Assembly: GCF_013214165.1 (NCBI RefSeq)
Contig: NZ_JABSSM010000022.1
Span: 1-64,000 of the forward strand
DNA from: Shewanella sp.
Lineage (GTDB): Bacteria; Pseudomonadota; Gammaproteobacteria; Enterobacterales; Shewanellaceae
DNA: 64,000 nt
Direction of reading: 5' to 3'
How positions within the stretch are numbered: position 1 is the stretch's first letter; each line of letters begins with the position of its first letter. Of the stretch, positions 1 to 64,000 are shown in pieces. The translations under genes were made by a program, and so were the position numbers. The notes under the pieces were generated by a model. The model saw only the letters and a list, made by a program, of their open reading frames with translations, searched no databases and was not told the DNA's origin.

Positions 1-149
1 AACGGCATCAGGAACTGTGAGCCCGTGGGCCCAGTAATGTTGAATCCAGATAAAGAGCCTGAAACGGATGTAAGAAATGTAGCGTAAAATTAAGTAAAGA
101 GTGCCAACTACCTTGAAAAACACCGAAACCTCAATCTAAGAGACCACTT

Positions 150-350
150 ATCTTGTAAATCAGCAGGTGTAGATGCGGCTGCGAGCTTCCAAAAAAAGGA
201 CTTTTTGGCAGAGCCCACAGGGACGTGTTCACGGCGTCTCGCAGAAGTATCTGCACAATCCTCGCCGGACAGGCGTTAGGTTACAATGAAGGGGGCGACC
301 TTCAAGCTACTACTCAAGAACGAAATAGCCAAATGAACCCCAAAAATGCA
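150..350 (+). repeat. Dispersed structured intergenic repeat, copy A
   Basis: This gene-free stretch (1-377) holds one copy of a repeat found five times in the window. Shared blocks are GTGTAGATGCGGCTGCGAGC, GAGCCCACAGGGACGTGTT, CGGCGTCTCGCAGAAG and TCGCCGGACAGGCG. The central hairpin here is CCAAAAA-AAGGAC-TTTTTGG at 189-208, so the stem differs from other copies but still pairs. The ends are approximate. Positions 1-149 show no recognisable gene. Confidence 0.75.
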
Positions 351-353
351 TTA

Positions 354-371
354 AGCCTTCATTTGAAGGCT
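354..371 (-). terminator. Probable terminator of the polyferredoxin gene
   Basis: AGCCTTC-ATTT-GAAGGCT forms a 7-bp stem with a 4-nt loop, seven bases past the stop codon of the minus-strand gene at 378. The following minus-strand sequence has a broken T run (TTAATGCATTTTTG), so it is a moderate rather than classical intrinsic terminator. Confidence 0.45.
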
Positions 372-377
372 AGTGAA

Positions 378-1592
378 TCAATGCCCAATTGAACCTAAGT
401 GCTGTATCAAGTAGATGCGATCTGCATCCAAGGTTTGGCTAGGCCAGAAGCCGCCCATATAAGCGCCTAATGGAATGAGGAACATAATGAGTAGCAGGAT
501 CACGGTTAATCCCCTTGCGGATAACTTAATCCCATTGCGGGTGCTGAAGTGGAGCGCTTCCTTCTTGGGGCAGGCCGATACGCAGCGCATACAGGCCTGA
601 CATTCGTCGGAACGAATATTCTTCTGAGTGTGGACTGAAATATTGGCCGGACAGGCGCGGGTACATTTGTCACAGTTCATTCCCTTAGACTCGATCAGGC
701 AGTGTTGTGTGCTTCTGCGTATCTTAAACGGGCTCAGGAAGCTGATTAAACCTAATAAGGCACCATAAGGGCAGATGTAGCGGCAGAAGCCCTGACGTCG
801 CCATGCTGCGAGCGCTAAGATGAAGGCAAAGCATGCGAGAGTGACCAGCCCCGGGGTGATGAAGAACAGGCCCATCTTGAGATCGGCTATCTTGTGGTAG
901 TTACCCTCCAGATAGTGCGGAATAGTCTGAGCCGGCATGCCTATGATGATGTAGAGCAATGCGGCTAACAGCAGATATTTGAGCATTCGAAGGGGCCAGT
1001 CTAGCCAGGCTGGTGGTAGCATCTCATTCTTAATGAAGCGTTTTCTCAGTTTATACAGGTATTCCCCTGCGAGTCCCAGGGGGCAAGCCCAACCACAGAA
1101 GGCGCGTTTGCATAGCAGTCCGGTCAGCAAGACCACGGCTAACATCACGGCCGCCGCTGGATGAGTCTGATCCCATAGGCCTAGAGTCAGTATGGCCTTG
1201 AGTTCTATGCCACCGGCGATGGGTAAGAAGGCATCGCCAACATCTGGCCTCATTAACCAAGGCGTGATGCCAGCTTTTAATAATGCCGTGTTTATCGCAA
1301 ATTGAACCCCGACTAACAGCATAGACAGTGCCAGTAGATGTTGAGTGGCATCTCGCAGGGTATTTATCCTCTGTTCACCTCTGGCTAGCTCAGGTTTAAA
1401 TTTAGTGAGCAGTAAGATTGAAGATGCTGCGATAGCACTCGCGAGCATCAAGGGCCAATACAGTGAGCTTATGCAGGCACCAACACCCAGAATGATAGTG
1501 GTCAAGGCTCCCGATTTTTTCCCACTCCAATAAAGTAAGCTGGCGCTATAGGCGAGTGCAAGCATTAAGGTTAATGATTCTACAAAGGTCAT
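378..1592 (-). CDS. 4Fe-4S polyferredoxin membrane protein, NapH/NosR C-terminal type
   Basis: Integral membrane iron-sulfur protein of 404 residues. Several hydrophobic segments alternate with two cysteine motifs of the 4Fe-4S binding 'Fer4_5' type, CKRAFCGWACPLG near residue 161 and CRYICPYG near 270. A C-terminal pair of ferredoxin motifs follows (CDKCTRACP near 307, CQACMRCVSACP near 331), then a last membrane segment. Proteins of this class pass electrons from the quinone pool to periplasmic or membrane reductases. No napF, nosR or other partner lies nearby, so the redox partner is unknown. CcoG-like and YccM-like proteins are alternatives. Monocistronic, minus strand. Confidence 0.85.
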   Translation of the reverse strand: MTFVESLTLMLALAYSASLLYWSGKKSGALTTIILGVGACISSLYWPLMLASAIAASSILLLTKFKPELARGEQRINTLRDATQHLLALSMLLVGVQFAINTALLKAGITPWLMRPDVGDAFLPIAGGIELKAILTLGLWDQTHPAAAVMLAVVLLTGLLCKRAFCGWACPLGLAGEYLYKLRKRFIKNEMLPPAWLDWPLRMLKYLLLAALLYIIIGMPAQTIPHYLEGNYHKIADLKMGLFFITPGLVTLACFAFILALAAWRRQGFCRYICPYGALLGLISFLSPFKIRRSTQHCLIESKGMNCDKCTRACPANISVHTQKNIRSDECQACMRCVSACPKKEALHFSTRNGIKLSARGLTVILLLIMFLIPLGAYMGGFWPSQTLDADRIYLIQHLGSIGH

Positions 1593-1807
1593 AATGATCT
1601 GATATGAGTGACAAGGTGTATCAATCAGAGGCTAGTGTAGAGGATTAGTTCTTTAGTGATCATGGGTTTGTGGAGCGGCTCATACTTCAAGGTTTACTAG
1701 GACTTCTTTTGGGGAGGTATATCACAAAGGTGTATGCGGGGAGTTTGTTTTACTTGTTTAAAACTATGAGTGCGCTAGGGAAGTGTAGGAAGCTTTCCGG
1801 GAACTAA

Positions 1808-1832
1808 CCGAGTCTTGTTCCATAAGACTCGG
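1808..1832 (-). terminator. Probable terminator of the DUF2959 gene
   Basis: CCGAGTCTT-N7-AAGACTCGG is a perfect 9-bp stem lying 20 bp past the stop of the minus-strand DUF2959 gene. The T tract is weak (GGTTAGTTCC), so it may act as a stabilising 3' hairpin. Confidence 0.5.
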
Positions 1833-1852
1833 ATCACGATAGCCGGGTATTA

Positions 1853-2500
1853 TTAATGGCCTTCCATGGCGGCAATAAATTTATTCGATGCCTCGATAGA
1901 TTTATTCATCTCCTTGATCAGCCCTGAAATATCGGTCTTCAGGCTGGAAAACTCACCCTTGATGGCTCCGATCGCTTGGGCATTCAAGTTATGCTTCAGA
2001 TAAAGCATATTGTCTTTCATTGCGGTTAACACAGGTGCCATCTTACTTTCGGCGCGCTTCATGGTACGAATTAGCTGCTCGTAGGAACGCTGAGTCTCAC
2101 GTAACTTACTCTCACTGCTACGGCGTAGGCTGGCCTTGCTTATTTCGCCTATTTCGGTTTGCCATTCATCGAACAGGGCATCGGCCACATCTTCCACTTT
2201 TTCGATGCGGTTGCTGACGTCATCGGCTGCATCTTGAGATGATTCATATTCATCCTTGGCCTTGTTGTAGGCTGTCTCCAGATCGCCACCATCGTGGTTA
2301 ATCAGGGCCTGCATCTCTTCGAGTGCCGAGCTAAATTGCTTCTGCGCCTCCTCTTGAGACTCTCTGGCATCCTCAACTCGGTCGACCATGATGTCACGCT
2401 TGTGATAACCTACTTTTTCCATTGCACCATAATAGGCGCTCTGGCAGCCTGTCAGGAGTAAGCTGGTGGCCACGATGGCAATTGCTAGGTATTGTTTCAT
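1853..2500 (-). CDS. DUF2959 family lipoprotein
   Basis: Predicted lipoprotein of 215 residues. The N-terminus has a signal peptide ending in a lipobox (LLLTGC, Cys19), and the rest is charged and heptad-rich, indicating long coiled-coil helices. The sequence after the lipobox (YYGAMEKVGYHKRDIMVDRV) is the conserved start of the DUF2959 family, whose function is not known. The family is common in marine gammaproteobacteria. It is probably anchored to an envelope membrane facing the periplasm. It stands apart from its neighbours, with its own terminator-like hairpin. Confidence 0.85.
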   Translation of the reverse strand: MKQYLAIAIVATSLLLTGCQSAYYGAMEKVGYHKRDIMVDRVEDARESQEEAQKQFSSALEEMQALINHDGGDLETAYNKAKDEYESSQDAADDVSNRIEKVEDVADALFDEWQTEIGEISKASLRRSSESKLRETQRSYEQLIRTMKRAESKMAPVLTAMKDNMLYLKHNLNAQAIGAIKGEFSSLKTDISGLIKEMNKSIEASNKFIAAMEGH

Positions 2501-2552
2501 TTGAGATTGTCCTTATCTGTGGGCGCCAACCGAAATGGCTTTGCTTGAACGC

Positions 2553-2774
2553 TTAGTTAGCTCTATATTTTGCGGCATCTATGATGCACCAAAGGTGGGC
2601 TATTGCGCCTATGATTGCAGGAAAGATCAGCCACCACATGGCATAACCGACTAGGGTAATGATGCAAAACAGCAATGCTGCTATGATTCTTCCTTGTACT
2701 AATTGCCCCAATCCTGGAAAGAAGAAGCTAGCGATAGCGGCAATTACGTTGCCTGCCGATCCTTGTTGTGACAT
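2553..2774 (-). CDS. Small two-helix membrane protein
   Basis: Seventy-three residues with two hydrophobic helices (about 10-27 and 30-60) around FFPGLGQLVQGRIIAALLFC. The PGLGQ motif is typical of small TM2-like/DUF5683-like membrane proteins. The C-terminus (CIIDAAKYRAN) is polar. No function can be assigned. The ATG at 2774 is preceded by an AAGGAAT ribosome-binding site, supporting translation. It lies 52 bp upstream of the DUF2959 lipoprotein gene on the same strand and could be cotranscribed with it. Confidence 0.75.
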   Translation of the reverse strand: MSQQGSAGNVIAAIASFFFPGLGQLVQGRIIAALLFCIITLVGYAMWWLIFPAIIGAIAHLWCIIDAAKYRAN

Positions 2775-2876
2775 CTATTTATTCCTTACACTTGTAAATA
2801 TTAGGTTATAAGCTTTATTGTACGAATATACGTATTTAATACCAAGTCTTCAAATCAACACAATCAAGAGAACGCA

Positions 2877-3893
2877 GTGATAAATAAGATAGATGCAACA
2901 CATTTTCGTACCTTGGGGCTAAGCATTTGGCATTTCATGGTACATCTAAAGCAGAGATTAGCGGAAGATCAGATCAATATACGTGCGGGGCACCTAGCCT
3001 ATGTCACCTTATTGTCCTTGGTACCTATGGTGGCCGTGACCATGTCTATGTTGTCAGCCTTTCCCGTGTTTAGCGAGATTAGGGGCCTGATAGAAAGCTT
3101 TGTCTATGATAACTTCCTGCCTGCTGCCGGAGACAGTGTTCAGGTCTATATCAATGAATTTGTCGACAATGCTTCCAAGGGGACCGCAGTGGGTATTGCG
3201 GCCTTGATGGTCGTAGCTATCATGCTGATATCTAACATAGATAAGTCCCTCAACAGTATTTGGCGCACCACGGAGAAACGCTCCATAGTGGTGTCATTTT
3301 CCATGTATTGGATGGTGTTGACCCTTGGCCCTGTATTGATGGGGGCAAGCCTGGTGGCAACCTCCTATGTGGTGTCACTCAAGCTATTCAGTGGTGCAGA
3401 TATCTCGGGATTTGTGCCCTTATTAGTTGAGCGTTTACCGCTGTTTTTCTCGGTCGCCACCTTCCTGCTCATCTATATGGTTGTGCCCAATATTAAGGTT
3501 AAATTTTTTCACGCCCTGTTAGGGGCGATTGCGGCGGCACTATTGTTTGAGTTTGGCAAGAAAGGTTTCGCCTTCTATCTGACTGAATTTCCAAGCTACG
3601 AGGCGATATATGGTGCCCTGGCCGTGATCCCCATCTTGTTTGTTTGGGTGTATCTCTCCTGGATTATCGTCTTGATTGGCGCTGAAATAACGGCGGCCTT
3701 GCCGGAATATCTTGATCATAAATTGCCTGCGTCTTCTGAGTCGTCATCGGATACTGCATCAGCTAAAGATACGATAAAGACCAGCATCTCCTATACCAAC
3801 CATATCTTAGAAGTTAGGCCTGAGAAGAAGAACAAACAAAAAATTGCAGATAAAGCAGCAGAGATATCAACAGAGAAAGTGACCAAACTATGA
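2877..3893 (+). CDS. yihY: YihY/BrkB family inner-membrane protein
   Basis: Multispanning inner-membrane protein of 338 residues with about six helices. The family hallmark [20 protein letters not shown] is near residue 35, and [27 protein letters not shown] lies in the last helices. A basic, hydrophilic tail of about 60 residues follows and is probably cytoplasmic. YihY was once annotated as ribonuclease BN, which is now known to be wrong; its transport or envelope role is unclear. The start is GTG at 2877 with a GAGA-type site just upstream. The stop overlaps the start of pip by 4 bp (ATGA), so translation is coupled. Confidence 0.9.
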
Positions 3894-4834
3894 CGTCATT
3901 GCCCACATTTATTCGCCGAGACTGGCTAGATGTGGGTGATGGTCATCAGCTTCACTTGGCGCAATACGGCGATCCAACGGGGGTCCCCGTGCTATATCTT
4001 CATGGTGGGCCTGGGGCGGGTTGTATGAGTGAGGAATTAGCCCTGTTTGACGCTGAAAACTGTCATGTGTTGATGTTAGATCAGCGGGGAGCCGGTCGTT
4101 CTCAGCCTCTGGGTGAGATAGATAAAAATAATCTATTAGCCTTGCTTAACGATCTGGAAAAAGTACGCCTATGGCTAGGCATTCCGGCCTGGTGTTTAGT
4201 CGGGGGCTCCTTCGGTGCCACCTTAGGCATGCTCTATAGTGGTTTATATCCTGAAAAAGTGCTGTCTCAGGTATATTGGGGGCTGTTTATTCCCAGTGAA
4301 AATGGCATAAATTGGCTGTATTCGAATAAGGGCGCAGCCAACTTGTTCGCTGATGAGTACTCGGCATTTACAGCTCTTGCGCCTCTTTGTTCCAATGTAG
4401 AGCAGTTATTTGCAACATATCGGCTTGGACTCAAGCATATTGATACCGATACGCGTCATCAATATATCCGTTCTTGGCTAGCCTGGGAGTCGGCGCTTGC
4501 TATGCCTGCTAATGAACAGTCAAGCTTGGATGCCTTTATGAGTAAAAGTTTAGCCGCAATAGAGCTCCATTATGCGAGTCATCAATATTTTGGAGCTTAT
4601 GCATTAATGCGAGCAATATCGGCACAAATTCAGGCGCCAAGCCTCATACTACAGGGGGAGATGGATTGGGTCTGCCCCACTCAAATAGTCGAAAAATTCT
4701 TAGCTCAATTTGGCTGTGACAGCATAAGTTACTCTGTGATTAAAAGTGGGTATCATGGATTAGCCGATGATAAGATGTTTCGGGAAGTCGTCTATGCCAT
4801 ACGGGAAATGGCAAACAATATGAAGGAAGTATAG
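3890..4834 (+). CDS. pip: Proline iminopeptidase (alpha/beta hydrolase, S33)
   Basis: Enzyme of 314 residues expected to release N-terminal proline from peptides in the cytoplasm. The oxyanion-hole motif LHGGPGAG is near residue 38. The nucleophile elbow is GGSFG near 107, and the acid and histidine of the triad are likely in QGEMDWVCP and KSGYHGLAD. Length agrees with the S33 proline iminopeptidase family. It overlaps yihY by 4 bp and is 4 bp from the next lipoprotein gene, so all three appear to be one operon. The exact substrate is not proven by sequence; other prolyl aminopeptidases share these motifs. Confidence 0.88.
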
Positions 4835-4838
4835 ATAA

Positions 4839-5411
4839 ATGAAAAAATTGATTATCGCTGGCTTGGCCATCACATTGGGTGCCTGTGCGGCGACGGAATC
4901 TAGCGATGGGGCTCCAACGAGTGCCGTGCTGGCACCGGAGAGAGTCACACTAGGTGGCATGACGAATGATGAGGCGACTAAAATCTTATTCGAGGCATTG
5001 ATCCATAAAAATTATTTGGCGACTATGGCGGGCCCCAACAGGATTGCCCTGCAGTTCGATGATACTCAGTTCTTGTTGCAGCCAAGTATTAATCCAGATG
5101 GCATAGATCGCATCATGATGAATCGATTCTACGCGGTTCATCCAAAACTGCGTGGCAGTAAAGACTTGCTCATCTTAGTCGGTACCCTCAACCATAAGCT
5201 TAATTTCGCTAAATTTACCCTCAGAGAAAATGGCGCAGTTATCCAGGTGCAAGGGGCCGCAACGTTCGTTAACACCATAGAGCTGGAAGAGATCAGACGC
5301 TTCATGTTGTGGACCGACGAAGGTCTGCGTCAGGTCGCTAATTCAATGCCCAAAGGCTCGGAGCAGCTAATCAAGCCTATTCCGGTAATGCAGCAGTCGC
5401 AGTCTTTGTGA
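4839..5411 (+). CDS. Predicted lipoprotein of unknown function
   Basis: Protein of 190 residues with a short signal peptide and lipobox (ITLGAC, Cys15), hence a probable lipoprotein. The mature part is mixed alpha/beta with no motif I recognise. It begins 4 bp after pip ends and is probably cotranscribed with yihY and pip. A CCTAGGA...TCCTAGG hairpin just after the stop (around 5420-5452) may end the transcript. The following dtd remnant starts 63 bp later. Confidence 0.7.
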   Translation: MKKLIIAGLAITLGACAATESSDGAPTSAVLAPERVTLGGMTNDEATKILFEALIHKNYLATMAGPNRIALQFDDTQFLLQPSINPDGIDRIMMNRFYAVHPKLRGSKDLLILVGTLNHKLNFAKFTLRENGAVIQVQGAATFVNTIELEEIRRFMLWTDEGLRQVANSMPKGSEQLIKPIPVMQQSQSL

Positions 5412-5474
5412 CCAAAAGTTCCTAGGAGCTAGATTTTAGTTCCTAGGCCCTTCTAAATAAGAGTAAATTGCAAC

Positions 5475-5669
5475 GTGATAGCCCTCAGCGTGTTAAACAG
5501 GCCGAGTTTCTCCGGGGCGGGTACGCCGGAGCAGGCAAGAGTGTTGTATGAAGAGTTTATTGCATTCTGTCAGTCTAAAGGGGTGACAACTCAGACTGGT
5601 GAGTTTGCTGCCGACATGCAGGTGAGCCTGGTCAATGATGGTCCTGTTACCTTTAACCTCACCGTATAG
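5475..5669 (+). pseudogene. dtd: D-aminoacyl-tRNA deacylase (dtd) reduced by internal deletion
   Basis: The reading frame is open for 64 codons but is not a whole Dtd, which is about 145 residues. The first codons (GTGATAGCCCTC, MIAL) match the Dtd start. The next bases AGCGTGTTAAACAGGCC fit codons for QRVKQA in another frame. Then [12 protein letters not shown] to [11 protein letters not shown] is the normal C-terminal half. About 80 codons including the SQFTL motif are missing, and a small 4-nt loss lies near the start. Dtd hydrolyses D-amino acids from tRNA, and its catalytic site needs both the lost SQ-T motif and the retained GP motif. The product is therefore probably inactive. The position after pip is the normal place for dtd in Shewanella. 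Confidence 0.8.
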
Positions 5670-5799
5670 GCTAGGCCTTGATGGCTAATTCGGAGCCATG
5701 TGCTGAGGTGCTGATCAGCAATACTCAGATAAGCTGGAAAACATAGACAGCTTCTTGTCTGAGCCGGGTAAATCAGGCTAACTCAGATATCTCAGTTGT

Positions 5800-6393
5800 T
5801 TATTTCAGCCAACCTGTGACGCTATATCTGACCATATTATTCTCTACCACTTCATGTTCTATGAGATGGCTTTTAAAGATAACTGTGTTACCAAAAATAG
5901 GCTGCACCTCGATGACCTTATCCTCGAGATGCAGCTTTAGCTCGCCACCATCTCCGTATTGCCAGGTGTCATTTAAGTAGGTGATAAAAGAAAACTTACG
6001 CTTGGCGTCATTCTTGAAACGATCGACATGCTTCTGGTAAAAGGTGCCTCGTTCATAACAGGCATAATGAAACTCAAAGTCTGAGATCCCGGTGAAGCAG
6101 GCTCGATTCAGGTAGGTAGAGAAGGCCAGTACGGCTCGATAGTAGGCTTGTTCGCAGGGGACTCTGGAATCCTTGTCGATCCAGGAAATTTTATCCGAGC
6201 GGATAAGATCATTGATTGTTCTGTTGGCACCATTGCCGATCTCGGCTCGTTGCAACGCTTCTCCAGCGTGCTTCTTGATGAGTTCAGCTCTCAAGTCGAA
6301 TAATATCTCAGATTCGATCAGGCCATCGACCACCACATAGTCCCTATTAGCTAGTTCATCTATGATGTGCTCGTAAGTTGCAACTGGAGTCAT
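5800..6393 (-). CDS. 2-oxoglutarate/Fe(II)-dependent oxygenase
   Basis: Protein of 197 residues with the double-stranded beta-helix iron ligands of the prolyl-4-hydroxylase/SM-20 group. HVD (in YQKHVDRF, near residue 117) and a later His (HLIEHEVV) can bind iron, and Arg in MVRYSVTGW near the C-terminus can bind 2-oxoglutarate. The family hydroxylates protein or small-molecule substrates. It follows the APE operon by 53 bp on the same strand and could be read through from it, but it is not a known APE gene. The substrate is unknown. Confidence 0.8.
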   Translation of the reverse strand: MTPVATYEHIIDELANRDYVVVDGLIESEILFDLRAELIKKHAGEALQRAEIGNGANRTINDLIRSDKISWIDKDSRVPCEQAYYRAVLAFSTYLNRACFTGISDFEFHYACYERGTFYQKHVDRFKNDAKRKFSFITYLNDTWQYGDGGELKLHLEDKVIEVQPIFGNTVIFKSHLIEHEVVENNMVRYSVTGWLK

Positions 6394-6446
6394 ATTTTCT
6401 CTTTTAAAATAATGTTCGATAATAATCTGCTGATTAGATCGCTTAC

Positions 6447-7682
6447 CTAGTTGTCATTCCATCGTTTAAATATCAGTGAGGTGTTGATCCCACCGAAGGC
6501 GAAGTTGTTACTCATCACATGATCTGTGTCGATATGGCGAATGTCATCGCGGATATAATCTAACTCGCCGCAGGCGGGATCGATCTCGGTCAGGTTGAGT
6601 GTGGGCGCGAACCAGCCTTCATTCATCATCTCTATGCTGACCCAAGCTTCTAGTGCACCACAGGCACCTAAGGTGTGACCCGTGTAGCTCTTAAGAGAAG
6701 AGATTGGCATGTTAGGGCCAAATACTGAGCTGGTGGCTTGAGTCTCGGCGATATCGCCTCTGTCTGTCGCGGTGCCATGGGCGTTGACATAGCCGATGGC
6801 ATCGGGCGCTAATTGGGCATCTTTCAATGCATGTCTGATGGCGATTGCCATGGTGGTCGCATTGGGCTGAGTCACATGCACGCCATCAGAGTTAGTGCCA
6901 AAGCCGACGATCTCGGCATATATCTTAGCACCTCTAGAGCGAGCATGTTCCAGCTCCTCGAGCACTAAGGTGCAGGCACCTTCACCGATCACCAGACCGT
7001 CCCGATTCTTATCGAAGGGGCTGGGAGTCAGTTTAGGGGTGTCATTTTTGGTGCTGGTGGCAAATAGAGTATCGAAGACCACGGCTTCGGTGGGGCATAG
7101 CTCCTCGCCGCCGCCGGCAAGCATCAGGTCTTGCTGACCATATTTTATCGCTTCATAGGCGTAACCTATCCCCTGACTCCCCGAGGTGCAGGCGCTGCTG
7201 GTGGTGTGCACCCGGCCCTTGAGACCGAAGAAGACACCCACGTTGACAGCTGTGGTGTGGGCCATCATGCGAATATAGCTGGTGGCGGTGATGCCTGACA
7301 TGTCGCCATTCTTGAGCATGTCGCCGAAGGCTATGAGGGGATCGGTACTGCCTGTAGATGAGCCATAGGCTATGCCCATGGCACCGGAACTGACAACCGG
7401 ATCATCGAGTAAGTTTGCATCTATAAGGGCGAGTTCACTGGCTCTGGTCGCCATTAAAGAGACTCGTCCCATGGAGCGTACCTTTTTACGCGAGTAGTGT
7501 GCTGGCTTGTCGAAATCGGTTACCGGGGCTGCTAGGCGGGTGTTGAGACCTGCATATCTGTCCCATTCATCGAAGCGAACCACGCAGTTTTTCTGCGCTT
7601 TTAAATTTCTGGCGATAGTCGGCCAGTCTTGGCCTAGGCTGGATATGCCCCCGATGCCGGTGATCACTACACGTCTGGACAT
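6447..7682 (-). CDS. apeR: APE beta-ketoacyl-ACP synthase ApeR
   Basis: FabF-type ketosynthase of 411 residues, the last gene of the APE operon. The catalytic triad is visible: Cys in TTSSACTSGSQG, His in NAHGTATDRGD and His in YTGHTLGACG. In characterised APE systems ApeR is a second ketosynthase acting with the ApeO-ApeC pair during polyene elongation on carrier proteins. Its start overlaps the stop of apeQ by one base (TAATG-type coupling). Symbol by position and family. Confidence 0.9.
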   Translation of the reverse strand: MSRRVVITGIGGISSLGQDWPTIARNLKAQKNCVVRFDEWDRYAGLNTRLAAPVTDFDKPAHYSRKKVRSMGRVSLMATRASELALIDANLLDDPVVSSGAMGIAYGSSTGSTDPLIAFGDMLKNGDMSGITATSYIRMMAHTTAVNVGVFFGLKGRVHTTSSACTSGSQGIGYAYEAIKYGQQDLMLAGGGEELCPTEAVVFDTLFATSTKNDTPKLTPSPFDKNRDGLVIGEGACTLVLEELEHARSRGAKIYAEIVGFGTNSDGVHVTQPNATTMAIAIRHALKDAQLAPDAIGYVNAHGTATDRGDIAETQATSSVFGPNMPISSLKSYTGHTLGACGALEAWVSIEMMNEGWFAPTLNLTEIDPACGELDYIRDDIRHIDTDHVMSNNFAFGGINTSLIFKRWNDN

Positions 7683-8416
7683 TAGATCATGCCTCCGTTG
7701 ACCGAGATAACTTGCCTGGTGATGTAAGCTGCATCTTCAGACATCAAAAACTTAGCGAGTCCCGCAATTTCAGCGGGTTTACCCATGCGCCGCATAGGCA
7801 CGATATCCTTGATCATATCTTTGGGGAAATCTGCCACCATATCTGTCTCTATAAGCCCTGGAGCGATGCAGTTTACGGTGATCTTACGTTTTGCCAGCTC
7901 AAGAGACAGGGCCTTAGTCGCGCCTATGATGCCCGCTTTTGAGGCGCTGTAATTGACCTGACCTCTGTTACCTGCGATACCCGATACTGATGCCATGGTG
8001 ATGATGCGGCCGCCTTTGCGGGTCTGGATCATCGGCATTATGGTGGGATGGATCACATTGTAGAAACCATCTAGGTTGGTATGTACCACCTTGTCCCATT
8101 CATTTTCTGTCATGGCGGGAAATGCGGTATCGCAATTGATCCCCGCATTGAGTATCACGCCATAATAGGCGCCATGCTGCTCGATATCGGCTGTGATGGC
8201 GGCCTTGACTCGCTCTCGATGGGCGATATCAAACTGCAGGCAAGACACCGAGACACCCAGGGCAATAAGCTCGCGCTTAGTCTGTTCGGCCGCGTCGACA
8301 TTGCTGTGAAAATGCAGGGCGATATCGAATCCAGCCTCCGCCAGCTGTAAGGCGATGGCTTTCCCTATGCCGCGGCTAGAACCTGTGATCAGTACTCTTC
8401 TCTTTTCGGTGTTCAT
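7682..8416 (-). CDS. apeQ: APE 3-ketoacyl-ACP reductase ApeQ (FabG-like)
   Basis: Short-chain dehydrogenase of 244 residues. The NAD(P)H-binding TGSSRGIG is at residues 11-18, NAG lies in ILNAGINCD, and the catalytic Ser and YxxxK are in SVSG...YSASK. It reduces the beta-keto group after each extension step of polyene synthesis. It overlaps apeP by 4 bp and apeR by 1 bp. Length and motifs match FabG; its placement between apeP and apeR makes the pigment role more likely than housekeeping fatty-acid synthesis. Confidence 0.92.
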   Translation of the reverse strand: MNTEKRRVLITGSSRGIGKAIALQLAEAGFDIALHFHSNVDAAEQTKRELIALGVSVSCLQFDIAHRERVKAAITADIEQHGAYYGVILNAGINCDTAFPAMTENEWDKVVHTNLDGFYNVIHPTIMPMIQTRKGGRIITMASVSGIAGNRGQVNYSASKAGIIGATKALSLELAKRKITVNCIAPGLIETDMVADFPKDMIKDIVPMRRMGKPAEIAGLAKFLMSEDAAYITRQVISVNGGMI

Positions 8417-8913
8417 TTTTGCTCTTCCTGCTTGCTGTCAGAGATATAGGTTTCGATATCCTGAGGCTGAAATACATTCACGTTCGCCGCTGCGACTAAG
8501 GTTTGTTGATGAAATATCTGGCAATCGAATACCGCCAGCCCTGACTCTTCCTGGTAGAGCCTGGTGACCCGAGTCTGATAACTTTCCCCCAGCCGATAGT
8601 CGGGTATGTGCATCTGCAGCTTACGTGTGCCAAGCAAGAAACCGACGCGGATAATATCGCCACGGGATCTGGCTTCCACACCCGCGAGGGCGGCAATGCT
8701 CTGAGCCATATACTCGATACCCACGTAATTGGGCACGCCGTTAAGCTCTGCATCGAAATAGGGGCTGAGTTCGCCGATATCTACCTGGGTCAACAGGCTG
8801 TCAGTTTCATAGCTGATGAGGCGGTCGATCAAGATCATAGGATCTCTATGGGGGATCACATCTGCAATCGCCATCTGCGATAGTACATGGGCTGACATCT
8901 GTTGTGGACTCAT
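8413..8913 (-). CDS. apeP: APE hotdog-fold dehydratase ApeP
   Basis: Protein of 166 residues of the 3-hydroxyacyl-ACP dehydratase (hotdog) type, with PHRDPMILIDRL near residue 22 and a YVGIEYMAQSIAALAG helix. In studied APE systems ApeP pairs with the smaller dehydratase ApeI to remove water and create the conjugated double bonds. It overlaps apeO by 1 bp and apeQ by 4 bp. Confidence 0.88.
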   Translation of the reverse strand: MSPQQMSAHVLSQMAIADVIPHRDPMILIDRLISYETDSLLTQVDIGELSPYFDAELNGVPNYVGIEYMAQSIAALAGVEARSRGDIIRVGFLLGTRKLQMHIPDYRLGESYQTRVTRLYQEESGLAVFDCQIFHQQTLVAAANVNVFQPQDIETYISDSKQEEQK

Positions 8914-10124
8914 TATTTATCTTTCCCTCGCGGGTTCCTGGCGAAAATGAGGCTGGCATTACTGCCGCCGAAGGCGAAGGAGTTACTCATCAAATAGTGT
9001 AGTTCAGCACTCTGGCCTTGGCTGACTAAGGGAAGTGATGGATCTTGTGGATCTTGAACGCCGTCCCATATCTGCGGTGGCAAGATTTGTCGGCTGTTCT
9101 CCTGGCTCAATAACAGGTAACAAAATGCGGCCTCTATGGCGCCTGCTGCGCCTAAGGTGTGGCCGGTGATGGGCTTGGTGGAGCTACAGGGGGGAGGCGT
9201 AGCGCCGAATACCTGCTCGATGGCTCTGCTCTCCATGGCATCATTTTTTTGGGTCGCCGTGCCATGTAGGTTGATGTAGTCGATATCAGCTGCAGCCAGA
9301 TTGGCATCTGCCAGCGCCGACTGAATGGCCGCGATGGCGCCGCGTCCTTGTGGATGTGGCGCCGAGATGTGGTGGGCATCACTGGACTCGCCGATACCGG
9401 CTAAGATCACGCTGCTGGTGTCGTCAGCAGTGAGCTTTTGCAGGATAAAAAGGGCTGCGCCTTCACCTATGTTGATGCCATTTCGGTTCGCACTGAAGGG
9501 TTGGCAATGACCCTTGGAGACAGATTCAAGCGAGCTAAAACCGTTAAGGGTGAGCTTGCAAAGACTGTCGCCGCCGCCGACGATCACCAGATCGCACAGA
9601 TCGGCTTGCAATAGGCGTCTGGCACTGGCGAAGACCTTGGCGCTGGATGAACAGGCGGTGGATACCGTGTAACAGGGGCCGGAAATGTCGAAATAGTGAC
9701 GTAAAAAGTCACTGGCGTTACCTAGCTCTTGCTGGGAATAGCGATATTGTTCAGGGAAGGCCCCGGTTTGCGATCTTATCTTTAGGGCATCTTCACCGGC
9801 TTGGATCCCAGATGTGCTGGTGCCTATGACAATACCTATCCTTTGAGGCCCCCAGTCTACTTTTGCCCGGGCGACCCTGTCGGCAATCTGCTCTGCAGCG
9901 CACAGGAGCAGCCGATTGTTGCGGCAGTCATATTTGGCCAGGGACTCGGGTATCACCGGCAAGTCGAAGCTGACTTGTCCCACTAAGGTCTCGGCATCGG
10001 GGATGATATCGGTTCGATTCTTCATCGCGCCGACATCCCCCCTCGAGAGTCGGGATAGTACGATTGCAGCAGTCTTGCCCAGAGGCGTACACAGGCCTAA
10101 GTGTGAGATGGCTATTTTAGTCAT
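8913..10124 (-). CDS. apeO: APE beta-ketoacyl-ACP synthase ApeO
   Basis: Ketosynthase of 403 residues with an intact Cys-His-His site (VSTACSSSAK, NLHGTATQKND, ITGHTLGAAG). In APE biosynthesis ApeO forms a heterodimer with ApeC, which acts as chain-length factor, and elongates the aryl starter with malonyl units on ApeE/ApeF. It starts 53 bp after apeN, the largest gap inside the operon, so a weak internal promoter is possible. It overlaps apeP by one base. Confidence 0.9.
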   Translation of the reverse strand: MTKIAISHLGLCTPLGKTAAIVLSRLSRGDVGAMKNRTDIIPDAETLVGQVSFDLPVIPESLAKYDCRNNRLLLCAAEQIADRVARAKVDWGPQRIGIVIGTSTSGIQAGEDALKIRSQTGAFPEQYRYSQQELGNASDFLRHYFDISGPCYTVSTACSSSAKVFASARRLLQADLCDLVIVGGGDSLCKLTLNGFSSLESVSKGHCQPFSANRNGINIGEGAALFILQKLTADDTSSVILAGIGESSDAHHISAPHPQGRGAIAAIQSALADANLAAADIDYINLHGTATQKNDAMESRAIEQVFGATPPPCSSTKPITGHTLGAAGAIEAAFCYLLLSQENSRQILPPQIWDGVQDPQDPSLPLVSQGQSAELHYLMSNSFAFGGSNASLIFARNPRGKDK

Positions 10125-10177
10125 GGTGTCTTTTTATGTTAACTCTTTGATAATGTGGTCAAGGAAAACCCCATGGG

Positions 10178-10873
10178 CTAAATTGGCGTTAGCGTTAACT
10201 CAAATTTAGCTTGCGGTATCTTCAGCGCTATTTCTGCCTGCCAAGGGTCATCATGACTGTACTCGATATTCACAATACTGTCATTCTGGGTGCCTGTGTT
10301 TATATTCGTTGTCGGATTGCTTGGGTCGGCATATATTTTTCGGCACCGAGATCCGCCACAATCCCCAGAGATCAGTATAGCCCCTTGTAAATGGGCATTT
10401 ACCGTCTCTTCGGGCCAATAAATCAACTGAATCAGTGCCAGTAGGTACTCGGCCTTGAATTCGCTGCCCAATAATACACTCTGCTCACTGGTGAGCGTGC
10501 TGCCGTCATAGATCAAGGTAAACAGTGCCTGACCCAAGGGGGCAAGGCCGACTAAGGTGAGCCCGTTGGCATCGATCTCGACTTGTGTCATCAGTTCATG
10601 TTGAGATGAATCGACCCTAATAGCGGCTTTTTGTGTTGCCGAGCGTACCCAGATCTGATTCGTTTCGTCTAAGGGAATAGGCGCGAGGCAATAATTCACC
10701 TCTTTGGCCAGCGCGACACACGTTTGCCTCTGCAACGTCTGGCTGCAGGCCGACAGCATGAATGCCAACATAATCGTGGCACTCAGGGCTATCACAGTTT
10801 TTAGTTTGTGTTTAAGGCCGGTAAGCAAGCTCAGTGACATCAGAATGAACCCCTTATCTGCATAATTCGACAA
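10178..10873 (-). CDS. apeN: APE cluster DUF3261-type lipoprotein ApeN
   Basis: Protein of 231 residues with a signal sequence and a lipobox (LMLAFMLSAC). The start may be the internal ATG after the first ten residues (MSLSLLTGLK), because the annotated start overlaps the upstream flavoprotein gene by 20 bp. DUF3261 lipoproteins occur in APE clusters between the exporter genes and apeO and are thought to help deliver the polyene lipid to the outer membrane, together with the LolA-like ApeL and the MMPL exporter ApeM. The assignment rests mainly on position. Confidence 0.72.
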   Translation of the reverse strand: MSNYADKGFILMSLSLLTGLKHKLKTVIALSATIMLAFMLSACSQTLQRQTCVALAKEVNYCLAPIPLDETNQIWVRSATQKAAIRVDSSQHELMTQVEIDANGLTLVGLAPLGQALFTLIYDGSTLTSEQSVLLGSEFKAEYLLALIQLIYWPEETVNAHLQGAILISGDCGGSRCRKIYADPSNPTTNINTGTQNDSIVNIEYSHDDPWQAEIALKIPQAKFELTLTPI

Positions 10874-12119
10874 TCATGTTTAAGCGGCGCTCGGAGTCAC
10901 TCACGAAGGGATTGCTCTCATCCCAGGCGTATCCGGCTAAGATAGAGCAGATCATCTGCTTGATGTTATTATCGGGCGCGTCGAAAAATATGATCTCCTG
11001 GAAGCGACCATCGTACCAAGCCTCGACATAGGTTCTAAAGGTATCGACGCCGCGCATAAGGGGCTTAGCATATTCGGCATCCCAGTCCACCTCTTCACCA
11101 TCGAGTTGCCTGATGACACATTTAGCCGCCATTGAGGCCGATTGCATAGCGATAGTGACCCCAGAAGAAAAAACCGGGTCGAGAAACTCGCCAGCATTGC
11201 CCAGTAAGGCAAACTTGTCGCTGGCTAGGGTGGTGACATTAGCGGAGTAGCCCTTGAGCAGTGAGCATTCCCTTACTAGCTCGGCATTGGCTAAGAGTCT
11301 GTGTAAGTCGGGTTCCTGTTTTATCATCTCCATCAGCACATTCTGCAGATCGGCTTCAACATCCCCCAAGAGATGTGGCTCGGCCACAACGCCTAATGAA
11401 CACCTGCTGTCACTCAAGGGGATCAACCAGTACCAGATATCTTTATTTTCAGGATGAACGCTGATTAGAATTTTCTGCCGATCGAAATGGACATTTTCCT
11501 CAGCACTGGGATCGATATTATCCTCAATATGGGTAAACACTGCGGTGCGACTCGGTAGGCAAGAGGGTTTCTCCAGCTCCAGTAATCTAGGTAGCACTCG
11601 GCCAAATCCACTGGCATCGAGCAGGTATTTAGCCTGAATACAATAGACTTCCCCTTGGCGGTTGCTGATGGTGAGTATCGGGTCTTGAGTCAGATCTATG
11701 GCTTGAACCGATTCACCAAAACGTATCTCAACCCCTTGGGACTCGGCCGTATCTGCCAGTAGTTTGTCGAAACTGGCACGCTCTACCTGAAACGTAGTGC
11801 CAGGGCCGCTGGAAAATTTATCGGTGAAATCGAAGTGAGTATATTTTCCTCTAGAGCTGAAGGCAGCACCATTTTTAAACTGAAAGCCAGCCTGGTTAAC
11901 GGCCTCGAGCATGTTGGCCTCTTCGATGACTCTCATACAGGCAGGTAATAGACTCTCACCGATGGAGAAGCGAGGGAAATCTTGTTTCTCTATGACTATG
12001 ACTCGCTTTCCTTGCTGGTGGAGTAGGCTGGCGGCAATGCTACCCGATGGACCGGCACCGATAATAGCAACGTCATAATCTGCTTGTATGCCTGGGTTTG
12101 AATGGGGTGCTTGCATCAC
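10854..12119 (-). CDS. FAD-dependent oxidoreductase, flavin halogenase-like, in APE operon
   Basis: Flavoprotein of 421 residues. The N-terminal dinucleotide fold is clear (IIGAGPSGSIAASLL near residue 19, then VIVIEKQDFPRFSIGES). Residues 229-234 are WYWLIP, the WxWxIP signature of flavin-dependent halogenases, and Lys82 (FQFKNGAAF) lies about where such enzymes carry their catalytic lysine. Both features also occur in relatives that do not halogenate, so halogenation of the aryl head is only a possibility. It overlaps apeM and apeN, so it belongs to the operon. I recall no standard ape letter for it. Confidence 0.78.
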   Translation of the reverse strand: MMQAPHSNPGIQADYDVAIIGAGPSGSIAASLLHQQGKRVIVIEKQDFPRFSIGESLLPACMRVIEEANMLEAVNQAGFQFKNGAAFSSRGKYTHFDFTDKFSSGPGTTFQVERASFDKLLADTAESQGVEIRFGESVQAIDLTQDPILTISNRQGEVYCIQAKYLLDASGFGRVLPRLLELEKPSCLPSRTAVFTHIEDNIDPSAEENVHFDRQKILISVHPENKDIWYWLIPLSDSRCSLGVVAEPHLLGDVEADLQNVLMEMIKQEPDLHRLLANAELVRECSLLKGYSANVTTLASDKFALLGNAGEFLDPVFSSGVTIAMQSASMAAKCVIRQLDGEEVDWDAEYAKPLMRGVDTFRTYVEAWYDGRFQEIIFFDAPDNNIKQMICSILAGYAWDESNPFVSDSERRLNMIVELCR

Positions 12120-14512
12120 TTAACAGTCCTTGTAAAAGTTTGAATAAAGGGGGAGAGCATAAAGGTGAAACTTATCCCTATCAGTAGGGTTAATCCAAAA
12201 AAGTGTATTGCCGGCGTACTGCTAAATGCCAGTAAGCCAAATGCGAGTATCGTCGAGCTAGCCGACATAAACACGGCCATCATGACGCCTCTACTCTCTT
12301 GTTTCGATTCGGCGAAGAACACGCTGTGATCGACGCCGATACCGAAAACGAGGATCAGCGCCAGGGAATGAAATAGGGTGAGTGAGGCCCCCATTATTCC
12401 CAGTGTGGCTAAGGTAAAAATCGCCGAAAGTGCCGGTACTGCAACGACCAGACAGGCTAATTTTATGCTGAAACGGCTGCAGAAAATCAAGGTTGCAGCC
12501 AGCATGGCCACAGCCAGCAAGATCAAGGTCAACTGACGATACTTGCCCATGACCTTAGAGATATCGCCGACCTTATCGACCAGCTGCACATGGGGGAAAT
12601 CTGCGAAGAAATGACTGAGTGTATCTATATCTGCGATCCCGCCGAGTAACACTAGGGCACCGAATTCTTCTTGACCACTTGAAGGTAGTATCCATAAGGG
12701 AGCGAAGAGTTTGCCTGCTGGCGAAGCCAAGAAGGAGCTGGCATCGATATAATGGCCCTTGGCTGCCAGATACGCGTGTTTGAGCTTAGGGGCTAGCGCA
12801 TCATCCAGGCCTAGAGTGTCAATAACCTGGATCAGATTCTGCTGATAAATCTCACCCTGAAGGCGATAATTTCTCGCTTGCCTGTCATGACTTGGTAGAT
12901 ACTTGCTCAGGCTAAATGAGTTACCAATTAGCTGTTGATTCACCGCATGGTTTAATCTTGGGGCCAGATCTTCTAAATGCTGTAGCAAAGCTTGCTCGCT
13001 GTCGCCCCTGACTAACAGAAATTGATTATCCGTGCCGCCACTGAGCAGCGCTCTCAAGGTGTTCTCTGGTACTTGTACCTCAGGTGGGCTCTGCTGCAGG
13101 TTGCGGATATCATCATCGCTTGTCAGTCTCAGTATGCCAAAACTTGATACCGATAAGCAGAGGATAATGATTAGGATCAAGCCTTTAGGCGTGAGTTTAA
13201 TCAGCAGAGAGTCGATGATTTGTAGGTATCGGTCTGCTAATTTGAGTCGCTGCTCACCCTTAGGCAAGCTGCCAGATGCCAATAGTGGATAGGCGAGTAC
13301 TAAGGTGATATAAGCCGACATTAGCCCGGAGGCACAGAACACGGCGACCTGTTGCATGCCGGGAAACGGTGCAAAACCTATGCTGGAGTAAGCTAAGACG
13401 CTGGTGATAAGGGCCAGAGTGATCGCGGGAAATATGTGTTGGATAACTTGGGTGGCACTGGCGTCAGGCTTATTTAGGCGTTCACAATAGAAGTGAAAAC
13501 TATAATCGATGGCTATGCCTATCAAGCTGGTGCCGAAGACGAGCGTCAGCAGGTGCAATTCGGCAAATACCCAGCTAGTCATGACGACGGCGACTAACAT
13601 GCTAGTCGTTATGGTCAGTAAGGCTATGGTCAGTGGCATCAGGGAACGAAATGCCAGCCAAACTAATAGACACGCGCCTAAGAGTGAGGCCAGCCCAAGG
13701 CTGGTGACTTCACTCTTAGCGAGCTGGGTCGCGGCCGCCGCATGAAAAAGTGCGCCGGCTCTGAGTATCTCTATCTCTGTATCTTGTCGCGCTAAGTGCT
13801 CGAATGCCTGAGTGAGTACCGCTATCTGCCGATCTTGCACCTTAGGGTTGAAGGCGCTGCCGACCCCTTTTGCCATGACTATGGCTGCCACTCTTTCCCT
13901 TGAATCTACTCCCGGCAACCTGGCAATCAAAATGCCTTGATGGACTTCCAATGCTTGTTGGGGAGCCAGTGCTTGCAAGTTTTGCGGGTAGAGCAGCAGG
14001 GGGTCATTGGCTAACAGGCCGCTGCTTGCGTAGCTAAATGCGTTATAGATTTGCTGCTGAGCTTGGTCTATGAGGCTGTCTAGCTTGCCGCTCTCTAGTG
14101 TGTGAGCCTGATCTGGTGTTAACAGGCTAAACCTATAGGGAAAATAATAGTTATTCAGAGACTCGGCCTGATTGATGTCGGCGCTCTTTATATCGACAAA
14201 GATGCCTTTACCTTGTTCATTTAGCTGTGTCATCACCCCTTGCGCAGCCTGGATCGCTTGTGCCTGGTTATCGGCAACAAAACCAAGATAGATTGAGTTT
14301 GAGAGTTGTTCTTCTACCCGCGACAGGGCGATATCTGTGAGGGGGTCTTGCTGAACATTTGGCAACATGGCCAAGATATCACTCTGAATTCTAGTGCCGC
14401 CTTGCCAGAGTGAGCAGCCGATAATCACGATGAGGGACATCATGATGAGCCAGATGGAGAATTTAAATTTTGCCGAATATTGGCCCAGCAGAGCGGCGAG
14501 CTTATCGATCAT
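12116..14512 (-). CDS. apeM: APE exporter of the MMPL/RND superfamily, ApeM
   Basis: Inner-membrane transporter of 798 residues arranged as two repeats. Each repeat has one helix, a large periplasmic loop and a block of five helices; the second helix block (KYRQLTLILLAVAMLAATLIF onwards) resembles the first. LIGIAIDYSFHFY and VFGIGVDHSVFFAES are the paired helix-4-type motifs of MMPL proteins, with an acidic residue in each. It probably moves the finished aryl polyene lipid across the inner membrane, working with ApeL and ApeN. Overlaps of 4 bp join it to apeL and to the flavoprotein gene. Confidence 0.9.
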   Translation of the reverse strand: MIDKLAALLGQYSAKFKFSIWLIMMSLIVIIGCSLWQGGTRIQSDILAMLPNVQQDPLTDIALSRVEEQLSNSIYLGFVADNQAQAIQAAQGVMTQLNEQGKGIFVDIKSADINQAESLNNYYFPYRFSLLTPDQAHTLESGKLDSLIDQAQQQIYNAFSYASSGLLANDPLLLYPQNLQALAPQQALEVHQGILIARLPGVDSRERVAAIVMAKGVGSAFNPKVQDRQIAVLTQAFEHLARQDTEIEILRAGALFHAAAATQLAKSEVTSLGLASLLGACLLVWLAFRSLMPLTIALLTITTSMLVAVVMTSWVFAELHLLTLVFGTSLIGIAIDYSFHFYCERLNKPDASATQVIQHIFPAITLALITSVLAYSSIGFAPFPGMQQVAVFCASGLMSAYITLVLAYPLLASGSLPKGEQRLKLADRYLQIIDSLLIKLTPKGLILIIILCLSVSSFGILRLTSDDDIRNLQQSPPEVQVPENTLRALLSGGTDNQFLLVRGDSEQALLQHLEDLAPRLNHAVNQQLIGNSFSLSKYLPSHDRQARNYRLQGEIYQQNLIQVIDTLGLDDALAPKLKHAYLAAKGHYIDASSFLASPAGKLFAPLWILPSSGQEEFGALVLLGGIADIDTLSHFFADFPHVQLVDKVGDISKVMGKYRQLTLILLAVAMLAATLIFCSRFSIKLACLVVAVPALSAIFTLATLGIMGASLTLFHSLALILVFGIGVDHSVFFAESKQESRGVMMAVFMSASSTILAFGLLAFSSTPAIHFFGLTLLIGISFTFMLSPFIQTFTRTVK

Positions 14513-15315
14513 GATGCCTGCTTAGGTTTACGTTCTGGCTCTGTGGTGGCTTGAGAAGGCTTGCCTTGTTGCTGAATGAAATCAGGTGAAACTAGCTCTA
14601 ACTCGGCTTCTGTCAGGGGACCATTGTTGATCGCTTCGAATTCGATTCTGCTGGTGTCCCCATTAGCGCTGACTAGTGTGAGCGCCGAGATCTGGCTGCT
14701 ACCTTCTAATATCATCTGTGGGATGGCTTTTAGCAGCAAGGGATCTTTGGGGATCAAGCCCAGTGTCCAAGGTGCCTGTGAGTCAGGTGCCAGCAAGTAA
14801 AAGCTAAAGTGCTCATCTAGGGTCTGCAGCTCGCCACCGAGTAGGGCCTTGAGTAAGATGGGTAAGGTCTGCGCCAGGGCGCCGGCTCCTTGATTACCGC
14901 GGGTTTGAGAGACCTGTTGCTTGCCCGAACTATCGATCTGAATTAATGCATCGTCCTTGAGTATCAAGGTGGATTTGAAGGGCGTCTCTTGATTCCAGAC
15001 CAGACCCAGTTGGGCATCGAATATAAAACTCCCCTTGCTAATTAGGGGTTTCTTAAGCACCTTTAGGCTTCGGTATTGGGTAAACTTTCCCCTAGCATGT
15101 TGGTTTAATTCGAGTCTCTTGCTGAGCTTCTCTATCTCTTGATTGTTTACTTCGGATTGAAACAGAGCCTCAAACTTGGCCGCTTGTGAACTGATAACAG
15201 ATGATTCACTGGTGTTAGCCAGGGCAGGGCTACCCACGAGTGTGAGTAATAAGGCCGATAGCAATAATAGCGTCGAGGAAAATTCGCCACGTGAGCCGAA
15301 CTGGATGTTAATCAT
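14509..15315 (-). CDS. apeL: APE LolA-like periplasmic carrier ApeL
   Basis: Protein of 268 residues with an N-terminal signal sequence (LLLSALLLTLVGSPALA), so periplasmic. The body matches the LolA-like outer-membrane lipoprotein carrier fold seen in APE clusters (HARGKFTQYRSLKVLKKPLIS and FDAQLGLVWNQETPF). The family probably shields a hydrophobic ligand while it crosses the periplasm; here the ligand would be the APE lipid released by ApeM. The Lys/Gln-rich tail is likely disordered. Coupled by 4-bp overlaps on both sides. Confidence 0.82.
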   Translation of the reverse strand: MINIQFGSRGEFSSTLLLLSALLLTLVGSPALANTSESSVISSQAAKFEALFQSEVNNQEIEKLSKRLELNQHARGKFTQYRSLKVLKKPLISKGSFIFDAQLGLVWNQETPFKSTLILKDDALIQIDSSGKQQVSQTRGNQGAGALAQTLPILLKALLGGELQTLDEHFSFYLLAPDSQAPWTLGLIPKDPLLLKAIPQMILEGSSQISALTLVSANGDTSRIEFEAINNGPLTEAELELVSPDFIQQQGKPSQATTEPERKPKQAS

Positions 15316-15839
15316 CGCCCATTCTCCTCAGTACTTCTTGTTTTAGTACCTTGAGTTTCAATGCCTTGAGTTTGAGCGCTATCGATTGCAGCGCCGTCGA
15401 TTTCGATGCCGGGAATGAACTGAGCTAGCTTCTGCCTGAATATGGTCGGAGTCACGAAGCACAGCTCATTGTTACTATCTACGGCAGCTTGGATGGTATA
15501 ACCTTTAGTGAGACGTTTATTAGTGGCTAGATCTCTGATTTGGTAGTTGATCTTCATGCGGTTTTCCCATTCGACCAGGGAGGCTGTCACCTTCACTCTT
15601 TGATCGAAGGTACTAGGTTGCACATACTTTATCTGTAGATCCACGATAGGCCAGGAATAGCCCGAGGCCAACATTTCACGATAACCATAGCCAAACATAT
15701 CCAACAGCTGACATCTGGCCATCTCGAAATAACGCAGATAGTTACCATGCCAGGTGATCCCCATGGAATCGACATCATGAAAGGGGATCAAGATCTCCAG
15801 CTCTGTGGTTAAGATAGATTTGTTGGAGCTTGAGATCAT
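15312..15839 (-). CDS. apeK: APE acyl-thioesterase ApeK (4HBT hotdog family)
   Basis: Thioesterase with the 4-hydroxybenzoyl-CoA thioesterase motif HDVDSMGITWHGNYLRYFEMAR, where the Asp is the expected catalytic residue. Its role is to release or edit acyl intermediates on the carrier proteins. The ORF track starts five codons earlier, at 15854, but the ATG at 15839 overlaps the TGA of the ammonia-lyase gene (TGATG), as do other joints in this operon, so I prefer 175 residues. The tail (residues about 145-175) is rich in Thr, Gln and Glu and looks disordered. Confidence 0.82.
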   Translation of the reverse strand: MISSSNKSILTTELEILIPFHDVDSMGITWHGNYLRYFEMARCQLLDMFGYGYREMLASGYSWPIVDLQIKYVQPSTFDQRVKVTASLVEWENRMKINYQIRDLATNKRLTKGYTIQAAVDSNNELCFVTPTIFRQKLAQFIPGIEIDGAAIDSAQTQGIETQGTKTRSTEENGR

Positions 15840-17398
15840 CAACAGACTTCCCACTCACCGGCCTGGATCTTATCTACCGTTTGTCTAAGCACAGACTCTA
15901 GTGGCCTATCTTCGGTTAACAGCTCAAAATCTGCCCTGACCTGATCTAATGTTTTCGCCAACGAAGGGGTGAGTGAAGACGGGCACAGCTCATCTTGTGA
16001 GATACGTAAATTGATCCCTTGAGTCATGGCCAGCAAAGCGGCAGCGGCAACTTGTTCGGTCAGCTGCAATACCCGCATGCAATCTCGCGCGGCTATGGTG
16101 CCCATGCTCACCTTGTCCTGATTGTGACATTCGGTGGAGCGGGAAAATACACTGGCTGGCATGGTATTTTTCAGCGCTTCGGCGGTCCAGGCGGATGCGC
16201 CTATTTGTACGGCCTTGAAGCCATGGTTGATGGAGCGTCTGGCTCCGGTCGCCGCCGATAAATTAGCGGGAAGACCATTGTTGAACTTAGGGTCCATGAC
16301 CAGAGCCAGCTGACGATCGATGAGATCGGCGATGTTGGCGACTGTGTTCTTCATCGAGTCCATCACGAAGGCGATATGACCGCCGTAGAAGTGACCCCCA
16401 TGCAGTATGTGCTCACCTTCGGCATCGACTATCGGGTTGTCGTTGGCACTGTTAAGCTCGGTCTCGATAAACTGACGCATGAAGGGCAGTGCATCTTGCA
16501 TCACGCCTATGATATGGGGGGCGCAGCGAATCGAATATCTGTCCTGGAGCCGATCAGAATTACGTGGATGCTCATGGTGATTGAGATCGGTACGGATCCA
16601 GGCGGCTATCTGGTTCTGTCCAGGATGAGGCTTGGCGGCAAATAAAATAGCGTCGAAATGGTTCGAATTCCCCTTCAGTGTGAGGGAAGCCATGGCCGTG
16701 AGTCGACTGGCCAGACGACACAGATACTGGCCCCTGTCGAAGGCGAGGCAGGCGAGTGCCGTCATGACGGCTGTGCCGTTCATCAAGGCTAAGCCTTCTT
16801 TGGGGCGTAGCTTCAATGGCGTGATGTTAAGCTTGGCATAGACATCGGCAGTAGGCTGACGTACGCCTTGGTAGATCACGTCGCGCTCACCCACCAGCAC
16901 GGCGGCAAGATAAGATAAGGGGGTAAGATCGCCACTGGCACCGACTGAGCCCTCTTCGGGGATCACGGGAATAATATTTAAGTTGAGTAGCATCTCTATG
17001 CGCTGCAGCAGCTCATAGCTCACCCCAGACTTGCCAATGGCCAGAGAGCTGAGGCGACAGGCCATCACGGCTCTGGCCTGTACTGTGCTTAGGATCTCAC
17101 CGAGTCCACAACCGTGGAAACGCAAAAGATGCAAGGGCAGTTCGTGAACCAGATCGAGTCCGACGGTGACAGTGCAAGAGTCACCGTAACCTGTGGTGAC
17201 ACCATAGACGACGCCTTCTTCATTGAGCAAGCTGTCGATGAAGAGGGCCCCCTTCTGGATATAGGTCTGAAAATCACCGGTATCTGTTAATTTTGCCTTA
17301 GCGCCCTTGGCCACAGCCACCACATCTTCTAGGGTTAACGCCCTGAGACCAAATTGAACAATCATGTCCGCTGGGTTTGCTTGGCTATTCTGAGTCAT
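15839..17398 (-). CDS. MIO-type aromatic amino acid ammonia-lyase in APE operon
   Basis: Lyase of 519 residues of the histidine/phenylalanine/tyrosine ammonia-lyase superfamily. Ala154-Ser155-Gly156 in EEGSVGASGDLTP would form the MIO electrophile. The inner loop Tyr lies in GVTTGYGDS. The specificity pair on the substrate ring side reads as Phe94-His95 (LLRFHGCG) by eye alignment. That differs from the usual His-Leu of bacterial tyrosine lyases and Phe-Leu of phenylalanine lyases, so the substrate is uncertain. The likely job is to make cinnamate or p-coumarate as aryl precursor, as in flexirubin clusters. It replaces nothing in the E. coli order; it is inserted between apeJ and apeK. Confidence 0.87.
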   Translation of the reverse strand: MTQNSQANPADMIVQFGLRALTLEDVVAVAKGAKAKLTDTGDFQTYIQKGALFIDSLLNEEGVVYGVTTGYGDSCTVTVGLDLVHELPLHLLRFHGCGLGEILSTVQARAVMACRLSSLAIGKSGVSYELLQRIEMLLNLNIIPVIPEEGSVGASGDLTPLSYLAAVLVGERDVIYQGVRQPTADVYAKLNITPLKLRPKEGLALMNGTAVMTALACLAFDRGQYLCRLASRLTAMASLTLKGNSNHFDAILFAAKPHPGQNQIAAWIRTDLNHHEHPRNSDRLQDRYSIRCAPHIIGVMQDALPFMRQFIETELNSANDNPIVDAEGEHILHGGHFYGGHIAFVMDSMKNTVANIADLIDRQLALVMDPKFNNGLPANLSAATGARRSINHGFKAVQIGASAWTAEALKNTMPASVFSRSTECHNQDKVSMGTIAARDCMRVLQLTEQVAAAALLAMTQGINLRISQDELCPSSLTPSLAKTLDQVRADFELLTEDRPLESVLRQTVDKIQAGEWEVC

Positions 17399-19114
17399 CT
17401 AGTTATCTGTCCTGTCTTTATCCTGAGAGTTGGCGCGTTGGATATCGTCATCTTTACGCCAAAAATCAAAAAAATTAAACCATTGCAAGGGTTCTCGCCG
17501 TGCAAAATATTCGAGTCGTGCACTGTAATGATTGACGGCTTGTTCGAGCCTCTGCATGCGTCCTTTTCTGGGGCCCTTGAGTGTATTTGAAAACGTTTCC
17601 AGGTGGACCACATAGCGGCCCTGTTCTCGCAGGCAGAACATGAGGTAGACAGGACAATCGAGCAGGCCGGCAAGGATAAAGGGTCCCTGAGGGAAGGGGG
17701 CCGGTTCTCCCATAAAGGGGGCATATATGACCCGCCCTTGGCTGTTGGACGAGGTCCTGTCTCCTGCGATGACGACCAGTTCACCGTCTTCTATCTTCTG
17801 CTGCAATAGCATAGAGGTGCTGGGGCCGAGCTCGCTGACCTGGATAAGGTTGACCGAACTGTCCGGATTGAGCTGTTTCAGTACCCGGTTAAAGTTCTCG
17901 GCATTATCGGTGAGCACCATGACGTTCACTTTCACCTTTTTTTGGTGAACCGATATCGCGCGGCATAGCTCTAAATTACCTAGGTGAGACACCAATAATA
18001 CGGCACCTTGGCCGGCTTCGAGCCGATCCGCCAGTAGGACTCTATTGGGAAAGTCTATCTGGCTGAGCTGGATGCGGTCGCACCAGGCATCGATGCGGTC
18101 AAGGGCCGCATTACCAAAGGCAAAGAAATGTTTGAGGCCGTGCTGCCATCCTAAGTCTCCCTGCAGTTGAGGGTGCTGGGGATCGCATGCTTTTACTCGG
18201 TTGAGAAACTCGAGGGAGGCCTTTCTCGCGTTGCGCCCGGTGAGGAAAAAATACAAGATCACCGGATACATGATGGCGCGACAAAGCCAGTGGCCACCGA
18301 GTTTATAGCTTGATGCCAGCAGCTTGATGCCCCAGTAACTGCCTCGCTCGCCTATGCTGGACCAGTGGGAGTTTGATTGATCACGATTACTGCCGCCTAT
18401 TATCTTGCGGGGCAAACGTTTCAGCATGCCGAAGAAGAGACGAGTATGCATACCTGAAATACGCAAGTTATCCCATAAGCCCTGAAAATGGCTGATGCCG
18501 TCTTCGGGATAGATGACTCGGGTCGGCAGATGAATGACTTGTACGCCTTGCCAGTGCAAGCGAACCATGACTTCTATATCGAAATCCATGCGCTCGCCGA
18601 GGGCATTGGTGAGGAAAAGCTGCTCGGTTGCTGCCAGGGGATAGACACGAAAACCGCACATGGCGTCCTGAATATCGAGACTTAGAGTCTCAACCCATAC
18701 CCAAAAGTGAGTGAGGTAGCGAGCGTATAAACGGATTTTAGGCACTGACTCATCGTATTGAGGCAAGCCGGAGATGAGTGCCTCTGGTTTTTCTTCGGCC
18801 CGAGCGAGCATGGCCGGAATGTCGTCTAAATTATGCTGGCCATCGGCATCGACCTGTAATGCATGGCTGTAACCCTCCCTGTAAGCGGCGCGCAATCCTG
18901 TGGTCACCGCGGCGCCTTTGCCGCGATTAAAGGGGTGGTGCAACAGGGTGACCCAGGAATAACGCTGGGCCAGAGATGTCAGCAGGTAGCGAGTGGCATC
19001 ATCGCTGCCATCGTTAACCAAATAGCAAGGCAGCTCAAGATGTGCCAGCCTCTCGAGGGTTGCCTCGATGGCGACAACATGGTTGTAATTAGGGATGACT
19101 AATGCGACTCGCAT
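17399..19114 (-). CDS. apeJ: APE glycosyltransferase-acyltransferase fusion ApeJ
   Basis: Two-domain protein of 571 residues. Residues 1 to about 230 are a family 2 glycosyltransferase (MRVALVIPNYNH, DGSDDATR, the DADGQHN metal-binding motif). The rest is an LpxL/HtrB-type acyltransferase with SHLGNLELCRA near residue 360 and GDRTS further on. The fusion is typical of APE clusters, and it probably attaches sugar and acyl groups to build the lipid anchor of the pigment. Its start shares one base with the stop of apeI, and it abuts the ammonia-lyase gene. Confidence 0.9.
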   Translation of the reverse strand: MRVALVIPNYNHVVAIEATLERLAHLELPCYLVNDGSDDATRYLLTSLAQRYSWVTLLHHPFNRGKGAAVTTGLRAAYREGYSHALQVDADGQHNLDDIPAMLARAEEKPEALISGLPQYDESVPKIRLYARYLTHFWVWVETLSLDIQDAMCGFRVYPLAATEQLFLTNALGERMDFDIEVMVRLHWQGVQVIHLPTRVIYPEDGISHFQGLWDNLRISGMHTRLFFGMLKRLPRKIIGGSNRDQSNSHWSSIGERGSYWGIKLLASSYKLGGHWLCRAIMYPVILYFFLTGRNARKASLEFLNRVKACDPQHPQLQGDLGWQHGLKHFFAFGNAALDRIDAWCDRIQLSQIDFPNRVLLADRLEAGQGAVLLVSHLGNLELCRAISVHQKKVKVNVMVLTDNAENFNRVLKQLNPDSSVNLIQVSELGPSTSMLLQQKIEDGELVVIAGDRTSSNSQGRVIYAPFMGEPAPFPQGPFILAGLLDCPVYLMFCLREQGRYVVHLETFSNTLKGPRKGRMQRLEQAVNHYSARLEYFARREPLQWFNFFDFWRKDDDIQRANSQDKDRTDN

Positions 19115-19491
19115 CAGCTGGCCTCACGAATAAGTGTTGATTCGGTCGCGAGTGCGACCCGACCCGATGCGAAACGTTTGTCGCCATCGAAGTAACGGAA
19201 AATCAACTTGGTCTTGGCCTTGTTCTCGCTGATCTCCAGGGTCACTTCAGAGTCAGGTAACATCAACTGCTGAAACTTGAGCACTTCTAAGGTGGCAATA
19301 TTTCGCGGGTAGCCGAAATGCTGGCAACCTAAGCGAATGGCCCAATCCAGTTGGGTCACGCCGGGAAGCACGGCCTGTTCGGGAAAGTGCCCCTTAAAAA
19401 AGGGTAAATTTGCGGCGATGAAGAGGCGAAATACGATGGCATCGCCATCACAGCTCTTGGATAGAATTTGAGGCAAACTGGATTTAATCAT
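19114..19491 (-). CDS. apeI: APE hotdog dehydratase ApeI
   Basis: Small hotdog protein of 125 residues. FFKGHFPEQAVLPGVTQLDW near residue 31 has the FabZ-type GHFP-x-x-PGV motif with the catalytic His. In APE pathways ApeI and ApeP form a dehydratase pair. It overlaps apeH by 8 bp and apeJ by 1 bp. Confidence 0.88.
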   Translation of the reverse strand: MIKSSLPQILSKSCDGDAIVFRLFIAANLPFFKGHFPEQAVLPGVTQLDWAIRLGCQHFGYPRNIATLEVLKFQQLMLPDSEVTLEISENKAKTKLIFRYFDGDKRFASGRVALATESTLIREAS

Positions 19492-20848
19492 GGTTGAATA
19501 ACTCGGTTAGCTGTGCCTGAATGCGTTTGCCTTGTTTGTTGACGGGCAGCCGATCTGGGTAGCGCCAACGTCTGGGTAAGGTCACCCGTTCAAACTGGCT
19601 CAACAGCTGGGCCTTGAGTAAATTGTTTAGGCTCAGCTTGCCTTCACTCTCGAGGTGGGCCTTACCATGTTCAGATAGTTCGATGACGGCGCCCAGTTGC
19701 ATGCGTGGCTGATTTAACATCACCAGGGCGGCATGACTGACTAGGGGGTGGCTCTCGAGTAGTGTCTCCATCTGCACCAGGCTGACACGTTTCTCTTCGA
19801 TCTTGATGATGCGATCCAGGCGTCCTTGCAGTCGAAACAGCCCAGGCTCGATGAGGGTTATCTTGTCTTCACATCTAAGCCAATGCTGATCTTCTAAATA
19901 GGGAGACTTGACGGTGAGGGCACCATCTTTGGGATCGGGTGATATTTCAACATTGGCAAAGGCTTGCCATGGTTGATCTTGCCTCATCTGGCGACGATAG
20001 CCGATACCACCGGTTTCCGTGCTACCGAACACTTCGATGGGCAGGCGTCCATAACAATGAGCTATGCCTTGCGCGGCGTCGAAGCTCAATGGACCGCCGG
20101 AACTGAAGACTAGGCTGGGTGATCTAAGTTGTTTCTCATTGTTTAGAGACTCAGGTAAGCGGGACAACTGAGCCGGACTGCTGATGAGGCACAGATTAGG
20201 AAACAGGCTGGTGTAGTAGGTCAGGGTCTCTGGATATTCGATGATATCACTCAAGAAGGGACGCCCTGCGGCTAATGGCCAAAGGATCTTGAACAATAAG
20301 CCATAAATATGTTGATGTGAAACCGTCGATACCACGCTACATTGGGGCAAGTGCTTGGCGAATGTGTGCTCCAACACGGTCACTTCGGCGTCTAATTGAG
20401 CGAGTGACTTACGGACGGCTTTAGGCTGGCCACTACTGCCCGAGGTATACAGCACCAGCTCGCCCCATTTCTCGCTGGTCGGCCATTGGCTTGTAGCCGA
20501 TGAGAGCTCTTTCTTAAGCATGACTAATGCCTTACCTTCACATAAAGCTTCATCGGAAATCACGCCATCGAATTTATGGGTCAAGTCACTCAAGCTACCC
20601 GTCTGGGTATTAGTCGGTAAGATGATCTCTTTTCCGGCGAGTAGTGCGGCACATAAACCGACAGCAAACAGATCACTGCAATCACAGGCTAATAACCAAC
20701 GTCGGCAAGGTGATTGACTCAGTTGCCGATGCACACTCGCAACCTGGTTGGTGAATGCACCGCCAGTGATAATATCATGATGGTTAAAACTGATAAGCTG
20801 TTGGCGCGAAGGCCCCTTGGATAACCAAGATTTGAGTAACGCTGTCAT
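19484..20848 (-). CDS. apeH: APE acyl-ACP/acyl-CoA ligase ApeH (ANL superfamily)
   Basis: AMP-forming ligase of 454 residues. The phosphate-binding loop LVLYTSGSSGQPKAVRKS and the FGSTETGGIGYR motif are present, and GRLDRIIKIEEKRVSL is the hinge to a short C-terminal domain. In APE synthesis it activates the aromatic acid starter and loads it onto a carrier protein. Here the acid could come from the operon's own ammonia-lyase. Start overlaps apeG by 4 bp. Confidence 0.9.
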   Translation of the reverse strand: MTALLKSWLSKGPSRQQLISFNHHDIITGGAFTNQVASVHRQLSQSPCRRWLLACDCSDLFAVGLCAALLAGKEIILPTNTQTGSLSDLTHKFDGVISDEALCEGKALVMLKKELSSATSQWPTSEKWGELVLYTSGSSGQPKAVRKSLAQLDAEVTVLEHTFAKHLPQCSVVSTVSHQHIYGLLFKILWPLAAGRPFLSDIIEYPETLTYYTSLFPNLCLISSPAQLSRLPESLNNEKQLRSPSLVFSSGGPLSFDAAQGIAHCYGRLPIEVFGSTETGGIGYRRQMRQDQPWQAFANVEISPDPKDGALTVKSPYLEDQHWLRCEDKITLIEPGLFRLQGRLDRIIKIEEKRVSLVQMETLLESHPLVSHAALVMLNQPRMQLGAVIELSEHGKAHLESEGKLSLNNLLKAQLLSQFERVTLPRRWRYPDRLPVNKQGKRIQAQLTELFNHD

Positions 20849-21393
20849 GATTTATTCAACCAAATAGTTCTATACAACCACTCGCCACCCAGTAGCGAAC
20901 CGATAAGTAGATAGGCGATGAGCCCATTATACAGGGTCCAGATCTCTAACGAGGCGTAGAGCGCCGTGTATAACGCCATTGACCCATTAAAAACAAATAA
21001 GCCACACCATATCAGGGTGACTTTTTTCAGGTAAGGAGTCGCCTCGTGCGGCAGTTCGGGCTCCTTTAATCTTGCTAGTCTCTCTATCATGCTAGGGCCT
21101 AACTTTAGAGAGTAAACAAACAGCATCAGCATACTGAGATTTATGACTACAGGATAATAGAGTAACCAGTCATGCCGTTTGGCGATAAAACTTGCCGCCG
21201 TTAATCCTATGCCTACTAAAATCGGCAAGATCATGGCTTTGACTTGTTGCTTCTGAATCAATAATCGTAGGATTAAGATGAAACAAAGCACCATAGCTAT
21301 GGTGCCAGCAGGCAAATAGTTGAGTCCGAAATAGACTGCTAAAGGGTATCCCAGCAGCAGAATACCGGTGACTATTTGCAAAAATAGCCGCAT
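20845..21393 (-). CDS. apeG: APE cluster integral membrane protein ApeG (COG4648)
   Basis: Hydrophobic protein of 182 residues with about six membrane helices separated by short loops (MRLFLQIVTGILLLGYPLAV at the start, LYNGLIAYLLIGSLLGGEWLYR at the end). COG4648 proteins are found almost only in APE clusters; the function is not established. It shares one base with the end of apeF. Confidence 0.8.
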   Translation of the reverse strand: MRLFLQIVTGILLLGYPLAVYFGLNYLPAGTIAMVLCFILILRLLIQKQQVKAMILPILVGIGLTAASFIAKRHDWLLYYPVVINLSMLMLFVYSLKLGPSMIERLARLKEPELPHEATPYLKKVTLIWCGLFVFNGSMALYTALYASLEIWTLYNGLIAYLLIGSLLGGEWLYRTIWLNKS

Positions 21394-21641
21394 TACTCTT
21401 GAACGAGTCCTTCGATGGCAGAAACCACATCGTCTACGGTGCGCACGGCTTTAAATTCTTCAGGTTTGATCTTCTTGCCTGTCATCTGTTGTAGCTTGAT
21501 GACGAGATCGACAGCATCGATACTGTCCAGATCGAGTTCTTCGTATAGGGACGCTGATGGTGAGATATCGGCCTCATCGATCTCGAATTCTTCGACTAAA
21601 ATGCGAGTTAAGGTGTGCAGTATTTGTTCACGGCTTTGCAT
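21393..21641 (-). CDS. apeF: APE acyl carrier protein ApeF
   Basis: Carrier protein of 82 residues, acidic and helical. The phosphopantetheine attachment Ser is in DLDSIDAVDLV near residue 40. One of two carriers in the cluster that hold the growing polyene or the starter. It lies 8 bp after apeE. Confidence 0.9.
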   Translation of the reverse strand: MQSREQILHTLTRILVEEFEIDEADISPSASLYEELDLDSIDAVDLVIKLQQMTGKKIKPEEFKAVRTVDDVVSAIEGLVQE

Positions 21642-21649
21642 AATCTCTC

Positions 21650-21907
21650 CTAAACTCGCTGCGATTCGATAAAGCTGGCCAGACTCGACACGCTGTAAAA
21701 ATGTGCCTTGGTGGCATCTGAATTGGCTTCGATTTTGACATCGAACTGCTTCTTAATTGCCAGTCCAAGCTCCAGGGCATCGATTGAATCTAGTCCTAGA
21801 CCTTCACCGAATAGCGCCGCCTCGGTGTCGATATCATCGACAGTGACATCTTCGAGATCTAGGCTATCTATGATTAATTGTTTTATTTCGTTATCTAGTT
21901 TCATCAT
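21650..21907 (-). CDS. apeE: APE acyl carrier protein ApeE
   Basis: Carrier protein of 85 residues with the attachment Ser in GLGLDSIDALELGLA near residue 40. It overlaps the end of apeD by 17 bp. The split of work between ApeE and ApeF cannot be read from sequence; in characterised systems the growing chain is mainly on ApeE and the starter is also loaded through a carrier. Confidence 0.9.
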   Translation of the reverse strand: MMKLDNEIKQLIIDSLDLEDVTVDDIDTEAALFGEGLGLDSIDALELGLAIKKQFDVKIEANSDATKAHFYSVSSLASFIESQRV

Positions 21908-22697
21908 GTTCTAAGTTCGTCTTAAAGTAATCTTCCAGATCCCGTGTAAGTTGACGTGCCATTTTCGCATCGCCTCCGGCAATCGCATCATACCTGATAT
22001 GGTCGATGGTTTCGCCTACTTCGACTCGCATGCCTATGGTGCGACGGGGTATTTGATACCAGGCTTCTTGTTTACTCAAGCCTGGTGCATTGGTACGAAG
22101 AACCACAGGCAACAAATCTGTCTTGGTTCTCAGTGCAATATTGGCGGCGCCTCTGGCAAAGCTGTTGATGCTAGTGCCTAAGACTGTGCGTGTGCCTTCG
22201 GGGAAAATGATTAAATTGGTGCCGTTTTTTAGCACATGTCTGCAATCTTCCAGTAGCAATTCGGCGCCTCGATTGGGGATATAACCGGCACAGGCGACCA
22301 CTCCACGCATGAAAGGGTTGCGCCAGATCCCTTGTTTAACGATACAGCCCGCGTTGGGCATCAAGCTGATCAATACCACCACATCGACCAGAGTCGGATG
22401 ATTAACGATCACCACTCTGCCTTTAGCCGAGGTGAGACGCGCTATATTTTCAGGACTCACCTTGATGACCCCCGCCCAGGTTAGCATATAAACGAAGCCG
22501 CGAAACATGATGTGTACCGCCTGCTGTACGCGGCGGATCCGCTCTAATTCTGTGCCTGGCCAGAACCTCAACAGGGGTAACAGGGTTAACGAGCTCAGCA
22601 AGCCACCGATACCGAAGGTGATATAACAAGTAACGCCGCCTATCCATCTGGGAACATAGGCTAGTCCTGTTAATCTGACTGCGGGGGTATCAGTCAA
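21891..22697 (-). CDS. apeD: APE lysophospholipid-type acyltransferase ApeD
   Basis: PlsC-like acyltransferase of 268 residues. VNHPTLVDVVV is the NHx4D-like motif near residue 98, and FPEGTRT the phosphate-binding motif near 165. An N-terminal hydrophobic segment (CYITFGIGGLLSSLTLLPLL) anchors it to the inner membrane. It probably acylates the glycosylated polyene anchor. It overlaps apeC by 8 bp. Confidence 0.88.
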   Translation of the reverse strand: MTDTPAVRLTGLAYVPRWIGGVTCYITFGIGGLLSSLTLLPLLRFWPGTELERIRRVQQAVHIMFRGFVYMLTWAGVIKVSPENIARLTSAKGRVVIVNHPTLVDVVVLISLMPNAGCIVKQGIWRNPFMRGVVACAGYIPNRGAELLLEDCRHVLKNGTNLIIFPEGTRTVLGTSINSFARGAANIALRTKTDLLPVVLRTNAPGLSKQEAWYQIPRRTIGMRVEVGETIDHIRYDAIAGGDAKMARQLTRDLEDYFKTNLEHDETR

Positions 22698-23406
22698 AGC
22701 TGAGTTGCCAATGATAGTGACCCAAGTTACCGGCTAGAGTCCTGACAACAGACAAACTGTGTATCAGCTCAGCATAACTAATCTTTCTATTTCCCCGGGG
22801 CTGACTGAGCGTTAATTGTGGTTTTGTACATGTCTCATCGTATCGCTGGAGAACTAAGGCAAGAGAGATGGGGAGGCTAATGTCATCAACAAAATGTGTG
22901 TATATGTCGGGCACAGGCTGATCGCCGAAGACGAGTAATACCGGGGCCGGATCTTCATGGAGCAGGGCATAGGCTTCGATAAGTGCCTGTGGCAAGCTTT
23001 CTTCACCCGCGGCAATAGACGTCGACGGGGCTCGATTATCCGTAAGAATACTGTAAATTCCGCTTGCTGTGTTGTGCACCGATTGGCTAAAGGCCGTTGG
23101 AGAAAGAGGTTCTTGTGCGACTAGGTTATCGAGTAAGCCTAAGGTGCGATGTAACTCTCCGTGCCTGGAGGCAAAAATTGTGCGGCATGAATTAGGTGCA
23201 TCGGCCTGAAATGCGGCCTCGAGTTGCATCTTGGTCAAGGCGCTATAGCGTCGTCGCTGCATTGCAGGGACTCGTGCTAATTTAGGCGCATCAGGCACAG
23301 AGGGGCTTTGGTTATCATCGGAACTTTGCCAATGCTGCCAATCTTGGGGTTGCTGATGTCGGGGGGACCAGGCTCCCCAAGAACAAATGTTAAACCTTAA
23401 CTGCAA
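22690..23406 (-). CDS. apeC: APE ketosynthase-like chain-length factor ApeC
   Basis: First gene of the operon, 238 residues. It resembles the N-terminal half of a ketosynthase ('Ketoacyl-synt_2') with FASRHGELHRTLGLLDNL and AFSQSVHNTASGIYSI, but the catalytic Cys motif is absent. That is what is expected of the chain-length-factor partner of ApeO. Upstream 240 bp contain a possible promoter. The usual neighbours apeA and apeB are not seen on this side; a DUF3014 gene comes next. Confidence 0.85.
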   Translation of the reverse strand: MQLRFNICSWGAWSPRHQQPQDWQHWQSSDDNQSPSVPDAPKLARVPAMQRRRYSALTKMQLEAAFQADAPNSCRTIFASRHGELHRTLGLLDNLVAQEPLSPTAFSQSVHNTASGIYSILTDNRAPSTSIAAGEESLPQALIEAYALLHEDPAPVLLVFGDQPVPDIYTHFVDDISLPISLALVLQRYDETCTKPQLTLSQPRGNRKISYAELIHSLSVVRTLAGNLGHYHWQLSFD

Positions 23407-23445
23407 CGGAATGCCTCTGACACTAGATTAAAAATTGAGGATATA

Positions 23446-23474
23446 TTTATTAAATCAAGGGATTATCTTGTCAA
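23446..23474 (-). promoter_or_regulatory. Possible promoter of the APE operon
   Basis: On the minus strand a perfect TTGACA (23469-23474) is followed after about 17-18 bp by an AT-rich ATAAAT-like -10 element, about 40 bp ahead of the apeC start. The 12-mer ACACTAGATTAA occurs twice, at 23420-23431 and 23516-23527, on either side of this site and could be a regulator binding site. Both are visual matches only. Confidence 0.35.
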
Positions 23475-23598
23475 ATCCCGAGCTGGCAAGCAAGTTGCCA
23501 TTTTTGCGTTATTCTACACTAGATTAACTGGGATGATGAAGTGTTTTGAGACACAGGTGTTGTTGAAATGTATATGCTTGTGACGTTTGGAGTGATAA

Positions 23599-23622
23599 AA
23601 CCCGCAGCCTATGCAACGGGTT
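23599..23622 (-). terminator. Terminator of the DUF3014 gene
   Basis: AACCCG-N12-CGGGTT hairpin followed on the minus strand by a short T run (TTTTATC), 24 bp past the stop codon of the DUF3014 gene. It would also insulate the APE promoter from upstream transcription. Confidence 0.5.
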
Positions 23623-23645
23623 GGTTTGTGGCGGGAGCTTGTCTA

Positions 23646-24512
23646 TTAGCCTGCTAAATATTTTTTCAGCTTACGCAGCGCCGCTTTCACCTTCTTGGTG
23701 TTTTCGGGACCCATGCGCACCATAAGTTTCTGTGCGTTGGGCAGTGCTTCTAGCTGAGGATCGACAAACTGATAGTTTACACTGATGCCATCGAGTTCAA
23801 TGGGCTGCTCTATGACAGGAGCCGCCAGCATGATGTCGATCGCTTGCAGTAACCTCTGATTGAAGCTCATGTCACCGTAGCCTAGCTCCTCGAATGCCTC
23901 TTCAAGCAAGGGCGTTAGCTCCTTGTAGGTCGCTGCGAGTTGTTGTTCATCTAAGTTAGCGACAAAATTGGCGTACAGATCATATCTGTGATAGCTATCG
24001 GGATTAAGATATGTCTTGTTGGTGATGTCTGACACCGTGAAGCTTCTGTCGGGGGCCTTGAGAGGGCTCACTTTTCGTGCCAGTTCACCCTGGGCTATGT
24101 TATCGATGAAGACCACGAAATGCCTGACCAGATCTTTTTCCACTAACATTGGCTCGATCTTCATGCCATCGGCAATTTCGACCGTTTTCTGATGTACATA
24201 GCCGTCGCTGTTACTCAAGCTCGGCAGTGGTTCTACCTGTATTTGTGGTTCCACTTCAATTTCAATTATTTCAGGCTCTATGACGTCTTCAATCACAGAT
24301 TCCGCAATATCCGCAATCGTTATCAGGGGCTCTTGCGGTATAACATTCTGCACTTCAACGGGCTGCGGCACAGGCTCAGGTTCATCGGCTTGGAAGTAAT
24401 AATAGGCACCTCCTGCAATGATCGCTGCCACCGCAAGGGTAACAATGGCTAAAGTACTGGAATTAGCTGACTTCTCTTGTGGCGCGATTCTATCTTCTTG
24501 ATTGACTTGCAT
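23646..24512 (-). CDS. DUF3014 family membrane-anchored protein
   Basis: Protein of 288 residues with one N-terminal membrane helix (LAIVTLAVAAIIAGGAYYYF, about 22-41). A proline/glutamate/valine-rich linker follows (EPEPVPQPVEV and similar to about residue 95), then a globular domain matching DUF3014 (VHQKTVEIADGMKIEPMLVEKDLVRHFVVFIDN). The domain probably sits in the periplasm. No enzymatic role is known. It has its own terminator and is not part of the pigment operon, although it lies just upstream of it. Confidence 0.8.
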   Translation of the reverse strand: MQVNQEDRIAPQEKSANSSTLAIVTLAVAAIIAGGAYYYFQADEPEPVPQPVEVQNVIPQEPLITIADIAESVIEDVIEPEIIEIEVEPQIQVEPLPSLSNSDGYVHQKTVEIADGMKIEPMLVEKDLVRHFVVFIDNIAQGELARKVSPLKAPDRSFTVSDITNKTYLNPDSYHRYDLYANFVANLDEQQLAATYKELTPLLEEAFEELGYGDMSFNQRLLQAIDIMLAAPVIEQPIELDGISVNYQFVDPQLEALPNAQKLMVRMGPENTKKVKAALRKLKKYLAG

Positions 24513-24673
24513 GTAATACCCTTTGTAAATACGACTCGGTTACAGGAGGTGACAGCTCTAATACCCAAAAGAGGGCTAGTCCATTTTGCAAAATTTAGCG
24601 GCCTTGTCTATAGGTATTAGCCGAATTAAAGAATAATTAATCGAATAACAATTAACGGATTTATGCTTGCCCT

Positions 24674-26749
24674 CTAAGCTTGGACGTACTGGTCTCGATC
24701 GCCTAGCCAACGTTGCACTATGCCATCGACATTATCCGGGACCTGTTCCATGATATGTACGGCCAGCTTCTGAATGTTGGGGATCAGTGCCTGATCTCGA
24801 ACCAGATCGGCAATCTTCATGTCGGCAATGCCGGTCTGCTTGGTGCCTAAGACCTCGCCCGGGCCCCTGATCTCCAGATCTTTCTGCGCTATGATGAAGC
24901 CATCGTTGCTCGCTCTGAGTACCCCCAATCGCTTGGTCGCCGTCGGTGACAAGGGCGCCTTATACATGAGTACGCAGTGACTGGCGACGGCGCCTCGACC
25001 GACTCGTCCCCTGAGTTGATGCAATTGAGCCAGACCTAAACGTTCCGGGTTCTCTATGATCATCAGGCTGGCATTGGGAACATCTACCCCCACTTCTATG
25101 ACTGTGGTGGCCACCAGGAGCTGCAGTTCACCAGATTTGAACTCGGCCATGATGGCCTTTTTCTCGGCAGACTTCATGCGTCCATGGATCAAGCCTATTT
25201 TGAGTTCGGGCAGTGCCAAGGTCAGCTCTGCGGCGGTATCTTCTGCCGCCTGACATTCCAGAGCTTCCGACTCTTCGATCAAGGTGCATACCCAATAGGT
25301 CTGTCTACCATCATAGGTGGCAGCATGGCGAACTCTCTCTATGACCTCATTGCGTCTCATGTCGGCCACGGCTACGGTTGTCACCGGAGTTCGCCCTGGT
25401 GGCAACTCGTCTATCACAGAGGTATCGAGATCGGCATAGGCTGTCATGGCCAAGGTGCGCGGAATTGGCGTCGCTGTCATGATCAGCTGGTGGGGATGGA
25501 AGCCCTGGCTGATGCCTTTCTCTCGCAGGCCAAGCCTCTGATGAACGCCGAATCTATGTTGTTCATCTATGATGATGAGAGCAAGATTGTTGAACACAAC
25601 CTGCTCCTGAAAAATCGCATGGGTGCCGATAACGATATTAGCCGCGCCGGACTCAATATCTTGCAAAGCTTGCGCTCTGGCCTTGCCCTTGACCTTACCG
25701 GCTAGCCAGCCGACTTTGAGCCCCAGAGGCTCAAACCAGAGGGCGAAGTTCTCGGCGTGCTGTTCGGCGAGTAATTCTGTCGGGGCCATCATGGCCACCT
25801 GATAGCCATTTTCTATGGCCTGCAATGCCGCCAAAGCTGCCACTAATGTCTTCCCCGAGCCCACATCTCCTTGAACCAGACGCATCATAGGCGAACTTTT
25901 TTCGAGATCGCTGCCGATGTCAACGCCGACTCTCTGTTGCGCCCCGGTAGGCTTAAAAGGCAGTGCCTTGAGGAAGGGGTTGAGTAGTTTACCTGTTGCG
26001 GTCAGACTCACGGCGTGATCGCGATTGCTGCGTTGACGCAACTTGAGCATGCTCAGGTTATGGGCTAAGAGTTCCTCCTGGATCAAGCGTTGCTGCGCCG
26101 GGTGGTGACCTTGCTCAAGATCGAACTGGGAAACCTGGTTATTGGGTCGATGTAATAGCTGTAAGGCCGCGTTGAGACTCAGGTTGTTGGGTTGCAGCTG
26201 AGGTGGGAGGAGTTCCTGCAAGCCGCCGCCGTCGAGCATGGCCAAGGCTTGATCTGTCAGCTTTATCCAACTCGCCTGCTTTAAGCCTTCGGTTGTCGGA
26301 TAAACAGGCGTCAAGGTATCACTCATGACCTGGTCGTCATCTGCGTGGATCAGCTTATATTCTGGATGGACTATCTCGGCCTGATGTTTGCCGCGACGTA
26401 TCTCTCCATAGGCCCTGATGCTTGCGCCATTGACTAGGCCATTCTTCTGCGCCACAGAAAAATTAAAAAACCTGAGGGTTAAGTAGCCTGTGTCATCTCT
26501 CACGGTACAGGTCATCATGCGCTTGCGGCCCTGGATGATCTGACTGGACTGGATCACGGCTTCTATGGTGCCGTAACTGCCAGGATAGAGTGAGGCTATG
26601 GGATATATTTGAGTGCGGTCTTCATATCTTAATGGCAGGTGGAATAGTAGATCTTGTATCGTATGAATGCCGAGCTTAGCCAGACGTTCGGCCATCTTCT
26701 TGGCAACGCCCTTAAGATCTGTGACAGGAACAAGATCGAGTCTCTTCAC
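24674..26749 (-). CDS. recG: ATP-dependent DNA helicase RecG
   Basis: Helicase of 691 residues that regresses stalled forks and processes branched DNA. The N-terminal wedge domain has an OB fold (about 60-150). The Walker A is QGDVGSGKT near residue 295, the DEQH box is IIIDEQHRFG near 395, and TATPIPRTLAM is motif III. The C-terminal helicase domain ends in QLRGRVGRG and the RecG-specific TRG region. Length equals that of E. coli RecG. It is separated from trmH by about 6 kb of other genes, unlike the E. coli gmk-rpoZ-spoT-trmH-recG run. Confidence 0.97.
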   Translation of the reverse strand: MKRLDLVPVTDLKGVAKKMAERLAKLGIHTIQDLLFHLPLRYEDRTQIYPIASLYPGSYGTIEAVIQSSQIIQGRKRMMTCTVRDDTGYLTLRFFNFSVAQKNGLVNGASIRAYGEIRRGKHQAEIVHPEYKLIHADDDQVMSDTLTPVYPTTEGLKQASWIKLTDQALAMLDGGGLQELLPPQLQPNNLSLNAALQLLHRPNNQVSQFDLEQGHHPAQQRLIQEELLAHNLSMLKLRQRSNRDHAVSLTATGKLLNPFLKALPFKPTGAQQRVGVDIGSDLEKSSPMMRLVQGDVGSGKTLVAALAALQAIENGYQVAMMAPTELLAEQHAENFALWFEPLGLKVGWLAGKVKGKARAQALQDIESGAANIVIGTHAIFQEQVVFNNLALIIIDEQHRFGVHQRLGLREKGISQGFHPHQLIMTATPIPRTLAMTAYADLDTSVIDELPPGRTPVTTVAVADMRRNEVIERVRHAATYDGRQTYWVCTLIEESEALECQAAEDTAAELTLALPELKIGLIHGRMKSAEKKAIMAEFKSGELQLLVATTVIEVGVDVPNASLMIIENPERLGLAQLHQLRGRVGRGAVASHCVLMYKAPLSPTATKRLGVLRASNDGFIIAQKDLEIRGPGEVLGTKQTGIADMKIADLVRDQALIPNIQKLAVHIMEQVPDNVDGIVQRWLGDRDQYVQA

Positions 26750-26847
26750 GCCCGGTACCCATTTTATCGATTGAATGTTATCTGAGTAAAATACTCAAAC
26801 ACTGTATTTATATACATATACTATCAGATAAACCCATGATGGCAATG

Positions 26848-27147
26848 TTAGGGCCAATTTAACCCTTTATAGCCAGCCTTTTTGTCTTGCAATTCGGGCT
26901 GCATCGATTCTATTGCTTGCGTTAAGTTTGCCAGTGTGGGCTGACCGAGTATGTTGGCACCTATGGCTAAACGATAATTTGCATAAGCCTTATCATAATC
27001 TTGGCTTTGCTCTCCGAGAGTTTCTAGCTGTGCTAGGTTCATGGTGTTGGCTGCTGCATCTATGGCGGTGATCTGATTTGCGCTAACGGGCAGGGTAAAG
27101 ATTGCCGCTGTGCTGATGAGAGTGCCGACCAATAAGAACGTCTGCAT
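26848..27147 (-). CDS. Small periplasmic protein, possibly truncated helical-repeat protein
   Basis: Protein of 99 residues with a clear signal peptide (TLISTAAIFTLPVSANQ). The mature part is helical with the phrase YDKAYANYRLAIGANILGQ, reminiscent of a TPR-like helical hairpin. It ends soon after, at KKAGYKGLNWP, so the gene may have lost its 3' half; I cannot prove this without homologues. A TCTCC/GGAGA ribosome-binding site precedes the start. Function unknown. Confidence 0.6.
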   Translation of the reverse strand: MQTFLLVGTLISTAAIFTLPVSANQITAIDAAANTMNLAQLETLGEQSQDYDKAYANYRLAIGANILGQPTLANLTQAIESMQPELQDKKAGYKGLNWP

Positions 27148-27309
27148 ATATTTCTCCTTGTAGTCCCGAGTGCTCGGGTGGATTAAGTCCCTTTATGGGG
27201 TCAGGACTAGTATCAAAGAGATTGGAAGAAACTTGCAGACACAAAGGTCATAAGATCATGATGACAATTGTCATCATGATCTTATTTTCAGAATGTAAGG
27301 GGCTGGATA

Positions 27310-28242
27310 TTAGGCTGAGGCCTGCACGACCAGATAGCCCATATAGCTGAGATAACCGGTTAGCAGTATGGCGCCTTCGCGGCGGCCGATCCTGAATCCT
27401 GTCCAAGCGAAGGGCAATAAAAGCAGGGATAGGGCCAGCATGACGATAAAATCGAAATTCTGAATACCGGCGGCGGCAATAGGATGAACCAGGGCGGTTA
27501 CACCTAAAATGCCCAAAATATTGAACAGGTTAGAGCCGACTATGTTACCTATGGCTAGGTCACTCTCTCCCTTACGTGCGGCCACCAGAGAAGTGACTAG
27601 CTCGGGCATGCTGGTGCCTATGGCGACTACGGTCAAGCCTATGATGACTTCGCTGATCCCAAATGTCTTGGCCAGATCCACGGCGCCATCAACGAACAGT
27701 ATCCCGCCACCCACGAGCATGGCGATGCCTACGATAATAAACAACACAGAAAGCCCAGTTTTTTGTGGGGTATCATCTATCTCTTCGCTGTCACCACTAT
27801 TGCGCGAACTGATAAAGCTGAAGCTGAGATAGCCGACTAATAAGCTGAAGAGCAGGGCGCCATCCCAGAAGCTGAGCTCGCCATCGAGTAGCAAGCCCCA
27901 GAAGAGCATAGAGGCGGCGATCATGATGGGAATATCACGTTTGACCATCTGTGACTTCACCTGGATTGGACGTATGAGGGCTGTGATAGCCAAGATGAGT
28001 CCTATGTTGGCGATGTTAGAGCCGATGACATTACCTAAGGCGATGCCACTATTGCCAGCCAGGGCCGATTTTAAACTGACGGCTAGCTCGGGGGCGCTGG
28101 TACCGAAGGCGACTATGGTGAGGCCGATAATTAGCGGGGTAATACCGAGTCTAAGGGCGATTGCGCTGGCGCCTCGCACTAAAGCTTCGGCGCCTAAGGT
28201 GAGGATCACGAAACCACCTATGATATAGAGAGCGATTAACAT
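27310..28242 (-). CDS. yrbG: YrbG-type calcium/sodium antiporter
   Basis: Inner-membrane exchanger of 310 residues built from two inverted repeats of about five helices. The alpha repeats are visible in both halves: FGTSAPELAVSL with GNVIGSNIANIG, and IGTSMPELVTSLVAA with GNIVGSNLFNILG. The acidic loop RNSGDSEEIDDTPQ joins the halves. The family exchanges Na+ or H+ for Ca2+; ion preference is not decided by sequence. It stands alone on the minus strand. Confidence 0.92.
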   Translation of the reverse strand: MLIALYIIGGFVILTLGAEALVRGASAIALRLGITPLIIGLTIVAFGTSAPELAVSLKSALAGNSGIALGNVIGSNIANIGLILAITALIRPIQVKSQMVKRDIPIMIAASMLFWGLLLDGELSFWDGALLFSLLVGYLSFSFISSRNSGDSEEIDDTPQKTGLSVLFIIVGIAMLVGGGILFVDGAVDLAKTFGISEVIIGLTVVAIGTSMPELVTSLVAARKGESDLAIGNIVGSNLFNILGILGVTALVHPIAAAGIQNFDFIVMLALSLLLLPFAWTGFRIGRREGAILLTGYLSYMGYLVVQASA

Positions 28243-28374
28243 CTTAGTTCCAATTATCCTGTGGTAAATTTTTTGATTATCTAGCTTAAAGTTTTTTCAT
28301 CATAAGGCAAACATTAACGCCATATTATGTCATTAATGTTGCTATAGGTTTCAGGCTGGGACCACCACACAAAA

Positions 28375-28395
28375 AAGCACGCTCGGCGCGTGCTT
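28375..28395 (-). terminator. Terminator of the acyl-CoA synthetase gene
   Basis: AAGCACGC-N5-GCGTGCTT stem followed on the minus strand by TTTTTT. It lies 28 bp past the stop codon of the minus-strand synthetase gene. Strong intrinsic terminator. Confidence 0.8.
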
Positions 28396-28423
28396 GCTAT
28401 TATTTTGTATTAAAGAGTCACAA

Positions 28424-30082
28424 CTAGTCTATTTCATCTTCCCAGCGTATCTTGCCGCCACGTATGCCGTCGACTCTGTCAGTGAATCTTTTTTCCAGTA
28501 CATGACGCTTAATTTTAAGTGTTGGAGTCAGCACATCGTTATCGACATCCCAGGCGTCCTTGACGACTATGATGGCATCCACAGTCTCATGGGATTCAAG
28601 ATTGGGGTTGATACTGTCCAGTGTCGCCTTAAGTGAGCGACGAACCTCTTCCCTCGGCTGCAGATATGCCCCTTCGGAGAGTTGCACTAAGGCGATAGGG
28701 TGAGGCAGACCAGAACCTATGACACACAGTAATTCAATATGGGGATCTTGTGCCATCTTGCGCTCTATGGGCACGGGGGCGACATATTTCCCCTTAGAGG
28801 TCTTGAAGTTATCTTTAACCCTACCGGTAATTGATACACAACCATCGCTGTCGATGGAGCAGAGATCTCCGGTGCGGAAATAGCCGTCTTCATCGAATGA
28901 GGCGGCGGTCAGCTCATCTTGTTTATAGTAACCTGTCATCAAGCCCGGGCTTTTTACCAAAAGCTCGCCCTTGTCCGTTTGCTTGATTAGGCAACCTTCG
29001 ACGGCGCGGCCGACTGTGCCGATTTTACTGGCATCGAAGGGATAGTTGATGATGGAGTAGGCGCTGTTTTCTGTCATCCCCCAGGCCTCACTGATATTGA
29101 GGCCTATGCTGTGATACCAGTTGATCAACGATGGTGGAATGGGTGCAGACCCAGATCCTAACAAGCGACAATGCTCCAGGCCTAGGCCTGCATGGATCTT
29201 CTTCTTGATGATGCCGTTGATAATAGGGACCTTAAGCAGCAAGTTCAGCTTAGCGTTACCTATCTTGGCGATAATATTTTGCTGAAATAGGCTCCAGAGC
29301 CTAGGGACCGAGAAAAATACCGTGGGTCTGGCACGTTGCACATCGGCAACGAAACTATCCAGACTCTCGACGAAGGCGACGCTGCTGCCGGAGTAGAATG
29401 AGGAGCCTTCCATCGCCACGCGCTCTGTGATGTGGGCCAGAGGCAGGTAAGAGATTAATCTGTCGTCGACACCTGTGTTTAGATCTCTTACCACCGCCTT
29501 ACAGGTCCAGGCGTAGCTGGCGAAGGTCTGCATCGCCCCCTTAGGCTTGCCGGTGGAGCCAGACGTATAAATGAGCGTCATGGTCTGCTCAGGAGTCGCA
29601 AATGGGGCATCTAGCAGGGGCTCACCAAGTTGCAGTAGGTTCTCCCACTTATATTGAGCCGGCATGGTGTCGTAGGGCATGGCCATTCGCAAGATATCGC
29701 CGCCAACTCCAGCTTCTTGATCGGCCCAGTAATCTAGCTTACCAATAATTATGGCCTTGGCTTCGCTGTGCTCCAACACGTAACGTATGGTATCGGCGTT
29801 GGCAGTTGGGTAGATGGGCACACTGATATAGCCGCCATGCATCAGGGCGAGATCGGTAATAAACCATTCGGCACAGTTTTTAGAGAGCAGGGCGATTTTA
29901 TCACCCGGTTTGAGGCCTAAGTGTCTCAGTGCACCGGCGAGCTGCTGCATCTTCTGCTGTACTTCGCGCCAGCTAAAATCTAGGTACTGGCCATTGATCG
30001 GTTGTCGCAAGTAAGTCGAGTCACCTAGTGTGTCAACCCAGTGGTTGAGCATCTCTACAGGTGTTTTGATCTGTGATTCCAT
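28424..30082 (-). CDS. Long-chain acyl-CoA synthetase (FAA1-type AMP-binding enzyme)
   Basis: Ligase that activates fatty acids with ATP and CoA. Motifs: LIYTSGSTGKPKGAM, the AWGMTENSAYS region, YFRTGDLC and GRVKDNFKTSKGKYVAP at the hinge. The family is the bubblegum/FAA1 group rather than FadD proper. The ORF track starts at 30235, but the first 51 residues do not look like this family. ATG at 30082 (MESQIKTPVEML) has GGAG six bases upstream, and gives 552 residues; ATG at 30094 is an alternative. It stands alone with its own terminator. Confidence 0.88.
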   Translation of the reverse strand: MESQIKTPVEMLNHWVDTLGDSTYLRQPINGQYLDFSWREVQQKMQQLAGALRHLGLKPGDKIALLSKNCAEWFITDLALMHGGYISVPIYPTANADTIRYVLEHSEAKAIIIGKLDYWADQEAGVGGDILRMAMPYDTMPAQYKWENLLQLGEPLLDAPFATPEQTMTLIYTSGSTGKPKGAMQTFASYAWTCKAVVRDLNTGVDDRLISYLPLAHITERVAMEGSSFYSGSSVAFVESLDSFVADVQRARPTVFFSVPRLWSLFQQNIIAKIGNAKLNLLLKVPIINGIIKKKIHAGLGLEHCRLLGSGSAPIPPSLINWYHSIGLNISEAWGMTENSAYSIINYPFDASKIGTVGRAVEGCLIKQTDKGELLVKSPGLMTGYYKQDELTAASFDEDGYFRTGDLCSIDSDGCVSITGRVKDNFKTSKGKYVAPVPIERKMAQDPHIELLCVIGSGLPHPIALVQLSEGAYLQPREEVRRSLKATLDSINPNLESHETVDAIIVVKDAWDVDNDVLTPTLKIKRHVLEKRFTDRVDGIRGGKIRWEDEID

Positions 30083-30299
30083 CGGCAACTCCATACTTGT
30101 GATTGTTAATTCCTTTCCAATCGGCAAACTTTTGTTTTTATAAGGCTTGTGTTTGCTGTTGGGATTAATTTGAGTATGGCGAAAATTGTGAACGATGACA
30201 ATTAGTTTGGATAACTGTGAGATAAATCGATACAAAATTGGGCTAGCCTTGGAATGAAGGCTGATGACATTTTTTGGTTTAGCTTCTGGCTGAATGGGT

Positions 30300-30612
30300 A
30301 TTGGGGAGTGTGTTTTAAGGTCGTCCTTTCATGGTGATCTATCGCCTGTCCGGCGAGGCATGTGCACTCTTTATTTTGAGACGGTTCTGCGAGTCGCCGG
30401 CTCTTGATTTCATAAGAGTCATCCATGTGGGCTCAGCCAAAACATCTGACCGCCACGGGCCAATGATACTCCCGGTATCATTATGGCATTCCCTACATCC
30501 TTGTAGGTCAAGGAGGAAATGCCGAAAAATGTAGGGAACATTTTCGGCCCTGTTTTGGAAGCTCGCAGCCGCATCTACACTCAGTTATTTACTTCTTCGA
30601 TTTGGGTTTCAT
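30300..30612 (-). repeat. Dispersed structured intergenic repeat, copy D (expanded loop)
   Basis: Reverse-oriented copy of the repeat in the gene-free stretch 30236-30729. The stem CCAAAAC/GTTTTGG, the ACTGAGTGTAGATGCGGCTGCGAGC block and the end block CGCCTGTCCGGCGAGG are conserved. About 100 bp are inserted in the apical loop. The insert itself folds as three hairpins: CCGAAAAATGT-AGGGA-ACATTTTCGG (30522-30547), GGCATT...AATGCC around it, and AATGATAC-x-GTATCATT. ORFs here (30202-30426, 30331-30534) are by-products of the repeat. Confidence 0.75.
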
Positions 30613-30729
30613 TGGTTGAGTCGGTAACACGGAAATGCCCCAATATGAGTTTCAAGACTGAATACCTTGAATTAGATGTTGTATGGCTAAACTAATGGTA
30701 CAGCTATTTTTTGAGGCTAAAAAGTGTGT

Positions 30730-31173
30730 TTAACTCTTGAAACTGGATATGTAGCGTCCAATATTCTCCCCGTCTACTCTTTCATTTTTGAAGTAAAGAG
30801 AGACTACAGTTAGAAAATTGCCTGCTTTATTTTCGGTGTAGCGAAGTACTAACAGAGAGTCAGGGTTAACTCTCATCATTATTTTTATCTTATTGTTTTC
30901 TTCAGTGGTGTATATAGTGCCAGGTTGAGATAGCTTAAAGGATAGGGCCTCTTGCAAACTCTTCTTTATCTTTTTTAACCAGTGTCCATGTCTGTGTTCA
31001 ATGTGAATTTGGCCAAATCCCCTATGTCCTACTTGGAGTCTAATGGGAAGATCTTCATCAAAATTTACCATGGTGCCAGCTGGAATTACGGCCCAGTCTC
31101 TGTTGCCATTAATTTCCCAGAAATCAAATTTATGTGTACCTGTGCCAGTGTAAGTAAAAATATCTGATGCCAT
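30730..31173 (-). CDS. Hypothetical protein, 147 residues
   Basis: I do not recognise this protein. It has no signal peptide or membrane segment. The pattern of alternating hydrophobic and polar residues (TIYTTEENNKIKIMMRVNPDSLLVLRYTENKAGNFLTVVSLYF) suggests a mostly beta fold, with a His/Lys-rich middle (HIEHRHGHWLKKIKKS). It lies alone between two repeat-rich gaps, with A+T-rich codons unlike its neighbours, so it may be acquired. The ATG at 31173 has no strong ribosome-binding site. Confidence 0.55.
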   Translation of the reverse strand: MASDIFTYTGTGTHKFDFWEINGNRDWAVIPAGTMVNFDEDLPIRLQVGHRGFGQIHIEHRHGHWLKKIKKSLQEALSFKLSQPGTIYTTEENNKIKIMMRVNPDSLLVLRYTENKAGNFLTVVSLYFKNERVDGENIGRYISSFKS

Positions 31174-31448
31174 GGAAAAACGTATCTGTCTAAAAGGGCT
31201 AGGATACTATCAGCTTTGAACTATTGACACCATCGTCAATCTTAACTAAGATGAGCTTAGGTCGTTTAAAGACGATTTGTCAGCCTGAGGTAACCTAAGA
31301 TGGCTAGACAGAATAGTAAAAGCACAGTTACCCTTGACGTGCAGAGCGAGGTATAAATTATTTTGAAAGTTATATTTAACTAACAAATTAATTTGTTCAG
31401 TGACTCATTTATGAGACTGCGGGCGGCGCTCCGACCAAATCATTCAAG

Positions 31449-31477
31449 AAGCTGCTATATAATAGCAGCTTTTTTTA
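31449..31477 (+). terminator. Orphan intrinsic terminator
   Basis: AAGCTGCTAT-ATA-ATAGCAGCTT followed by TTTTTT is a textbook terminator on the plus strand, but no convincing plus-strand gene precedes it. It may end an unrecognised small RNA or a decayed gene in 31180-31450, or it may be a relic. The rest of 31480-31960 shows no gene I can support. Confidence 0.65.
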
Positions 31478-31964
31478 TGCCTAAGATCTAAGTCTACGAT
31501 GTAGACAAACAATTGATCCTATGGTTCTGGGGAAATTAGATGCCTTACTGATTTCCCTTGTTAACCTCAGGTATCCCTTTTAATACCATCTTTATCTAAT
31601 ATTCTTATAAAGCAGCATAGTTAATTTATCTACTTTGCTAGTATAGTTACACACAAAATTTAGCTACTTGATTGGAAGTTGAACACAATCGGTGTTCTCT
31701 TAGATGCTTCAATCTTCCCCATACTGATCGTAATGCAAATCGTAGGTAACTCTAACGTATTGTGTCTATTCATGAGTGAGCTTGTTATTAACTCCAGTAA
31801 AACAAACTGTTATAACATGGTATGCTGACTTAAATTTTATACAATACAGAGGGCGGAGCGGATTAGGGATCTAAGATACTTTTTCTAATCAATGTCAGGA
31901 TCACTAGAGTGGTTGCACTAAACCATTTCTGTCCATAAACGTGTTTAGTTGTCACAAGCCAGTA

Positions 31965-32380
31965 GAACTAAAATCGAAGAAATAAATACTCAGGTGTGAA
32001 CGCGGCTGTGACCTTCGACAGCATGGCGAGGTTTCACTACGTGAAACTATCCGAGCGAGAGATAGGGATATCGAACTGGCAGCTAAACACGGACGTTGTT
32101 TGCTGTCGCAGAGGCTATATTGTGCCGTGTCACTGAAGTGTTTGCACTTAAGGTCGTTCATTCACATCTGACCCATAGGGATATGGGAAATGTCTTGAGA
32201 TGTAGGGAACATCTCTGACCATGTGATCACGACATTCATACATCCTGTACAGCACCTGCTGCAAGCAATAAATACCAATGAAGCCATGCTTACCAGATAA
32301 CAACCAAATACCAAACCAGCCAAATGAACCGACATTAGATATTTCAGCAACTTGTTATCCGACAAGTAAACACATTTTTG
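31965..32380 (+). repeat. Dispersed structured intergenic repeat, copy C (expanded)
   Basis: Copy in the same orientation as, and in tandem with, copy B. It begins ACTAAAATCGAAGAAATAAA, shared with B, and ends in ACTTGTTATCCGACAAG, also shared. The central region is longer, with extra hairpins such as TTTCACTACGTGAAA and AGATGT-AGGGA-ACATCT (32198-32214). The minus-strand ORFs 31952-32161 and 32162-32365 are produced by this repeat and are not genes. Confidence 0.75.
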
Positions 32381-32407
32381 TCCACAAATGAGTTTCAGAC
32401 TCCCTGA

Positions 32408-32660
32408 AAACTAAAATCGAAGAAATAAATACTCAGGTGTGAACGCGGCTGTGACCTTCGAAAACAGGGATGTTTTCGTAGAGCTTACATGGACGTATTT
32501 ACAGCGTGTCATAGAAGTGTTTGCACATTCTTCGCCGGGCAGGCGTTAGATAACAGCTAAGCTATGGCATTCATAAAACCAGCCAAACAACAAAACCTGT
32601 CAAATGAACCTAACCCCTAAAGATATTTAACTAACTTGTTATCCGACAAGTTGATAAGGT
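32408..32660 (+). repeat. Dispersed structured intergenic repeat, copy B
   Basis: Compact copy about 30 bp after copy C. The stem reads CGAAAAC-AGGGAT-GTTTTCG (32459-32478), where copies A and D have CC/GG at the second pair, so the base pair is kept while its identity changes. The ACAGGGATGT core matches the CsrA-binding consensus. The copy ends with ACTTGTTATCCGACAAG, 75 bp before the end of trmH. Confidence 0.78.
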
Positions 32661-32734
32661 TTTTAGTCTAGAGCAGCCCAGAGAGCGGGATGAACTAGCG
32701 CGAATAGCTATGCTGGGTGAACTAGCTCGCGTCA

Positions 32735-33430
32735 CTAGGCGGGGTGAAATTCGGGAGAGCGCATTTTTGCCCACCAGATGTCATCGGCGACGATCTGGCC
32801 TAGGTCATCGACCTTAGGGTAGGGAACATTCTTGCGTAGACAGGCTTTGGCGTAGATGGGGTGGCCTTGTTCAAATAGCTTTATCTGACAGTAGTCATCA
32901 TCTAGCTTGCGACGGCCATACATGCCGGCGGCTTGTCGTTGGCGCTGGGCCTCATACATGATGAGTGCAGAGGCTACCGAGACATTGAGTGATTGCACCA
33001 TGCCTATCATGGGAATAATAATATGTTGATCGGCTGCCGCTATGCCTTCGGCGCTCACGCCATCATGTTCATTACCTAAGATGATGGCGGTGGGGCGGGT
33101 ATAGTCTATGTCACGAAAATCGACGGCCTGTTTCGAGAAGTTGGTGGCTAATATCTGCATGCCCTGAGCGCGAAACGCGGCTGTGGCATCATGCATATGA
33201 TAGTGCTTAATCGTTTTTACCCATTGCTGGCTACCGGAAGCTGTGTTGCCCGAGACGCGCATCTCTATATCTGGCCATACCGCATGAATTTGATGAATAC
33301 CCACGGCATCGGCGGTGCGGATCACGGCTGCTATGTTGTTGGTCTTATGCACCTTATCTAAACAGAGGGTGAGATCTGGCTGACGGTTATCCAACATTTC
33401 ATTGATACGTGCTAAGCGTTCTGGGCTCAT
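32735..33430 (-). CDS. trmH: tRNA (guanosine(18)-2'-O)-methyltransferase TrmH
   Basis: SPOUT-class methyltransferase of 231 residues that methylates the 2'-OH of G18 in the tRNA D-loop. Conserved parts are NIAAVIRTADAVGIHQIH, ILGNEHDGVS (the AdoMet-binding knot) and IPMIGMVQSLNVSVASALIMYEA. The C-terminal extension beyond the knot is as in E. coli TrmH. It is separated from ridA by an intrinsic terminator, so it needs its own promoter or readthrough. Confidence 0.95.
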   Translation of the reverse strand: MSPERLARINEMLDNRQPDLTLCLDKVHKTNNIAAVIRTADAVGIHQIHAVWPDIEMRVSGNTASGSQQWVKTIKHYHMHDATAAFRAQGMQILATNFSKQAVDFRDIDYTRPTAIILGNEHDGVSAEGIAAADQHIIIPMIGMVQSLNVSVASALIMYEAQRQRQAAGMYGRRKLDDDYCQIKLFEQGHPIYAKACLRKNVPYPKVDDLGQIVADDIWWAKMRSPEFHPA

Positions 33431-33483
33431 AGACTTACTTCTTAAATCTGTAGCTGTATATGCATTTATGCAAGGAAAGCAAA

Positions 33484-33501
33484 AGGGCGCCGAAGCGCCC
33501 T
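33484..33501 (-). terminator. Terminator after ridA
   Basis: AGGGCGC-TTCG-GCGCCCT, a stem with a stable tetraloop followed by TTTTGC on the minus strand, 20 bp past the ridA stop. It ends the gmk-rpoZ-spoT-ridA group before trmH. Confidence 0.85.
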
Positions 33502-33520
33502 GATCGAGATTGAGTAGGGA

Positions 33521-33904
33521 TTAAATCTCCATCACTCCATCCATCTCCACTAGTGAGTCTTTCGGTAGCTGTTTAACTCCGATAGCCGCACGAGCCGGGT
33601 AAGGCTGTGAGAAGTAAGTTTCCATGATCTCGTTGACCGTGGCGAAGTTGCTCAGATCTGTCATGAAAATATTAAGTTTGACTATATCACTCAGAGAGCC
33701 GCCGGCGGCTTCACAGACCGCGGTCAAGTTGTCGAAGACTTGCACCACTTGTGCAGAAAATTCATCGCTAACCATCTGCATAGTCGCTGGGTCTAATGGG
33801 ATCTGACCAGACAGATAGACTGTGCTACCCACTTTAACAGCCTGAGAATAGGTGCCGATTGCCTGTGGTGCCTTATCGGTTGCTATGATGATTTTTTCTG
33901 CCAT
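33521..33904 (-). CDS. ridA: RidA family enamine/imine deaminase
   Basis: Protein of 127 residues. RidA hydrolyses reactive 2-aminoacrylate made by PLP enzymes, protecting them. The family signature [22 protein letters not shown] is present with the substrate-binding Arg in ARAAI, and [21 protein letters not shown] near residue 18. It follows spoT by 32 bp, as in many gammaproteobacteria, and the operon ends just after it. Confidence 0.95.
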
Positions 33905-33936
33905 AACGCTCTCTCTAGTTAGTCTTAATGAATTAT

Positions 33937-36042
33937 TTATCGATTACGGGATGTTCTGAGTACTTCGGGCAGTACCCTGATACGTCGCATCACGTTTGCT
34001 AGATGAATTCGGTCTCTTACTGAGATCCTCAGGTTGACTAAGAAGACTCTTCCGTCACGCTCTTCGGTACTTAGGCTGTGAATATTGGCACCCTCTCCGG
34101 CGACAATTGAGGTGATCTTAGCCAGGGCACCTTGGTGATTCACTATCTCTACCCGCAGATTAGCCTGGAACTCGACGCCTTCGGCATTATCCCATTGAAC
34201 CGGGATATATTTGTCTGGTTCACCTTGATAGCCCCGGATATTGGCACAGCTTTCCATATGGACGACTAGGCCCTTACCCGGACTCACGTGGGCAATAACC
34301 GCATCACCCGGAATGGGGCGACAACAGTTGGCGAAGGTGACAAGCATGCCCTCGGCGCCACGAATAGGCATCATGTGGGAATCATTATGTTCCAGAGGTA
34401 CGACCTTATCGCCCACTAACCTCTGCGCTATTACTATGCTCATCGCATTGCCCAGGCCGATATCAGCCAGCAATTCATCTAAGGTATTATGCTTGGTATC
34501 GTTGACGACTTTATCGATCTGCTGTGGATCGATAGAATCTAATTTGGTTTGGCCTAAGGCATGATTGAGTAGACGTTTACCTAAGATAACCGCGTCGTCT
34601 TCGGTGAGACTCTTGAGTAGCTGACGGATCTTAGCGCGTGCCTTGCCAGTCACCACGAAGTTTAGCCAGGCCGCATTGGGTCTGGCACCTTTGGCAGTGA
34701 TGATCTCTATCGTCTGCCCCGAGATCAGCGGCTGACTCAAGGGGTAGGCTTGACGGTTAACGCGAGCGCCGACACAGGTGTTACCCACGTCGGTATGAAC
34801 TTCATAGGCAAAATCGACCGGAGTTGCCCCAACCGGAAGTTCGAGAATACGCCCCTCTGGGGTAAATACGTAGATCTCTTCCGGGAAGAGTTCGGTCTTG
34901 AAGTTTTCCACAAATTCGAATGAGGTGCTGGCGCTCTGCTGCAGTTCGAGCAGGCTCTGCATCCACTTGCGAGCACGAACTTGACTGGTGGTGCCTTGCT
35001 GCGCCGAGTTGCCTTTCTTATAGATCCAGTGAGCAGCAACGCCTTTATCCGCCATCTGATCCATGTCTTCGGTACGGATCTGTATTTCGACCGGTACTCC
35101 ATGGGGGCCAAATAACGAGGTATGCAACGACTGATAGCCGTTGGCCTTTGGAATGGCGATATAATCTTTGAAACGGCCCGGGCGAGGCTTGTATAGGCCA
35201 TGCATGGCGCCCATGACTCGATAACAGGTATCTATGGAATCGACGACGATACGAAAGGCATAGATGTCCATGACTTCCTGGAATTGAAGTTCTTTATTGC
35301 GCATCTTGTTGTAGATGGAGTAGAGGTTTTTCTCGCGACCTTGGACTGTACCCTCGATCTTGGTATCTTCGAGGCGAGTATGTACCGCGGCTTCTATGCT
35401 CTGGATCAGTTCCTTGCGGTTACCTCGAGCGGCTTTTACCACCTCTTTCAATACGCGATAGCGCATTGGGTAATAAGCCTGAAAGCCTAAGTCTTCTAGC
35501 TCTATCTTGATATTATGGATACCGAGACGATTGGCTATGGGAGCATAAATTTCCAGAGTCTCCCGCGCAATACGGCGACGCTTATCGGGCCTTAAGGCTC
35601 CTAGGGTGCGCATATTGTGAGTGCGGTCGGCTAATTTGATGAGGATAACTCGGATATCTTGAGTCATGGCCATCATCATCTTGCGGAAGTTTTCGGCTTG
35701 TGCCTCTTTCTTGTCGCGAAATTTTAGCTTATCGAGTTTGGAGACGCCTTCGACCAGTTCGGCGATGGATTCACTGAAAATATCAGCCAACTCATCTTTA
35801 GTGACCGGGGTATCTTCGATAGTGTCATGCAGGAGGGCGGCCATAAGCGTCTCATGATCGAGACGCATATCGGCCAGGATGCGGGCGACCGCAACCGGGT
35901 GGGTGATATAGGGTTCACCACTTGTGCGCATTTGACCTTCATGGGCATCACGCGCCACCTGATAGGCCTGCTTGAGTAACGCTACCTGATCAGGTTCTAA
36001 ATAACTTGATGCAGACTCTTTGAGACCTTCAAACAGATACAA
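33937..36042 (-). CDS. spoT: Bifunctional (p)ppGpp synthetase/hydrolase SpoT
   Basis: Stringent-response enzyme of 701 residues. The N-terminal HD hydrolase domain has [13 protein letters not shown] and [10 protein letters not shown] (about residue 47-80). The synthetase domain has [29 protein letters not shown] (about 385-445) and C-terminal ACT domains follow. The HDxxED residues are intact, so hydrolase activity is expected; whether synthetase activity is weak, as in E. coli SpoT, cannot be read here. It sits 13 bp after rpoZ. Confidence 0.97.
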
Positions 36043-36055
36043 GTGGTTGTACTCC

Positions 36056-36340
36056 TTATATTACGTTGTTGCGACCTTCGGCAATCGCTGCAACGGCAGC
36101 AATTTCTGCTGCTTCACGTTCACGAACCGTTTGGCGCTCATCGGCATCCAAAGTCTCGGCGGTAACTAGACCTAATTCGATTTCGCGCAATGCGATAACG
36201 GTAGGCTTGTCGTTCTCCGGATCTACCATAGGCTCTTTGCCCTGCACAGCGATTTGGCGAGCACGACGCGCTGCAACCAGGATCATATCAAAACGGTTAC
36301 CGATTTTGTTTACGGCGTCTTCTACAGTTACGCGAGCCAT
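36056..36340 (-). CDS. rpoZ: RNA polymerase omega subunit RpoZ
   Basis: Protein of 94 residues. [30 protein letters not shown] is the conserved N-terminus that clamps the beta' subunit, and [14 protein letters not shown] follows. Omega helps core assembly and forms part of a ppGpp-binding site, which fits its place between gmk and spoT. Start 56 bp after gmk. Confidence 0.97.
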
Positions 36341-36396
36341 GTGTGAAACTCCAGTGTTAGGATGAAAAAATGACGCAAAATTGTATATGATGGCGG

Positions 36397-37020
36397 CTAG
36401 TCTGCCAACAGATCTTTAATCATATCATTTAGTGCATGAATTTGGCTAGCACCTGTTAGGCGTTGGCTGCGAATAATTGCGACTAAGTCGGCTAAAGCTG
36501 TGTCGAAATCGTCATTTATGATGATGAAATCATACTCGTCATAATGGGAGATCTCTGATGCTGCTTGAGCCATACGCCCGGCGATGACTTCGCTGCTATC
36601 TTGGCCACGACCCGTGAGGCGTTTTTCTAATTCGGCTCTTGAGGGGGGGAGAATAAATATTCCAATGGCCTCGGACATCACTTTCTTGACCTGTTGCGCC
36701 CCTTGCCAGTCGATATCGAGAAAGACATCTATGCCATCGGTCAAGGTTTGCTCGATCACTTTTCGCGATGTGCCGTAGTAGTTGCCAAACACCTCGGCCC
36801 ACTCGAAAAACGCATTTTCGGCGATCAAGGCTTTAAACTCTTCGGTTGTCACGAAATGATAGTGCTGGCCATTGACCTCACCCGGACGAGGTTTACGAGT
36901 CGTATGTGACACGGAAACTTGTTTATCGGCGGGCTTATCTTGTAGCAATGCCGAAATGAGAGAGGATTTACCCGCGCCGCTGGGCGCCGATACGATAAAG
37001 AGATTTCCGCGTGCGGTCAT
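36397..37020 (-). CDS. gmk: Guanylate kinase Gmk
   Basis: Kinase of 207 residues that converts GMP to GDP. The P-loop is [10 protein letters not shown] (residues 11-20), and [20 protein letters not shown] binds GMP. It leads the gmk-rpoZ-spoT-ridA group. The 338 bp upstream separate it from the divergent accessory genes; that gap holds its promoter but I see no motif strong enough to call. Confidence 0.97.
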
Positions 37021-37308
37021 GAGCTAAGCATCCAAAATGTAAAACGAAATATGGCTCCCGAGCATCGGGAAGTCGCATATTATACGCCCGACAGCCGCTG
37101 CGGCGCTAGTGGCAGTTTAATCTGAATCCTATTAATGTTTTTTGAGGGAACGGGATAAGTGAAACAAGTTTAATGCCTGATCCACACGCTTTATTCAAGC
37201 TGGCACTGACTTTGAGCTATAAATTGGTTAGTCTGTATACGGTTAATTCGACCATTTTAGGTGTATGACGCTTAAGAAATATGAGACCTATGGGTCGCTT
37301 CATTTTTA

Positions 37309-37331
37309 CTCTTAACTCCTAGGAGTAAGAG
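37309..37331. promoter_or_regulatory. Palindrome upstream of the membrane protein gene
   Basis: ACTCCTAGGAGT is a perfect 12-bp palindrome flanked by CTCTTA and AAGAG, extending the symmetry to 23 bp. It lies 28 bp ahead of the start at 37359. It could be an operator or a short hairpin. The rest of the 37021-37358 gap shows nothing else clear. Confidence 0.35.
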
Positions 37332-37358
37332 CATTCAATTTTATTAGGTATTTTTTCC

Positions 37359-38444
37359 ATGCAATATCAATCACTTTTTTGCTTCAAGGGCCTAGATAAT
37401 GGGGTCAGATTTGCGGTAATTAGTGCCTCCGTGTATCTTATTTTACTGCTTAGTTTTGTGATCTTGGGTCAAAGTGCAGCCCTCTTGGTGCTAGGCTGTT
37501 TACTCGCCCCGGTACTTGGCTTGAGCGCTTATAGAAGGATGCGTGATGTGGCAGGGCCAACCTGGTATGCCAGCCTGGTGTTAATCCCCCTATGCCTATT
37601 TTCAATCTCACTCGTCTATGCCGCTAGCCTGACGCTAACAGTCGTTATTCTTATCATCGCTGCTTTACTCAGCCTGTTTTTTGCCAGGCTCTCCCCGGTT
37701 GGCAAGGTTAAGTCCTATCATCAAGGTTATGCGGGCCCAGCAGTCACATCTGTATCTAGAGCCAAGGTTAGACGAGTAGAGCCTAGATTAGGTGGTCATG
37801 GGGGCGTTGCAGATAGCGATGAGTATGACGTACAAGAGCCTGATGCATATGAAGACGTGAGTGAGGAGGAGCAATGGCAGACATCCTCCTCTCAGCAGAG
37901 ATTTTCTGACTCGATGGCACTGAGGCAGTGGATTTATTGGGCTAAACAGAATAAAAAACTATTATTCGGTGTCGTAGCCGGTCTGGGTGTTTTAGTGCTT
38001 ATAGGCGGCTTGTATGAGGCATTATCTTCTGCTGATGAGCCTGCAAACGAACGGATTCAAGCGCTATCAGAGCAGGTAATTGCACCCATTAGAGAAGAAG
38101 CTAAAATACCGGACGGATTTAGCGTGTTGTTGGAAAACGATGTGCTGATCATTCGCTGGTTAGGAGAGAAGGGAATCGCGGGCGAGATCTGGTCCCTCGC
38201 ATCGGCAAAGGGAGACCGCAGCTGTGCCAAGCTGAGTTTCAACGATGGCAGTCATTATCGGCCCATGCGAGTGGAATATATGCCTGATACGTCCATCGAG
38301 GCGCGTTTCTCACCTCTCGATACGCGAGGGATAATCTCAGACATCGCAATGCGTGGCAGCATCAAGCTATGTGGCTATGGTTTCAGCCTCAAGGGAAGCC
38401 AGTCCGCATTGGCTAAAAATGCCGCTTTTATCCCTTATTTATAG
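37359..38444 (+). CDS. Hypothetical multi-helix membrane protein
   Basis: Unrecognised protein of 361 residues. Four or five hydrophobic helices fill residues 15-110. A polar, acidic linker follows (DEYDVQEPDAYEDVSEEEQ), then one more helix (LLFGVVAGLGVLVLIGGLYEAL near 205). The last 130 residues form a soluble, probably periplasmic, domain containing the phrase VLLENDVLIIRWLGEKG. No enzyme motif is visible. It lies 97 bp before a kinase-like gene on the same strand. Confidence 0.65.
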   Translation: MQYQSLFCFKGLDNGVRFAVISASVYLILLLSFVILGQSAALLVLGCLLAPVLGLSAYRRMRDVAGPTWYASLVLIPLCLFSISLVYAASLTLTVVILIIAALLSLFFARLSPVGKVKSYHQGYAGPAVTSVSRAKVRRVEPRLGGHGGVADSDEYDVQEPDAYEDVSEEEQWQTSSSQQRFSDSMALRQWIYWAKQNKKLLFGVVAGLGVLVLIGGLYEALSSADEPANERIQALSEQVIAPIREEAKIPDGFSVLLENDVLIIRWLGEKGIAGEIWSLASAKGDRSCAKLSFNDGSHYRPMRVEYMPDTSIEARFSPLDTRGIISDIAMRGSIKLCGYGFSLKGSQSALAKNAAFIPYL

Positions 38445-38541
38445 CTGACATAATAGCTGGAATAAATGTCACTTAGACTTTAGACTGCTCGGCAGAAAAG
38501 CTCTCAGGAGCTTTAACTAATAAGTGAAATGGAGTTGTTGA

Positions 38542-39609
38542 GTGATTGATTTTATCAGGCAGTCTGTGTTGCCTTATTTTGGTATTGGGAGCAGCGATGC
38601 CAAAGTCTCATCTCTGGGAAATGGTCATATAAATGATACTTTCTTGGTCCGTTGGAGTGATGGTGAATTCGTTCTTCAAGGACTCAATACTCAGGTATTC
38701 AAGACGCCGAACGCCTTGGTTGAAAATGCTCATAAAATATCTGAACACTTAGCAAGAAAGCGTAAGACCAATGACTATTCGCTTAAGGTCGTTAAGCCTG
38801 TGCGTACCGATAAAGGCCTGCTGGCTGTCGATCTCGGTGAGCAAGGTTTTTGGCGTGCCATCACTTACCTTCCCCATAGCCGGAGCATAGACGTGGTCAG
38901 CTCTGAAGATGAAGCCTACTCCGCGGCCAAGGCATTTGGGCATTTCTCATCTTGCCTGAGCGATTTTGATGCGACTCAGCTTGAGGATGTTATCCCACAG
39001 TTTCATCACCTTCCCGGACGTATAGAACAGCTCATGGTTGCAGTGAAGAATGACCAACATAATAGGTTGGCTAGCTGTCAGGACTGGGTTGATTTCGTCT
39101 TTTCTCAGCAAGACATCCTACAAGAACTTGGTGAGGTTTCGTCAACTTTGCCATTTAGAACATGTCATAACGACACTAAGATCAATAACATGCTTTATGA
39201 TGAACGGAATATGAGCAGCTTGGCTATCATAGATCTCGATACCTGCATGAAGGGACATCTCATGTATGACTTCGGTGACATGGTGAGAACCTTCACCTCG
39301 CCGGAAGAGGAAGACTCGACATCTCTGGAGAATGTTCATGTTCGCGAAGCTATTTTTGCCGCCATCTGCCGTGGTTATTTGAGTGAACTCGGTACTGTGC
39401 TGACCCAAGATGAGAAAGCCAGCTTGTGGCTAGGTGCCCGAGTCATGTGCCTGATGATTGGGGTGCGCTTCCTGACCGATCACCTTAACGGTGATATTTA
39501 TTTTCATATACAGCATGAGAATCATAATTTAGAGCGCGGGGCGAATCAATTCACCTTATACCAGAGCCTGCTTGATCAGCAAGTCAGGCTAAAAACTTAT
39601 TTAAATTGA
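38542..39609 (+). CDS. Aminoglycoside-phosphotransferase-fold kinase, NahK-like
   Basis: Kinase of 355 residues with strong resemblance, from memory, to N-acetylhexosamine 1-kinase. GNGHINDTFLV forms the nucleotide loop, and LQGLNTQVFKTP corresponds to the NahK LQQMNTSIFP segment. CHNDTKINNMLYD carries the catalytic Asp and IIDLDTCMKGHLMYDFGDMVR the metal-binding Asp. NahK phosphorylates GlcNAc/GalNAc at C1. Substrate here is uncertain, as the fold also serves choline, homoserine and drug kinases. The GTG start at 38542 follows a GGAGTTGTTGA sequence. Confidence 0.78.
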   Translation: MIDFIRQSVLPYFGIGSSDAKVSSLGNGHINDTFLVRWSDGEFVLQGLNTQVFKTPNALVENAHKISEHLARKRKTNDYSLKVVKPVRTDKGLLAVDLGEQGFWRAITYLPHSRSIDVVSSEDEAYSAAKAFGHFSSCLSDFDATQLEDVIPQFHHLPGRIEQLMVAVKNDQHNRLASCQDWVDFVFSQQDILQELGEVSSTLPFRTCHNDTKINNMLYDERNMSSLAIIDLDTCMKGHLMYDFGDMVRTFTSPEEEDSTSLENVHVREAIFAAICRGYLSELGTVLTQDEKASLWLGARVMCLMIGVRFLTDHLNGDIYFHIQHENHNLERGANQFTLYQSLLDQQVRLKTYLN

Positions 39610-39649
39610 GTCCGCCATCTTAATTGACAGTGTTTGGGAAGCTTGTTGA

Positions 39650-40288
39650 TCATGAGGTTAATATGTCACGTATTTTTCGAGACTTCTGCTGTCCTATGCC
39701 CTCTATTTTACAGAGCTCTTCTGCTGATGCCGTGAATATGGCCTCTATGTTATCAAAGTGGTTCAACAGGCGTTTTGCTAATTTGGGGCCGACTTGAGGA
39801 AGGCTTTGTAGTATGAAAAGTTGGCGGTTTTTTTTACGTTTGGGTTTTCTGCCATTGTGTATTAAGTCTGTTTCTCTGCCGTGTAATTGTTTGGCACAAA
39901 AGTAGAGTATTTTAGCTGATTCAGCCTGAGACAAGCTACGTAAGATAGGCATGTTGAAGTTGATTGAAATAGAGCACAGCGCCCCTATCAATGCTTCTCG
40001 AGTTATATCATAAGATGCAATATCGCGAGATGAGCCTTCTATAAGCAGTGCTGTATTGTGGTCGCATGCGGATAATCTCTCGACCTGAGAAAATAGCCTA
40101 CCGTCACAGAGAGAAACCACCAGATCGGGCAGGGTCTTCCTTTCGATAAGCCAGTTACCTATCTGATAATCGCCGAGTGTGAGCCGTTTTTTCACTAGAT
40201 AAACGTTGTCATGGAGGGACAATTGCGCCAGCAATAAGTCTGCGTGTTCCCTGTCGTCATAGGCTATCTCAATGAGGGGGTTATTCAT
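39650..40288 (-). CDS. ERCC4/XPF-type nuclease with helix-hairpin-helix tail
   Basis: Protein of 212 residues. The N-terminal ERCC4 nuclease domain has the active-site string GDYQIGNWLIERKTLPD (residues 39-55), matching the GDx(n)ERKxxxD motif. A basic linker (GRKPKRKKNRQ) leads to a double helix-hairpin-helix: LQSLPQVGPKLAKRLLNHF and LCKIEGIGQQKSRKIRDIL. XPF-family enzymes cut branched DNA. Stand-alone bacterial versions are uncommon, and no helicase domain is fused here. Its start overlaps by 4 bp (ATGA) with a tiny upstream ORF. A 26-bp piece of this gene is repeated at 42203. Confidence 0.85.
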   Translation of the reverse strand: MNNPLIEIAYDDREHADLLLAQLSLHDNVYLVKKRLTLGDYQIGNWLIERKTLPDLVVSLCDGRLFSQVERLSACDHNTALLIEGSSRDIASYDITREALIGALCSISINFNMPILRSLSQAESAKILYFCAKQLHGRETDLIHNGRKPKRKKNRQLFILQSLPQVGPKLAKRLLNHFDNIEAIFTASAEELCKIEGIGQQKSRKIRDILTS

Positions 40289-40413
40289 CCTGAATACTCA
40301 ATCAAAACTTCGACTGTTACTGAGTCTAGCTTAAATTCAAGCATGTTCTGTTTTATGTCAAATTCTGTAGCAAGGTCATCAATGGTTTGGAAAGGTGATA
40401 ACATGCTGGTCAT
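40285..40413 (-). CDS. Small ORF overlapping the ERCC4 nuclease start
   Basis: Not in the ORF track. Forty-two residues beginning MTSMLSPFQTIDDLATEFDI. The TGA overlaps the nuclease ATG as GGATGAAT, the kind of overlap seen between coupled genes. The second Met (codon 4) is an alternative start. The ribosome-binding site is weak. It could be a small partner of the nuclease or the remaining 3' end of a truncated gene. Function unknown. Confidence 0.42.
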   Translation of the reverse strand: MTSMLSPFQTIDDLATEFDIKQNMLEFKLDSVTVEVLIEYSG

Positions 40414-40436
40414 CTAAAGAGTTAATCTGAGAGACC

Positions 40437-41165
40437 TTGATGGCGCTATTTTTAAGCCTGTCCAATCCCATGTGTAAAATGCTTAAGCAGCCCCTTGAGC
40501 GAATGACTGACGCCGATGGCAATAATCCTGGTGTGCAGTCGATTAGCACCAATGCTAATCGTGTGAGTTGGCAGGGGCAGGTTATTCACTTATCAGGCCG
40601 TCAGTGGCAGCCCTATGATGATGGCAGTTGGTTGGTGGTGTTTATGGAGTCCCATAGCCGGTACAACATGATGCTCCATTACCCTGCTAAGCCTGAATGG
40701 GATCAGGTACAGCAAGATTTTTATAATCACTGGAAATTACACGCCATTGCTTGGTTGCGAGCGGAGGGTTTTATTCAAAACGATGATCATGGCATGCAGG
40801 TGCTCGATAATATCGAAGATTACTTTGAACGCACTAAGGTTCACCGTTTTCGCAATTTAGACCGCAGCATAGGTGCTCATATTACTGAGATACAGTACTA
40901 TTTACATTCACTTTTTGATGATCAAAAACCGCGTAATTTTAACAGCGATGAGGCGTGGGAGCTGAGCATATTTATCAATCAGCAACCGCGTAAAATTAAT
41001 GGCCAGCGCAGTAAAAAGCACCAATTTACCCCAGTGGACCGCTTTATCGATGATGTTCTATACCGCTTTTCTAGTGGCATCAGCGTCACCAGTTATCCCA
41101 ATATCGAACCGGGGGATTTTCCGTGTCCGTATCCGCAACAACCCGTGTTAAGACTGTTGAAGTAA
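40437..41165 (+). CDS. Hypothetical soluble protein, 242 residues
   Basis: I do not recognise this protein. It has no signal or membrane segment and is rich in aromatic residues (WQPYDDGSWLVVFMESHSRYNMML, YNHWKLHAIAWLRAEGF). It ends in PGDFPCPYPQQPVLRLLK. The start is unsure: TTG at 40437, ATG at 40440 or later Met codons at 40470 or 40479. A frame at about 42243-42300 encodes GDCPCPYQQTSL, similar to its C-terminus, so fragments of a second copy may exist nearby. Confidence 0.6.
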   Translation: MMALFLSLSNPMCKMLKQPLERMTDADGNNPGVQSISTNANRVSWQGQVIHLSGRQWQPYDDGSWLVVFMESHSRYNMMLHYPAKPEWDQVQQDFYNHWKLHAIAWLRAEGFIQNDDHGMQVLDNIEDYFERTKVHRFRNLDRSIGAHITEIQYYLHSLFDDQKPRNFNSDEAWELSIFINQQPRKINGQRSKKHQFTPVDRFIDDVLYRFSSGISVTSYPNIEPGDFPCPYPQQPVLRLLK

Positions 41166-41281
41166 TTGAATAATCGAGTAATTGGGGCCAGAGTCTGATT
41201 GAGTAAATTGGATAATAGTGCCTGCTGATCATCGTATTTTTGAGACCAGCCATTTACACGGCTACCCAGAACACGCTAGGT

Positions 41282-41387
41282 TTTAACGCCTCTAGCGTGT
41301 AGAAAGTGCTTTAACGCCTATAGCGTGTAAATATGGTTTTAACGGTTAAAGCGTATAAAGCTTGGTTTACCTGTTTTAGCGGGTAAA
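41282..41387 (+). promoter_or_regulatory. Four phased operators of the hipBA locus
   Basis: Four 22-bp imperfect palindromes start at 41282, 41310, 41338 and 41366, a period of exactly 28 bp. The best is TTTAACGCCTATAGCGTGTAAA (second). The others are TTTAACGCCTCTAGCGTGTAGA, TTTAACGGTTAAAGCGTATAAA and TTTACCTGTTTTAGCGGGTAAA. They lie just upstream of the hipB remnant. E. coli hipBA is also controlled by four HipB operators spread over its promoter region, although with different sequence. Confidence 0.75.
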
Positions 41388-41423
41388 ATAGATGTGAAGA
41401 TCGGCGCTAAAGGTAACACTATC

Positions 41424-41555
41424 ATGAAGGTGACTAACTCAAAACAGCTGAGTGCGTATCTCAAAGATGCCCGGCTTAATAACTCACAGCTAGCAAATCC
41501 ACCAAACACAGCCGCAAGCAGTGAGTCTAACAAGGCGTGGAAGGAGGAGTGGTAA
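41424..41555 (+). pseudogene. hipB: hipB antitoxin remnant lacking its DNA-binding core
   Basis: Too short for the ORF track. The frame of 43 codons reads MKVTNSKQLSAYLKDARLNNSQLA, matching the start of HipB up to the first helix of the helix-turn-helix. It then jumps to NPPNTAASSESNKAWKEEW, matching the C-terminal tail (E. coli ends ...EQQNLEW). About 40 codons, containing the rest of the helix-turn-helix, are missing in frame. HipB represses the operon and neutralises HipA, and this product could not bind DNA normally. The stop overlaps the hipA start (TAATG), as in intact hipBA operons. Confidence 0.72.
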
Positions 41556-42236
41556 TGGCAGTCCTCGATGTTTATATGAATGGTTATCTGGTGGGTGAGT
41601 TTACTAAATCGACGACGGGTTCCCATCTGTTTAAGTATGTAGCCCAATGGTTAGACACGCCTAGTAGTCGTCCTATCTCATTATCTATGCCGCTGCGAAA
41701 GCAAGCGTGGCCCAGGTATTGAGCAGATCATGCGGTATCTACTCGGCTCGATGAATTCTGAGCGAGATAGATATAACTTTATGAAGTCTCAGGTGCTGTT
41801 CTGGCTGTTAGCAGCAACCTATGGTCATGCCAAAAACTTCTCACTTTTCATTGAGGCCGATGGCGGATATCGACTAACCCCCTGTTACGATATTTTATCT
41901 ATGTATCCAGTCATTGGGGGTAAGGGATTAAATATTCGCGATGCCAAGTTGGCTATGGGGCTTAAGGCAACGAAAGGTAAGAAGTATCAAATTGCACAGA
42001 TCTTTCCAAGACACTTTATGCAAACTGCTCAGGCTATAGGTTTTGACATCTATGCTATGTCTGCCATCTTGATTGAGATTGCTGATACAGTCGATTTTGT
42101 GGTGATGGAAGTTAAGAGGCAGCTGCCAAAAGACTTTCCTGCGCACATAAGGGATTCAATACTTGATGGACTAGCTAATAGAGCGGAACGGATAACCGTA
42201 GATTGGGGCCGACTTGAGGAAGGCTTTGATGTATGA
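41555..42236 (+). pseudogene. hipA: hipA kinase toxin pseudogene with internal deletion and frameshift
   Basis: The first 47 codons (MAVLDVYMNGYLVGEFTKST to PISLSMPL) match the HipA N-terminus. Near 41695 the sequence jumps, in another frame, to ESKRGPGIEQIMRYLLG, which is about residue 280 of HipA, and continues to near the end (ORF 41730-42236). About 230 codons are lost, including the ATP-binding loop. The catalytic DGHAKN motif reads YGHAKN, with the Asp replaced. HipA phosphorylates glutamyl-tRNA synthetase, and this product cannot. The last codons (DWGRLEEGFDV) come from a duplicated piece of the ERCC4 nuclease gene. Confidence 0.85.
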
Positions 42237-42301
42237 AAAGCTGGTGATTGCCCGTGTCCTTATCAGCAAACAAGCTTGTCAGCGATAGAGAAAGCACTTG
42301 T
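42203..42301. other. Mosaic of fragments from nearby genes
   Basis: TTGGGGCCGACTTGAGGAAG and the next bases (26 bp, 42203-42228) are identical to 39783-39808 inside the ERCC4 nuclease gene, and the match continues with three mismatches to about 42242. Directly after, a frame reads KAGDCPCPYQQTSLSAIEKAL, resembling the C-terminus of the 40437 protein (GDFPCPYPQQP). The stretch therefore looks like pieces of other copies of two neighbouring genes joined to the end of hipA. Confidence 0.65.
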
Positions 42302-42361
42302 CCAACGAAGACAGGAAAACGCGGTATTGCTGAGTTAACAAATATAAAAGAGTAGCCAAAT

Positions 42362-43369
42362 ATGAAATCAGTCCGCAACGACCCTTGCCCGTGTGGCAGT
42401 GGCAAAAAGTACCAAGATTGTTGCATGAATAGTGCTTCAAAGCAGCACGCCTCAATGTTGGATGACATTGAGCAAGTTGCCGCTATGAATCCCAACTTGT
42501 CCCTTGATGAACTCAATATCGTTGCAGAGCACAAAATGCAGGCAGCGAATAATCTCCCTGTTCCTGACTTCTGTGGCCTCTCGCCAACACAAATGGCCAA
42601 TTGGTTATATTCGCCTTTCAATGAATTGGAATGGGTCACAATAAGCACGCCAGAGGATTTATCTAGGAGTCCTGTGATGCGCTATTTAGCGCTGATTTTA
42701 GATGAGGCCATGCAGCATGGTGGTTCATTTAAAGCGACCACTAAGGGCAACTTGCCCACAAAACTGGTTAGGCAAGCCAGTGATGAATTACCTCAATTTG
42801 CTGTCTCTCGGTATCCAACGCATATCAGCATCAATGAATACTGCGGCACTAACGAAGATAAATTTAATGCGCTGCACTACAGTCGTGTGTTGGCGGAAAT
42901 TGCGGGCATTATTTATCGTCGCAGTGGTCGTTACCATGTAAAAAAGACCGCGCAAAAGCAGTATCAAAAACAAGGTATTAATGCTTTTTTTATTCCCATG
43001 CTTGAAGCGGCAACCGTTAAGTACAATTGGGGCTACCTAGATGGATGGGAGCACGCTATGGATCTAAGGAAATTCTGGTTATTTATGCTGTGGCGCTTGC
43101 AAAGTCATGGCAGTGTTGATCAGTTGATTGAAGAAGTGGCTACAGCATTTCCTAATGTATTACTCGAATGTTCATCGGAGGAATACCTATCGCCAAGCCA
43201 GTTGTTGGGTACCTTGATTGAATCGCGCTTTATTGATCGGTTTCTACAGTTTTGGGGCTTTGTGACGATAGAGCGAAAACGGTATGTTTCCGAAACACAC
43301 GTACCGAGAAAGGTAGATATACTGCCAGTGCTAAAGCAAGCTTTTCAATTCAATATTGACAATCAATAG
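42362..43369 (+). CDS. SEC-C motif protein of unknown function
   Basis: Protein of 335 residues. Residues 7-21 are the zinc-binding SEC-C motif (DPCPCGSGKKYQDCC). The rest has no family I can name; it contains LSPTQMANWLYSPFNE, which resembles phrases in other SEC-C proteins. SEC-C motifs bind zinc and occur in SecA and many accessory proteins. The gene lies between a decayed toxin locus and a helicase, which suggests an accessory or defence role, but nothing in the sequence proves it. AAAAGAG is a plausible ribosome-binding site. Confidence 0.72.
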   Translation: MKSVRNDPCPCGSGKKYQDCCMNSASKQHASMLDDIEQVAAMNPNLSLDELNIVAEHKMQAANNLPVPDFCGLSPTQMANWLYSPFNELEWVTISTPEDLSRSPVMRYLALILDEAMQHGGSFKATTKGNLPTKLVRQASDELPQFAVSRYPTHISINEYCGTNEDKFNALHYSRVLAEIAGIIYRRSGRYHVKKTAQKQYQKQGINAFFIPMLEAATVKYNWGYLDGWEHAMDLRKFWLFMLWRLQSHGSVDQLIEEVATAFPNVLLECSSEEYLSPSQLLGTLIESRFIDRFLQFWGFVTIERKRYVSETHVPRKVDILPVLKQAFQFNIDNQ

Positions 43370-43377
43370 GCGAGGCT

Positions 43378-43476
43378 ATGTTAGATATAGCCGTATTATT
43401 CAATTGTAAGTCATGTCAGACCAAAATCGAAATCAACTCGAAAAGCCTGCTGGAAACTGATCTACGCTATTTTTGA
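43378..43476 (+). CDS. Small ORF with CxxC, after the SEC-C gene
   Basis: Not in the ORF track. Thirty-two residues beginning MLDIAVLFNCKSCQTKIEIN, 8 bp after the SEC-C gene stop and preceded by AGGCGAGG. CKSCQ could be half of a zinc site. It may be the remaining start of a longer gene. The sequence AAATCAACTCGAAAAGCCTG inside it recurs in imperfect form at 46987. Confidence 0.35.
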   Translation: MLDIAVLFNCKSCQTKIEINSKSLLETDLRYF

Positions 43477-43493
43477 TAAGTAACTATCCTCAA

Positions 43494-46484
43494 TTAACGG
43501 GGTAAGGCAATTTTCGACTTGTCCACCGCATTGCGACAACTGGGCGAGCTGTTACCGCGATAGTTGTTGCACCCCCAAAAAGCACCTCGCTTACTTTCTC
43601 TTGCAACCATATCGCCCCCACAAACGCTGCATAGTGGTGCTGTGTGGCTACAGGCTTCATTTACACATACCTTAAATCCTGTAAAGCGTTTACGCGTCAT
43701 CGGGCTACCACAAAGCTCACAGCCCTCCTCTTTGTGATTGCACAGCGGAAAGTGAGAACATGAGTAGAATGATTTGAAGTTGCCAACTCTTGGTTTTAGT
43801 GTGCCAGTCGTGCAGCGTACACAGTTAATCTCTTCAAAGATTTTTTGCACTATAGAGGTGCTGAACTCCTCTTGCTCAATGGCATACTTCTCCTTAAGTA
43901 GTTCGATCACAAATGGACTCGCGTCTGTCATATCGGCAAGCACGTATGCGCGGTGTTTTGCGCGGGTGAGTGCGACATAAAATAGGCGGCGTTCTTCTGC
44001 AAACTCAAATGCCTCAGTCTTAGGCAGAAAGGCATCAAGTATAGCGGGCGTGACTTTCATTGAAGGAAAACCATGCTTTCCCGTTGTCATCCCCATGATC
44101 ACCACATAGTCTGCTTCTTTGCCTTTTGAGGCATGAAAGGACTGACACGCAATGGTCAGGTGTGGATACCTCACATTCAGCTGTCTTAGCTCACTCTTAT
44201 CGGGTAGTTGAAACCAGAAGCGCCCAAGTAAATAAACGCTAGGCTGATGCTTGAGTTTATCTGCTCCCTTATTAACCCGCATGCTAATAGCATTTAAGGC
44301 CTGATCCAGTGCATTAGGACTTGGCTCATCCTGAGTCGCTGGCTCATGTTCGCCGCGGCGTATCAATGAAACCGTGGGGTAAGTGACCTGAGAGAGAGAG
44401 CGGATATCTTTCTTTAGCTGCACAGGGTTCTTAGTCACAAACTGTGTTGCCACATCGCCAATGCCGCTGTTAAATCTGAATGTCTGATCTAAGTATGATT
44501 TAGCTGTTGGGCCGAAGTACTGGGTAAACTGCGTGGTTAAACTGACGTCAGCACCACTAAAGCGATAGATTGCCTGCCAGTCATCGCCCACACAAAACAG
44601 TGACGCCTTCGGTTTTGAACCCGGTAAGCAGGAGTCTCTCAGTGCTCGAACTAATCGCGATCTGGGCTCGGAGATATCTTGAAATTCATCGACCATGATA
44701 AAGCGCCACGGGCTGATGAACTGCCCAGCTTGAAGATAGCTTAGCGCTTTACCTATCATATCTTCAAAATCTATATCACCACTGGCTGACAGATGTTGCT
44801 GGTAGCGGCTTAGTATGGGCGCTAGTAGCTCAAATACCTTACGGGTCTGCTTTGCGTCTGCAGCATTATTAAATACCTTCTCTAATCCGTTCTCGTCTAT
44901 GCATGCTGCTTTATACAAGCCAATTAGTTTACTGAACAACTTGGCTAACTCAGTAACACGACCAAGTTCATTGAGAGTGGCCAGAATCGCTGCATCGGGA
45001 AGAGGGGAGTATTGAACTTCAAATGCTTGCAAGGCATGTTCAAGTTTTGCAATGAGCAGCCCTTTTTTATGCTGATAGTAAAACAACTCAAGGCAGACTG
45101 TTTCGCGATTTTTATGTAATTGGCGCTTCCACTGCATCGACGCTAAATATTGCTGGTTATCGATATAGGGGGCAGTGCTACCATCTTCATTGATGCCGAA
45201 ATACTCAATATAAACACCATACTCAGGTAGGTAGAAGTCGGGTTGATATTGGCGGAAATCAATACTGCTTACATCGTGCTCATATTTAGCTTCATACTGG
45301 TATTCAATGCCATTGCTGAACAACCAATTGGCAATGTATAGCTCGCCAAAGCTCTTTACCCGCTCCCCTTTAAGGGTGCGAATATCGTTGTCATTTAAAT
45401 ACTGAAAGTACTCACCTTGGGAATCAAAGTCGAAAGGACTTTTCTCCACATAATAGTATTGGCTAAAGTACTCGAGCAGCGGCTTGCGATAGGCCTCATC
45501 TTCAATCAAAGTTTCAAGTGTATCTTGTACCCATCTATCTTTGGCTTTTTCATCCTCAGCCCAAGGAGATAAGCTAGGTGACGCACCTTCAACTTTGGCA
45601 ATGACTCTTAACCCTAGGCTGTGGAAGGTGCTTGCCTTGATCTCATCGGTACCCAGCTTGTCTTTAATCCGCTCGTCCATCTCATCAGCAGCTTTTCGAC
45701 CATAAGCGAGCAGTAGAATATCATCGGCTTGTGCCTGACCACTGTTGACTAAATAGCCGGCACGCCCCACCATCACGCTGGTCTTGCCCGTTCCTGCACC
45801 AGCTAATAGCAGGTTATTGTTGTCATCAATGATACAAGCTCGTCGTTGCTTATCGGTCAGAGGGTTAGACTCAACATGCTCAAAGAAATCGGCAAACTTG
45901 AGTAGCTGAGATTGGACATAGTTTTCACGCAGCCTCTCGATATCGGCCTGGTTCCAGTTATGCATCTTCTTTAGCTTGCCCAGCGCGGATTTTATATCGC
46001 TAGCCAATGTCATATCTTCACACCAAGGAAACCAGCGTTTATATTCGCGCTTAATTCTGGCCTGTATCATCTCTAAACGGGATTGACGCAGGTATTCTGT
46101 GGCAAGGGTGCGCTCAACTCTATCCACCAGCTCACAGATACGCTGCCCATTGCTACCAGCCCACAGCAGCACTGCCGTTTTGCCAAACTGATAACGCGCT
46201 AAATAGGTTAAGTAGGGCAGTTGGTAAGCCTTACCGGATACGGTAAAGCCAAGTAGATAACCTAAAGGGCTAAAGTTAAATGCTGGTGGTGAATCTAGCT
46301 GTTGCCACTTGAAACTAACTTCGTCACTAGATCTGCTTGTTGCTCGATACCCAGCCGTAAGCAAACCTTTGCCGCGATGAAAAGTAATACCACTGTCGGT
46401 AAGTTTTACAGCATCAGGCTTGCCCATATAAAAATGGCCAAACCAACTGTGCTTGATATTTTGTTCAGACTGCTTTGATGACAA
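43494..46484 (-). CDS. UvrD/HelIV-type helicase with nuclease-like insert and zinc ribbons
   Basis: Superfamily 1 helicase of 996 residues. An N-terminal region resembles DNA helicase IV. The Walker A motif is LLAGAGTGKTSV near residue 228, followed by STFHSLG. An insertion with QPDFYLPEYGVYIEYFG after a GELYIANWLF helix looks like a PD-(D/E)XK or Vsr-like nuclease domain, with Glu, Asp and Glu in the expected spacing. Helicase motifs resume with FIMVDEFQDIS, GDDWQAIYRF and YVALTRAKHRAYV. Three topoisomerase-type zinc ribbons follow from CVRCTTGTL to the end. It is a lone minus-strand gene in an accessory region. Confidence 0.85.
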   Translation of the reverse strand: MSSKQSEQNIKHSWFGHFYMGKPDAVKLTDSGITFHRGKGLLTAGYRATSRSSDEVSFKWQQLDSPPAFNFSPLGYLLGFTVSGKAYQLPYLTYLARYQFGKTAVLLWAGSNGQRICELVDRVERTLATEYLRQSRLEMIQARIKREYKRWFPWCEDMTLASDIKSALGKLKKMHNWNQADIERLRENYVQSQLLKFADFFEHVESNPLTDKQRRACIIDDNNNLLLAGAGTGKTSVMVGRAGYLVNSGQAQADDILLLAYGRKAADEMDERIKDKLGTDEIKASTFHSLGLRVIAKVEGASPSLSPWAEDEKAKDRWVQDTLETLIEDEAYRKPLLEYFSQYYYVEKSPFDFDSQGEYFQYLNDNDIRTLKGERVKSFGELYIANWLFSNGIEYQYEAKYEHDVSSIDFRQYQPDFYLPEYGVYIEYFGINEDGSTAPYIDNQQYLASMQWKRQLHKNRETVCLELFYYQHKKGLLIAKLEHALQAFEVQYSPLPDAAILATLNELGRVTELAKLFSKLIGLYKAACIDENGLEKVFNNAADAKQTRKVFELLAPILSRYQQHLSASGDIDFEDMIGKALSYLQAGQFISPWRFIMVDEFQDISEPRSRLVRALRDSCLPGSKPKASLFCVGDDWQAIYRFSGADVSLTTQFTQYFGPTAKSYLDQTFRFNSGIGDVATQFVTKNPVQLKKDIRSLSQVTYPTVSLIRRGEHEPATQDEPSPNALDQALNAISMRVNKGADKLKHQPSVYLLGRFWFQLPDKSELRQLNVRYPHLTIACQSFHASKGKEADYVVIMGMTTGKHGFPSMKVTPAILDAFLPKTEAFEFAEERRLFYVALTRAKHRAYVLADMTDASPFVIELLKEKYAIEQEEFSTSIVQKIFEEINCVRCTTGTLKPRVGNFKSFYSCSHFPLCNHKEEGCELCGSPMTRKRFTGFKVCVNEACSHTAPLCSVCGGDMVARESKRGAFWGCNNYRGNSSPSCRNAVDKSKIALPR

Positions 46485-46536
46485 TATGTAAACCTACTGC
46501 GTGAAATTATGGCTAGCACTCCACTATAACCTGCCG

Positions 46537-46728
46537 TCAGTGGATTGGGAGTACTTGGTCGGCGTCTAAACCTCGGTGAGTACATCGGGTTTTTTCGCTA
46601 TCTGGGGTTTGGTAAGTCAGCCCTTTCAGCTTATGGAATACCCACTGGTCATATTCTTTACCAACACGACAGCATCCATCTTTGCAGTAAAACTTATTAG
46701 CTAAAAGATTACAAGCTTGGTTACTCTG
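46537..46728 (-). pseudogene. C-terminal coding remnant, family unknown
   Basis: A minus-strand frame of 63 codons reads NLLANKFYCKDGCCRVGKEY and on to DADQVLPIH before a stop. It looks like real protein, with several Cys and aromatic residues, but has no start codon and follows an in-frame stop. It may be the 3' end of the gene whose 5' end is the DUF3800 remnant just upstream, with the middle lost. The remaining bases of 46485-46814 hold the helicase promoter region and nothing else I can name. Confidence 0.4.
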
Positions 46729-46814
46729 CTACGGGTTGATAACGTGTCTCAAGCAGCTAGCTCTTTTCGGTCAGAGCGGTCTCTAAATAGTGTTTATGCG
46801 CTATTGGGTATGGA

Positions 46815-46883
46815 TTAGGGTTGCCTAATGGATGCTAAGTTATGGTCGCCACTTTCATCCACATACACAAGGAAATCACTAAA
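46815..46883 (-). pseudogene. N-terminal remnant of a DUF3800 gene
   Basis: The end of ORF 46815-47099 reads FSDFLVYVDESGDHNLASI, the typical start of DUF3800 proteins, which have an RNase H-like fold with Asp and Glu in VDESGDH. The frame stops a few codons later (RQP). The upstream part of the ORF does not resemble protein, and the family start Met appears lost. A broken gene start. Confidence 0.6.
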
Positions 46884-46956
46884 CCCACGCTCACAGCCTA
46901 ATATGGTTGGAAAACATGTTGATAAAACTGCGTTTAATCGACATGTGATCCATGTT

Positions 46957-46989
46957 TTTAGTGTTGATGTCGATAGCATCAACACTAAA
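46957..46989. repeat. Perfect 13-bp inverted repeat
   Basis: TTTAGTGTTGATG-TCGATAG-CATCAACACTAAA is a perfect stem with a 7-nt loop and no T tract on either side. It lies between the DUF3800 remnant and the 85-bp island repeat and may be a protein-binding site or a fold-back left by recombination. Confidence 0.55.
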
Positions 46990-47052
46990 TCAACTCGAAA
47001 ATCCTGATGGAACCCACAAGAGAGATGTGTTCTCGCATGAGAAGCTAACCTA

Positions 47053-47137
47053 ATAGGCAAACAAAAGCCCAGCGAGAAACTGGGCTTAGATGCACTCATT
47101 CAAATCGATAAAAACGTTATTCCACGTTTTGAATTTG
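47053..47137 (-). repeat. 85-bp direct repeat, distal island end (att-like copy of yicC 3' end)
   Basis: Identical over all 85 bp to 56886-56970. It contains the last codons and stop of yicC (GAATTTG...GTGGAATAA on the other strand) and the yicC terminator, yet yicC itself lies 10 kb away. It therefore marks the far end of an element inserted at the 3' end of yicC. ORF 46815-47099 runs through it by chance. Confidence 0.88.
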
Positions 47138-47260
47138 AATGTAGGTTGAATTGTTCATGTGCATTTAAATCAGCATCTTATCTACAGGTAGGAAAGCTGG
47201 ATATGGTTTTAGTCACCAATTTAGTACCATTTTGTAAGGTGTGTAGGTTGCTAAATTTTC

Positions 47261-48124
47261 TTAGGTATTATTGTAAGCTACGTTCTTATCTTCTATCGGC
47301 AACGCTTTTTTATTAGCTGGAGGAGTTGGCTTGATTGCTCGAAGTTCATTTTTAAATGTTAATACTGCTGCTAACACAGCAATCAGAATTAGCAGTAAAT
47401 TCTTTAGGTGTGCTTGTTGTATTACCCTTTTATTATGCTGCTGGTTTAAGAGCTCATAGTGTTCCAGCATCTTGGCTGATTCAGTTGCAAACTCTCTAAC
47501 AAAAACAAAGTGGTCGCTATTATGTTGCATAAATAGTAGCTCACTAGAATAGAACTCTTTAAGTAAGTTATCATGCCTTACCATCAAATTAGCTTTTTTA
47601 TTATCGGTAAGGAGAGTTGTATCGACATTCAATGCATTTCTTAAAGAAGGAAGAAATTTTTCAATTGCCTCCTTTCGTGCTTCGAAGTCTTTGGTTAACT
47701 CTATGAACCTTTGGTAATCACTTAGAATCGACTCTGTAATGAGCTTATTTCCGGTTAACCGTATTTCTGGGAGCATCGGGACTGATTCATGGATCATTCT
47801 GGCTGCGACAGCGCTATGTAGTTTTAATACTCTGAGTAGGGCTTTTATTTGATAGTGATATTCATCGATATTTTTAAAGAACTCTGGGCCGATGGTAGTA
47901 GCGTCTTTCCATCTTAATAGATTTGAGTAGTTTTTTGAACTCCGTATTCGATCAAATTTTTCGTAGATCTGCTCTCCCCAGTAATCGATTTGAAAAATGT
48001 ATATTTCAGATTTATCCACCTTAACCTTGCCTGCATCAGGCCATACGTATGTCTGGGTAAACATAGTTAAAACCCCTGCAAACGTGATGATTGCAAGGCT
48101 AGATATTTTCAACATAACACTCAT
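47261..48124 (-). CDS. Hypothetical protein with two membrane helices
   Basis: Protein of 287 residues. A hydrophobic helix near residues 8-24 and a second near 243-262 (LLLILIAVLAAVLTF) flank about 215 mainly helical residues, which would face the periplasm. The topology resembles sensory or tethering proteins, but there is no signalling domain after the second helix. Unrecognised family. It follows the HNH nuclease gene by 14 bp and is probably cotranscribed. In an island defence cassette a two-helix membrane protein might be an effector or anchor; this is a guess from context. Confidence 0.6.
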   Translation of the reverse strand: MSVMLKISSLAIITFAGVLTMFTQTYVWPDAGKVKVDKSEIYIFQIDYWGEQIYEKFDRIRSSKNYSNLLRWKDATTIGPEFFKNIDEYHYQIKALLRVLKLHSAVAARMIHESVPMLPEIRLTGNKLITESILSDYQRFIELTKDFEARKEAIEKFLPSLRNALNVDTTLLTDNKKANLMVRHDNLLKEFYSSELLFMQHNSDHFVFVREFATESAKMLEHYELLNQQHNKRVIQQAHLKNLLLILIAVLAAVLTFKNELRAIKPTPPANKKALPIEDKNVAYNNT

Positions 48125-48138
48125 GATTCATCCCTTAT

Positions 48139-48762
48139 TTAAGCTTTTATTTCCATGATTTTTCTTAACTTCTCAATACTCATCGCTGGCTTTTCTGCGT
48201 GAAGCATTGCGTGGCTGTTGGGACAAACGGGGACTAGGTCGTTAATTGGGTCGACTTGGTAGCTTTCACCGACTGTCGCTATATCGATCTTATGATGAAC
48301 ATGGATAAAGCCTTTGGCCATCGCGCCATACTTGGCTTCAAAGTTAAAGTTACAGACTTGGCAGATTGCTCCGTACTCATCAATACAAGCAGCCCTAGCT
48401 TTAGGGTCACGCTCATAGGCATTGATAGTCACTTGCTTTACAGCCCCTTCAGTAAACTCTGCTGGCGGCTTAGGGACTTCATCAGGATAAACGGAGCTAA
48501 CTACTTGTGAAGCTAGTTTGGCTCGATATGAGTCCACAAGCGTCCTTACTTCTAGGTGTTTTGCTTTTGATTTAGACCATCGATACTCAAGATGCAGCTC
48601 AACAGACTTGATTACCCGCTCAAACTCAGAGTAAGAAAGGTCTTCATAAAAGCGAGCAAAGAAAATCTCATAAGACAAGGCACTCATAGCACGCTTGTAT
48701 ACTCTGCCTTCACTGAATGCTACGAAGTTGCGCATGTAATTAGTTGCAGATGTTTGGTTCAT
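48139..48762 (-). CDS. HNH endonuclease, McrA-like
   Basis: Protein of about 207 residues with a C-terminal HNH domain: CQVCNFNF (near 135), HVHHKIDI, then NDLVPVCPNSHAMLH. The two CxxC-type pairs and the His residues fit the zinc-supported McrA subgroup, which includes nucleases that cut modified DNA. The N-terminal 110 residues are charged, helical and of no known family; they may recognise the target. The ORF track begins at a TTG (48768); ATG at 48762 is more likely. It directly follows a 37-residue ORF. Confidence 0.78.
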   Translation of the reverse strand: MNQTSATNYMRNFVAFSEGRVYKRAMSALSYEIFFARFYEDLSYSEFERVIKSVELHLEYRWSKSKAKHLEVRTLVDSYRAKLASQVVSSVYPDEVPKPPAEFTEGAVKQVTINAYERDPKARAACIDEYGAICQVCNFNFEAKYGAMAKGFIHVHHKIDIATVGESYQVDPINDLVPVCPNSHAMLHAEKPAMSIEKLRKIMEIKA

Positions 48763-48768
48763 ATCCAA

Positions 48769-48882
48769 CTAGCCAACTAGCTGTTCTAGTGTTTCTTCTA
48801 GCGAGATATTTTGTAATGCAAACAAGGAACCCAGATCATAGACCTGTTGTAGTTGAGCTGATGTGATCTCTTTGTTCATCAT
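48769..48882 (-). CDS. Small ORF upstream of the McrA-like HNH gene
   Basis: Not in the ORF track. Thirty-seven residues starting MMNKEITSAQLQQVYDLGSL and ending LEETLEQLVG, with AAGGAC as ribosome-binding site. The stop lies 6 bp ahead of the HNH ATG. Amphipathic helical pattern. It may be a small accessory or inhibitor protein of the nuclease, or a leader ORF. Function unknown. Confidence 0.5.
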   Translation of the reverse strand: MMNKEITSAQLQQVYDLGSLFALQNISLEETLEQLVG

Positions 48883-48925
48883 TAAAGTCCTTTTAATTTC
48901 GAGCAAGTTGCGGCTGGTAGTATAT

Positions 48926-49789
48926 CTATGGAGTAAGGTCTAACTCACCGATTAAATCTGCTAAATATGGTGCATTTTTATTAGGCAAAATGTGTTGAAC
49001 GGCTGCTGCACTAAAAGAGCTTTTACGGTTACAGAGCTTCTTTAACCTTTCCTTGGCCTCAGTTATGCCACGACGGTACTGATCATTTAAATCAGCATCA
49101 TTAAGACCGGATGTTAATTTAAGAAGCATAATACTGGATCGAACATCTTTAATGGCTTGTAATCGGTGAGGTGTGATTGTTTCATGATCAAGGTTCAATA
49201 AGGTCTTAGAGAGCCTAACCTTTTCAAAACCAATAGGGTTTGCATCATAGGTTACAGCTGATGAAGTTTGACCTGTTTCAACCTCAAACGATAAAAGTTT
49301 TACATCATCTATAGAGCAAGGGTCTAAAATTAAGTGGTGAGCATAATCACAAGGTGCACCTATACCCCAGCAACGCATTGACTCATCGACGATAGGAAAG
49401 TAATCAACTTTACCTCCCTCATCCCTTGCTCGGTTTGCAAAAATACATGAATAGCGATAATTATTTATGTCGTAAGCTTTCCACCAATATCCAGGGTGCT
49501 GCTGATCACCTTGTTTTACAATAACGCCACCAGCATCTTTAACCCTACCTTTTGGCCAATAGTGATCCACATCGAAATCAGTACCAATCTGAGGTGATTC
49601 GGTATACCAGCATTTTGCTCCAAACTCTGCTATAAAGGTCCTTTTTAAGGAACTCCACTTATTACCGATAGCCTTTATTTCTGCGCTCGGATCAGCAGCA
49701 ACCTTCACTCTATCGGACCACTGCTTTGATTTTTTATCCCAGGTCTTAGTCTTACAGTTTGCGAATTTAGACTTATCAATGTACCTCAT
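48926..49789 (-). CDS. ptuB: HNH nuclease of the PtuB/TIGR02646 type
   Basis: Protein of 287 residues. The nuclease motif is VDHYWPKGRV (Asp75-His76), followed by YWWKAYDINNYRYSCIFANR and DYFPI, matching the order in PtuB-type HNH proteins (EHFRPKG, YWWLAYxxxN). One Cys pair of the usual zinc site is incomplete (KCWYTES and CIFANRAR lack second Cys residues). PtuB works with the ATPase PtuA in the Septu defence system and as effector of some retrons. It overlaps the ATPase gene by 14 bp. No retron reverse transcriptase is nearby. Confidence 0.75.
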   Translation of the reverse strand: MRYIDKSKFANCKTKTWDKKSKQWSDRVKVAADPSAEIKAIGNKWSSLKRTFIAEFGAKCWYTESPQIGTDFDVDHYWPKGRVKDAGGVIVKQGDQQHPGYWWKAYDINNYRYSCIFANRARDEGGKVDYFPIVDESMRCWGIGAPCDYAHHLILDPCSIDDVKLLSFEVETGQTSSAVTYDANPIGFEKVRLSKTLLNLDHETITPHRLQAIKDVRSSIMLLKLTSGLNDADLNDQYRRGITEAKERLKKLCNRKSSFSAAAVQHILPNKNAPYLADLIGELDLTP

Positions 49790-51359
49790 TCGAAGAGATC
49801 CTCATATCTTTGAGAATATTCTCAATCATCTGTTTTCTAGCTTCAACTGAGGCAACTTCTTTACCGTATTTAAGATATTTACTTCGCGCTATTAAAAACT
49901 GGCGATAATCTTCATCGGGATGAATGTAACCATAACCAAGTTGCTCAAGTTGAGTATTGAGCTCTTCTAACCGCTCAGGATTGGTATCTTCTGCAACTAA
50001 GCGCCTTCTTTCTCGAATGAGGTCTTGAGTACCGTCATCCAATGTTGTTAAAAGACCGAACATATCACTGGTTAAAATACCGTTTACACTCATGCCTTTA
50101 GGGCTTTTTTTCGGTGTATTGACTGAAATTTTTTGGCTCGCCTCATTTCTTGATACAACTTGTATTTGTTCCTTATTCAACTCTGCAATAGAGAGGGGAT
50201 GGTGAGTAGTCATAATAATATGACTACCAAATCCCTCAGGGACAAATAACTCTAAAAACCTATGGTATTTTGCTGCCCAGTATGGGTTCAAGTGAGTATC
50301 TGGTTCATCGAGTAAAAATAGCGCATCTCGTTTTGCGGTAAACTGAAGTAGCCCAAAGATAGTGAGTAGTTGCTGTTCGCCTTCGCTTAGCTCGCTAAAA
50401 ATTACATTTTGGTTAGATTTGGTTTGCTTCACTTGTATTTCTACTCTGGCCAGAATGCCAGAGAGATAGGTCGCTTCAAGGATTTTAAACAGATCCTCGG
50501 GGCGCATGTTTTTGGATAATTCATCTAGCTTGGATTTGTTAGGTAGGAAAAAGCTCATTACTTGTTTTTTCTTGACCCTTTTGGACAGTAAATCCAGTTG
50601 AGGCTCCTGCGTTTCAATTGGGCCTATAGAGTACTTTTTTACTAGCTCTAAAAAATCTCGTATAGCTCCTGTCGCTCCCCAGAAGTCACTAGCATCATTA
50701 CTTCCCCAATTTACGGGTTTTGTAAAATAGAATGTGGCTGACTCAAAACTCTTTATAGAAAGCTCTTGTTTCAAAAACTTTGTAGCATGTGGTACGCCAC
50801 GCGCTACAAAAAATGATAACAATGAAAATTGACTGTGGAAGGGCTTGGCGTAAAAGAAAGGTCTAATATTGTCTCGAATATTAGCCCCCTCTTTGATTAC
50901 TTGAAGGTAGAAGTCTCTTCTTGAATCAAAAAATAATGACTCTAACCGATCGCTTGGTCCTGAATAATAGGCAAAGATATTACGAGGAAGATAATGTGAT
51001 AGGCCATCTCTATCTCGTTTTATCTTGCTTATATTGATATGCTGCCATTCTGAGATAGTCTCATTCGAATGTTCTTGAACCTTTATCTCATAAACAGTTT
51101 CTCTCGATACATCTGCATTGATATGCATCCAAGTTTCTAAACTAGCGTCACCAATTTTATACTTCACCTCATAGGAAAATGGTGGTGGGGTATCTGTATC
51201 TAAATACTTAAAAATTTGTACGATAGCCTCAATGATATTTGACTTCCCAGTGCCATTTTGACCGATGATGACAGTACGATTCTCATCATCTGAAAACCGT
51301 ATTTCTACACCTTTCAGGTTCTTAAAATCTGAATTAATCTTTAAGTATTGTAGTTTCAT
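49776..51359 (-). CDS. ptuA: AAA/ABC-type ATPase, PtuA-like (SMC/RecF-type fold)
   Basis: Protein of 527 residues. Walker A is GQNGTGKSN (residues 33-41). An ABC signature FSELSEGEQQLLTIFGLLQF and Walker B LFLLDEPDTHLNPYWAAKYH occur in the second half, followed by the H-loop TTHHPLSI. The C-terminal 100 residues contain GLLTTLDDGTQDLIRERRRL and GYGYIHPDEDYRQFL. The fold fits OLD/PtuA-like ATPases that partner with HNH nucleases. The ATG shares one base with the stop of hsdS (TAATG), so it is translated together with the type I specificity subunit. Confidence 0.78.
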   Translation of the reverse strand: MKLQYLKINSDFKNLKGVEIRFSDDENRTVIIGQNGTGKSNIIEAIVQIFKYLDTDTPPPFSYEVKYKIGDASLETWMHINADVSRETVYEIKVQEHSNETISEWQHINISKIKRDRDGLSHYLPRNIFAYYSGPSDRLESLFFDSRRDFYLQVIKEGANIRDNIRPFFYAKPFHSQFSLLSFFVARGVPHATKFLKQELSIKSFESATFYFTKPVNWGSNDASDFWGATGAIRDFLELVKKYSIGPIETQEPQLDLLSKRVKKKQVMSFFLPNKSKLDELSKNMRPEDLFKILEATYLSGILARVEIQVKQTKSNQNVIFSELSEGEQQLLTIFGLLQFTAKRDALFLLDEPDTHLNPYWAAKYHRFLELFVPEGFGSHIIMTTHHPLSIAELNKEQIQVVSRNEASQKISVNTPKKSPKGMSVNGILTSDMFGLLTTLDDGTQDLIRERRRLVAEDTNPERLEELNTQLEQLGYGYIHPDEDYRQFLIARSKYLKYGKEVASVEARKQMIENILKDMRISSNEVH

Positions 51360-53056
51360 TATTTAACGAAAAATCCTGTTATTCCATCAACTGTTTTTTC
51401 TTCAATCTTATTATCACTAAGCAATTTACTTATTTCATTAAAAATTTCAGCCATCGATAAGTCAGGAGTTAGCTTATCAAAAATATCCTGAGGCTTATGT
51501 GCAACACCATCAGCAATGACAGATTCAACAGGGCTAAGGTTATTATCAATAGCAGTATCTTGAGTTTTTTTAGCTGTAACCTTCTTGGCACTCACCTTCT
51601 TCACAGGCTTTTCCTTAGATGCTTTGGTGGCTTTTGCAAGAGCTTCTCGCTCGGTTTTAATGCGTTCAAGCAGGGATTCAGCGCTGTTGTCACCTGATAT
51701 AAGCTCTGGGTTAGCAGCGCGCCAGTCGGCGGTAAGTTCGCCTCTGAAGGCTTTAGCGAGTATCGACTGGGTGAGGTTATTGACGCGTAGCTGTGCTTTA
51801 TTAACCTGGGCTTCAACTTTGTCAGCGAAGGCGAATAGCCCTTCGACACGGCGGACGATTTCGGTTTGTTCTTCTAGCGGTGGTAAAGAAAAGGGAGCTT
51901 CAGAAACCGTTTTCTGATTAATTTTAGGCATATTACCTGCGGTACCAGTCGCATTATCTCTAAAGTACTTTCTCACTCCCTCAGACAGTAATGCCAAATG
52001 CAGGTACTTTCCAATGACCTTCTTGCTTGGCTTACATTTCATCATTAAGTCGGGATAAACATATTGATTATCTTCACCAAGGTAAAGTGCACTCACTCCC
52101 ACGTAGTCAATAGTATTCCCCCTTTGAATCAAGATATCTCCATTCTTAACCCATAAATGGGAACTATCGTCTATATTAAGCTCAACATACTTAAATTTAT
52201 TATCTACGAACTTACCTGGTGTAGTCGCAGACAGAGTCAAATTTCTATATTGAGTTACATAATTTACGCCTTGTGGGGACCTTCCATTACGTGGCTTTTT
52301 TTCTACAACATCAATTAGTTTAACTTCACTCCACTCATCGGAAGCTTCACTACGCCACTCTTCCGTCAATTCGCCACTCACTGCAGCAGCGAGGACGGAT
52401 TGGCGGAATGACTTCAGGATAGCTGGGATGGCATCGAGGTGGGCTTTCGTGCTTTTCACCTGTTCCAGCAGCTCTTCCAGTTTGTCGGCAATGATTTTTT
52501 GTTCTGCGATAGGGGCAACTATAACTGGTAATGTTTTAAATCTGGCCTGTGTCATATTCAAGCCACTTTCACTGATACCTGTTTTTCTATCATTTAACTC
52601 TTTTTGAGCTATAGATGTTCTTAACCAAGATTCAATATAACTAGGAGTAATATAGTCCTCTGGGAATCTAAGTCGATACATCTTGCCTGATAGAAGTAAC
52701 TTATCTCTGCACTGCTTTACAAAACAAATAACACCACACCTAGATCTAGGCCCTGCATTTGTCACGAGTAAGTCACCAGAATGTACTTCAATTCTTGGTT
52801 TCGGTTCTTTAGATAGCGGTAGCTTTTTATTTTCGTAATCTAAGAAAAAACCGTCTTGAATCGCGGTTGTTTTTAACACTCCCCACTCATTAATTTTTGC
52901 AGGTTCTTTGTCACATTGAGGGCTCCAGCCCTGATGTATTAACTTTCCATCAGATTGAGGTTTTAAAATATTATCTATCTCTGTGGAGCACCAGCCTTCA
53001 GGCAGTGTCCCCCCAAGTTCAAAGTTGGTATCTAAATCACTCATCCCTTCCTCCAC
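51359..53056 (-). CDS. hsdS: Type I restriction-modification specificity subunit HsdS with C-terminal extension
   Basis: Protein of 565 residues that sets the DNA target of the methyltransferase. Two target-recognition domains are each followed by a helical spacer: first part LGGTLPEGWCSTEIDN to LEELLEQVKSTKAHLDAIPAI and SVLAAAVSGELTEEW; second part to VEGLFAFADKVEAQVN and SILAKAFRGELTADW. After these (about residue 460) comes an unusual tail: a Lys/Ala-rich linker (KEKPVKKVSAKKVTAKK) and a 65-residue domain (AHKPQDIFDKLTPDLSMAEI) that resembles a winged helix. It overlaps hsdM by 20 bp; ATG at 53044 is an alternative start. Confidence 0.9.
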   Translation of the reverse strand: MEEGMSDLDTNFELGGTLPEGWCSTEIDNILKPQSDGKLIHQGWSPQCDKEPAKINEWGVLKTTAIQDGFFLDYENKKLPLSKEPKPRIEVHSGDLLVTNAGPRSRCGVICFVKQCRDKLLLSGKMYRLRFPEDYITPSYIESWLRTSIAQKELNDRKTGISESGLNMTQARFKTLPVIVAPIAEQKIIADKLEELLEQVKSTKAHLDAIPAILKSFRQSVLAAAVSGELTEEWRSEASDEWSEVKLIDVVEKKPRNGRSPQGVNYVTQYRNLTLSATTPGKFVDNKFKYVELNIDDSSHLWVKNGDILIQRGNTIDYVGVSALYLGEDNQYVYPDLMMKCKPSKKVIGKYLHLALLSEGVRKYFRDNATGTAGNMPKINQKTVSEAPFSLPPLEEQTEIVRRVEGLFAFADKVEAQVNKAQLRVNNLTQSILAKAFRGELTADWRAANPELISGDNSAESLLERIKTEREALAKATKASKEKPVKKVSAKKVTAKKTQDTAIDNNLSPVESVIADGVAHKPQDIFDKLTPDLSMAEIFNEISKLLSDNKIEEKTVDGITGFFVK

Positions 53057-54656
53057 CAGCTAGCGACTTAACCAAAGCCTCAAGATCAGCCAATGCGCCT
53101 TTAAGCTCTGTCATCGCTTCGCCTGCCAGCTCTTCAGGTGTTCCTAGATCTGCAGTATCGATGCTGTTAGCATCTTTGAGCCAGGAGATATCCAGTGAGT
53201 CACCCTTGGTGTCGCGGATGTATTCACGGCTAAAGCATTTCCAGCGACTCTTTTCTAAGAGAAGCTCAGGGCTGTGCATTGCTTGCTTTGCTTTATCTTC
53301 AAGATCAGTAAAGCTCCAATCCCCTTCGGCTCTAGAAGCAAGATCTGGATTCCCGCCTTCGCGGGAATGACCTGAAGGGTCATAAACTGCTTCAAATGGC
53401 TTAAGGTGCTGTTCACCGAAGGGGGTGCGCTTGCCAAACTTAGGCATGTTGGTACGCAGGTCATACACCCAAGTGTTGGTGGTGCAGTTTTCCTCTTGCT
53501 GCCGATTCGTAACAGAGCCTTTAGTAAAGAATAGAACGTTAGTCTTGACCCCCGCAGCGTAGAAGATGCCTGTTGGCAGACGAAGAATCGTGTGCAGGTT
53601 GCACTTGTTCATCAGGTCACGACGAATATCGGTACCCACGCCCGCTTCAAACAAGACGTTATCTGGTAGCACGACGGCGGCACGTCCACCCGGCTTTAAG
53701 TTGCGATAGATATGCTGCAAGAACGCCAGCTGCTTGTTGTTGGTGGGGTAGGTTAAGTCATCGCGAGTAATGGAAGCATCGCCGCCCTTGCTGGTACCGA
53801 AAGGTGGGTTAGCTAAGATTATATCGGCTTTAGGTAGATTCATACCCACTTGGCCAAGACTATTACCTAGATGCACCACACCTTCGTCGTCACCTTCCAT
53901 GCCGTGTAGTAGACAGTTCATTAAGGCTAGGCGGCGAGTCGATGGTACTAGCTCAACACCGACAAAGGCATTGTGTTTTTGAAATGCTTTTGCATTATCT
54001 TTTAGATCATATAAATCGTCACTTTGGTCTTTTATATAACGGTCAGCAGCAATCAAGAAGCCTGCGGTACCGGCGGCGGGATCTTGAATGACTTCGCCAT
54101 GCAATGGGTTGATGACGCGCACCATGGAGTCGATCAGCGCTCGTGGGGTAAAGTATTGACCAGCACCGGATTTGGTCTCGTTAGCATTTTTCTCGAGTAA
54201 ACCTTCATAGAGATCACCTAGGCCATCCTTTTGCGCACTGAACCAGTCGATAGAATCGAGTGATTTGATTAATTGCTTTAGGTGGCGAGGCTCACGCAAA
54301 CGGGTTTGGGCATCGGCATAGATAGCCAGAATTAATGGATCTGTTACGACTATTTTCTCGATGGTATTTTCTGGGTTTTCAGGATCTATTTCACGACGTT
54401 TACCTGTAGATAGTGCCATCAAGATGTTTTTATAGTCATTCAATAAGTTGATGCCGTCTTTATCACTCAAGTCACTCCAACGGCAGCCCGTTGGCAATGT
54501 GTGCTTGTTGAGTAGCCCTGCCTCGGTGTTCTCGTGCACCATTTTGATAAATAGCAGTAGTACTAGCTCGGTGACATAATCGGAGTAGTTAATGCCGTCG
54601 TCGCGCAGCACATCACAGAGGTTCCACAGTTTTTGTACGATATCGTTGTTGCTCAT
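53037..54656 (-). CDS. hsdM: Type I restriction-modification methyltransferase subunit HsdM
   Basis: N6-adenine methyltransferase. AdoMet motif I is DPAAGTAGFL (near residue 192) and catalytic motif IV NPPF (near 283). An N-terminal HsdM helical domain (NNDIVQKLWNLCDVLRDDG) is present. The ORF track starts at 54704, but ATG at 54656 (MSNNDIVQ) is the usual family start. Around residue 430 an 18-residue patch, SGHSREGGNPDLASRAEGDW, is encoded by an inserted palindromic repeat and is foreign to the family. hsdS overlaps the end; fic lies 75 bp upstream. Confidence 0.92.
   Translation of the reverse strand: MSNNDIVQKLWNLCDVLRDDGINYSDYVTELVLLLFIKMVHENTEAGLLNKHTLPTGCRWSDLSDKDGINLLNDYKNILMALSTGKRREIDPENPENTIEKIVVTDPLILAIYADAQTRLREPRHLKQLIKSLDSIDWFSAQKDGLGDLYEGLLEKNANETKSGAGQYFTPRALIDSMVRVINPLHGEVIQDPAAGTAGFLIAADRYIKDQSDDLYDLKDNAKAFQKHNAFVGVELVPSTRRLALMNCLLHGMEGDDEGVVHLGNSLGQVGMNLPKADIILANPPFGTSKGGDASITRDDLTYPTNNKQLAFLQHIYRNLKPGGRAAVVLPDNVLFEAGVGTDIRRDLMNKCNLHTILRLPTGIFYAAGVKTNVLFFTKGSVTNRQQEENCTTNTWVYDLRTNMPKFGKRTPFGEQHLKPFEAVYDPSGHSREGGNPDLASRAEGDWSFTDLEDKAKQAMHSPELLLEKSRWKCFSREYIRDTKGDSLDISWLKDANSIDTADLGTPEELAGEAMTELKGALADLEALVKSLAGGGRDE
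53349..53368. repeat. Palindromic repeat inserted in frame in hsdM
   Basis: ATTCCCGC-CTTC-GCGGGAAT is a perfect 8-bp stem, part of a widely seen bacterial repeat (GTCATTCCCGCGAAGGCGGGAATC). Here it lies inside the hsdM coding sequence and is read through as HSREGGNPDL. Confidence 0.8.
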
Positions 54657-54730
54657 TTTACTCTCAATTTTTTGATGCAAACTCAATAGCCTGCTCATTT
54701 TCAAATTAGTTGGCTTCAGAGCCTATTTAT

Positions 54731-55849
54731 TCAAGAAAAATAACGGCTGAACTGATTACTGTCTTGGGTCATCAGTTCAACCAATTTAGGGTGTACAAAT
54801 AGCTTCTCTTTGCCCGATTGCACCTCTTGAAGAACGCCAATATCGCACAGCTGCTTTAAATACACCGAGGCGGTTTGGCGTTTTGCTAAGCCGTTTTCGA
54901 CCAGGTTTTGAATGCGGCAATAAGGTTGCTCAAAAATCACCTGCACTAGCTCATAGCTGTAGATTTTAGGTAACTGCTGGCGTACATGTTCGGTGGTGTG
55001 CTCTATGAGCTCACGGGCAGCGGCTATCTTGTGGGTAGTCCACTTAGCGGTTTGCTCTACGGCGTTTAAGATAAAGATGATCCAAGGCTGCCATTCCTGT
55101 TTAGTAGTCACGTTGAGTAGCAAGCGATAGTAGTCTTGCTTATTCGCGACGATATAACGGCTGAGATACAAGATCGGTGCGCTAAGCAGTTGTTGGTCTA
55201 TTAAGTAGAGGATATTGAGCACGCGCCCCGTACGACCATTGCCATCGGTGAAAGGATGAATGGCTTCAAACTGATAGTGGGCCATGGCCATCTTGATCAG
55301 TGGGTCGACATCATCCTGGTTATGTAAAAAGGCTTCCCAGTTGCTGAGCAGATCGCGAATGACTGTCTCGCCTGCTGGTGGGGTATAGATAACTTCACCC
55401 GTGGCCTGATTGGTTAAGCTGGTGCCTGGTACTTTACGTACATCCATCTGCACCGATTTTATGGTACTGCAGATCTCTAATGCGGTAGTGACACACAGCG
55501 GCCTGCTGGTTAGCTGGGTAAAGCCTTGATACAGGGCGGTACGATAGCGAAGCGCCTCTTTGGTCATTGGATCGGCTTGGCTGTCTTCTTGAGCGTACTG
55601 AAACAGCTTGTCGGTAGTGGTGACAATGTTTTCAATCTCACTACTGCCTTGTGCTTCGAGCAGTGGCAGTAGGTTGATAAGCAACCCTTGGTTAGGCAGA
55701 AGCTCACCCGCTTGCTTTAACTCCGCTAGGGCGGCGCGGGCAGGAATACAGGCTTTGAGTATGGGTAAGGTTTCGGCTAACTCCCCGAGATCTGCTGCTA
55801 GCGGCAGGAGAGGCAAATGCTTGTATGCTTGTTCAGCTTGCCATTTCAT
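54731..55849 (-). CDS. Fic family AMPylase-type protein
   Basis: Protein of 372 residues. The catalytic motif HPFTDGNGRTGR is intact (near residue 198). An upstream SSEIENI (near 69) resembles the [S/T]xxxE[G/N] inhibitory helix, so it is likely a self-inhibited class II Fic protein. The C-terminal 80 residues form a winged helix (RIQNLVENGLAKRQTASVYLKQL) that may bind DNA. Fic enzymes usually transfer AMP to proteins. The ATG at 55849 with AAGAAGG upstream is preferred to 55891. Fic genes often ride in type I restriction operons. Confidence 0.88.
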   Translation of the reverse strand: MKWQAEQAYKHLPLLPLAADLGELAETLPILKACIPARAALAELKQAGELLPNQGLLINLLPLLEAQGSSEIENIVTTTDKLFQYAQEDSQADPMTKEALRYRTALYQGFTQLTSRPLCVTTALEICSTIKSVQMDVRKVPGTSLTNQATGEVIYTPPAGETVIRDLLSNWEAFLHNQDDVDPLIKMAMAHYQFEAIHPFTDGNGRTGRVLNILYLIDQQLLSAPILYLSRYIVANKQDYYRLLLNVTTKQEWQPWIIFILNAVEQTAKWTTHKIAAARELIEHTTEHVRQQLPKIYSYELVQVIFEQPYCRIQNLVENGLAKRQTASVYLKQLCDIGVLQEVQSGKEKLFVHPKLVELMTQDSNQFSRYFS

Positions 55850-55898
55850 GTTAAAAAAACCTTCTTTTATCGACATAAATAGATATTGCACTGAGCTT

Positions 55899-55917
55899 AT
55901 GTCGATTCAATCGACAT
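55899..55917. promoter_or_regulatory. Palindromic operator candidate upstream of fic
   Basis: ATGTCGATT-C-AATCGACAT is a perfect inverted repeat with 9-bp arms, 50 bp upstream of the preferred fic start. Half-sites TCGACAT recur nearby (about 55870 and 55953). The pattern suggests binding of a dimeric repressor, possibly the Fic protein's own winged helix. Confidence 0.55.
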
Positions 55918-56013
55918 GTAAAGACGTCATGTTTATAAAAGCCTATTTAATCGACATGTACTGTAGCTTATTGGTGTTTATGTCGTCCCTTTATGTCAAC
56001 ATCAGTATCAATA

Positions 56014-56080
56014 TGTATAGAAAGTGCCGATATCTATACAAGTTAAATTTATATGTATAGAAAATGCGATTTTCTATACA
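56014..56080. promoter_or_regulatory. Two tandem TGTATAGA-N11-TCTATACA operators
   Basis: Two 27-bp palindromes with identical arms, at 56014-56040 and 56054-56080, are placed 40 bp apart. Only the 11-bp centres differ. The second copy is symmetrical through most of its centre as well (ATGTATAGAAAATGCGATTT and on). They lie between the hsdR remnant and fic. Their regulator is not obvious in the window. Confidence 0.65.
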
Positions 56081-56112
56081 TGTCCCTGCGACCATATCTC
56101 TGAGACAAGGTA

Positions 56113-56331
56113 CTAGCCGGCTTGCCAAAGGTACTCATTAAGCTCAATGAGTACGGTGTCGAGTTGGTCATCGAGCACACTGTTAAGGCGCTTAGCCCCA
56201 CCTTGGTCGGCGAAGCGTTGATTAACGAAGGACTTGTCGATAACCGCTTCATGAACCAACTGCTTGGCAAGACGTTCTAGCCATTTACGCTGATTTGGGT
56301 TCCAATCATGTTCGCTGCAAATACGTTGCAT
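56113..56331 (-). pseudogene. hsdR: hsdR C-terminal remnant
   Basis: Seventy-two codons reading HDWNPNQRKWLERLAKQLVHEA and ending in VLDDQLDTVLIELNEYLWQAG. This matches the C-terminal domain of EcoEI-type HsdR restriction subunits, which are normally about 800 or more residues. The nuclease and DEAD-box translocase domains are gone. The restriction activity of this type I system is therefore lost, unless hsdR exists elsewhere. It lies upstream of fic in the same orientation. Confidence 0.78.
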
Positions 56332-56340
56332 TGCGTGAGT

Positions 56341-56375
56341 TAATCGGGGTCAGTAAAGTTAATCGGAGTCAGAGT
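56341..56375. repeat. Short tandem GTTAATCGGRGTCAG repeat
   Basis: GTTAATCGGGGTCAG and GTTAATCGGAGTCAG follow each other directly upstream of the hsdR remnant; a related TAATTGGGGCCAGAGTCTGA occurs at about 41192. Such sequences are often seen near REP-associated transposases, but no transposase is present. The remaining stretch 56376-56640 has no gene I can support. Confidence 0.4.
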
Positions 56376-56648
56376 AAGATTTAGTCAGGATTATAATTCA
56401 GTGTTCCCCCCAGTGTCATGACTGTTGTTCTCCTAATTTGATATGAGTAAAAACTAAGTGTCTAAAGAGGTTGTATCACCCATAAATGCTGATGTGTAGG
56501 CGGTTATTGGTTTACCAAAATTAGAGATCATACATACCATTTATGAGCCATAAGTTATGGCGTTCACCTTCATTAATCTGGTGCCATTTGTTGTACATAT
56601 TTAGAGAGGTTAATAAGTTTCTAGCCGTATTTAAGCTCAACACTGTGC

Positions 56649-56880
56649 TAAATCGAAGAGATAATTAGACAAGTGTAAACGCGGCTGTGAGCTTCTAAAA
56701 CAGGGATGTTTTGGTAGAGCCCACAAGGATGTGTTTACGGCGTCTCGCAGAAGTGTTTGCACATAAGCGAGCCGCAGGCTATTGATTAAAGTAGAAGCCT
56801 TGCCGCGCAATAATCTTAATTAACTTGATGGAAAATGAACTTGCACAAGATGCTTGCAGCTTGTTATCGAACAAGGAGCT
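56649..56880 (+). repeat. Dispersed structured intergenic repeat, copy E
   Basis: Copy at the inner edge of the island, ending 5 bp before the 85-bp repeat. Contains AAAACAGGGATGTTTT (56697-56712), GTGTAAACGCGGCTGTGAGC, GAGCCCACAAGGATGTGTTTACGGCGTCTCGCAGAAG in two short blocks, and GCTTGTTATCGAACAAGG at the end. TGTGAGCTTC and GAGCCCACA extend the stem, and GTAAAC/GTTTAC pair outside it. Confidence 0.75.
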
Positions 56881-56885
56881 TGCTC

Positions 56886-56970
56886 ATAGGCAAACAAAAG
56901 CCCAGCGAGAAACTGGGCTTAGATGCACTCATTCAAATCGATAAAAACGTTATTCCACGTTTTGAATTTG
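56886..56970 (-). repeat. 85-bp direct repeat at the yicC end (att-like)
   Basis: Perfect copy of 47053-47137, here in its native context. It includes the last six codons and stop of yicC and the terminator after it. With the other copy it frames about 9.8 kb of accessory genes. Mobilizable genomic islands related to SXT/R391 are known to integrate at the 3' end of yicC, leaving the gene intact, as seen here. Confidence 0.88.
56898..56920 (-). terminator. Terminator of yicC
   Basis: AAGCCCAG-N7-CTGGGCTT followed by TTTGTTTG on the minus strand, 30 bp past the yicC stop. The duplicate copy lies at 47065-47087. Confidence 0.8.
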
Positions 56971-57813
56971 TTCGCGCATCTGCTCGATCAGCACTTTGAG
57001 TTCTACTGCGGCGGCGGTGATTTCGCTGCTGATAGATTTGGAGGCCAGTGTGTTCGACTCACGATTGAATTCCTGCATCATAAAGTCGAGACGACGGCCC
57101 TGGGCGCCACCTTTTTGGAGGATGCGCTGGGTTTCTGCGACGTGGGCGTCGAGTCGGTCCATCTCTTCTGCCACGTCCATCTTCTGGGCGAGAATGACCA
57201 TCTCTTGTTCCAGACGGGCTGGATCCAGTTCGCCGGTGATCTCGGCCAGACGGTTAGTCAACTTATCACGCTGCCATTGCATTACCGTCGGCATGTGGTC
57301 ACGGACGATGGCAACTTGCGCGACTATGGCGTCTAGGCGGGTTTGCAGCATGACATTGATGGCTGCACCTTCGCGGCCTCGCGCTTCGATAAACTGATCG
57401 ATGGCGCTGTCGAAGGCCAGCAATAATTCTTTGCTTAATGCGTCCATATCTTGCTCTGAGCCCGACATCACCCCTGGCCATTTTAAGATATCGACCAGAT
57501 TGAGTTCACCTTGACCCGCTTCTTGTTTGACCCAGTTGGCGGCGTTTACCAGCTGCTTGGCAAGCTCTTGGTTGAGCTGCAGTTCGTTGCTCTTGTTGTC
57601 GGCAAGATCGTATCTGAGGTTTACTTCGATTTTTCCACGGTTTAAACGCTTACGCAATTTGTCTCGTAGGATGGGCTCTAGGCTACGGAAATGTTCAGGC
57701 AGACGCAGATAAGTTTCTAGATAGCGTTGATTGACCGAGCGGATCTCCCAGGAGGCATTGCCCCAGTCTGCTTTGTGCTCGATACGTGCGTAGGCTGTCA
57801 TGCTTTGGATCAT
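56950..57813 (-). CDS. yicC: YicC family endoribonuclease
   Basis: Protein of 287 residues, the usual length. MIQSMTAYARIE at the start and EFNRESNTLASKS near the end are family signatures, with DFMMQEFNRE the most conserved part. YicC-type proteins have been reported as RNases that act on small RNAs. Divergent from rph, as in E. coli. The 3' end is intact despite the island inserted there, because the element brought an identical gene end. Confidence 0.93.
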   Translation of the reverse strand: MIQSMTAYARIEHKADWGNASWEIRSVNQRYLETYLRLPEHFRSLEPILRDKLRKRLNRGKIEVNLRYDLADNKSNELQLNQELAKQLVNAANWVKQEAGQGELNLVDILKWPGVMSGSEQDMDALSKELLLAFDSAIDQFIEARGREGAAINVMLQTRLDAIVAQVAIVRDHMPTVMQWQRDKLTNRLAEITGELDPARLEQEMVILAQKMDVAEEMDRLDAHVAETQRILQKGGAQGRRLDFMMQEFNRESNTLASKSISSEITAAAVELKVLIEQMREQIQNVE

Positions 57814-58007
57814 GGTTTTTCCAATTGTTTAACCGTGAAAGGGATCTAGGATTATAGACCTAAGCCAGCTAGGTTCAAAGTAATGCATCTTGGCTTTAGC
57901 CATATATCGGCAAATAACATGGCATCCGAGGACACAAATCTCTATACTATCCCCCCAAAATCATCCAGTAAAAATCGCCAATCGATTCATCAATACAGGA
58001 AATTCCT

Positions 58008-58721
58008 ATGCGCCCTAGTGACAGAACGCCGGCTCAATCTCGCCCAGTGACGATCACCCGTCAATTTACCGCTCATGCTGAAGGTTCTGTTTTAGTCGAG
58101 TTCGGCGAGACAAAAGTACTCTGTACGGCTAGCTTCGAAGTGGGTGTGCCTCGTTTTCTTAAGGGCAAAGGTCAAGGTTGGGTTACGGCTGAATATGGCA
58201 TGTTGCCTCGCTCGACTCATACTCGTATGAACCGTGAGGCAGCCCGTGGTAAGCAATCTGGTCGTACTCAAGAGATCCAACGTCTCATCGGTCGCTCACT
58301 GCGTGCAGCCGTGGATATGAAAGCCCTAGGCGAAAACACGATTGTTATCGATTGTGACGTGATTCAGGCCGATGGCGGTACACGTACAGCGGCTATCACC
58401 GGCGCCTGTGTGGCCTTGGTCGATGCGCTTAACTGGGCTCGTGGTAAGGGGATCTTGAAAACTAATCCACTTAAGTTCCTTATCGCCGCGGTAAGTGTTG
58501 GTATCTATAAAGGTGAGCCAATATGCGATCTTGAATATATCGAAGACAGTGCGGCGGAAACGGATATGAATGTGGTCATGACCGAAACCGGTCAGATGAT
58601 CGAAATTCAGGGCACCGCCGAAGGTGACCCATTCAGCCATGAAGAGCTGCTAAGTATGTTGGAACTGGCTAAGCACGGTATTCGTGAAATAGTCGATGTA
58701 CAGAAAGCGTCATTGAATTAA
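58008..58721 (+). CDS. rph: Ribonuclease PH
   Basis: 3'-to-5' phosphorolytic exoribonuclease of 237 residues for tRNA 3' maturation. [18 protein letters not shown] at the N-terminus, [39 protein letters not shown] for phosphate and RNA binding, and [19 protein letters not shown] at the active site. Full length, unlike the frameshifted rph of E. coli K-12. An AGGAAATTCCT sequence precedes the ATG. Confidence 0.97.
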
Positions 58722-58730
58722 AGATAACCA

Positions 58731-58752
58731 GGACCCAATCGGGTCCTTTTTT
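58731..58752 (+). terminator. rph-pyrE intercistronic terminator/attenuator
   Basis: GGACCC-AATC-GGGTCC followed by TTTTTT, starting 9 bp after the rph stop codon and about 55 bp before pyrE. In E. coli the equivalent hairpin is the UTP-sensitive pyrE attenuator, where a ribosome translating close behind the polymerase at the end of rph prevents termination. The spacing here fits that mechanism. Confidence 0.85.
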
Positions 58753-58806
58753 GAATAACGATACTTATAAAAAGTAACATTGAACAAGTTAAATTGAGGA
58801 GAGATT

Positions 58807-59448
58807 GTGAAAGCTTATCAGCGTGAGTTTATCGAGTTTGCCCTAGAACGTCAGGTATTGAGATTTGGCGAGTTTACGCTTAAATCCGGCCGTATCAGTC
58901 CCTATTTCTTCAATGCTGGTCTGTTTAATACCGGACGCGATCTCGCCCGTCTGGGGCGTTTTTACGCGACCGCTTTGGTCGACTCTGGCATAGAGCATGA
59001 CCTGCTTTTCGGTCCCGCTTATAAGGGCATTCCGATTGCGACCACGACGGCGGTTGCCCTGTGTGAGCATCATGATATCGATATGCCATATTGCTTCAAC
59101 CGTAAAGAGAAGAAACAGCACGGTGAAGGTGGCAGCTTAGTCGGTAGCGAGCTAAAAGGCCGCGTCATGCTAGTCGATGACGTGATCACCGCAGGTACTG
59201 CGATTCGTGAGTCGATGGAGATCATTCAGGCCCATGATGCTTCGTTAGCTGGGGTGCTCATTGCTCTGGATCGTCAAGAGAAAGGCAAGGGCGAACTATC
59301 TGCTATTCAGGAAGTGGAACGTGATTTTGGTTGTGAGATAATCTCAATCATCAAGCTAGGTGATCTGATCAACTACTTGTCTGAAAAACCGGGCATGGAA
59401 GCGCAGTTGGCTTCGGTGAGTGCTTATCGCGATCAGTACGGCATATAA
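58807..59448 (+). CDS. pyrE: Orotate phosphoribosyltransferase PyrE
   Basis: Enzyme of 213 residues that joins orotate and PRPP in pyrimidine synthesis. The PRPP-binding motif is [17 protein letters not shown] near residue 122. [14 protein letters not shown] at residues 22-35 and [10 protein letters not shown] are also typical. GTG start at 58807 with GAGGAGA upstream. Confidence 0.97.
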
Positions 59449-59513
59449 AAGTTAGAACGCCTCCGGCTACTGAACGCTTTGCTTACAGATAACAGAACAC
59501 TTCGATCACAAAA

Positions 59514-59546
59514 AAAGCAGGGACAACATTTTGACCTGCTTTGATT
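59514..59546 (+). terminator. Terminator of pyrE
   Basis: AAAGCAGG-N13-CCTGCTTT followed by GATTTT, 66 bp past the pyrE stop. Preceded by an A run, so it could serve both strands. Confidence 0.7.
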
Positions 59547-59637
59547 TTCTATGAGTTCGCTGGCCGTTGCGGTATCCGTAAACGAGCTTGCGAGTGTTCC
59601 ATTTTCGCGCGATTTCAGCCGTTTTAATTACTCACTT

Positions 59638-60297
59638 TTAATTACTTAAGAATTCTGCGCGGGTCGCGGGGTTTGATTTGAAAATTCCACCCAGTGCGGT
59701 GGTGGTCGTCGAGCTGGTGGAGTCCATGATGCCACGAGACTTAACGCAGTAATGTACCGCATCCATCTTCACCGCCACATCTTTGGTCTCAAGCAGAGTC
59801 TGTAAGGCCACTAACACCTGTTGAGTGAGGCGTTCTTGTACCTGAGGTCTCTGGGCAAAGAAACGTACGATACGGTTAATCTTGGACAGGCCTATGATGT
59901 TCTTGCGTGGTAAGTAAGCCACGGTCGCGAAACCATCTATGGTGACCAGGTGATGCTCACAGGTACTGGTTAGGCTGATATCTTTGACCTTAACCATCTC
60001 ATCGAAGCCCATCTTATTTTCTATGACGGTGATCTTAGGAAAGTTGGCGTAATCTAAGCCGGAAAATATCTCATCCACATACATCTTGGCGATTCGACGT
60101 GGGGTATCGATCAGGCTGTCATCGGTCAGATCCAGAGACATCAAGGTCAAGATCTCGCGCATATGATGCTCGATCCTTTCTTTACGTTCCTCTGGGCTGA
60201 ATGCTGAAGGTAGCATAGGTGTCTCGAGTCCTCTGGCTAGTAATGCCGTCTGAACTTGTACTGCTGACTCACTGAGCTGTGCTTCTTTCGATGTCAT
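59638..60297 (-). CDS. folE: GTP cyclohydrolase I FolE
   Basis: First enzyme of folate synthesis, 219 residues. The zinc and active-site motifs are [21 protein letters not shown] and [23 protein letters not shown] near the C-terminus. The ORF track start at 60309 is GTG. ATG at 60297 (MTSKEAQL) has GGAGG at the right distance and is preferred. Monocistronic, convergent with pyrE. Confidence 0.96.
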
Positions 60298-60482
60298 AGT
60301 GTCCTCCACTATTCAGATAGTGGTTATTTCCGGTGCATTTTTATGGCTGTAAATGTCGAGTGTTAATTCGATTTAGCTAAAAGCCATGGGCTAGTTAGTA
60401 TGGTCGTAGAATAACAATCGGACGGGGAGGATACCTTGAATCGATGATAAATTATACCCAGAAACTGTGGGGGAATAACAAA

Positions 60483-60505
60483 AAGCCGATTGAGACAATC
60501 GGCTT
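60483..60505 (-). terminator. Terminator of the S9 peptidase gene
   Basis: AAGCCGATT-GTCTC-AATCGGCTT followed by TTTGTTATT on the minus strand, 17 bp past the stop. Confidence 0.8.
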
Positions 60506-60522
60506 GAAATATCTGTTAGTGA

Positions 60523-62487
60523 TTATAGATTGAGATTTTTCCCAAGGAACGCCAGCATAAGTTGGTAATATTTCTCTTGGTGTTCATCATTATAGAACCC
60601 GTGTCCCTCATCATCCATCACCAATTTTTCATAGGGGTAGTTAATCTCTTGCAGTGCATCTTCAAGAGATTCAAGCTGTTCTATGGGGGCTCGTTCGTCT
60701 TCCCCTCCGTGTACCAATAACAATTTAGCCTTAAGTTTGTCGACATTATGACTCGGAGACATCTTGGTCAGCATGGCTGCGTCGGTACCGAGAACCTGCT
60801 TAAGGTAGGCTCTACCGGCTCTTAGTCCCTGAATATCTCCCTCGTTAAACATCAGCTCAAGATCATATATCCCCGCAAAACCGATAGCACATTGAAACAG
60901 ATCGGGGGCTAATATTGAGCTCTGCAGCGCCGAGTATCCACCGAAGCTGCCACCGACGATGCAGATGCGTTCTTTGTCGACGTATCCCTGTTCGATGACA
61001 TAGCGAGTAGCATCTATGATGTCATATTGAATCTCTTCGCCCCATTCTCGATGACCAGCATGTTCAAAACGGTCGCCATAGCCACCCGAACCTCTAAAAT
61101 TAACCTGCAGCACGGCTGCACCTTGACTGGCTATGAGCTGATTTTGATTATCGAATTTCCACCAGTCTCTGGGGCCGTGGGGACCGCCGTGAGGGTTAAC
61201 GACCAGAGGTAAGTTTTTAGCTAGCTTACCGTTGGGCAAGGTCAGGTAACCATGGATCAACTGTCCATCTCGGCTGGTGAACGTGATGGGCTTAACTTCG
61301 GCCATCAGCTCTGGGTCGATCCATTTTTTCTGAGAAACAAGATACTCAAGTTTTACCGTTTTACTGTTGAACAGGTAGTAATCACCCGGGTTTCTATCGT
61401 TAAACGCCTTGATAATAAATTGGCTGCCATCTGTGGTTTCACTTACTAAGTGAATCTGATGTCCCGGCAATGAAGCCAGTAGCTGCTTGACATATTTGGC
61501 GTGTGTATCGTTTTTATCGACAAACTCGTAGGTTGGATAGCCATTCTCATACTCAACCGCGTAGAGTTTTTTCGTTATTTTATTGAGCCATATATTGCTC
61601 GGATCGACGACTTTATCTTGGCTTATGAGTTTTTTAGTCCCCGTTTTAATGTTGACCAGGTATATGCCTTTGGGCTTGCCATTCTCACTTCCCAGTACAT
61701 AAACACTGTCATTATTTTCGCCAAAAGCGATGGGACTCATCTGATTAAGGTTTAGATTGAGTTTATCTGTATCTATCCATTGACTGTCTTGTCGATAAAA
61801 GAGTGTGGAGCTAATGTGATCTCTGGTACCGCTGACAAAATGGACCTTGCCCTCATCGTCATTGAGGAACCTGGCATAGGGGACGGGCGCCGTGGTGATT
61901 TTTTTACGGGTGCCCTTGTAAACATCGACTTTATAAACCTTTTGTCTGTTTTCTGCCGTATTGCTCCCCCCCGAGCCCCAAGGTAATGCCTGGACTAGCA
62001 TGTAGCGTTCATCATTAGGCAGTGGATCTAGGATGTAAGCTGTGGCGCGAATAGGGGTGTTTTTTTTCAGTCTAGACCCTGTTTGAATTTCACCACCTTT
62101 ATAGCCAAACAGGTATTGGCTTTTGGAACCATCGGCATTAATGGCCATCAACTCGCCATAGTATTGTGGATGATCTTTCCAACCTTTTAGGTATTCTTTT
62201 TGTAATACAATCCGCTCATGATTAACCCATTCATAGTTGCCGACCTGAGCATTCCCTGGAAAATGAATAACGTTAATTGGTTTTTTAGAGATAGTGTCTA
62301 AGATCATCAGCATTTTCTTGCCCTCTTTCGAGGTTAAGACGCTAAGGTATTCACCATTCGGAGATATTTTGACATTAGTGTACTGGGCTGAGCGGCTAAA
62401 TTGGGCGATGAGATCTTTGGTTTGAGCTTGGACTAATAGGCTGTTTAACAGCAGGCAGGTAAAACTAAACCACTTAATTAGTTTCAT
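60523..62487 (-). CDS. Secreted S9 family prolyl oligopeptidase-type peptidase
   Basis: Protein of 654 residues with a signal peptide (WFSFTCLLLNSLLVQAQ), hence exported. The N-terminal half is a WD-like beta propeller, and the C-terminal half an alpha/beta hydrolase. The nucleophile is in GGSFGGYSALQSS, the acid in VHGGEDERAP and the His in DDEGHGFYND. The oxyanion region is VNPHGGPHGPRDWW. The family cleaves short peptides or acylaminoacyl residues. Such secreted peptidases are numerous in Shewanella. It has its own terminator. Confidence 0.92.
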   Translation of the reverse strand: MKLIKWFSFTCLLLNSLLVQAQTKDLIAQFSRSAQYTNVKISPNGEYLSVLTSKEGKKMLMILDTISKKPINVIHFPGNAQVGNYEWVNHERIVLQKEYLKGWKDHPQYYGELMAINADGSKSQYLFGYKGGEIQTGSRLKKNTPIRATAYILDPLPNDERYMLVQALPWGSGGSNTAENRQKVYKVDVYKGTRKKITTAPVPYARFLNDDEGKVHFVSGTRDHISSTLFYRQDSQWIDTDKLNLNLNQMSPIAFGENNDSVYVLGSENGKPKGIYLVNIKTGTKKLISQDKVVDPSNIWLNKITKKLYAVEYENGYPTYEFVDKNDTHAKYVKQLLASLPGHQIHLVSETTDGSQFIIKAFNDRNPGDYYLFNSKTVKLEYLVSQKKWIDPELMAEVKPITFTSRDGQLIHGYLTLPNGKLAKNLPLVVNPHGGPHGPRDWWKFDNQNQLIASQGAAVLQVNFRGSGGYGDRFEHAGHREWGEEIQYDIIDATRYVIEQGYVDKERICIVGGSFGGYSALQSSILAPDLFQCAIGFAGIYDLELMFNEGDIQGLRAGRAYLKQVLGTDAAMLTKMSPSHNVDKLKAKLLLVHGGEDERAPIEQLESLEDALQEINYPYEKLVMDDEGHGFYNDEHQEKYYQLMLAFLGKNLNL

Positions 62488-62586
62488 AGGGACATCCTTG
62501 TTATATGTTTTTATATGTTTTCACTAATGTGTCAAGGTGTGATGGTAATGTAAAGTTTTAGGGGCTGCAATTATTTTTGTGTAGAA

Positions 62587-62612
62587 ACAGCAGCCTTTAT
62601 ACGGGCTGCTGT
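62587..62612 (-). terminator. Terminator of slmA
   Basis: ACAGCAGCC-x-GGCTGCTGT with a short loop, followed by TTCTACAC on the minus strand, 14 bp past the slmA stop. Confidence 0.7.
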
Positions 62613-62625
62613 AAGGTAAGTGGGG

Positions 62626-63219
62626 TTAGCTTTGTAGCAGCTGCTGTTGAATAAATATCCACTGTTGGTCGAAGTGCTGAGTCGGTTTTTGTTTGAACTC
62701 GCTGCGAACAAATTGAGCGATACGCCCTTCGGCGACGGCGAGTAATAGATTTGCCAGAATCGCTTCGTCCAGTTTGAAGCCCTTGCCTTCACGTAAGGTC
62801 TTCTCTCGGAGGATTTGTTTCAGATGGGTCTCTATCTTACAAAATATCAAATTAACCCGGCTGCGCAGGCGTTCATGTTCACCCAAGAGGGCGTCGCCAT
62901 TGAGAATTCGCGAGATCCCCGGGTTACGCTCGGAGAAGATAAGCAGCAGTTGCAGCAATAACTGGCAGCGTTTCATGGTGTCTTTCTCCTCATCCATGAT
63001 GAGGTTGATGCGCGAAAGCAGCGACTCTTCGATAAAGTCTATCAAGCCCTCAAACATGCGAGCCTTACTCGGAAAGTGACGATACAGGGCCGCCTCGGAT
63101 ACACCGACTTCGGCAGCGAGCTTGGCCGTGGTGATTCTTTGTCCTGGATTGGTTTCTAGCATGGTGGCTAGACATTGGAGAATATGTTCGCGGCGATTAA
63201 TTTTAGGGCTTGCAGCCAT
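62626..63219 (-). CDS. slmA: Nucleoid occlusion factor SlmA (TetR family)
   Basis: DNA-binding protein of 197 residues that blocks FtsZ assembly over the nucleoid. The start [18 protein letters not shown] is the canonical one and has AAGGAAAACC upstream; the ORF track begins 16 codons too early. The helix-turn-helix is [31 protein letters not shown]. The order slmA-dut-coaBC is normal for gammaproteobacteria. Confidence 0.96.
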
Positions 63220-63353
63220 TTGGTTTTCCTTCACTCGAATACGACAGGAGCTAGGTGATATGTTCATTTGCCTTTAAATGGATCTTAGGCAAGTGAATGT
63301 CACTCTTATTGATCACACTCAGTTAGCTAATATTCATCTGAGTGAGTGTTTTT

Positions 63354-63812
63354 TTATTGGGTACCTGAGTGGCCAAAACCTGCTTCGCCACGACTCGAAT
63401 TATCAAATTCATCGACAAGCTTAAATTCAGCCTGTACTACAGGTACAAATACCAGTTGGGCTAACCTGTCACCTATCTCTAAGGTAAAAGGTTCACTGCC
63501 CCTGTTCCAGCAAGAGACCATAAGCGGTCCTTGGTAGTCGGAGTCGATAAGACCGACTAAGTTTCCCAGCACTATGCCATGTTTATGACCCAGGCCAGAG
63601 CGCGGTAAAATTATGGCCGCAAGTCCTGGATCGGCAACATAAATCGAAATGCCGGTTGGAATTAAGATGGTTTCACCCGGCTCGACTATGATAGTCGTCT
63701 CGATCATGGCCCTAAGATCCATACCCGCACTGCCTGGTGTTGCGTAGGCGGGAAGGGGATACTGTGAACCGATACGCGGATCGAGAATTTTTATTTCTAT
63801 GGGTGTCTTCAT
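63354..63812 (-). CDS. dut: dUTP diphosphatase Dut
   Basis: Trimeric dUTPase of 152 residues that makes dUMP and keeps uracil out of DNA. Motifs in order: [47 protein letters not shown] and the C-terminal arm [14 protein letters not shown]. It follows coaBC by 3 bp, as in E. coli. Confidence 0.97.
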
Positions 63813-63815
63813 TTG

Positions 63816-64000
63816 TTATTTCTTGTCATCTTTTAACATGGCTATTCGTTCGGCGACGATGCCGAGTAGCTGGCTAGCCAAGGTTTGCTTATCGGTTGCC
63901 GGAAGATCTATCTGACCCTTGGCCCAAATGACCTTGAGCGCATTATTGTCGGCATTGAAGCCCAGCTCAGGATTAGACACATCATTGGCGGCTATCATAT
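63816..64000 (-). CDS. coaBC: CoaBC, C-terminal part only (runs off the window)
   Basis: The last 61 codons of the bifunctional phosphopantothenoylcysteine decarboxylase/synthetase of coenzyme A synthesis. MIAANDVSNPELGFNADNNAL matches the synthetase domain near its C-terminus (the ANDVS and FxxDxN region). The Met at 63998 is internal, not a start; the gene continues beyond 64000. Confidence 0.93.
   Translation of the reverse strand, partial: MIAANDVSNPELGFNADNNALKVIWAKGQIDLPATDKQTLASQLLGIVAERIAMLKDDKK

Follow-up and report, generated by a model that had tools for sequence, protein, structure and literature searches.

Aryl-polyene clusters that carry an ammonia-lyase have been described before: the lyase served as a characteristic gene for calling such clusters in a 2021 study, with Aliivibrio fischeri ES114 as the reference (PMC8719888), and had been noted in the A. 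fischeri cluster earlier (PMC5851621). By description, this type, APE Vf (MIBiG BGC0000837), combines an aryl-polyene gene set with an ammonia-lyase in the same way as the locus analyzed here. An MIO lyase also starts the aryl-polyene chain of flexirubin in Chitinophaga pinensis, where the tyrosine ammonia-lyase (TAL) FlxA carries motif types that are, again by description, like those reported below; it joins a first specificity motif resembling that of histidine ammonia-lyases (HALs) to a second one of the type found in TALs and phenylalanine ammonia-lyases (PALs), prefers tyrosine about 1010-fold over phenylalanine, and is inactive on histidine (PMC3992019). The TAL BagA/FevW of Streptomyces, which is strictly active on tyrosine, belongs to another pathway and shares the histidine at the second position of the specificity pair. 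The aryl-polyene cluster of E. coli CFT073, from whose description the ape gene names and set were taken (PMC8253772), is alike in gene set and order, but contains no lyase, with apeJ adjoining apeK; its starter is predicted to be 4-hydroxybenzoate supplied by UbiC (PMC8253772), and it includes a methyltransferase gene, apeB, whereas none was seen in the operon described here.

The window, by which we mean the entire stretch of 64,000 nucleotides from a Shewanella sp. contig (NZ_JABSSM010000022.1, positions 1 to 64,000), contains an operon reaching from apeC (23406) to apeR (6447), with the gene set of E. coli plus a lyase and an FAD-dependent enzyme (Table 1). The apeC-apeR set together with the linked lyase between apeJ and apeK places it among the lyase-bearing clusters of the APE Vf type. 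Both the arrangement and the specificity pair of the lyase, which was reported in 2017, are already known.

Table 1. Features of the aryl-polyene operon and of its ammonia-lyase (positions refer to the window).
Feature	Position	Strand	Basis
apeR, ketosynthase	6447..7682	-	
apeQ, ketoreductase	7682..8416	-	
apeP, dehydratase	8413..8913	-	
apeO, ketosynthase	8913..10124	-	
apeN, DUF3261	10178..10873	-	
FAD-dependent enzyme, halogenase/monooxygenase type	10854..12119	-	
apeM, MMPL/RND-type transporter	12116..14512	-	
apeL, LolA-like carrier	14509..15315	-	
apeK, thioesterase, from the ATG sharing one base with the lyase stop	15312..15839	-	
MIO aromatic amino acid ammonia-lyase, 519 aa (predicted tyrosine ammonia-lyase)	15839..17398	-	ORF, Pfam, alignment
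Codons of second specificity motif Glu423-Cys-His-Asn-Gln427 (TAL/PAL type)	16118..16132	-	alignment
Codons of MIO triad Ala154-Ser155-Gly156	16931..16939	-	ORF translation and alignment
Codons of specificity pair Phe94-His95	17114..17119	-	alignment; coordinates counted from the start codon
apeJ, glycosyltransferase/acyltransferase	17399..19114	-	
apeI, dehydratase	19114..19491	-	
apeH, aryl-acid activating AMP ligase	19484..20848	-	
apeG, membrane protein, without family match	20845..21393	-	
apeF, acyl carrier protein	21393..21641	-	
apeE, acyl carrier protein	21650..21907	-	
apeD, acyltransferase	21891..22697	-	
apeC, chain-length factor	22690..23406	-	gene order and annotated relative in locus L188; without NCBIfam match

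The lyase reading frame fits its tabulated interval exactly, and the Pfam family Lyase_aromatic covers the entire protein (528 bits), which makes it a member of the MIO aromatic amino acid lyase superfamily. A first-pass annotation had placed the gene between apeJ and apeK with overlapping starts. The placement is correct, and the overlap exists on one side: the TGA of the lyase shares one base with the ATG of apeK (TGATG), while the TAG of apeJ directly abuts the ATG of the lyase (TAGATG) with zero overlap. From these two junctions, apeJ, the lyase and apeK look translationally coupled.

The organism is a near relative of Shewanella benthica, whose lyases are the closest, at 97% identity. The gene is present in 92 of 98 genomes of the genus and in 93 of 296 of the order; in a class-wide sample of 369 genomes, a relative with at least 54% identity was found in 16, with the next best matches at no more than 38%, and the other aryl-polyene clusters of this sample lack the gene. 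For the near group (identity of at least 52%), 80 loci came from named genomes and 15 from the class sample; all 95 lie inside aryl-polyene clusters, and apeK adjoins the lyase wherever the contig continues. One further locus, in the annotated record of Pseudoalteromonas donghaensis, has the same lyase layout, and distant lyases lie outside aryl-polyene clusters. In many marine bacteria, operons of this kind regularly include the lyase. The suggestion that the operon encodes the lyase for its own aryl precursor is supported, and the place beside apeK is conserved in many genera. Some loci vary in detail. In L117 and L122 the lyase still precedes apeK, and apeJ is relocated elsewhere; in L174, L178, L116 and others two genes stand for apeJ, one for its glycosyltransferase half and one for its acyltransferase half; and in L051 (Shewanella sp. 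KJ10-1) the lyase, apeH, apeJ and apeO each appear broken into two reading frames, pointing to errors in sequencing or to decay of the cluster.

All catalytic residues of the window lyase are present (Y65, N207, Q285, Y288, R291), along with the intact Ala-Ser-Gly triad at 154-156 that the first-pass annotation had already recognized. That annotation had also read the specificity positions as Phe-His and had named a careful alignment with other residues there as what would overturn this. In a gapless alignment, Phe94-His95 stand opposite the Phe-Leu (FL) pair of Anabaena and Nostoc PAL, so the pair itself is as first read. Its interpretation as an atypical hybrid of PAL and HAL residues has to be given up: Phe-His (FH) is found in 122 of the 126 operon-linked loci, which comprise 116 distinct sequences, and Tyr-His (YH) in the remaining 4, with His95 invariant, which makes Phe-His the ordinary state of the clade. 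In the tree, the 25 operon-linked lyases included form one side of a fully supported branch, with three of the four YH sequences at its base, and HALs, the Rhodobacter sphaeroides TAL (RsTAL) type, the aminomutase and the Anabaena PAL type fall outside it, in a deeper order that is unsure owing to long branches. According to a survey from 2017, most relatives of StlA and BagA have YH or FH, pairs that it called TAL-like; it tied the second-position His to the strict TAL activity of BagA and described FH as "possibly intermediary" between FL (PAL) and YH (TAL) (PMC5651878).

The second motif carries the distinction from HALs. Two motifs serve to predict specificity in these enzymes, and the second has Glu in HALs and Gln in TALs or PALs (PMC3992019). 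It reads ECHNQD in the window lyase vs SANQED in HALs, and Lys395 and His333 stand in place of the Met and Ser of HALs. A HAL that makes urocanate, whether to utilize histidine or to provide an imidazole starter, could be argued from the second-position His and from the HAL models, which give the top raw NCBIfam score (388-391 bits); these scores, however, stay under the cut-offs of 524-539, which rules out HutH membership, Asn426 and Gln427 replace the Gln and Glu of HALs, Lys395 replaces Met, and the tree sets the window lyase outside the HAL group. Among the three MIO lyases of the assembly (4.8 Mb, 181 contigs), moreover, a true HutH (L139) lies behind hutU, is PpHAL-like and scores 767 bits to the HAL model; with this separate hutU-hutH pair, histidine use is independent of the operon enzyme. 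Histidine as the substrate is therefore very unlikely, and we rejected the HAL reading.

The third MIO lyase of the genome belongs to a second, separate aryl cluster (L138; contig C95, 86500-106400), which spans 8510-14845, is apparently one operon and encodes a ScyA-like TPP enzyme, the lyase, a FAAL-type AMP ligase and a KASIII. The lyase has an Ala-Leu pair and is of the Anabaena PAL type.

On the question of whether the substrate is tyrosine or PHENYLALANINE, we predict, with a probability of about 0.72, that the enzyme serves the aryl-polyene pigment as a dedicated tyrosine ammonia-lyase. Family, MIO triad and catalytic residues, second motif, fixed operon place and the single clade with His95 are read directly from the sequences; tyrosine itself we infer from the combination of His95 in the pair with Gln427 in the second motif, a pattern that the literature ascribes to tyrosine enzymes (FlxA, BagA). 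His95 also lies opposite the His of the Ser-His pair in Streptomyces tyrosine aminomutase, a residue that we take to contact the phenol in aminomutase structures. The FlxA model (NF053541) yields 341 bits against a cut-off of 700, so the window lyase is not a member, and the BagA/FevW model ranks with the highest-scoring NCBIfam models and comes first for the YH relative L128 (384 and 411 bits; cut-off 1000).

Because the first position of the pair is Phe, a mixed or Phe-preferring enzyme is possible. A dual enzyme, in which Phe94 would admit phenylalanine and His95 would hold the tyrosine hydroxyl, with ApeH choosing between cinnamate and 4-coumarate, is consistent with Phe94, which is of the PAL type, and with the possibly intermediary status proposed for FH (PMC5651878), but the characterized enzymes with His at the second position, FlxA and BagA, are strict or strongly selective for tyrosine, and we regard dual use as rather unlikely. 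Still less probable is a PAL forming cinnamate and leading to a phenyl-headed pigment, as the first-pass annotation had proposed from the Phe-His pair. Besides Phe94, this proposal could draw on the remainder of the pocket, which is close to Anabaena PAL (the tabulated sites match except for positions 71 and 95; the Glu448 column of that table is locally misaligned for Anabaena PAL, an ungapped stretch pairing Glu with Glu, and the Glu423 pairing was taken from the ungapped stretch), and on the His89Phe exchange that switches RsTAL to phenylalanine, giving a PAL (PMC9002059). Against it, PALs have Phe-Leu or an otherwise hydrophobic pair, with a hydrophobic second residue, where this clade has an invariant His; YH, a TAL pair, occurs in sister sequences; and the hydroxyl of aryl polyenes normally comes from the precursor (PMC8253772). 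Taken with the FlxA and BagA pattern, the YH sisters leave the view of FH as a hybrid pointing to cinnamate unsupported. A 2,3-aminomutase releasing a beta-amino acid would account for the good alignment to the Streptomyces tyrosine aminomutase, yet the aminomutase models score far under their cut-offs (307 of 501 and 311 of 800 bits) and the operon offers no evident use for such a product, which makes this reading scarcely credible. In a limited literature search, we found no characterized FH enzyme with measured kinetics. Should the FH clade accept phenylalanine, alone or together with tyrosine, which we consider doubtful, many marine gammaproteobacteria would make undescribed aryl polyenes with phenyl or mixed heads. 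With its invariant His95 preceded by either Phe or Tyr, the clade provides a clean test of the weight of each specificity position in MIO lyases.

A monomer model computed from 22 sequences has a clear fold (pTM 0.87), with pLDDT below 50 at residues 66-77, 94-97, 151-158, 331-335 and 418-425, which constitute the active site. The active sites of MIO lyases form between chains, so low confidence there is expected for a single modelled chain, and it precludes reading pocket geometry from the model. A fold search returned tyrosine aminomutase and R. sphaeroides TAL first, by small margins, with aminomutase, TAL, PAL and HAL structures all within TM 0.82-0.86, too close to discriminate specificity; model and search support the fold, not the specificity.

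For a tyrosine ammonia-lyase, the proposed route would begin with the removal of ammonia from L-tyrosine to give 4-coumarate, which ApeH would load onto an acyl carrier protein for extension by the ketosynthase set to a 4-hydroxyphenyl polyene. 4-Coumarate is thus the probable starter under this reading. A 4-coumaroyl group equals a 4-hydroxybenzoyl group plus one vinyl unit, and the two starts would lead into the same polyene series, coumarate needing one extension fewer, which gives no reason to expect a new chromophore head. The different head that had been suggested could arise, but is not the probable result; the hydroxyl, commonly precursor-derived in aryl polyenes (PMC8253772), would be lost only upon a switch to phenylalanine. 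The genome also contains ubiC, which makes 4-hydroxybenzoate available independently of the lyase. If the lyase is a TAL, lyase-bearing clusters would use 4-coumarate and lyase-free ones, as in E. coli, 4-hydroxybenzoate for the same chromophore series, and this would settle which starter is used for a very widespread type of pigment in Shewanella and its relatives.

ApeH was considered as a witness to the starter and discarded: it scores 75-102 bits against the 4-coumarate ligase model (cut-off 335), equally weakly in clusters with and without a lyase. In the ApeH tree the presence of a lyase is clustered (4 changes vs 10.9 in shuffles), which we did not accept as proof of a starter switch, since shared descent alone could produce this clustering.

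One further gene lies within the operon and another beside it. The FAD-dependent enzyme between apeM and apeN is of the tryptophan-halogenase/CmlS type, occurs also in most other lyase-bearing and in several lyase-free clusters, and may modify the aryl head by hydroxylation or halogenation. A gene for a 2OG-Fe(II) oxygenase follows apeR on the same strand (5800-6393); a clear relative at this position was seen in just one locus, from S. benthica (L005).
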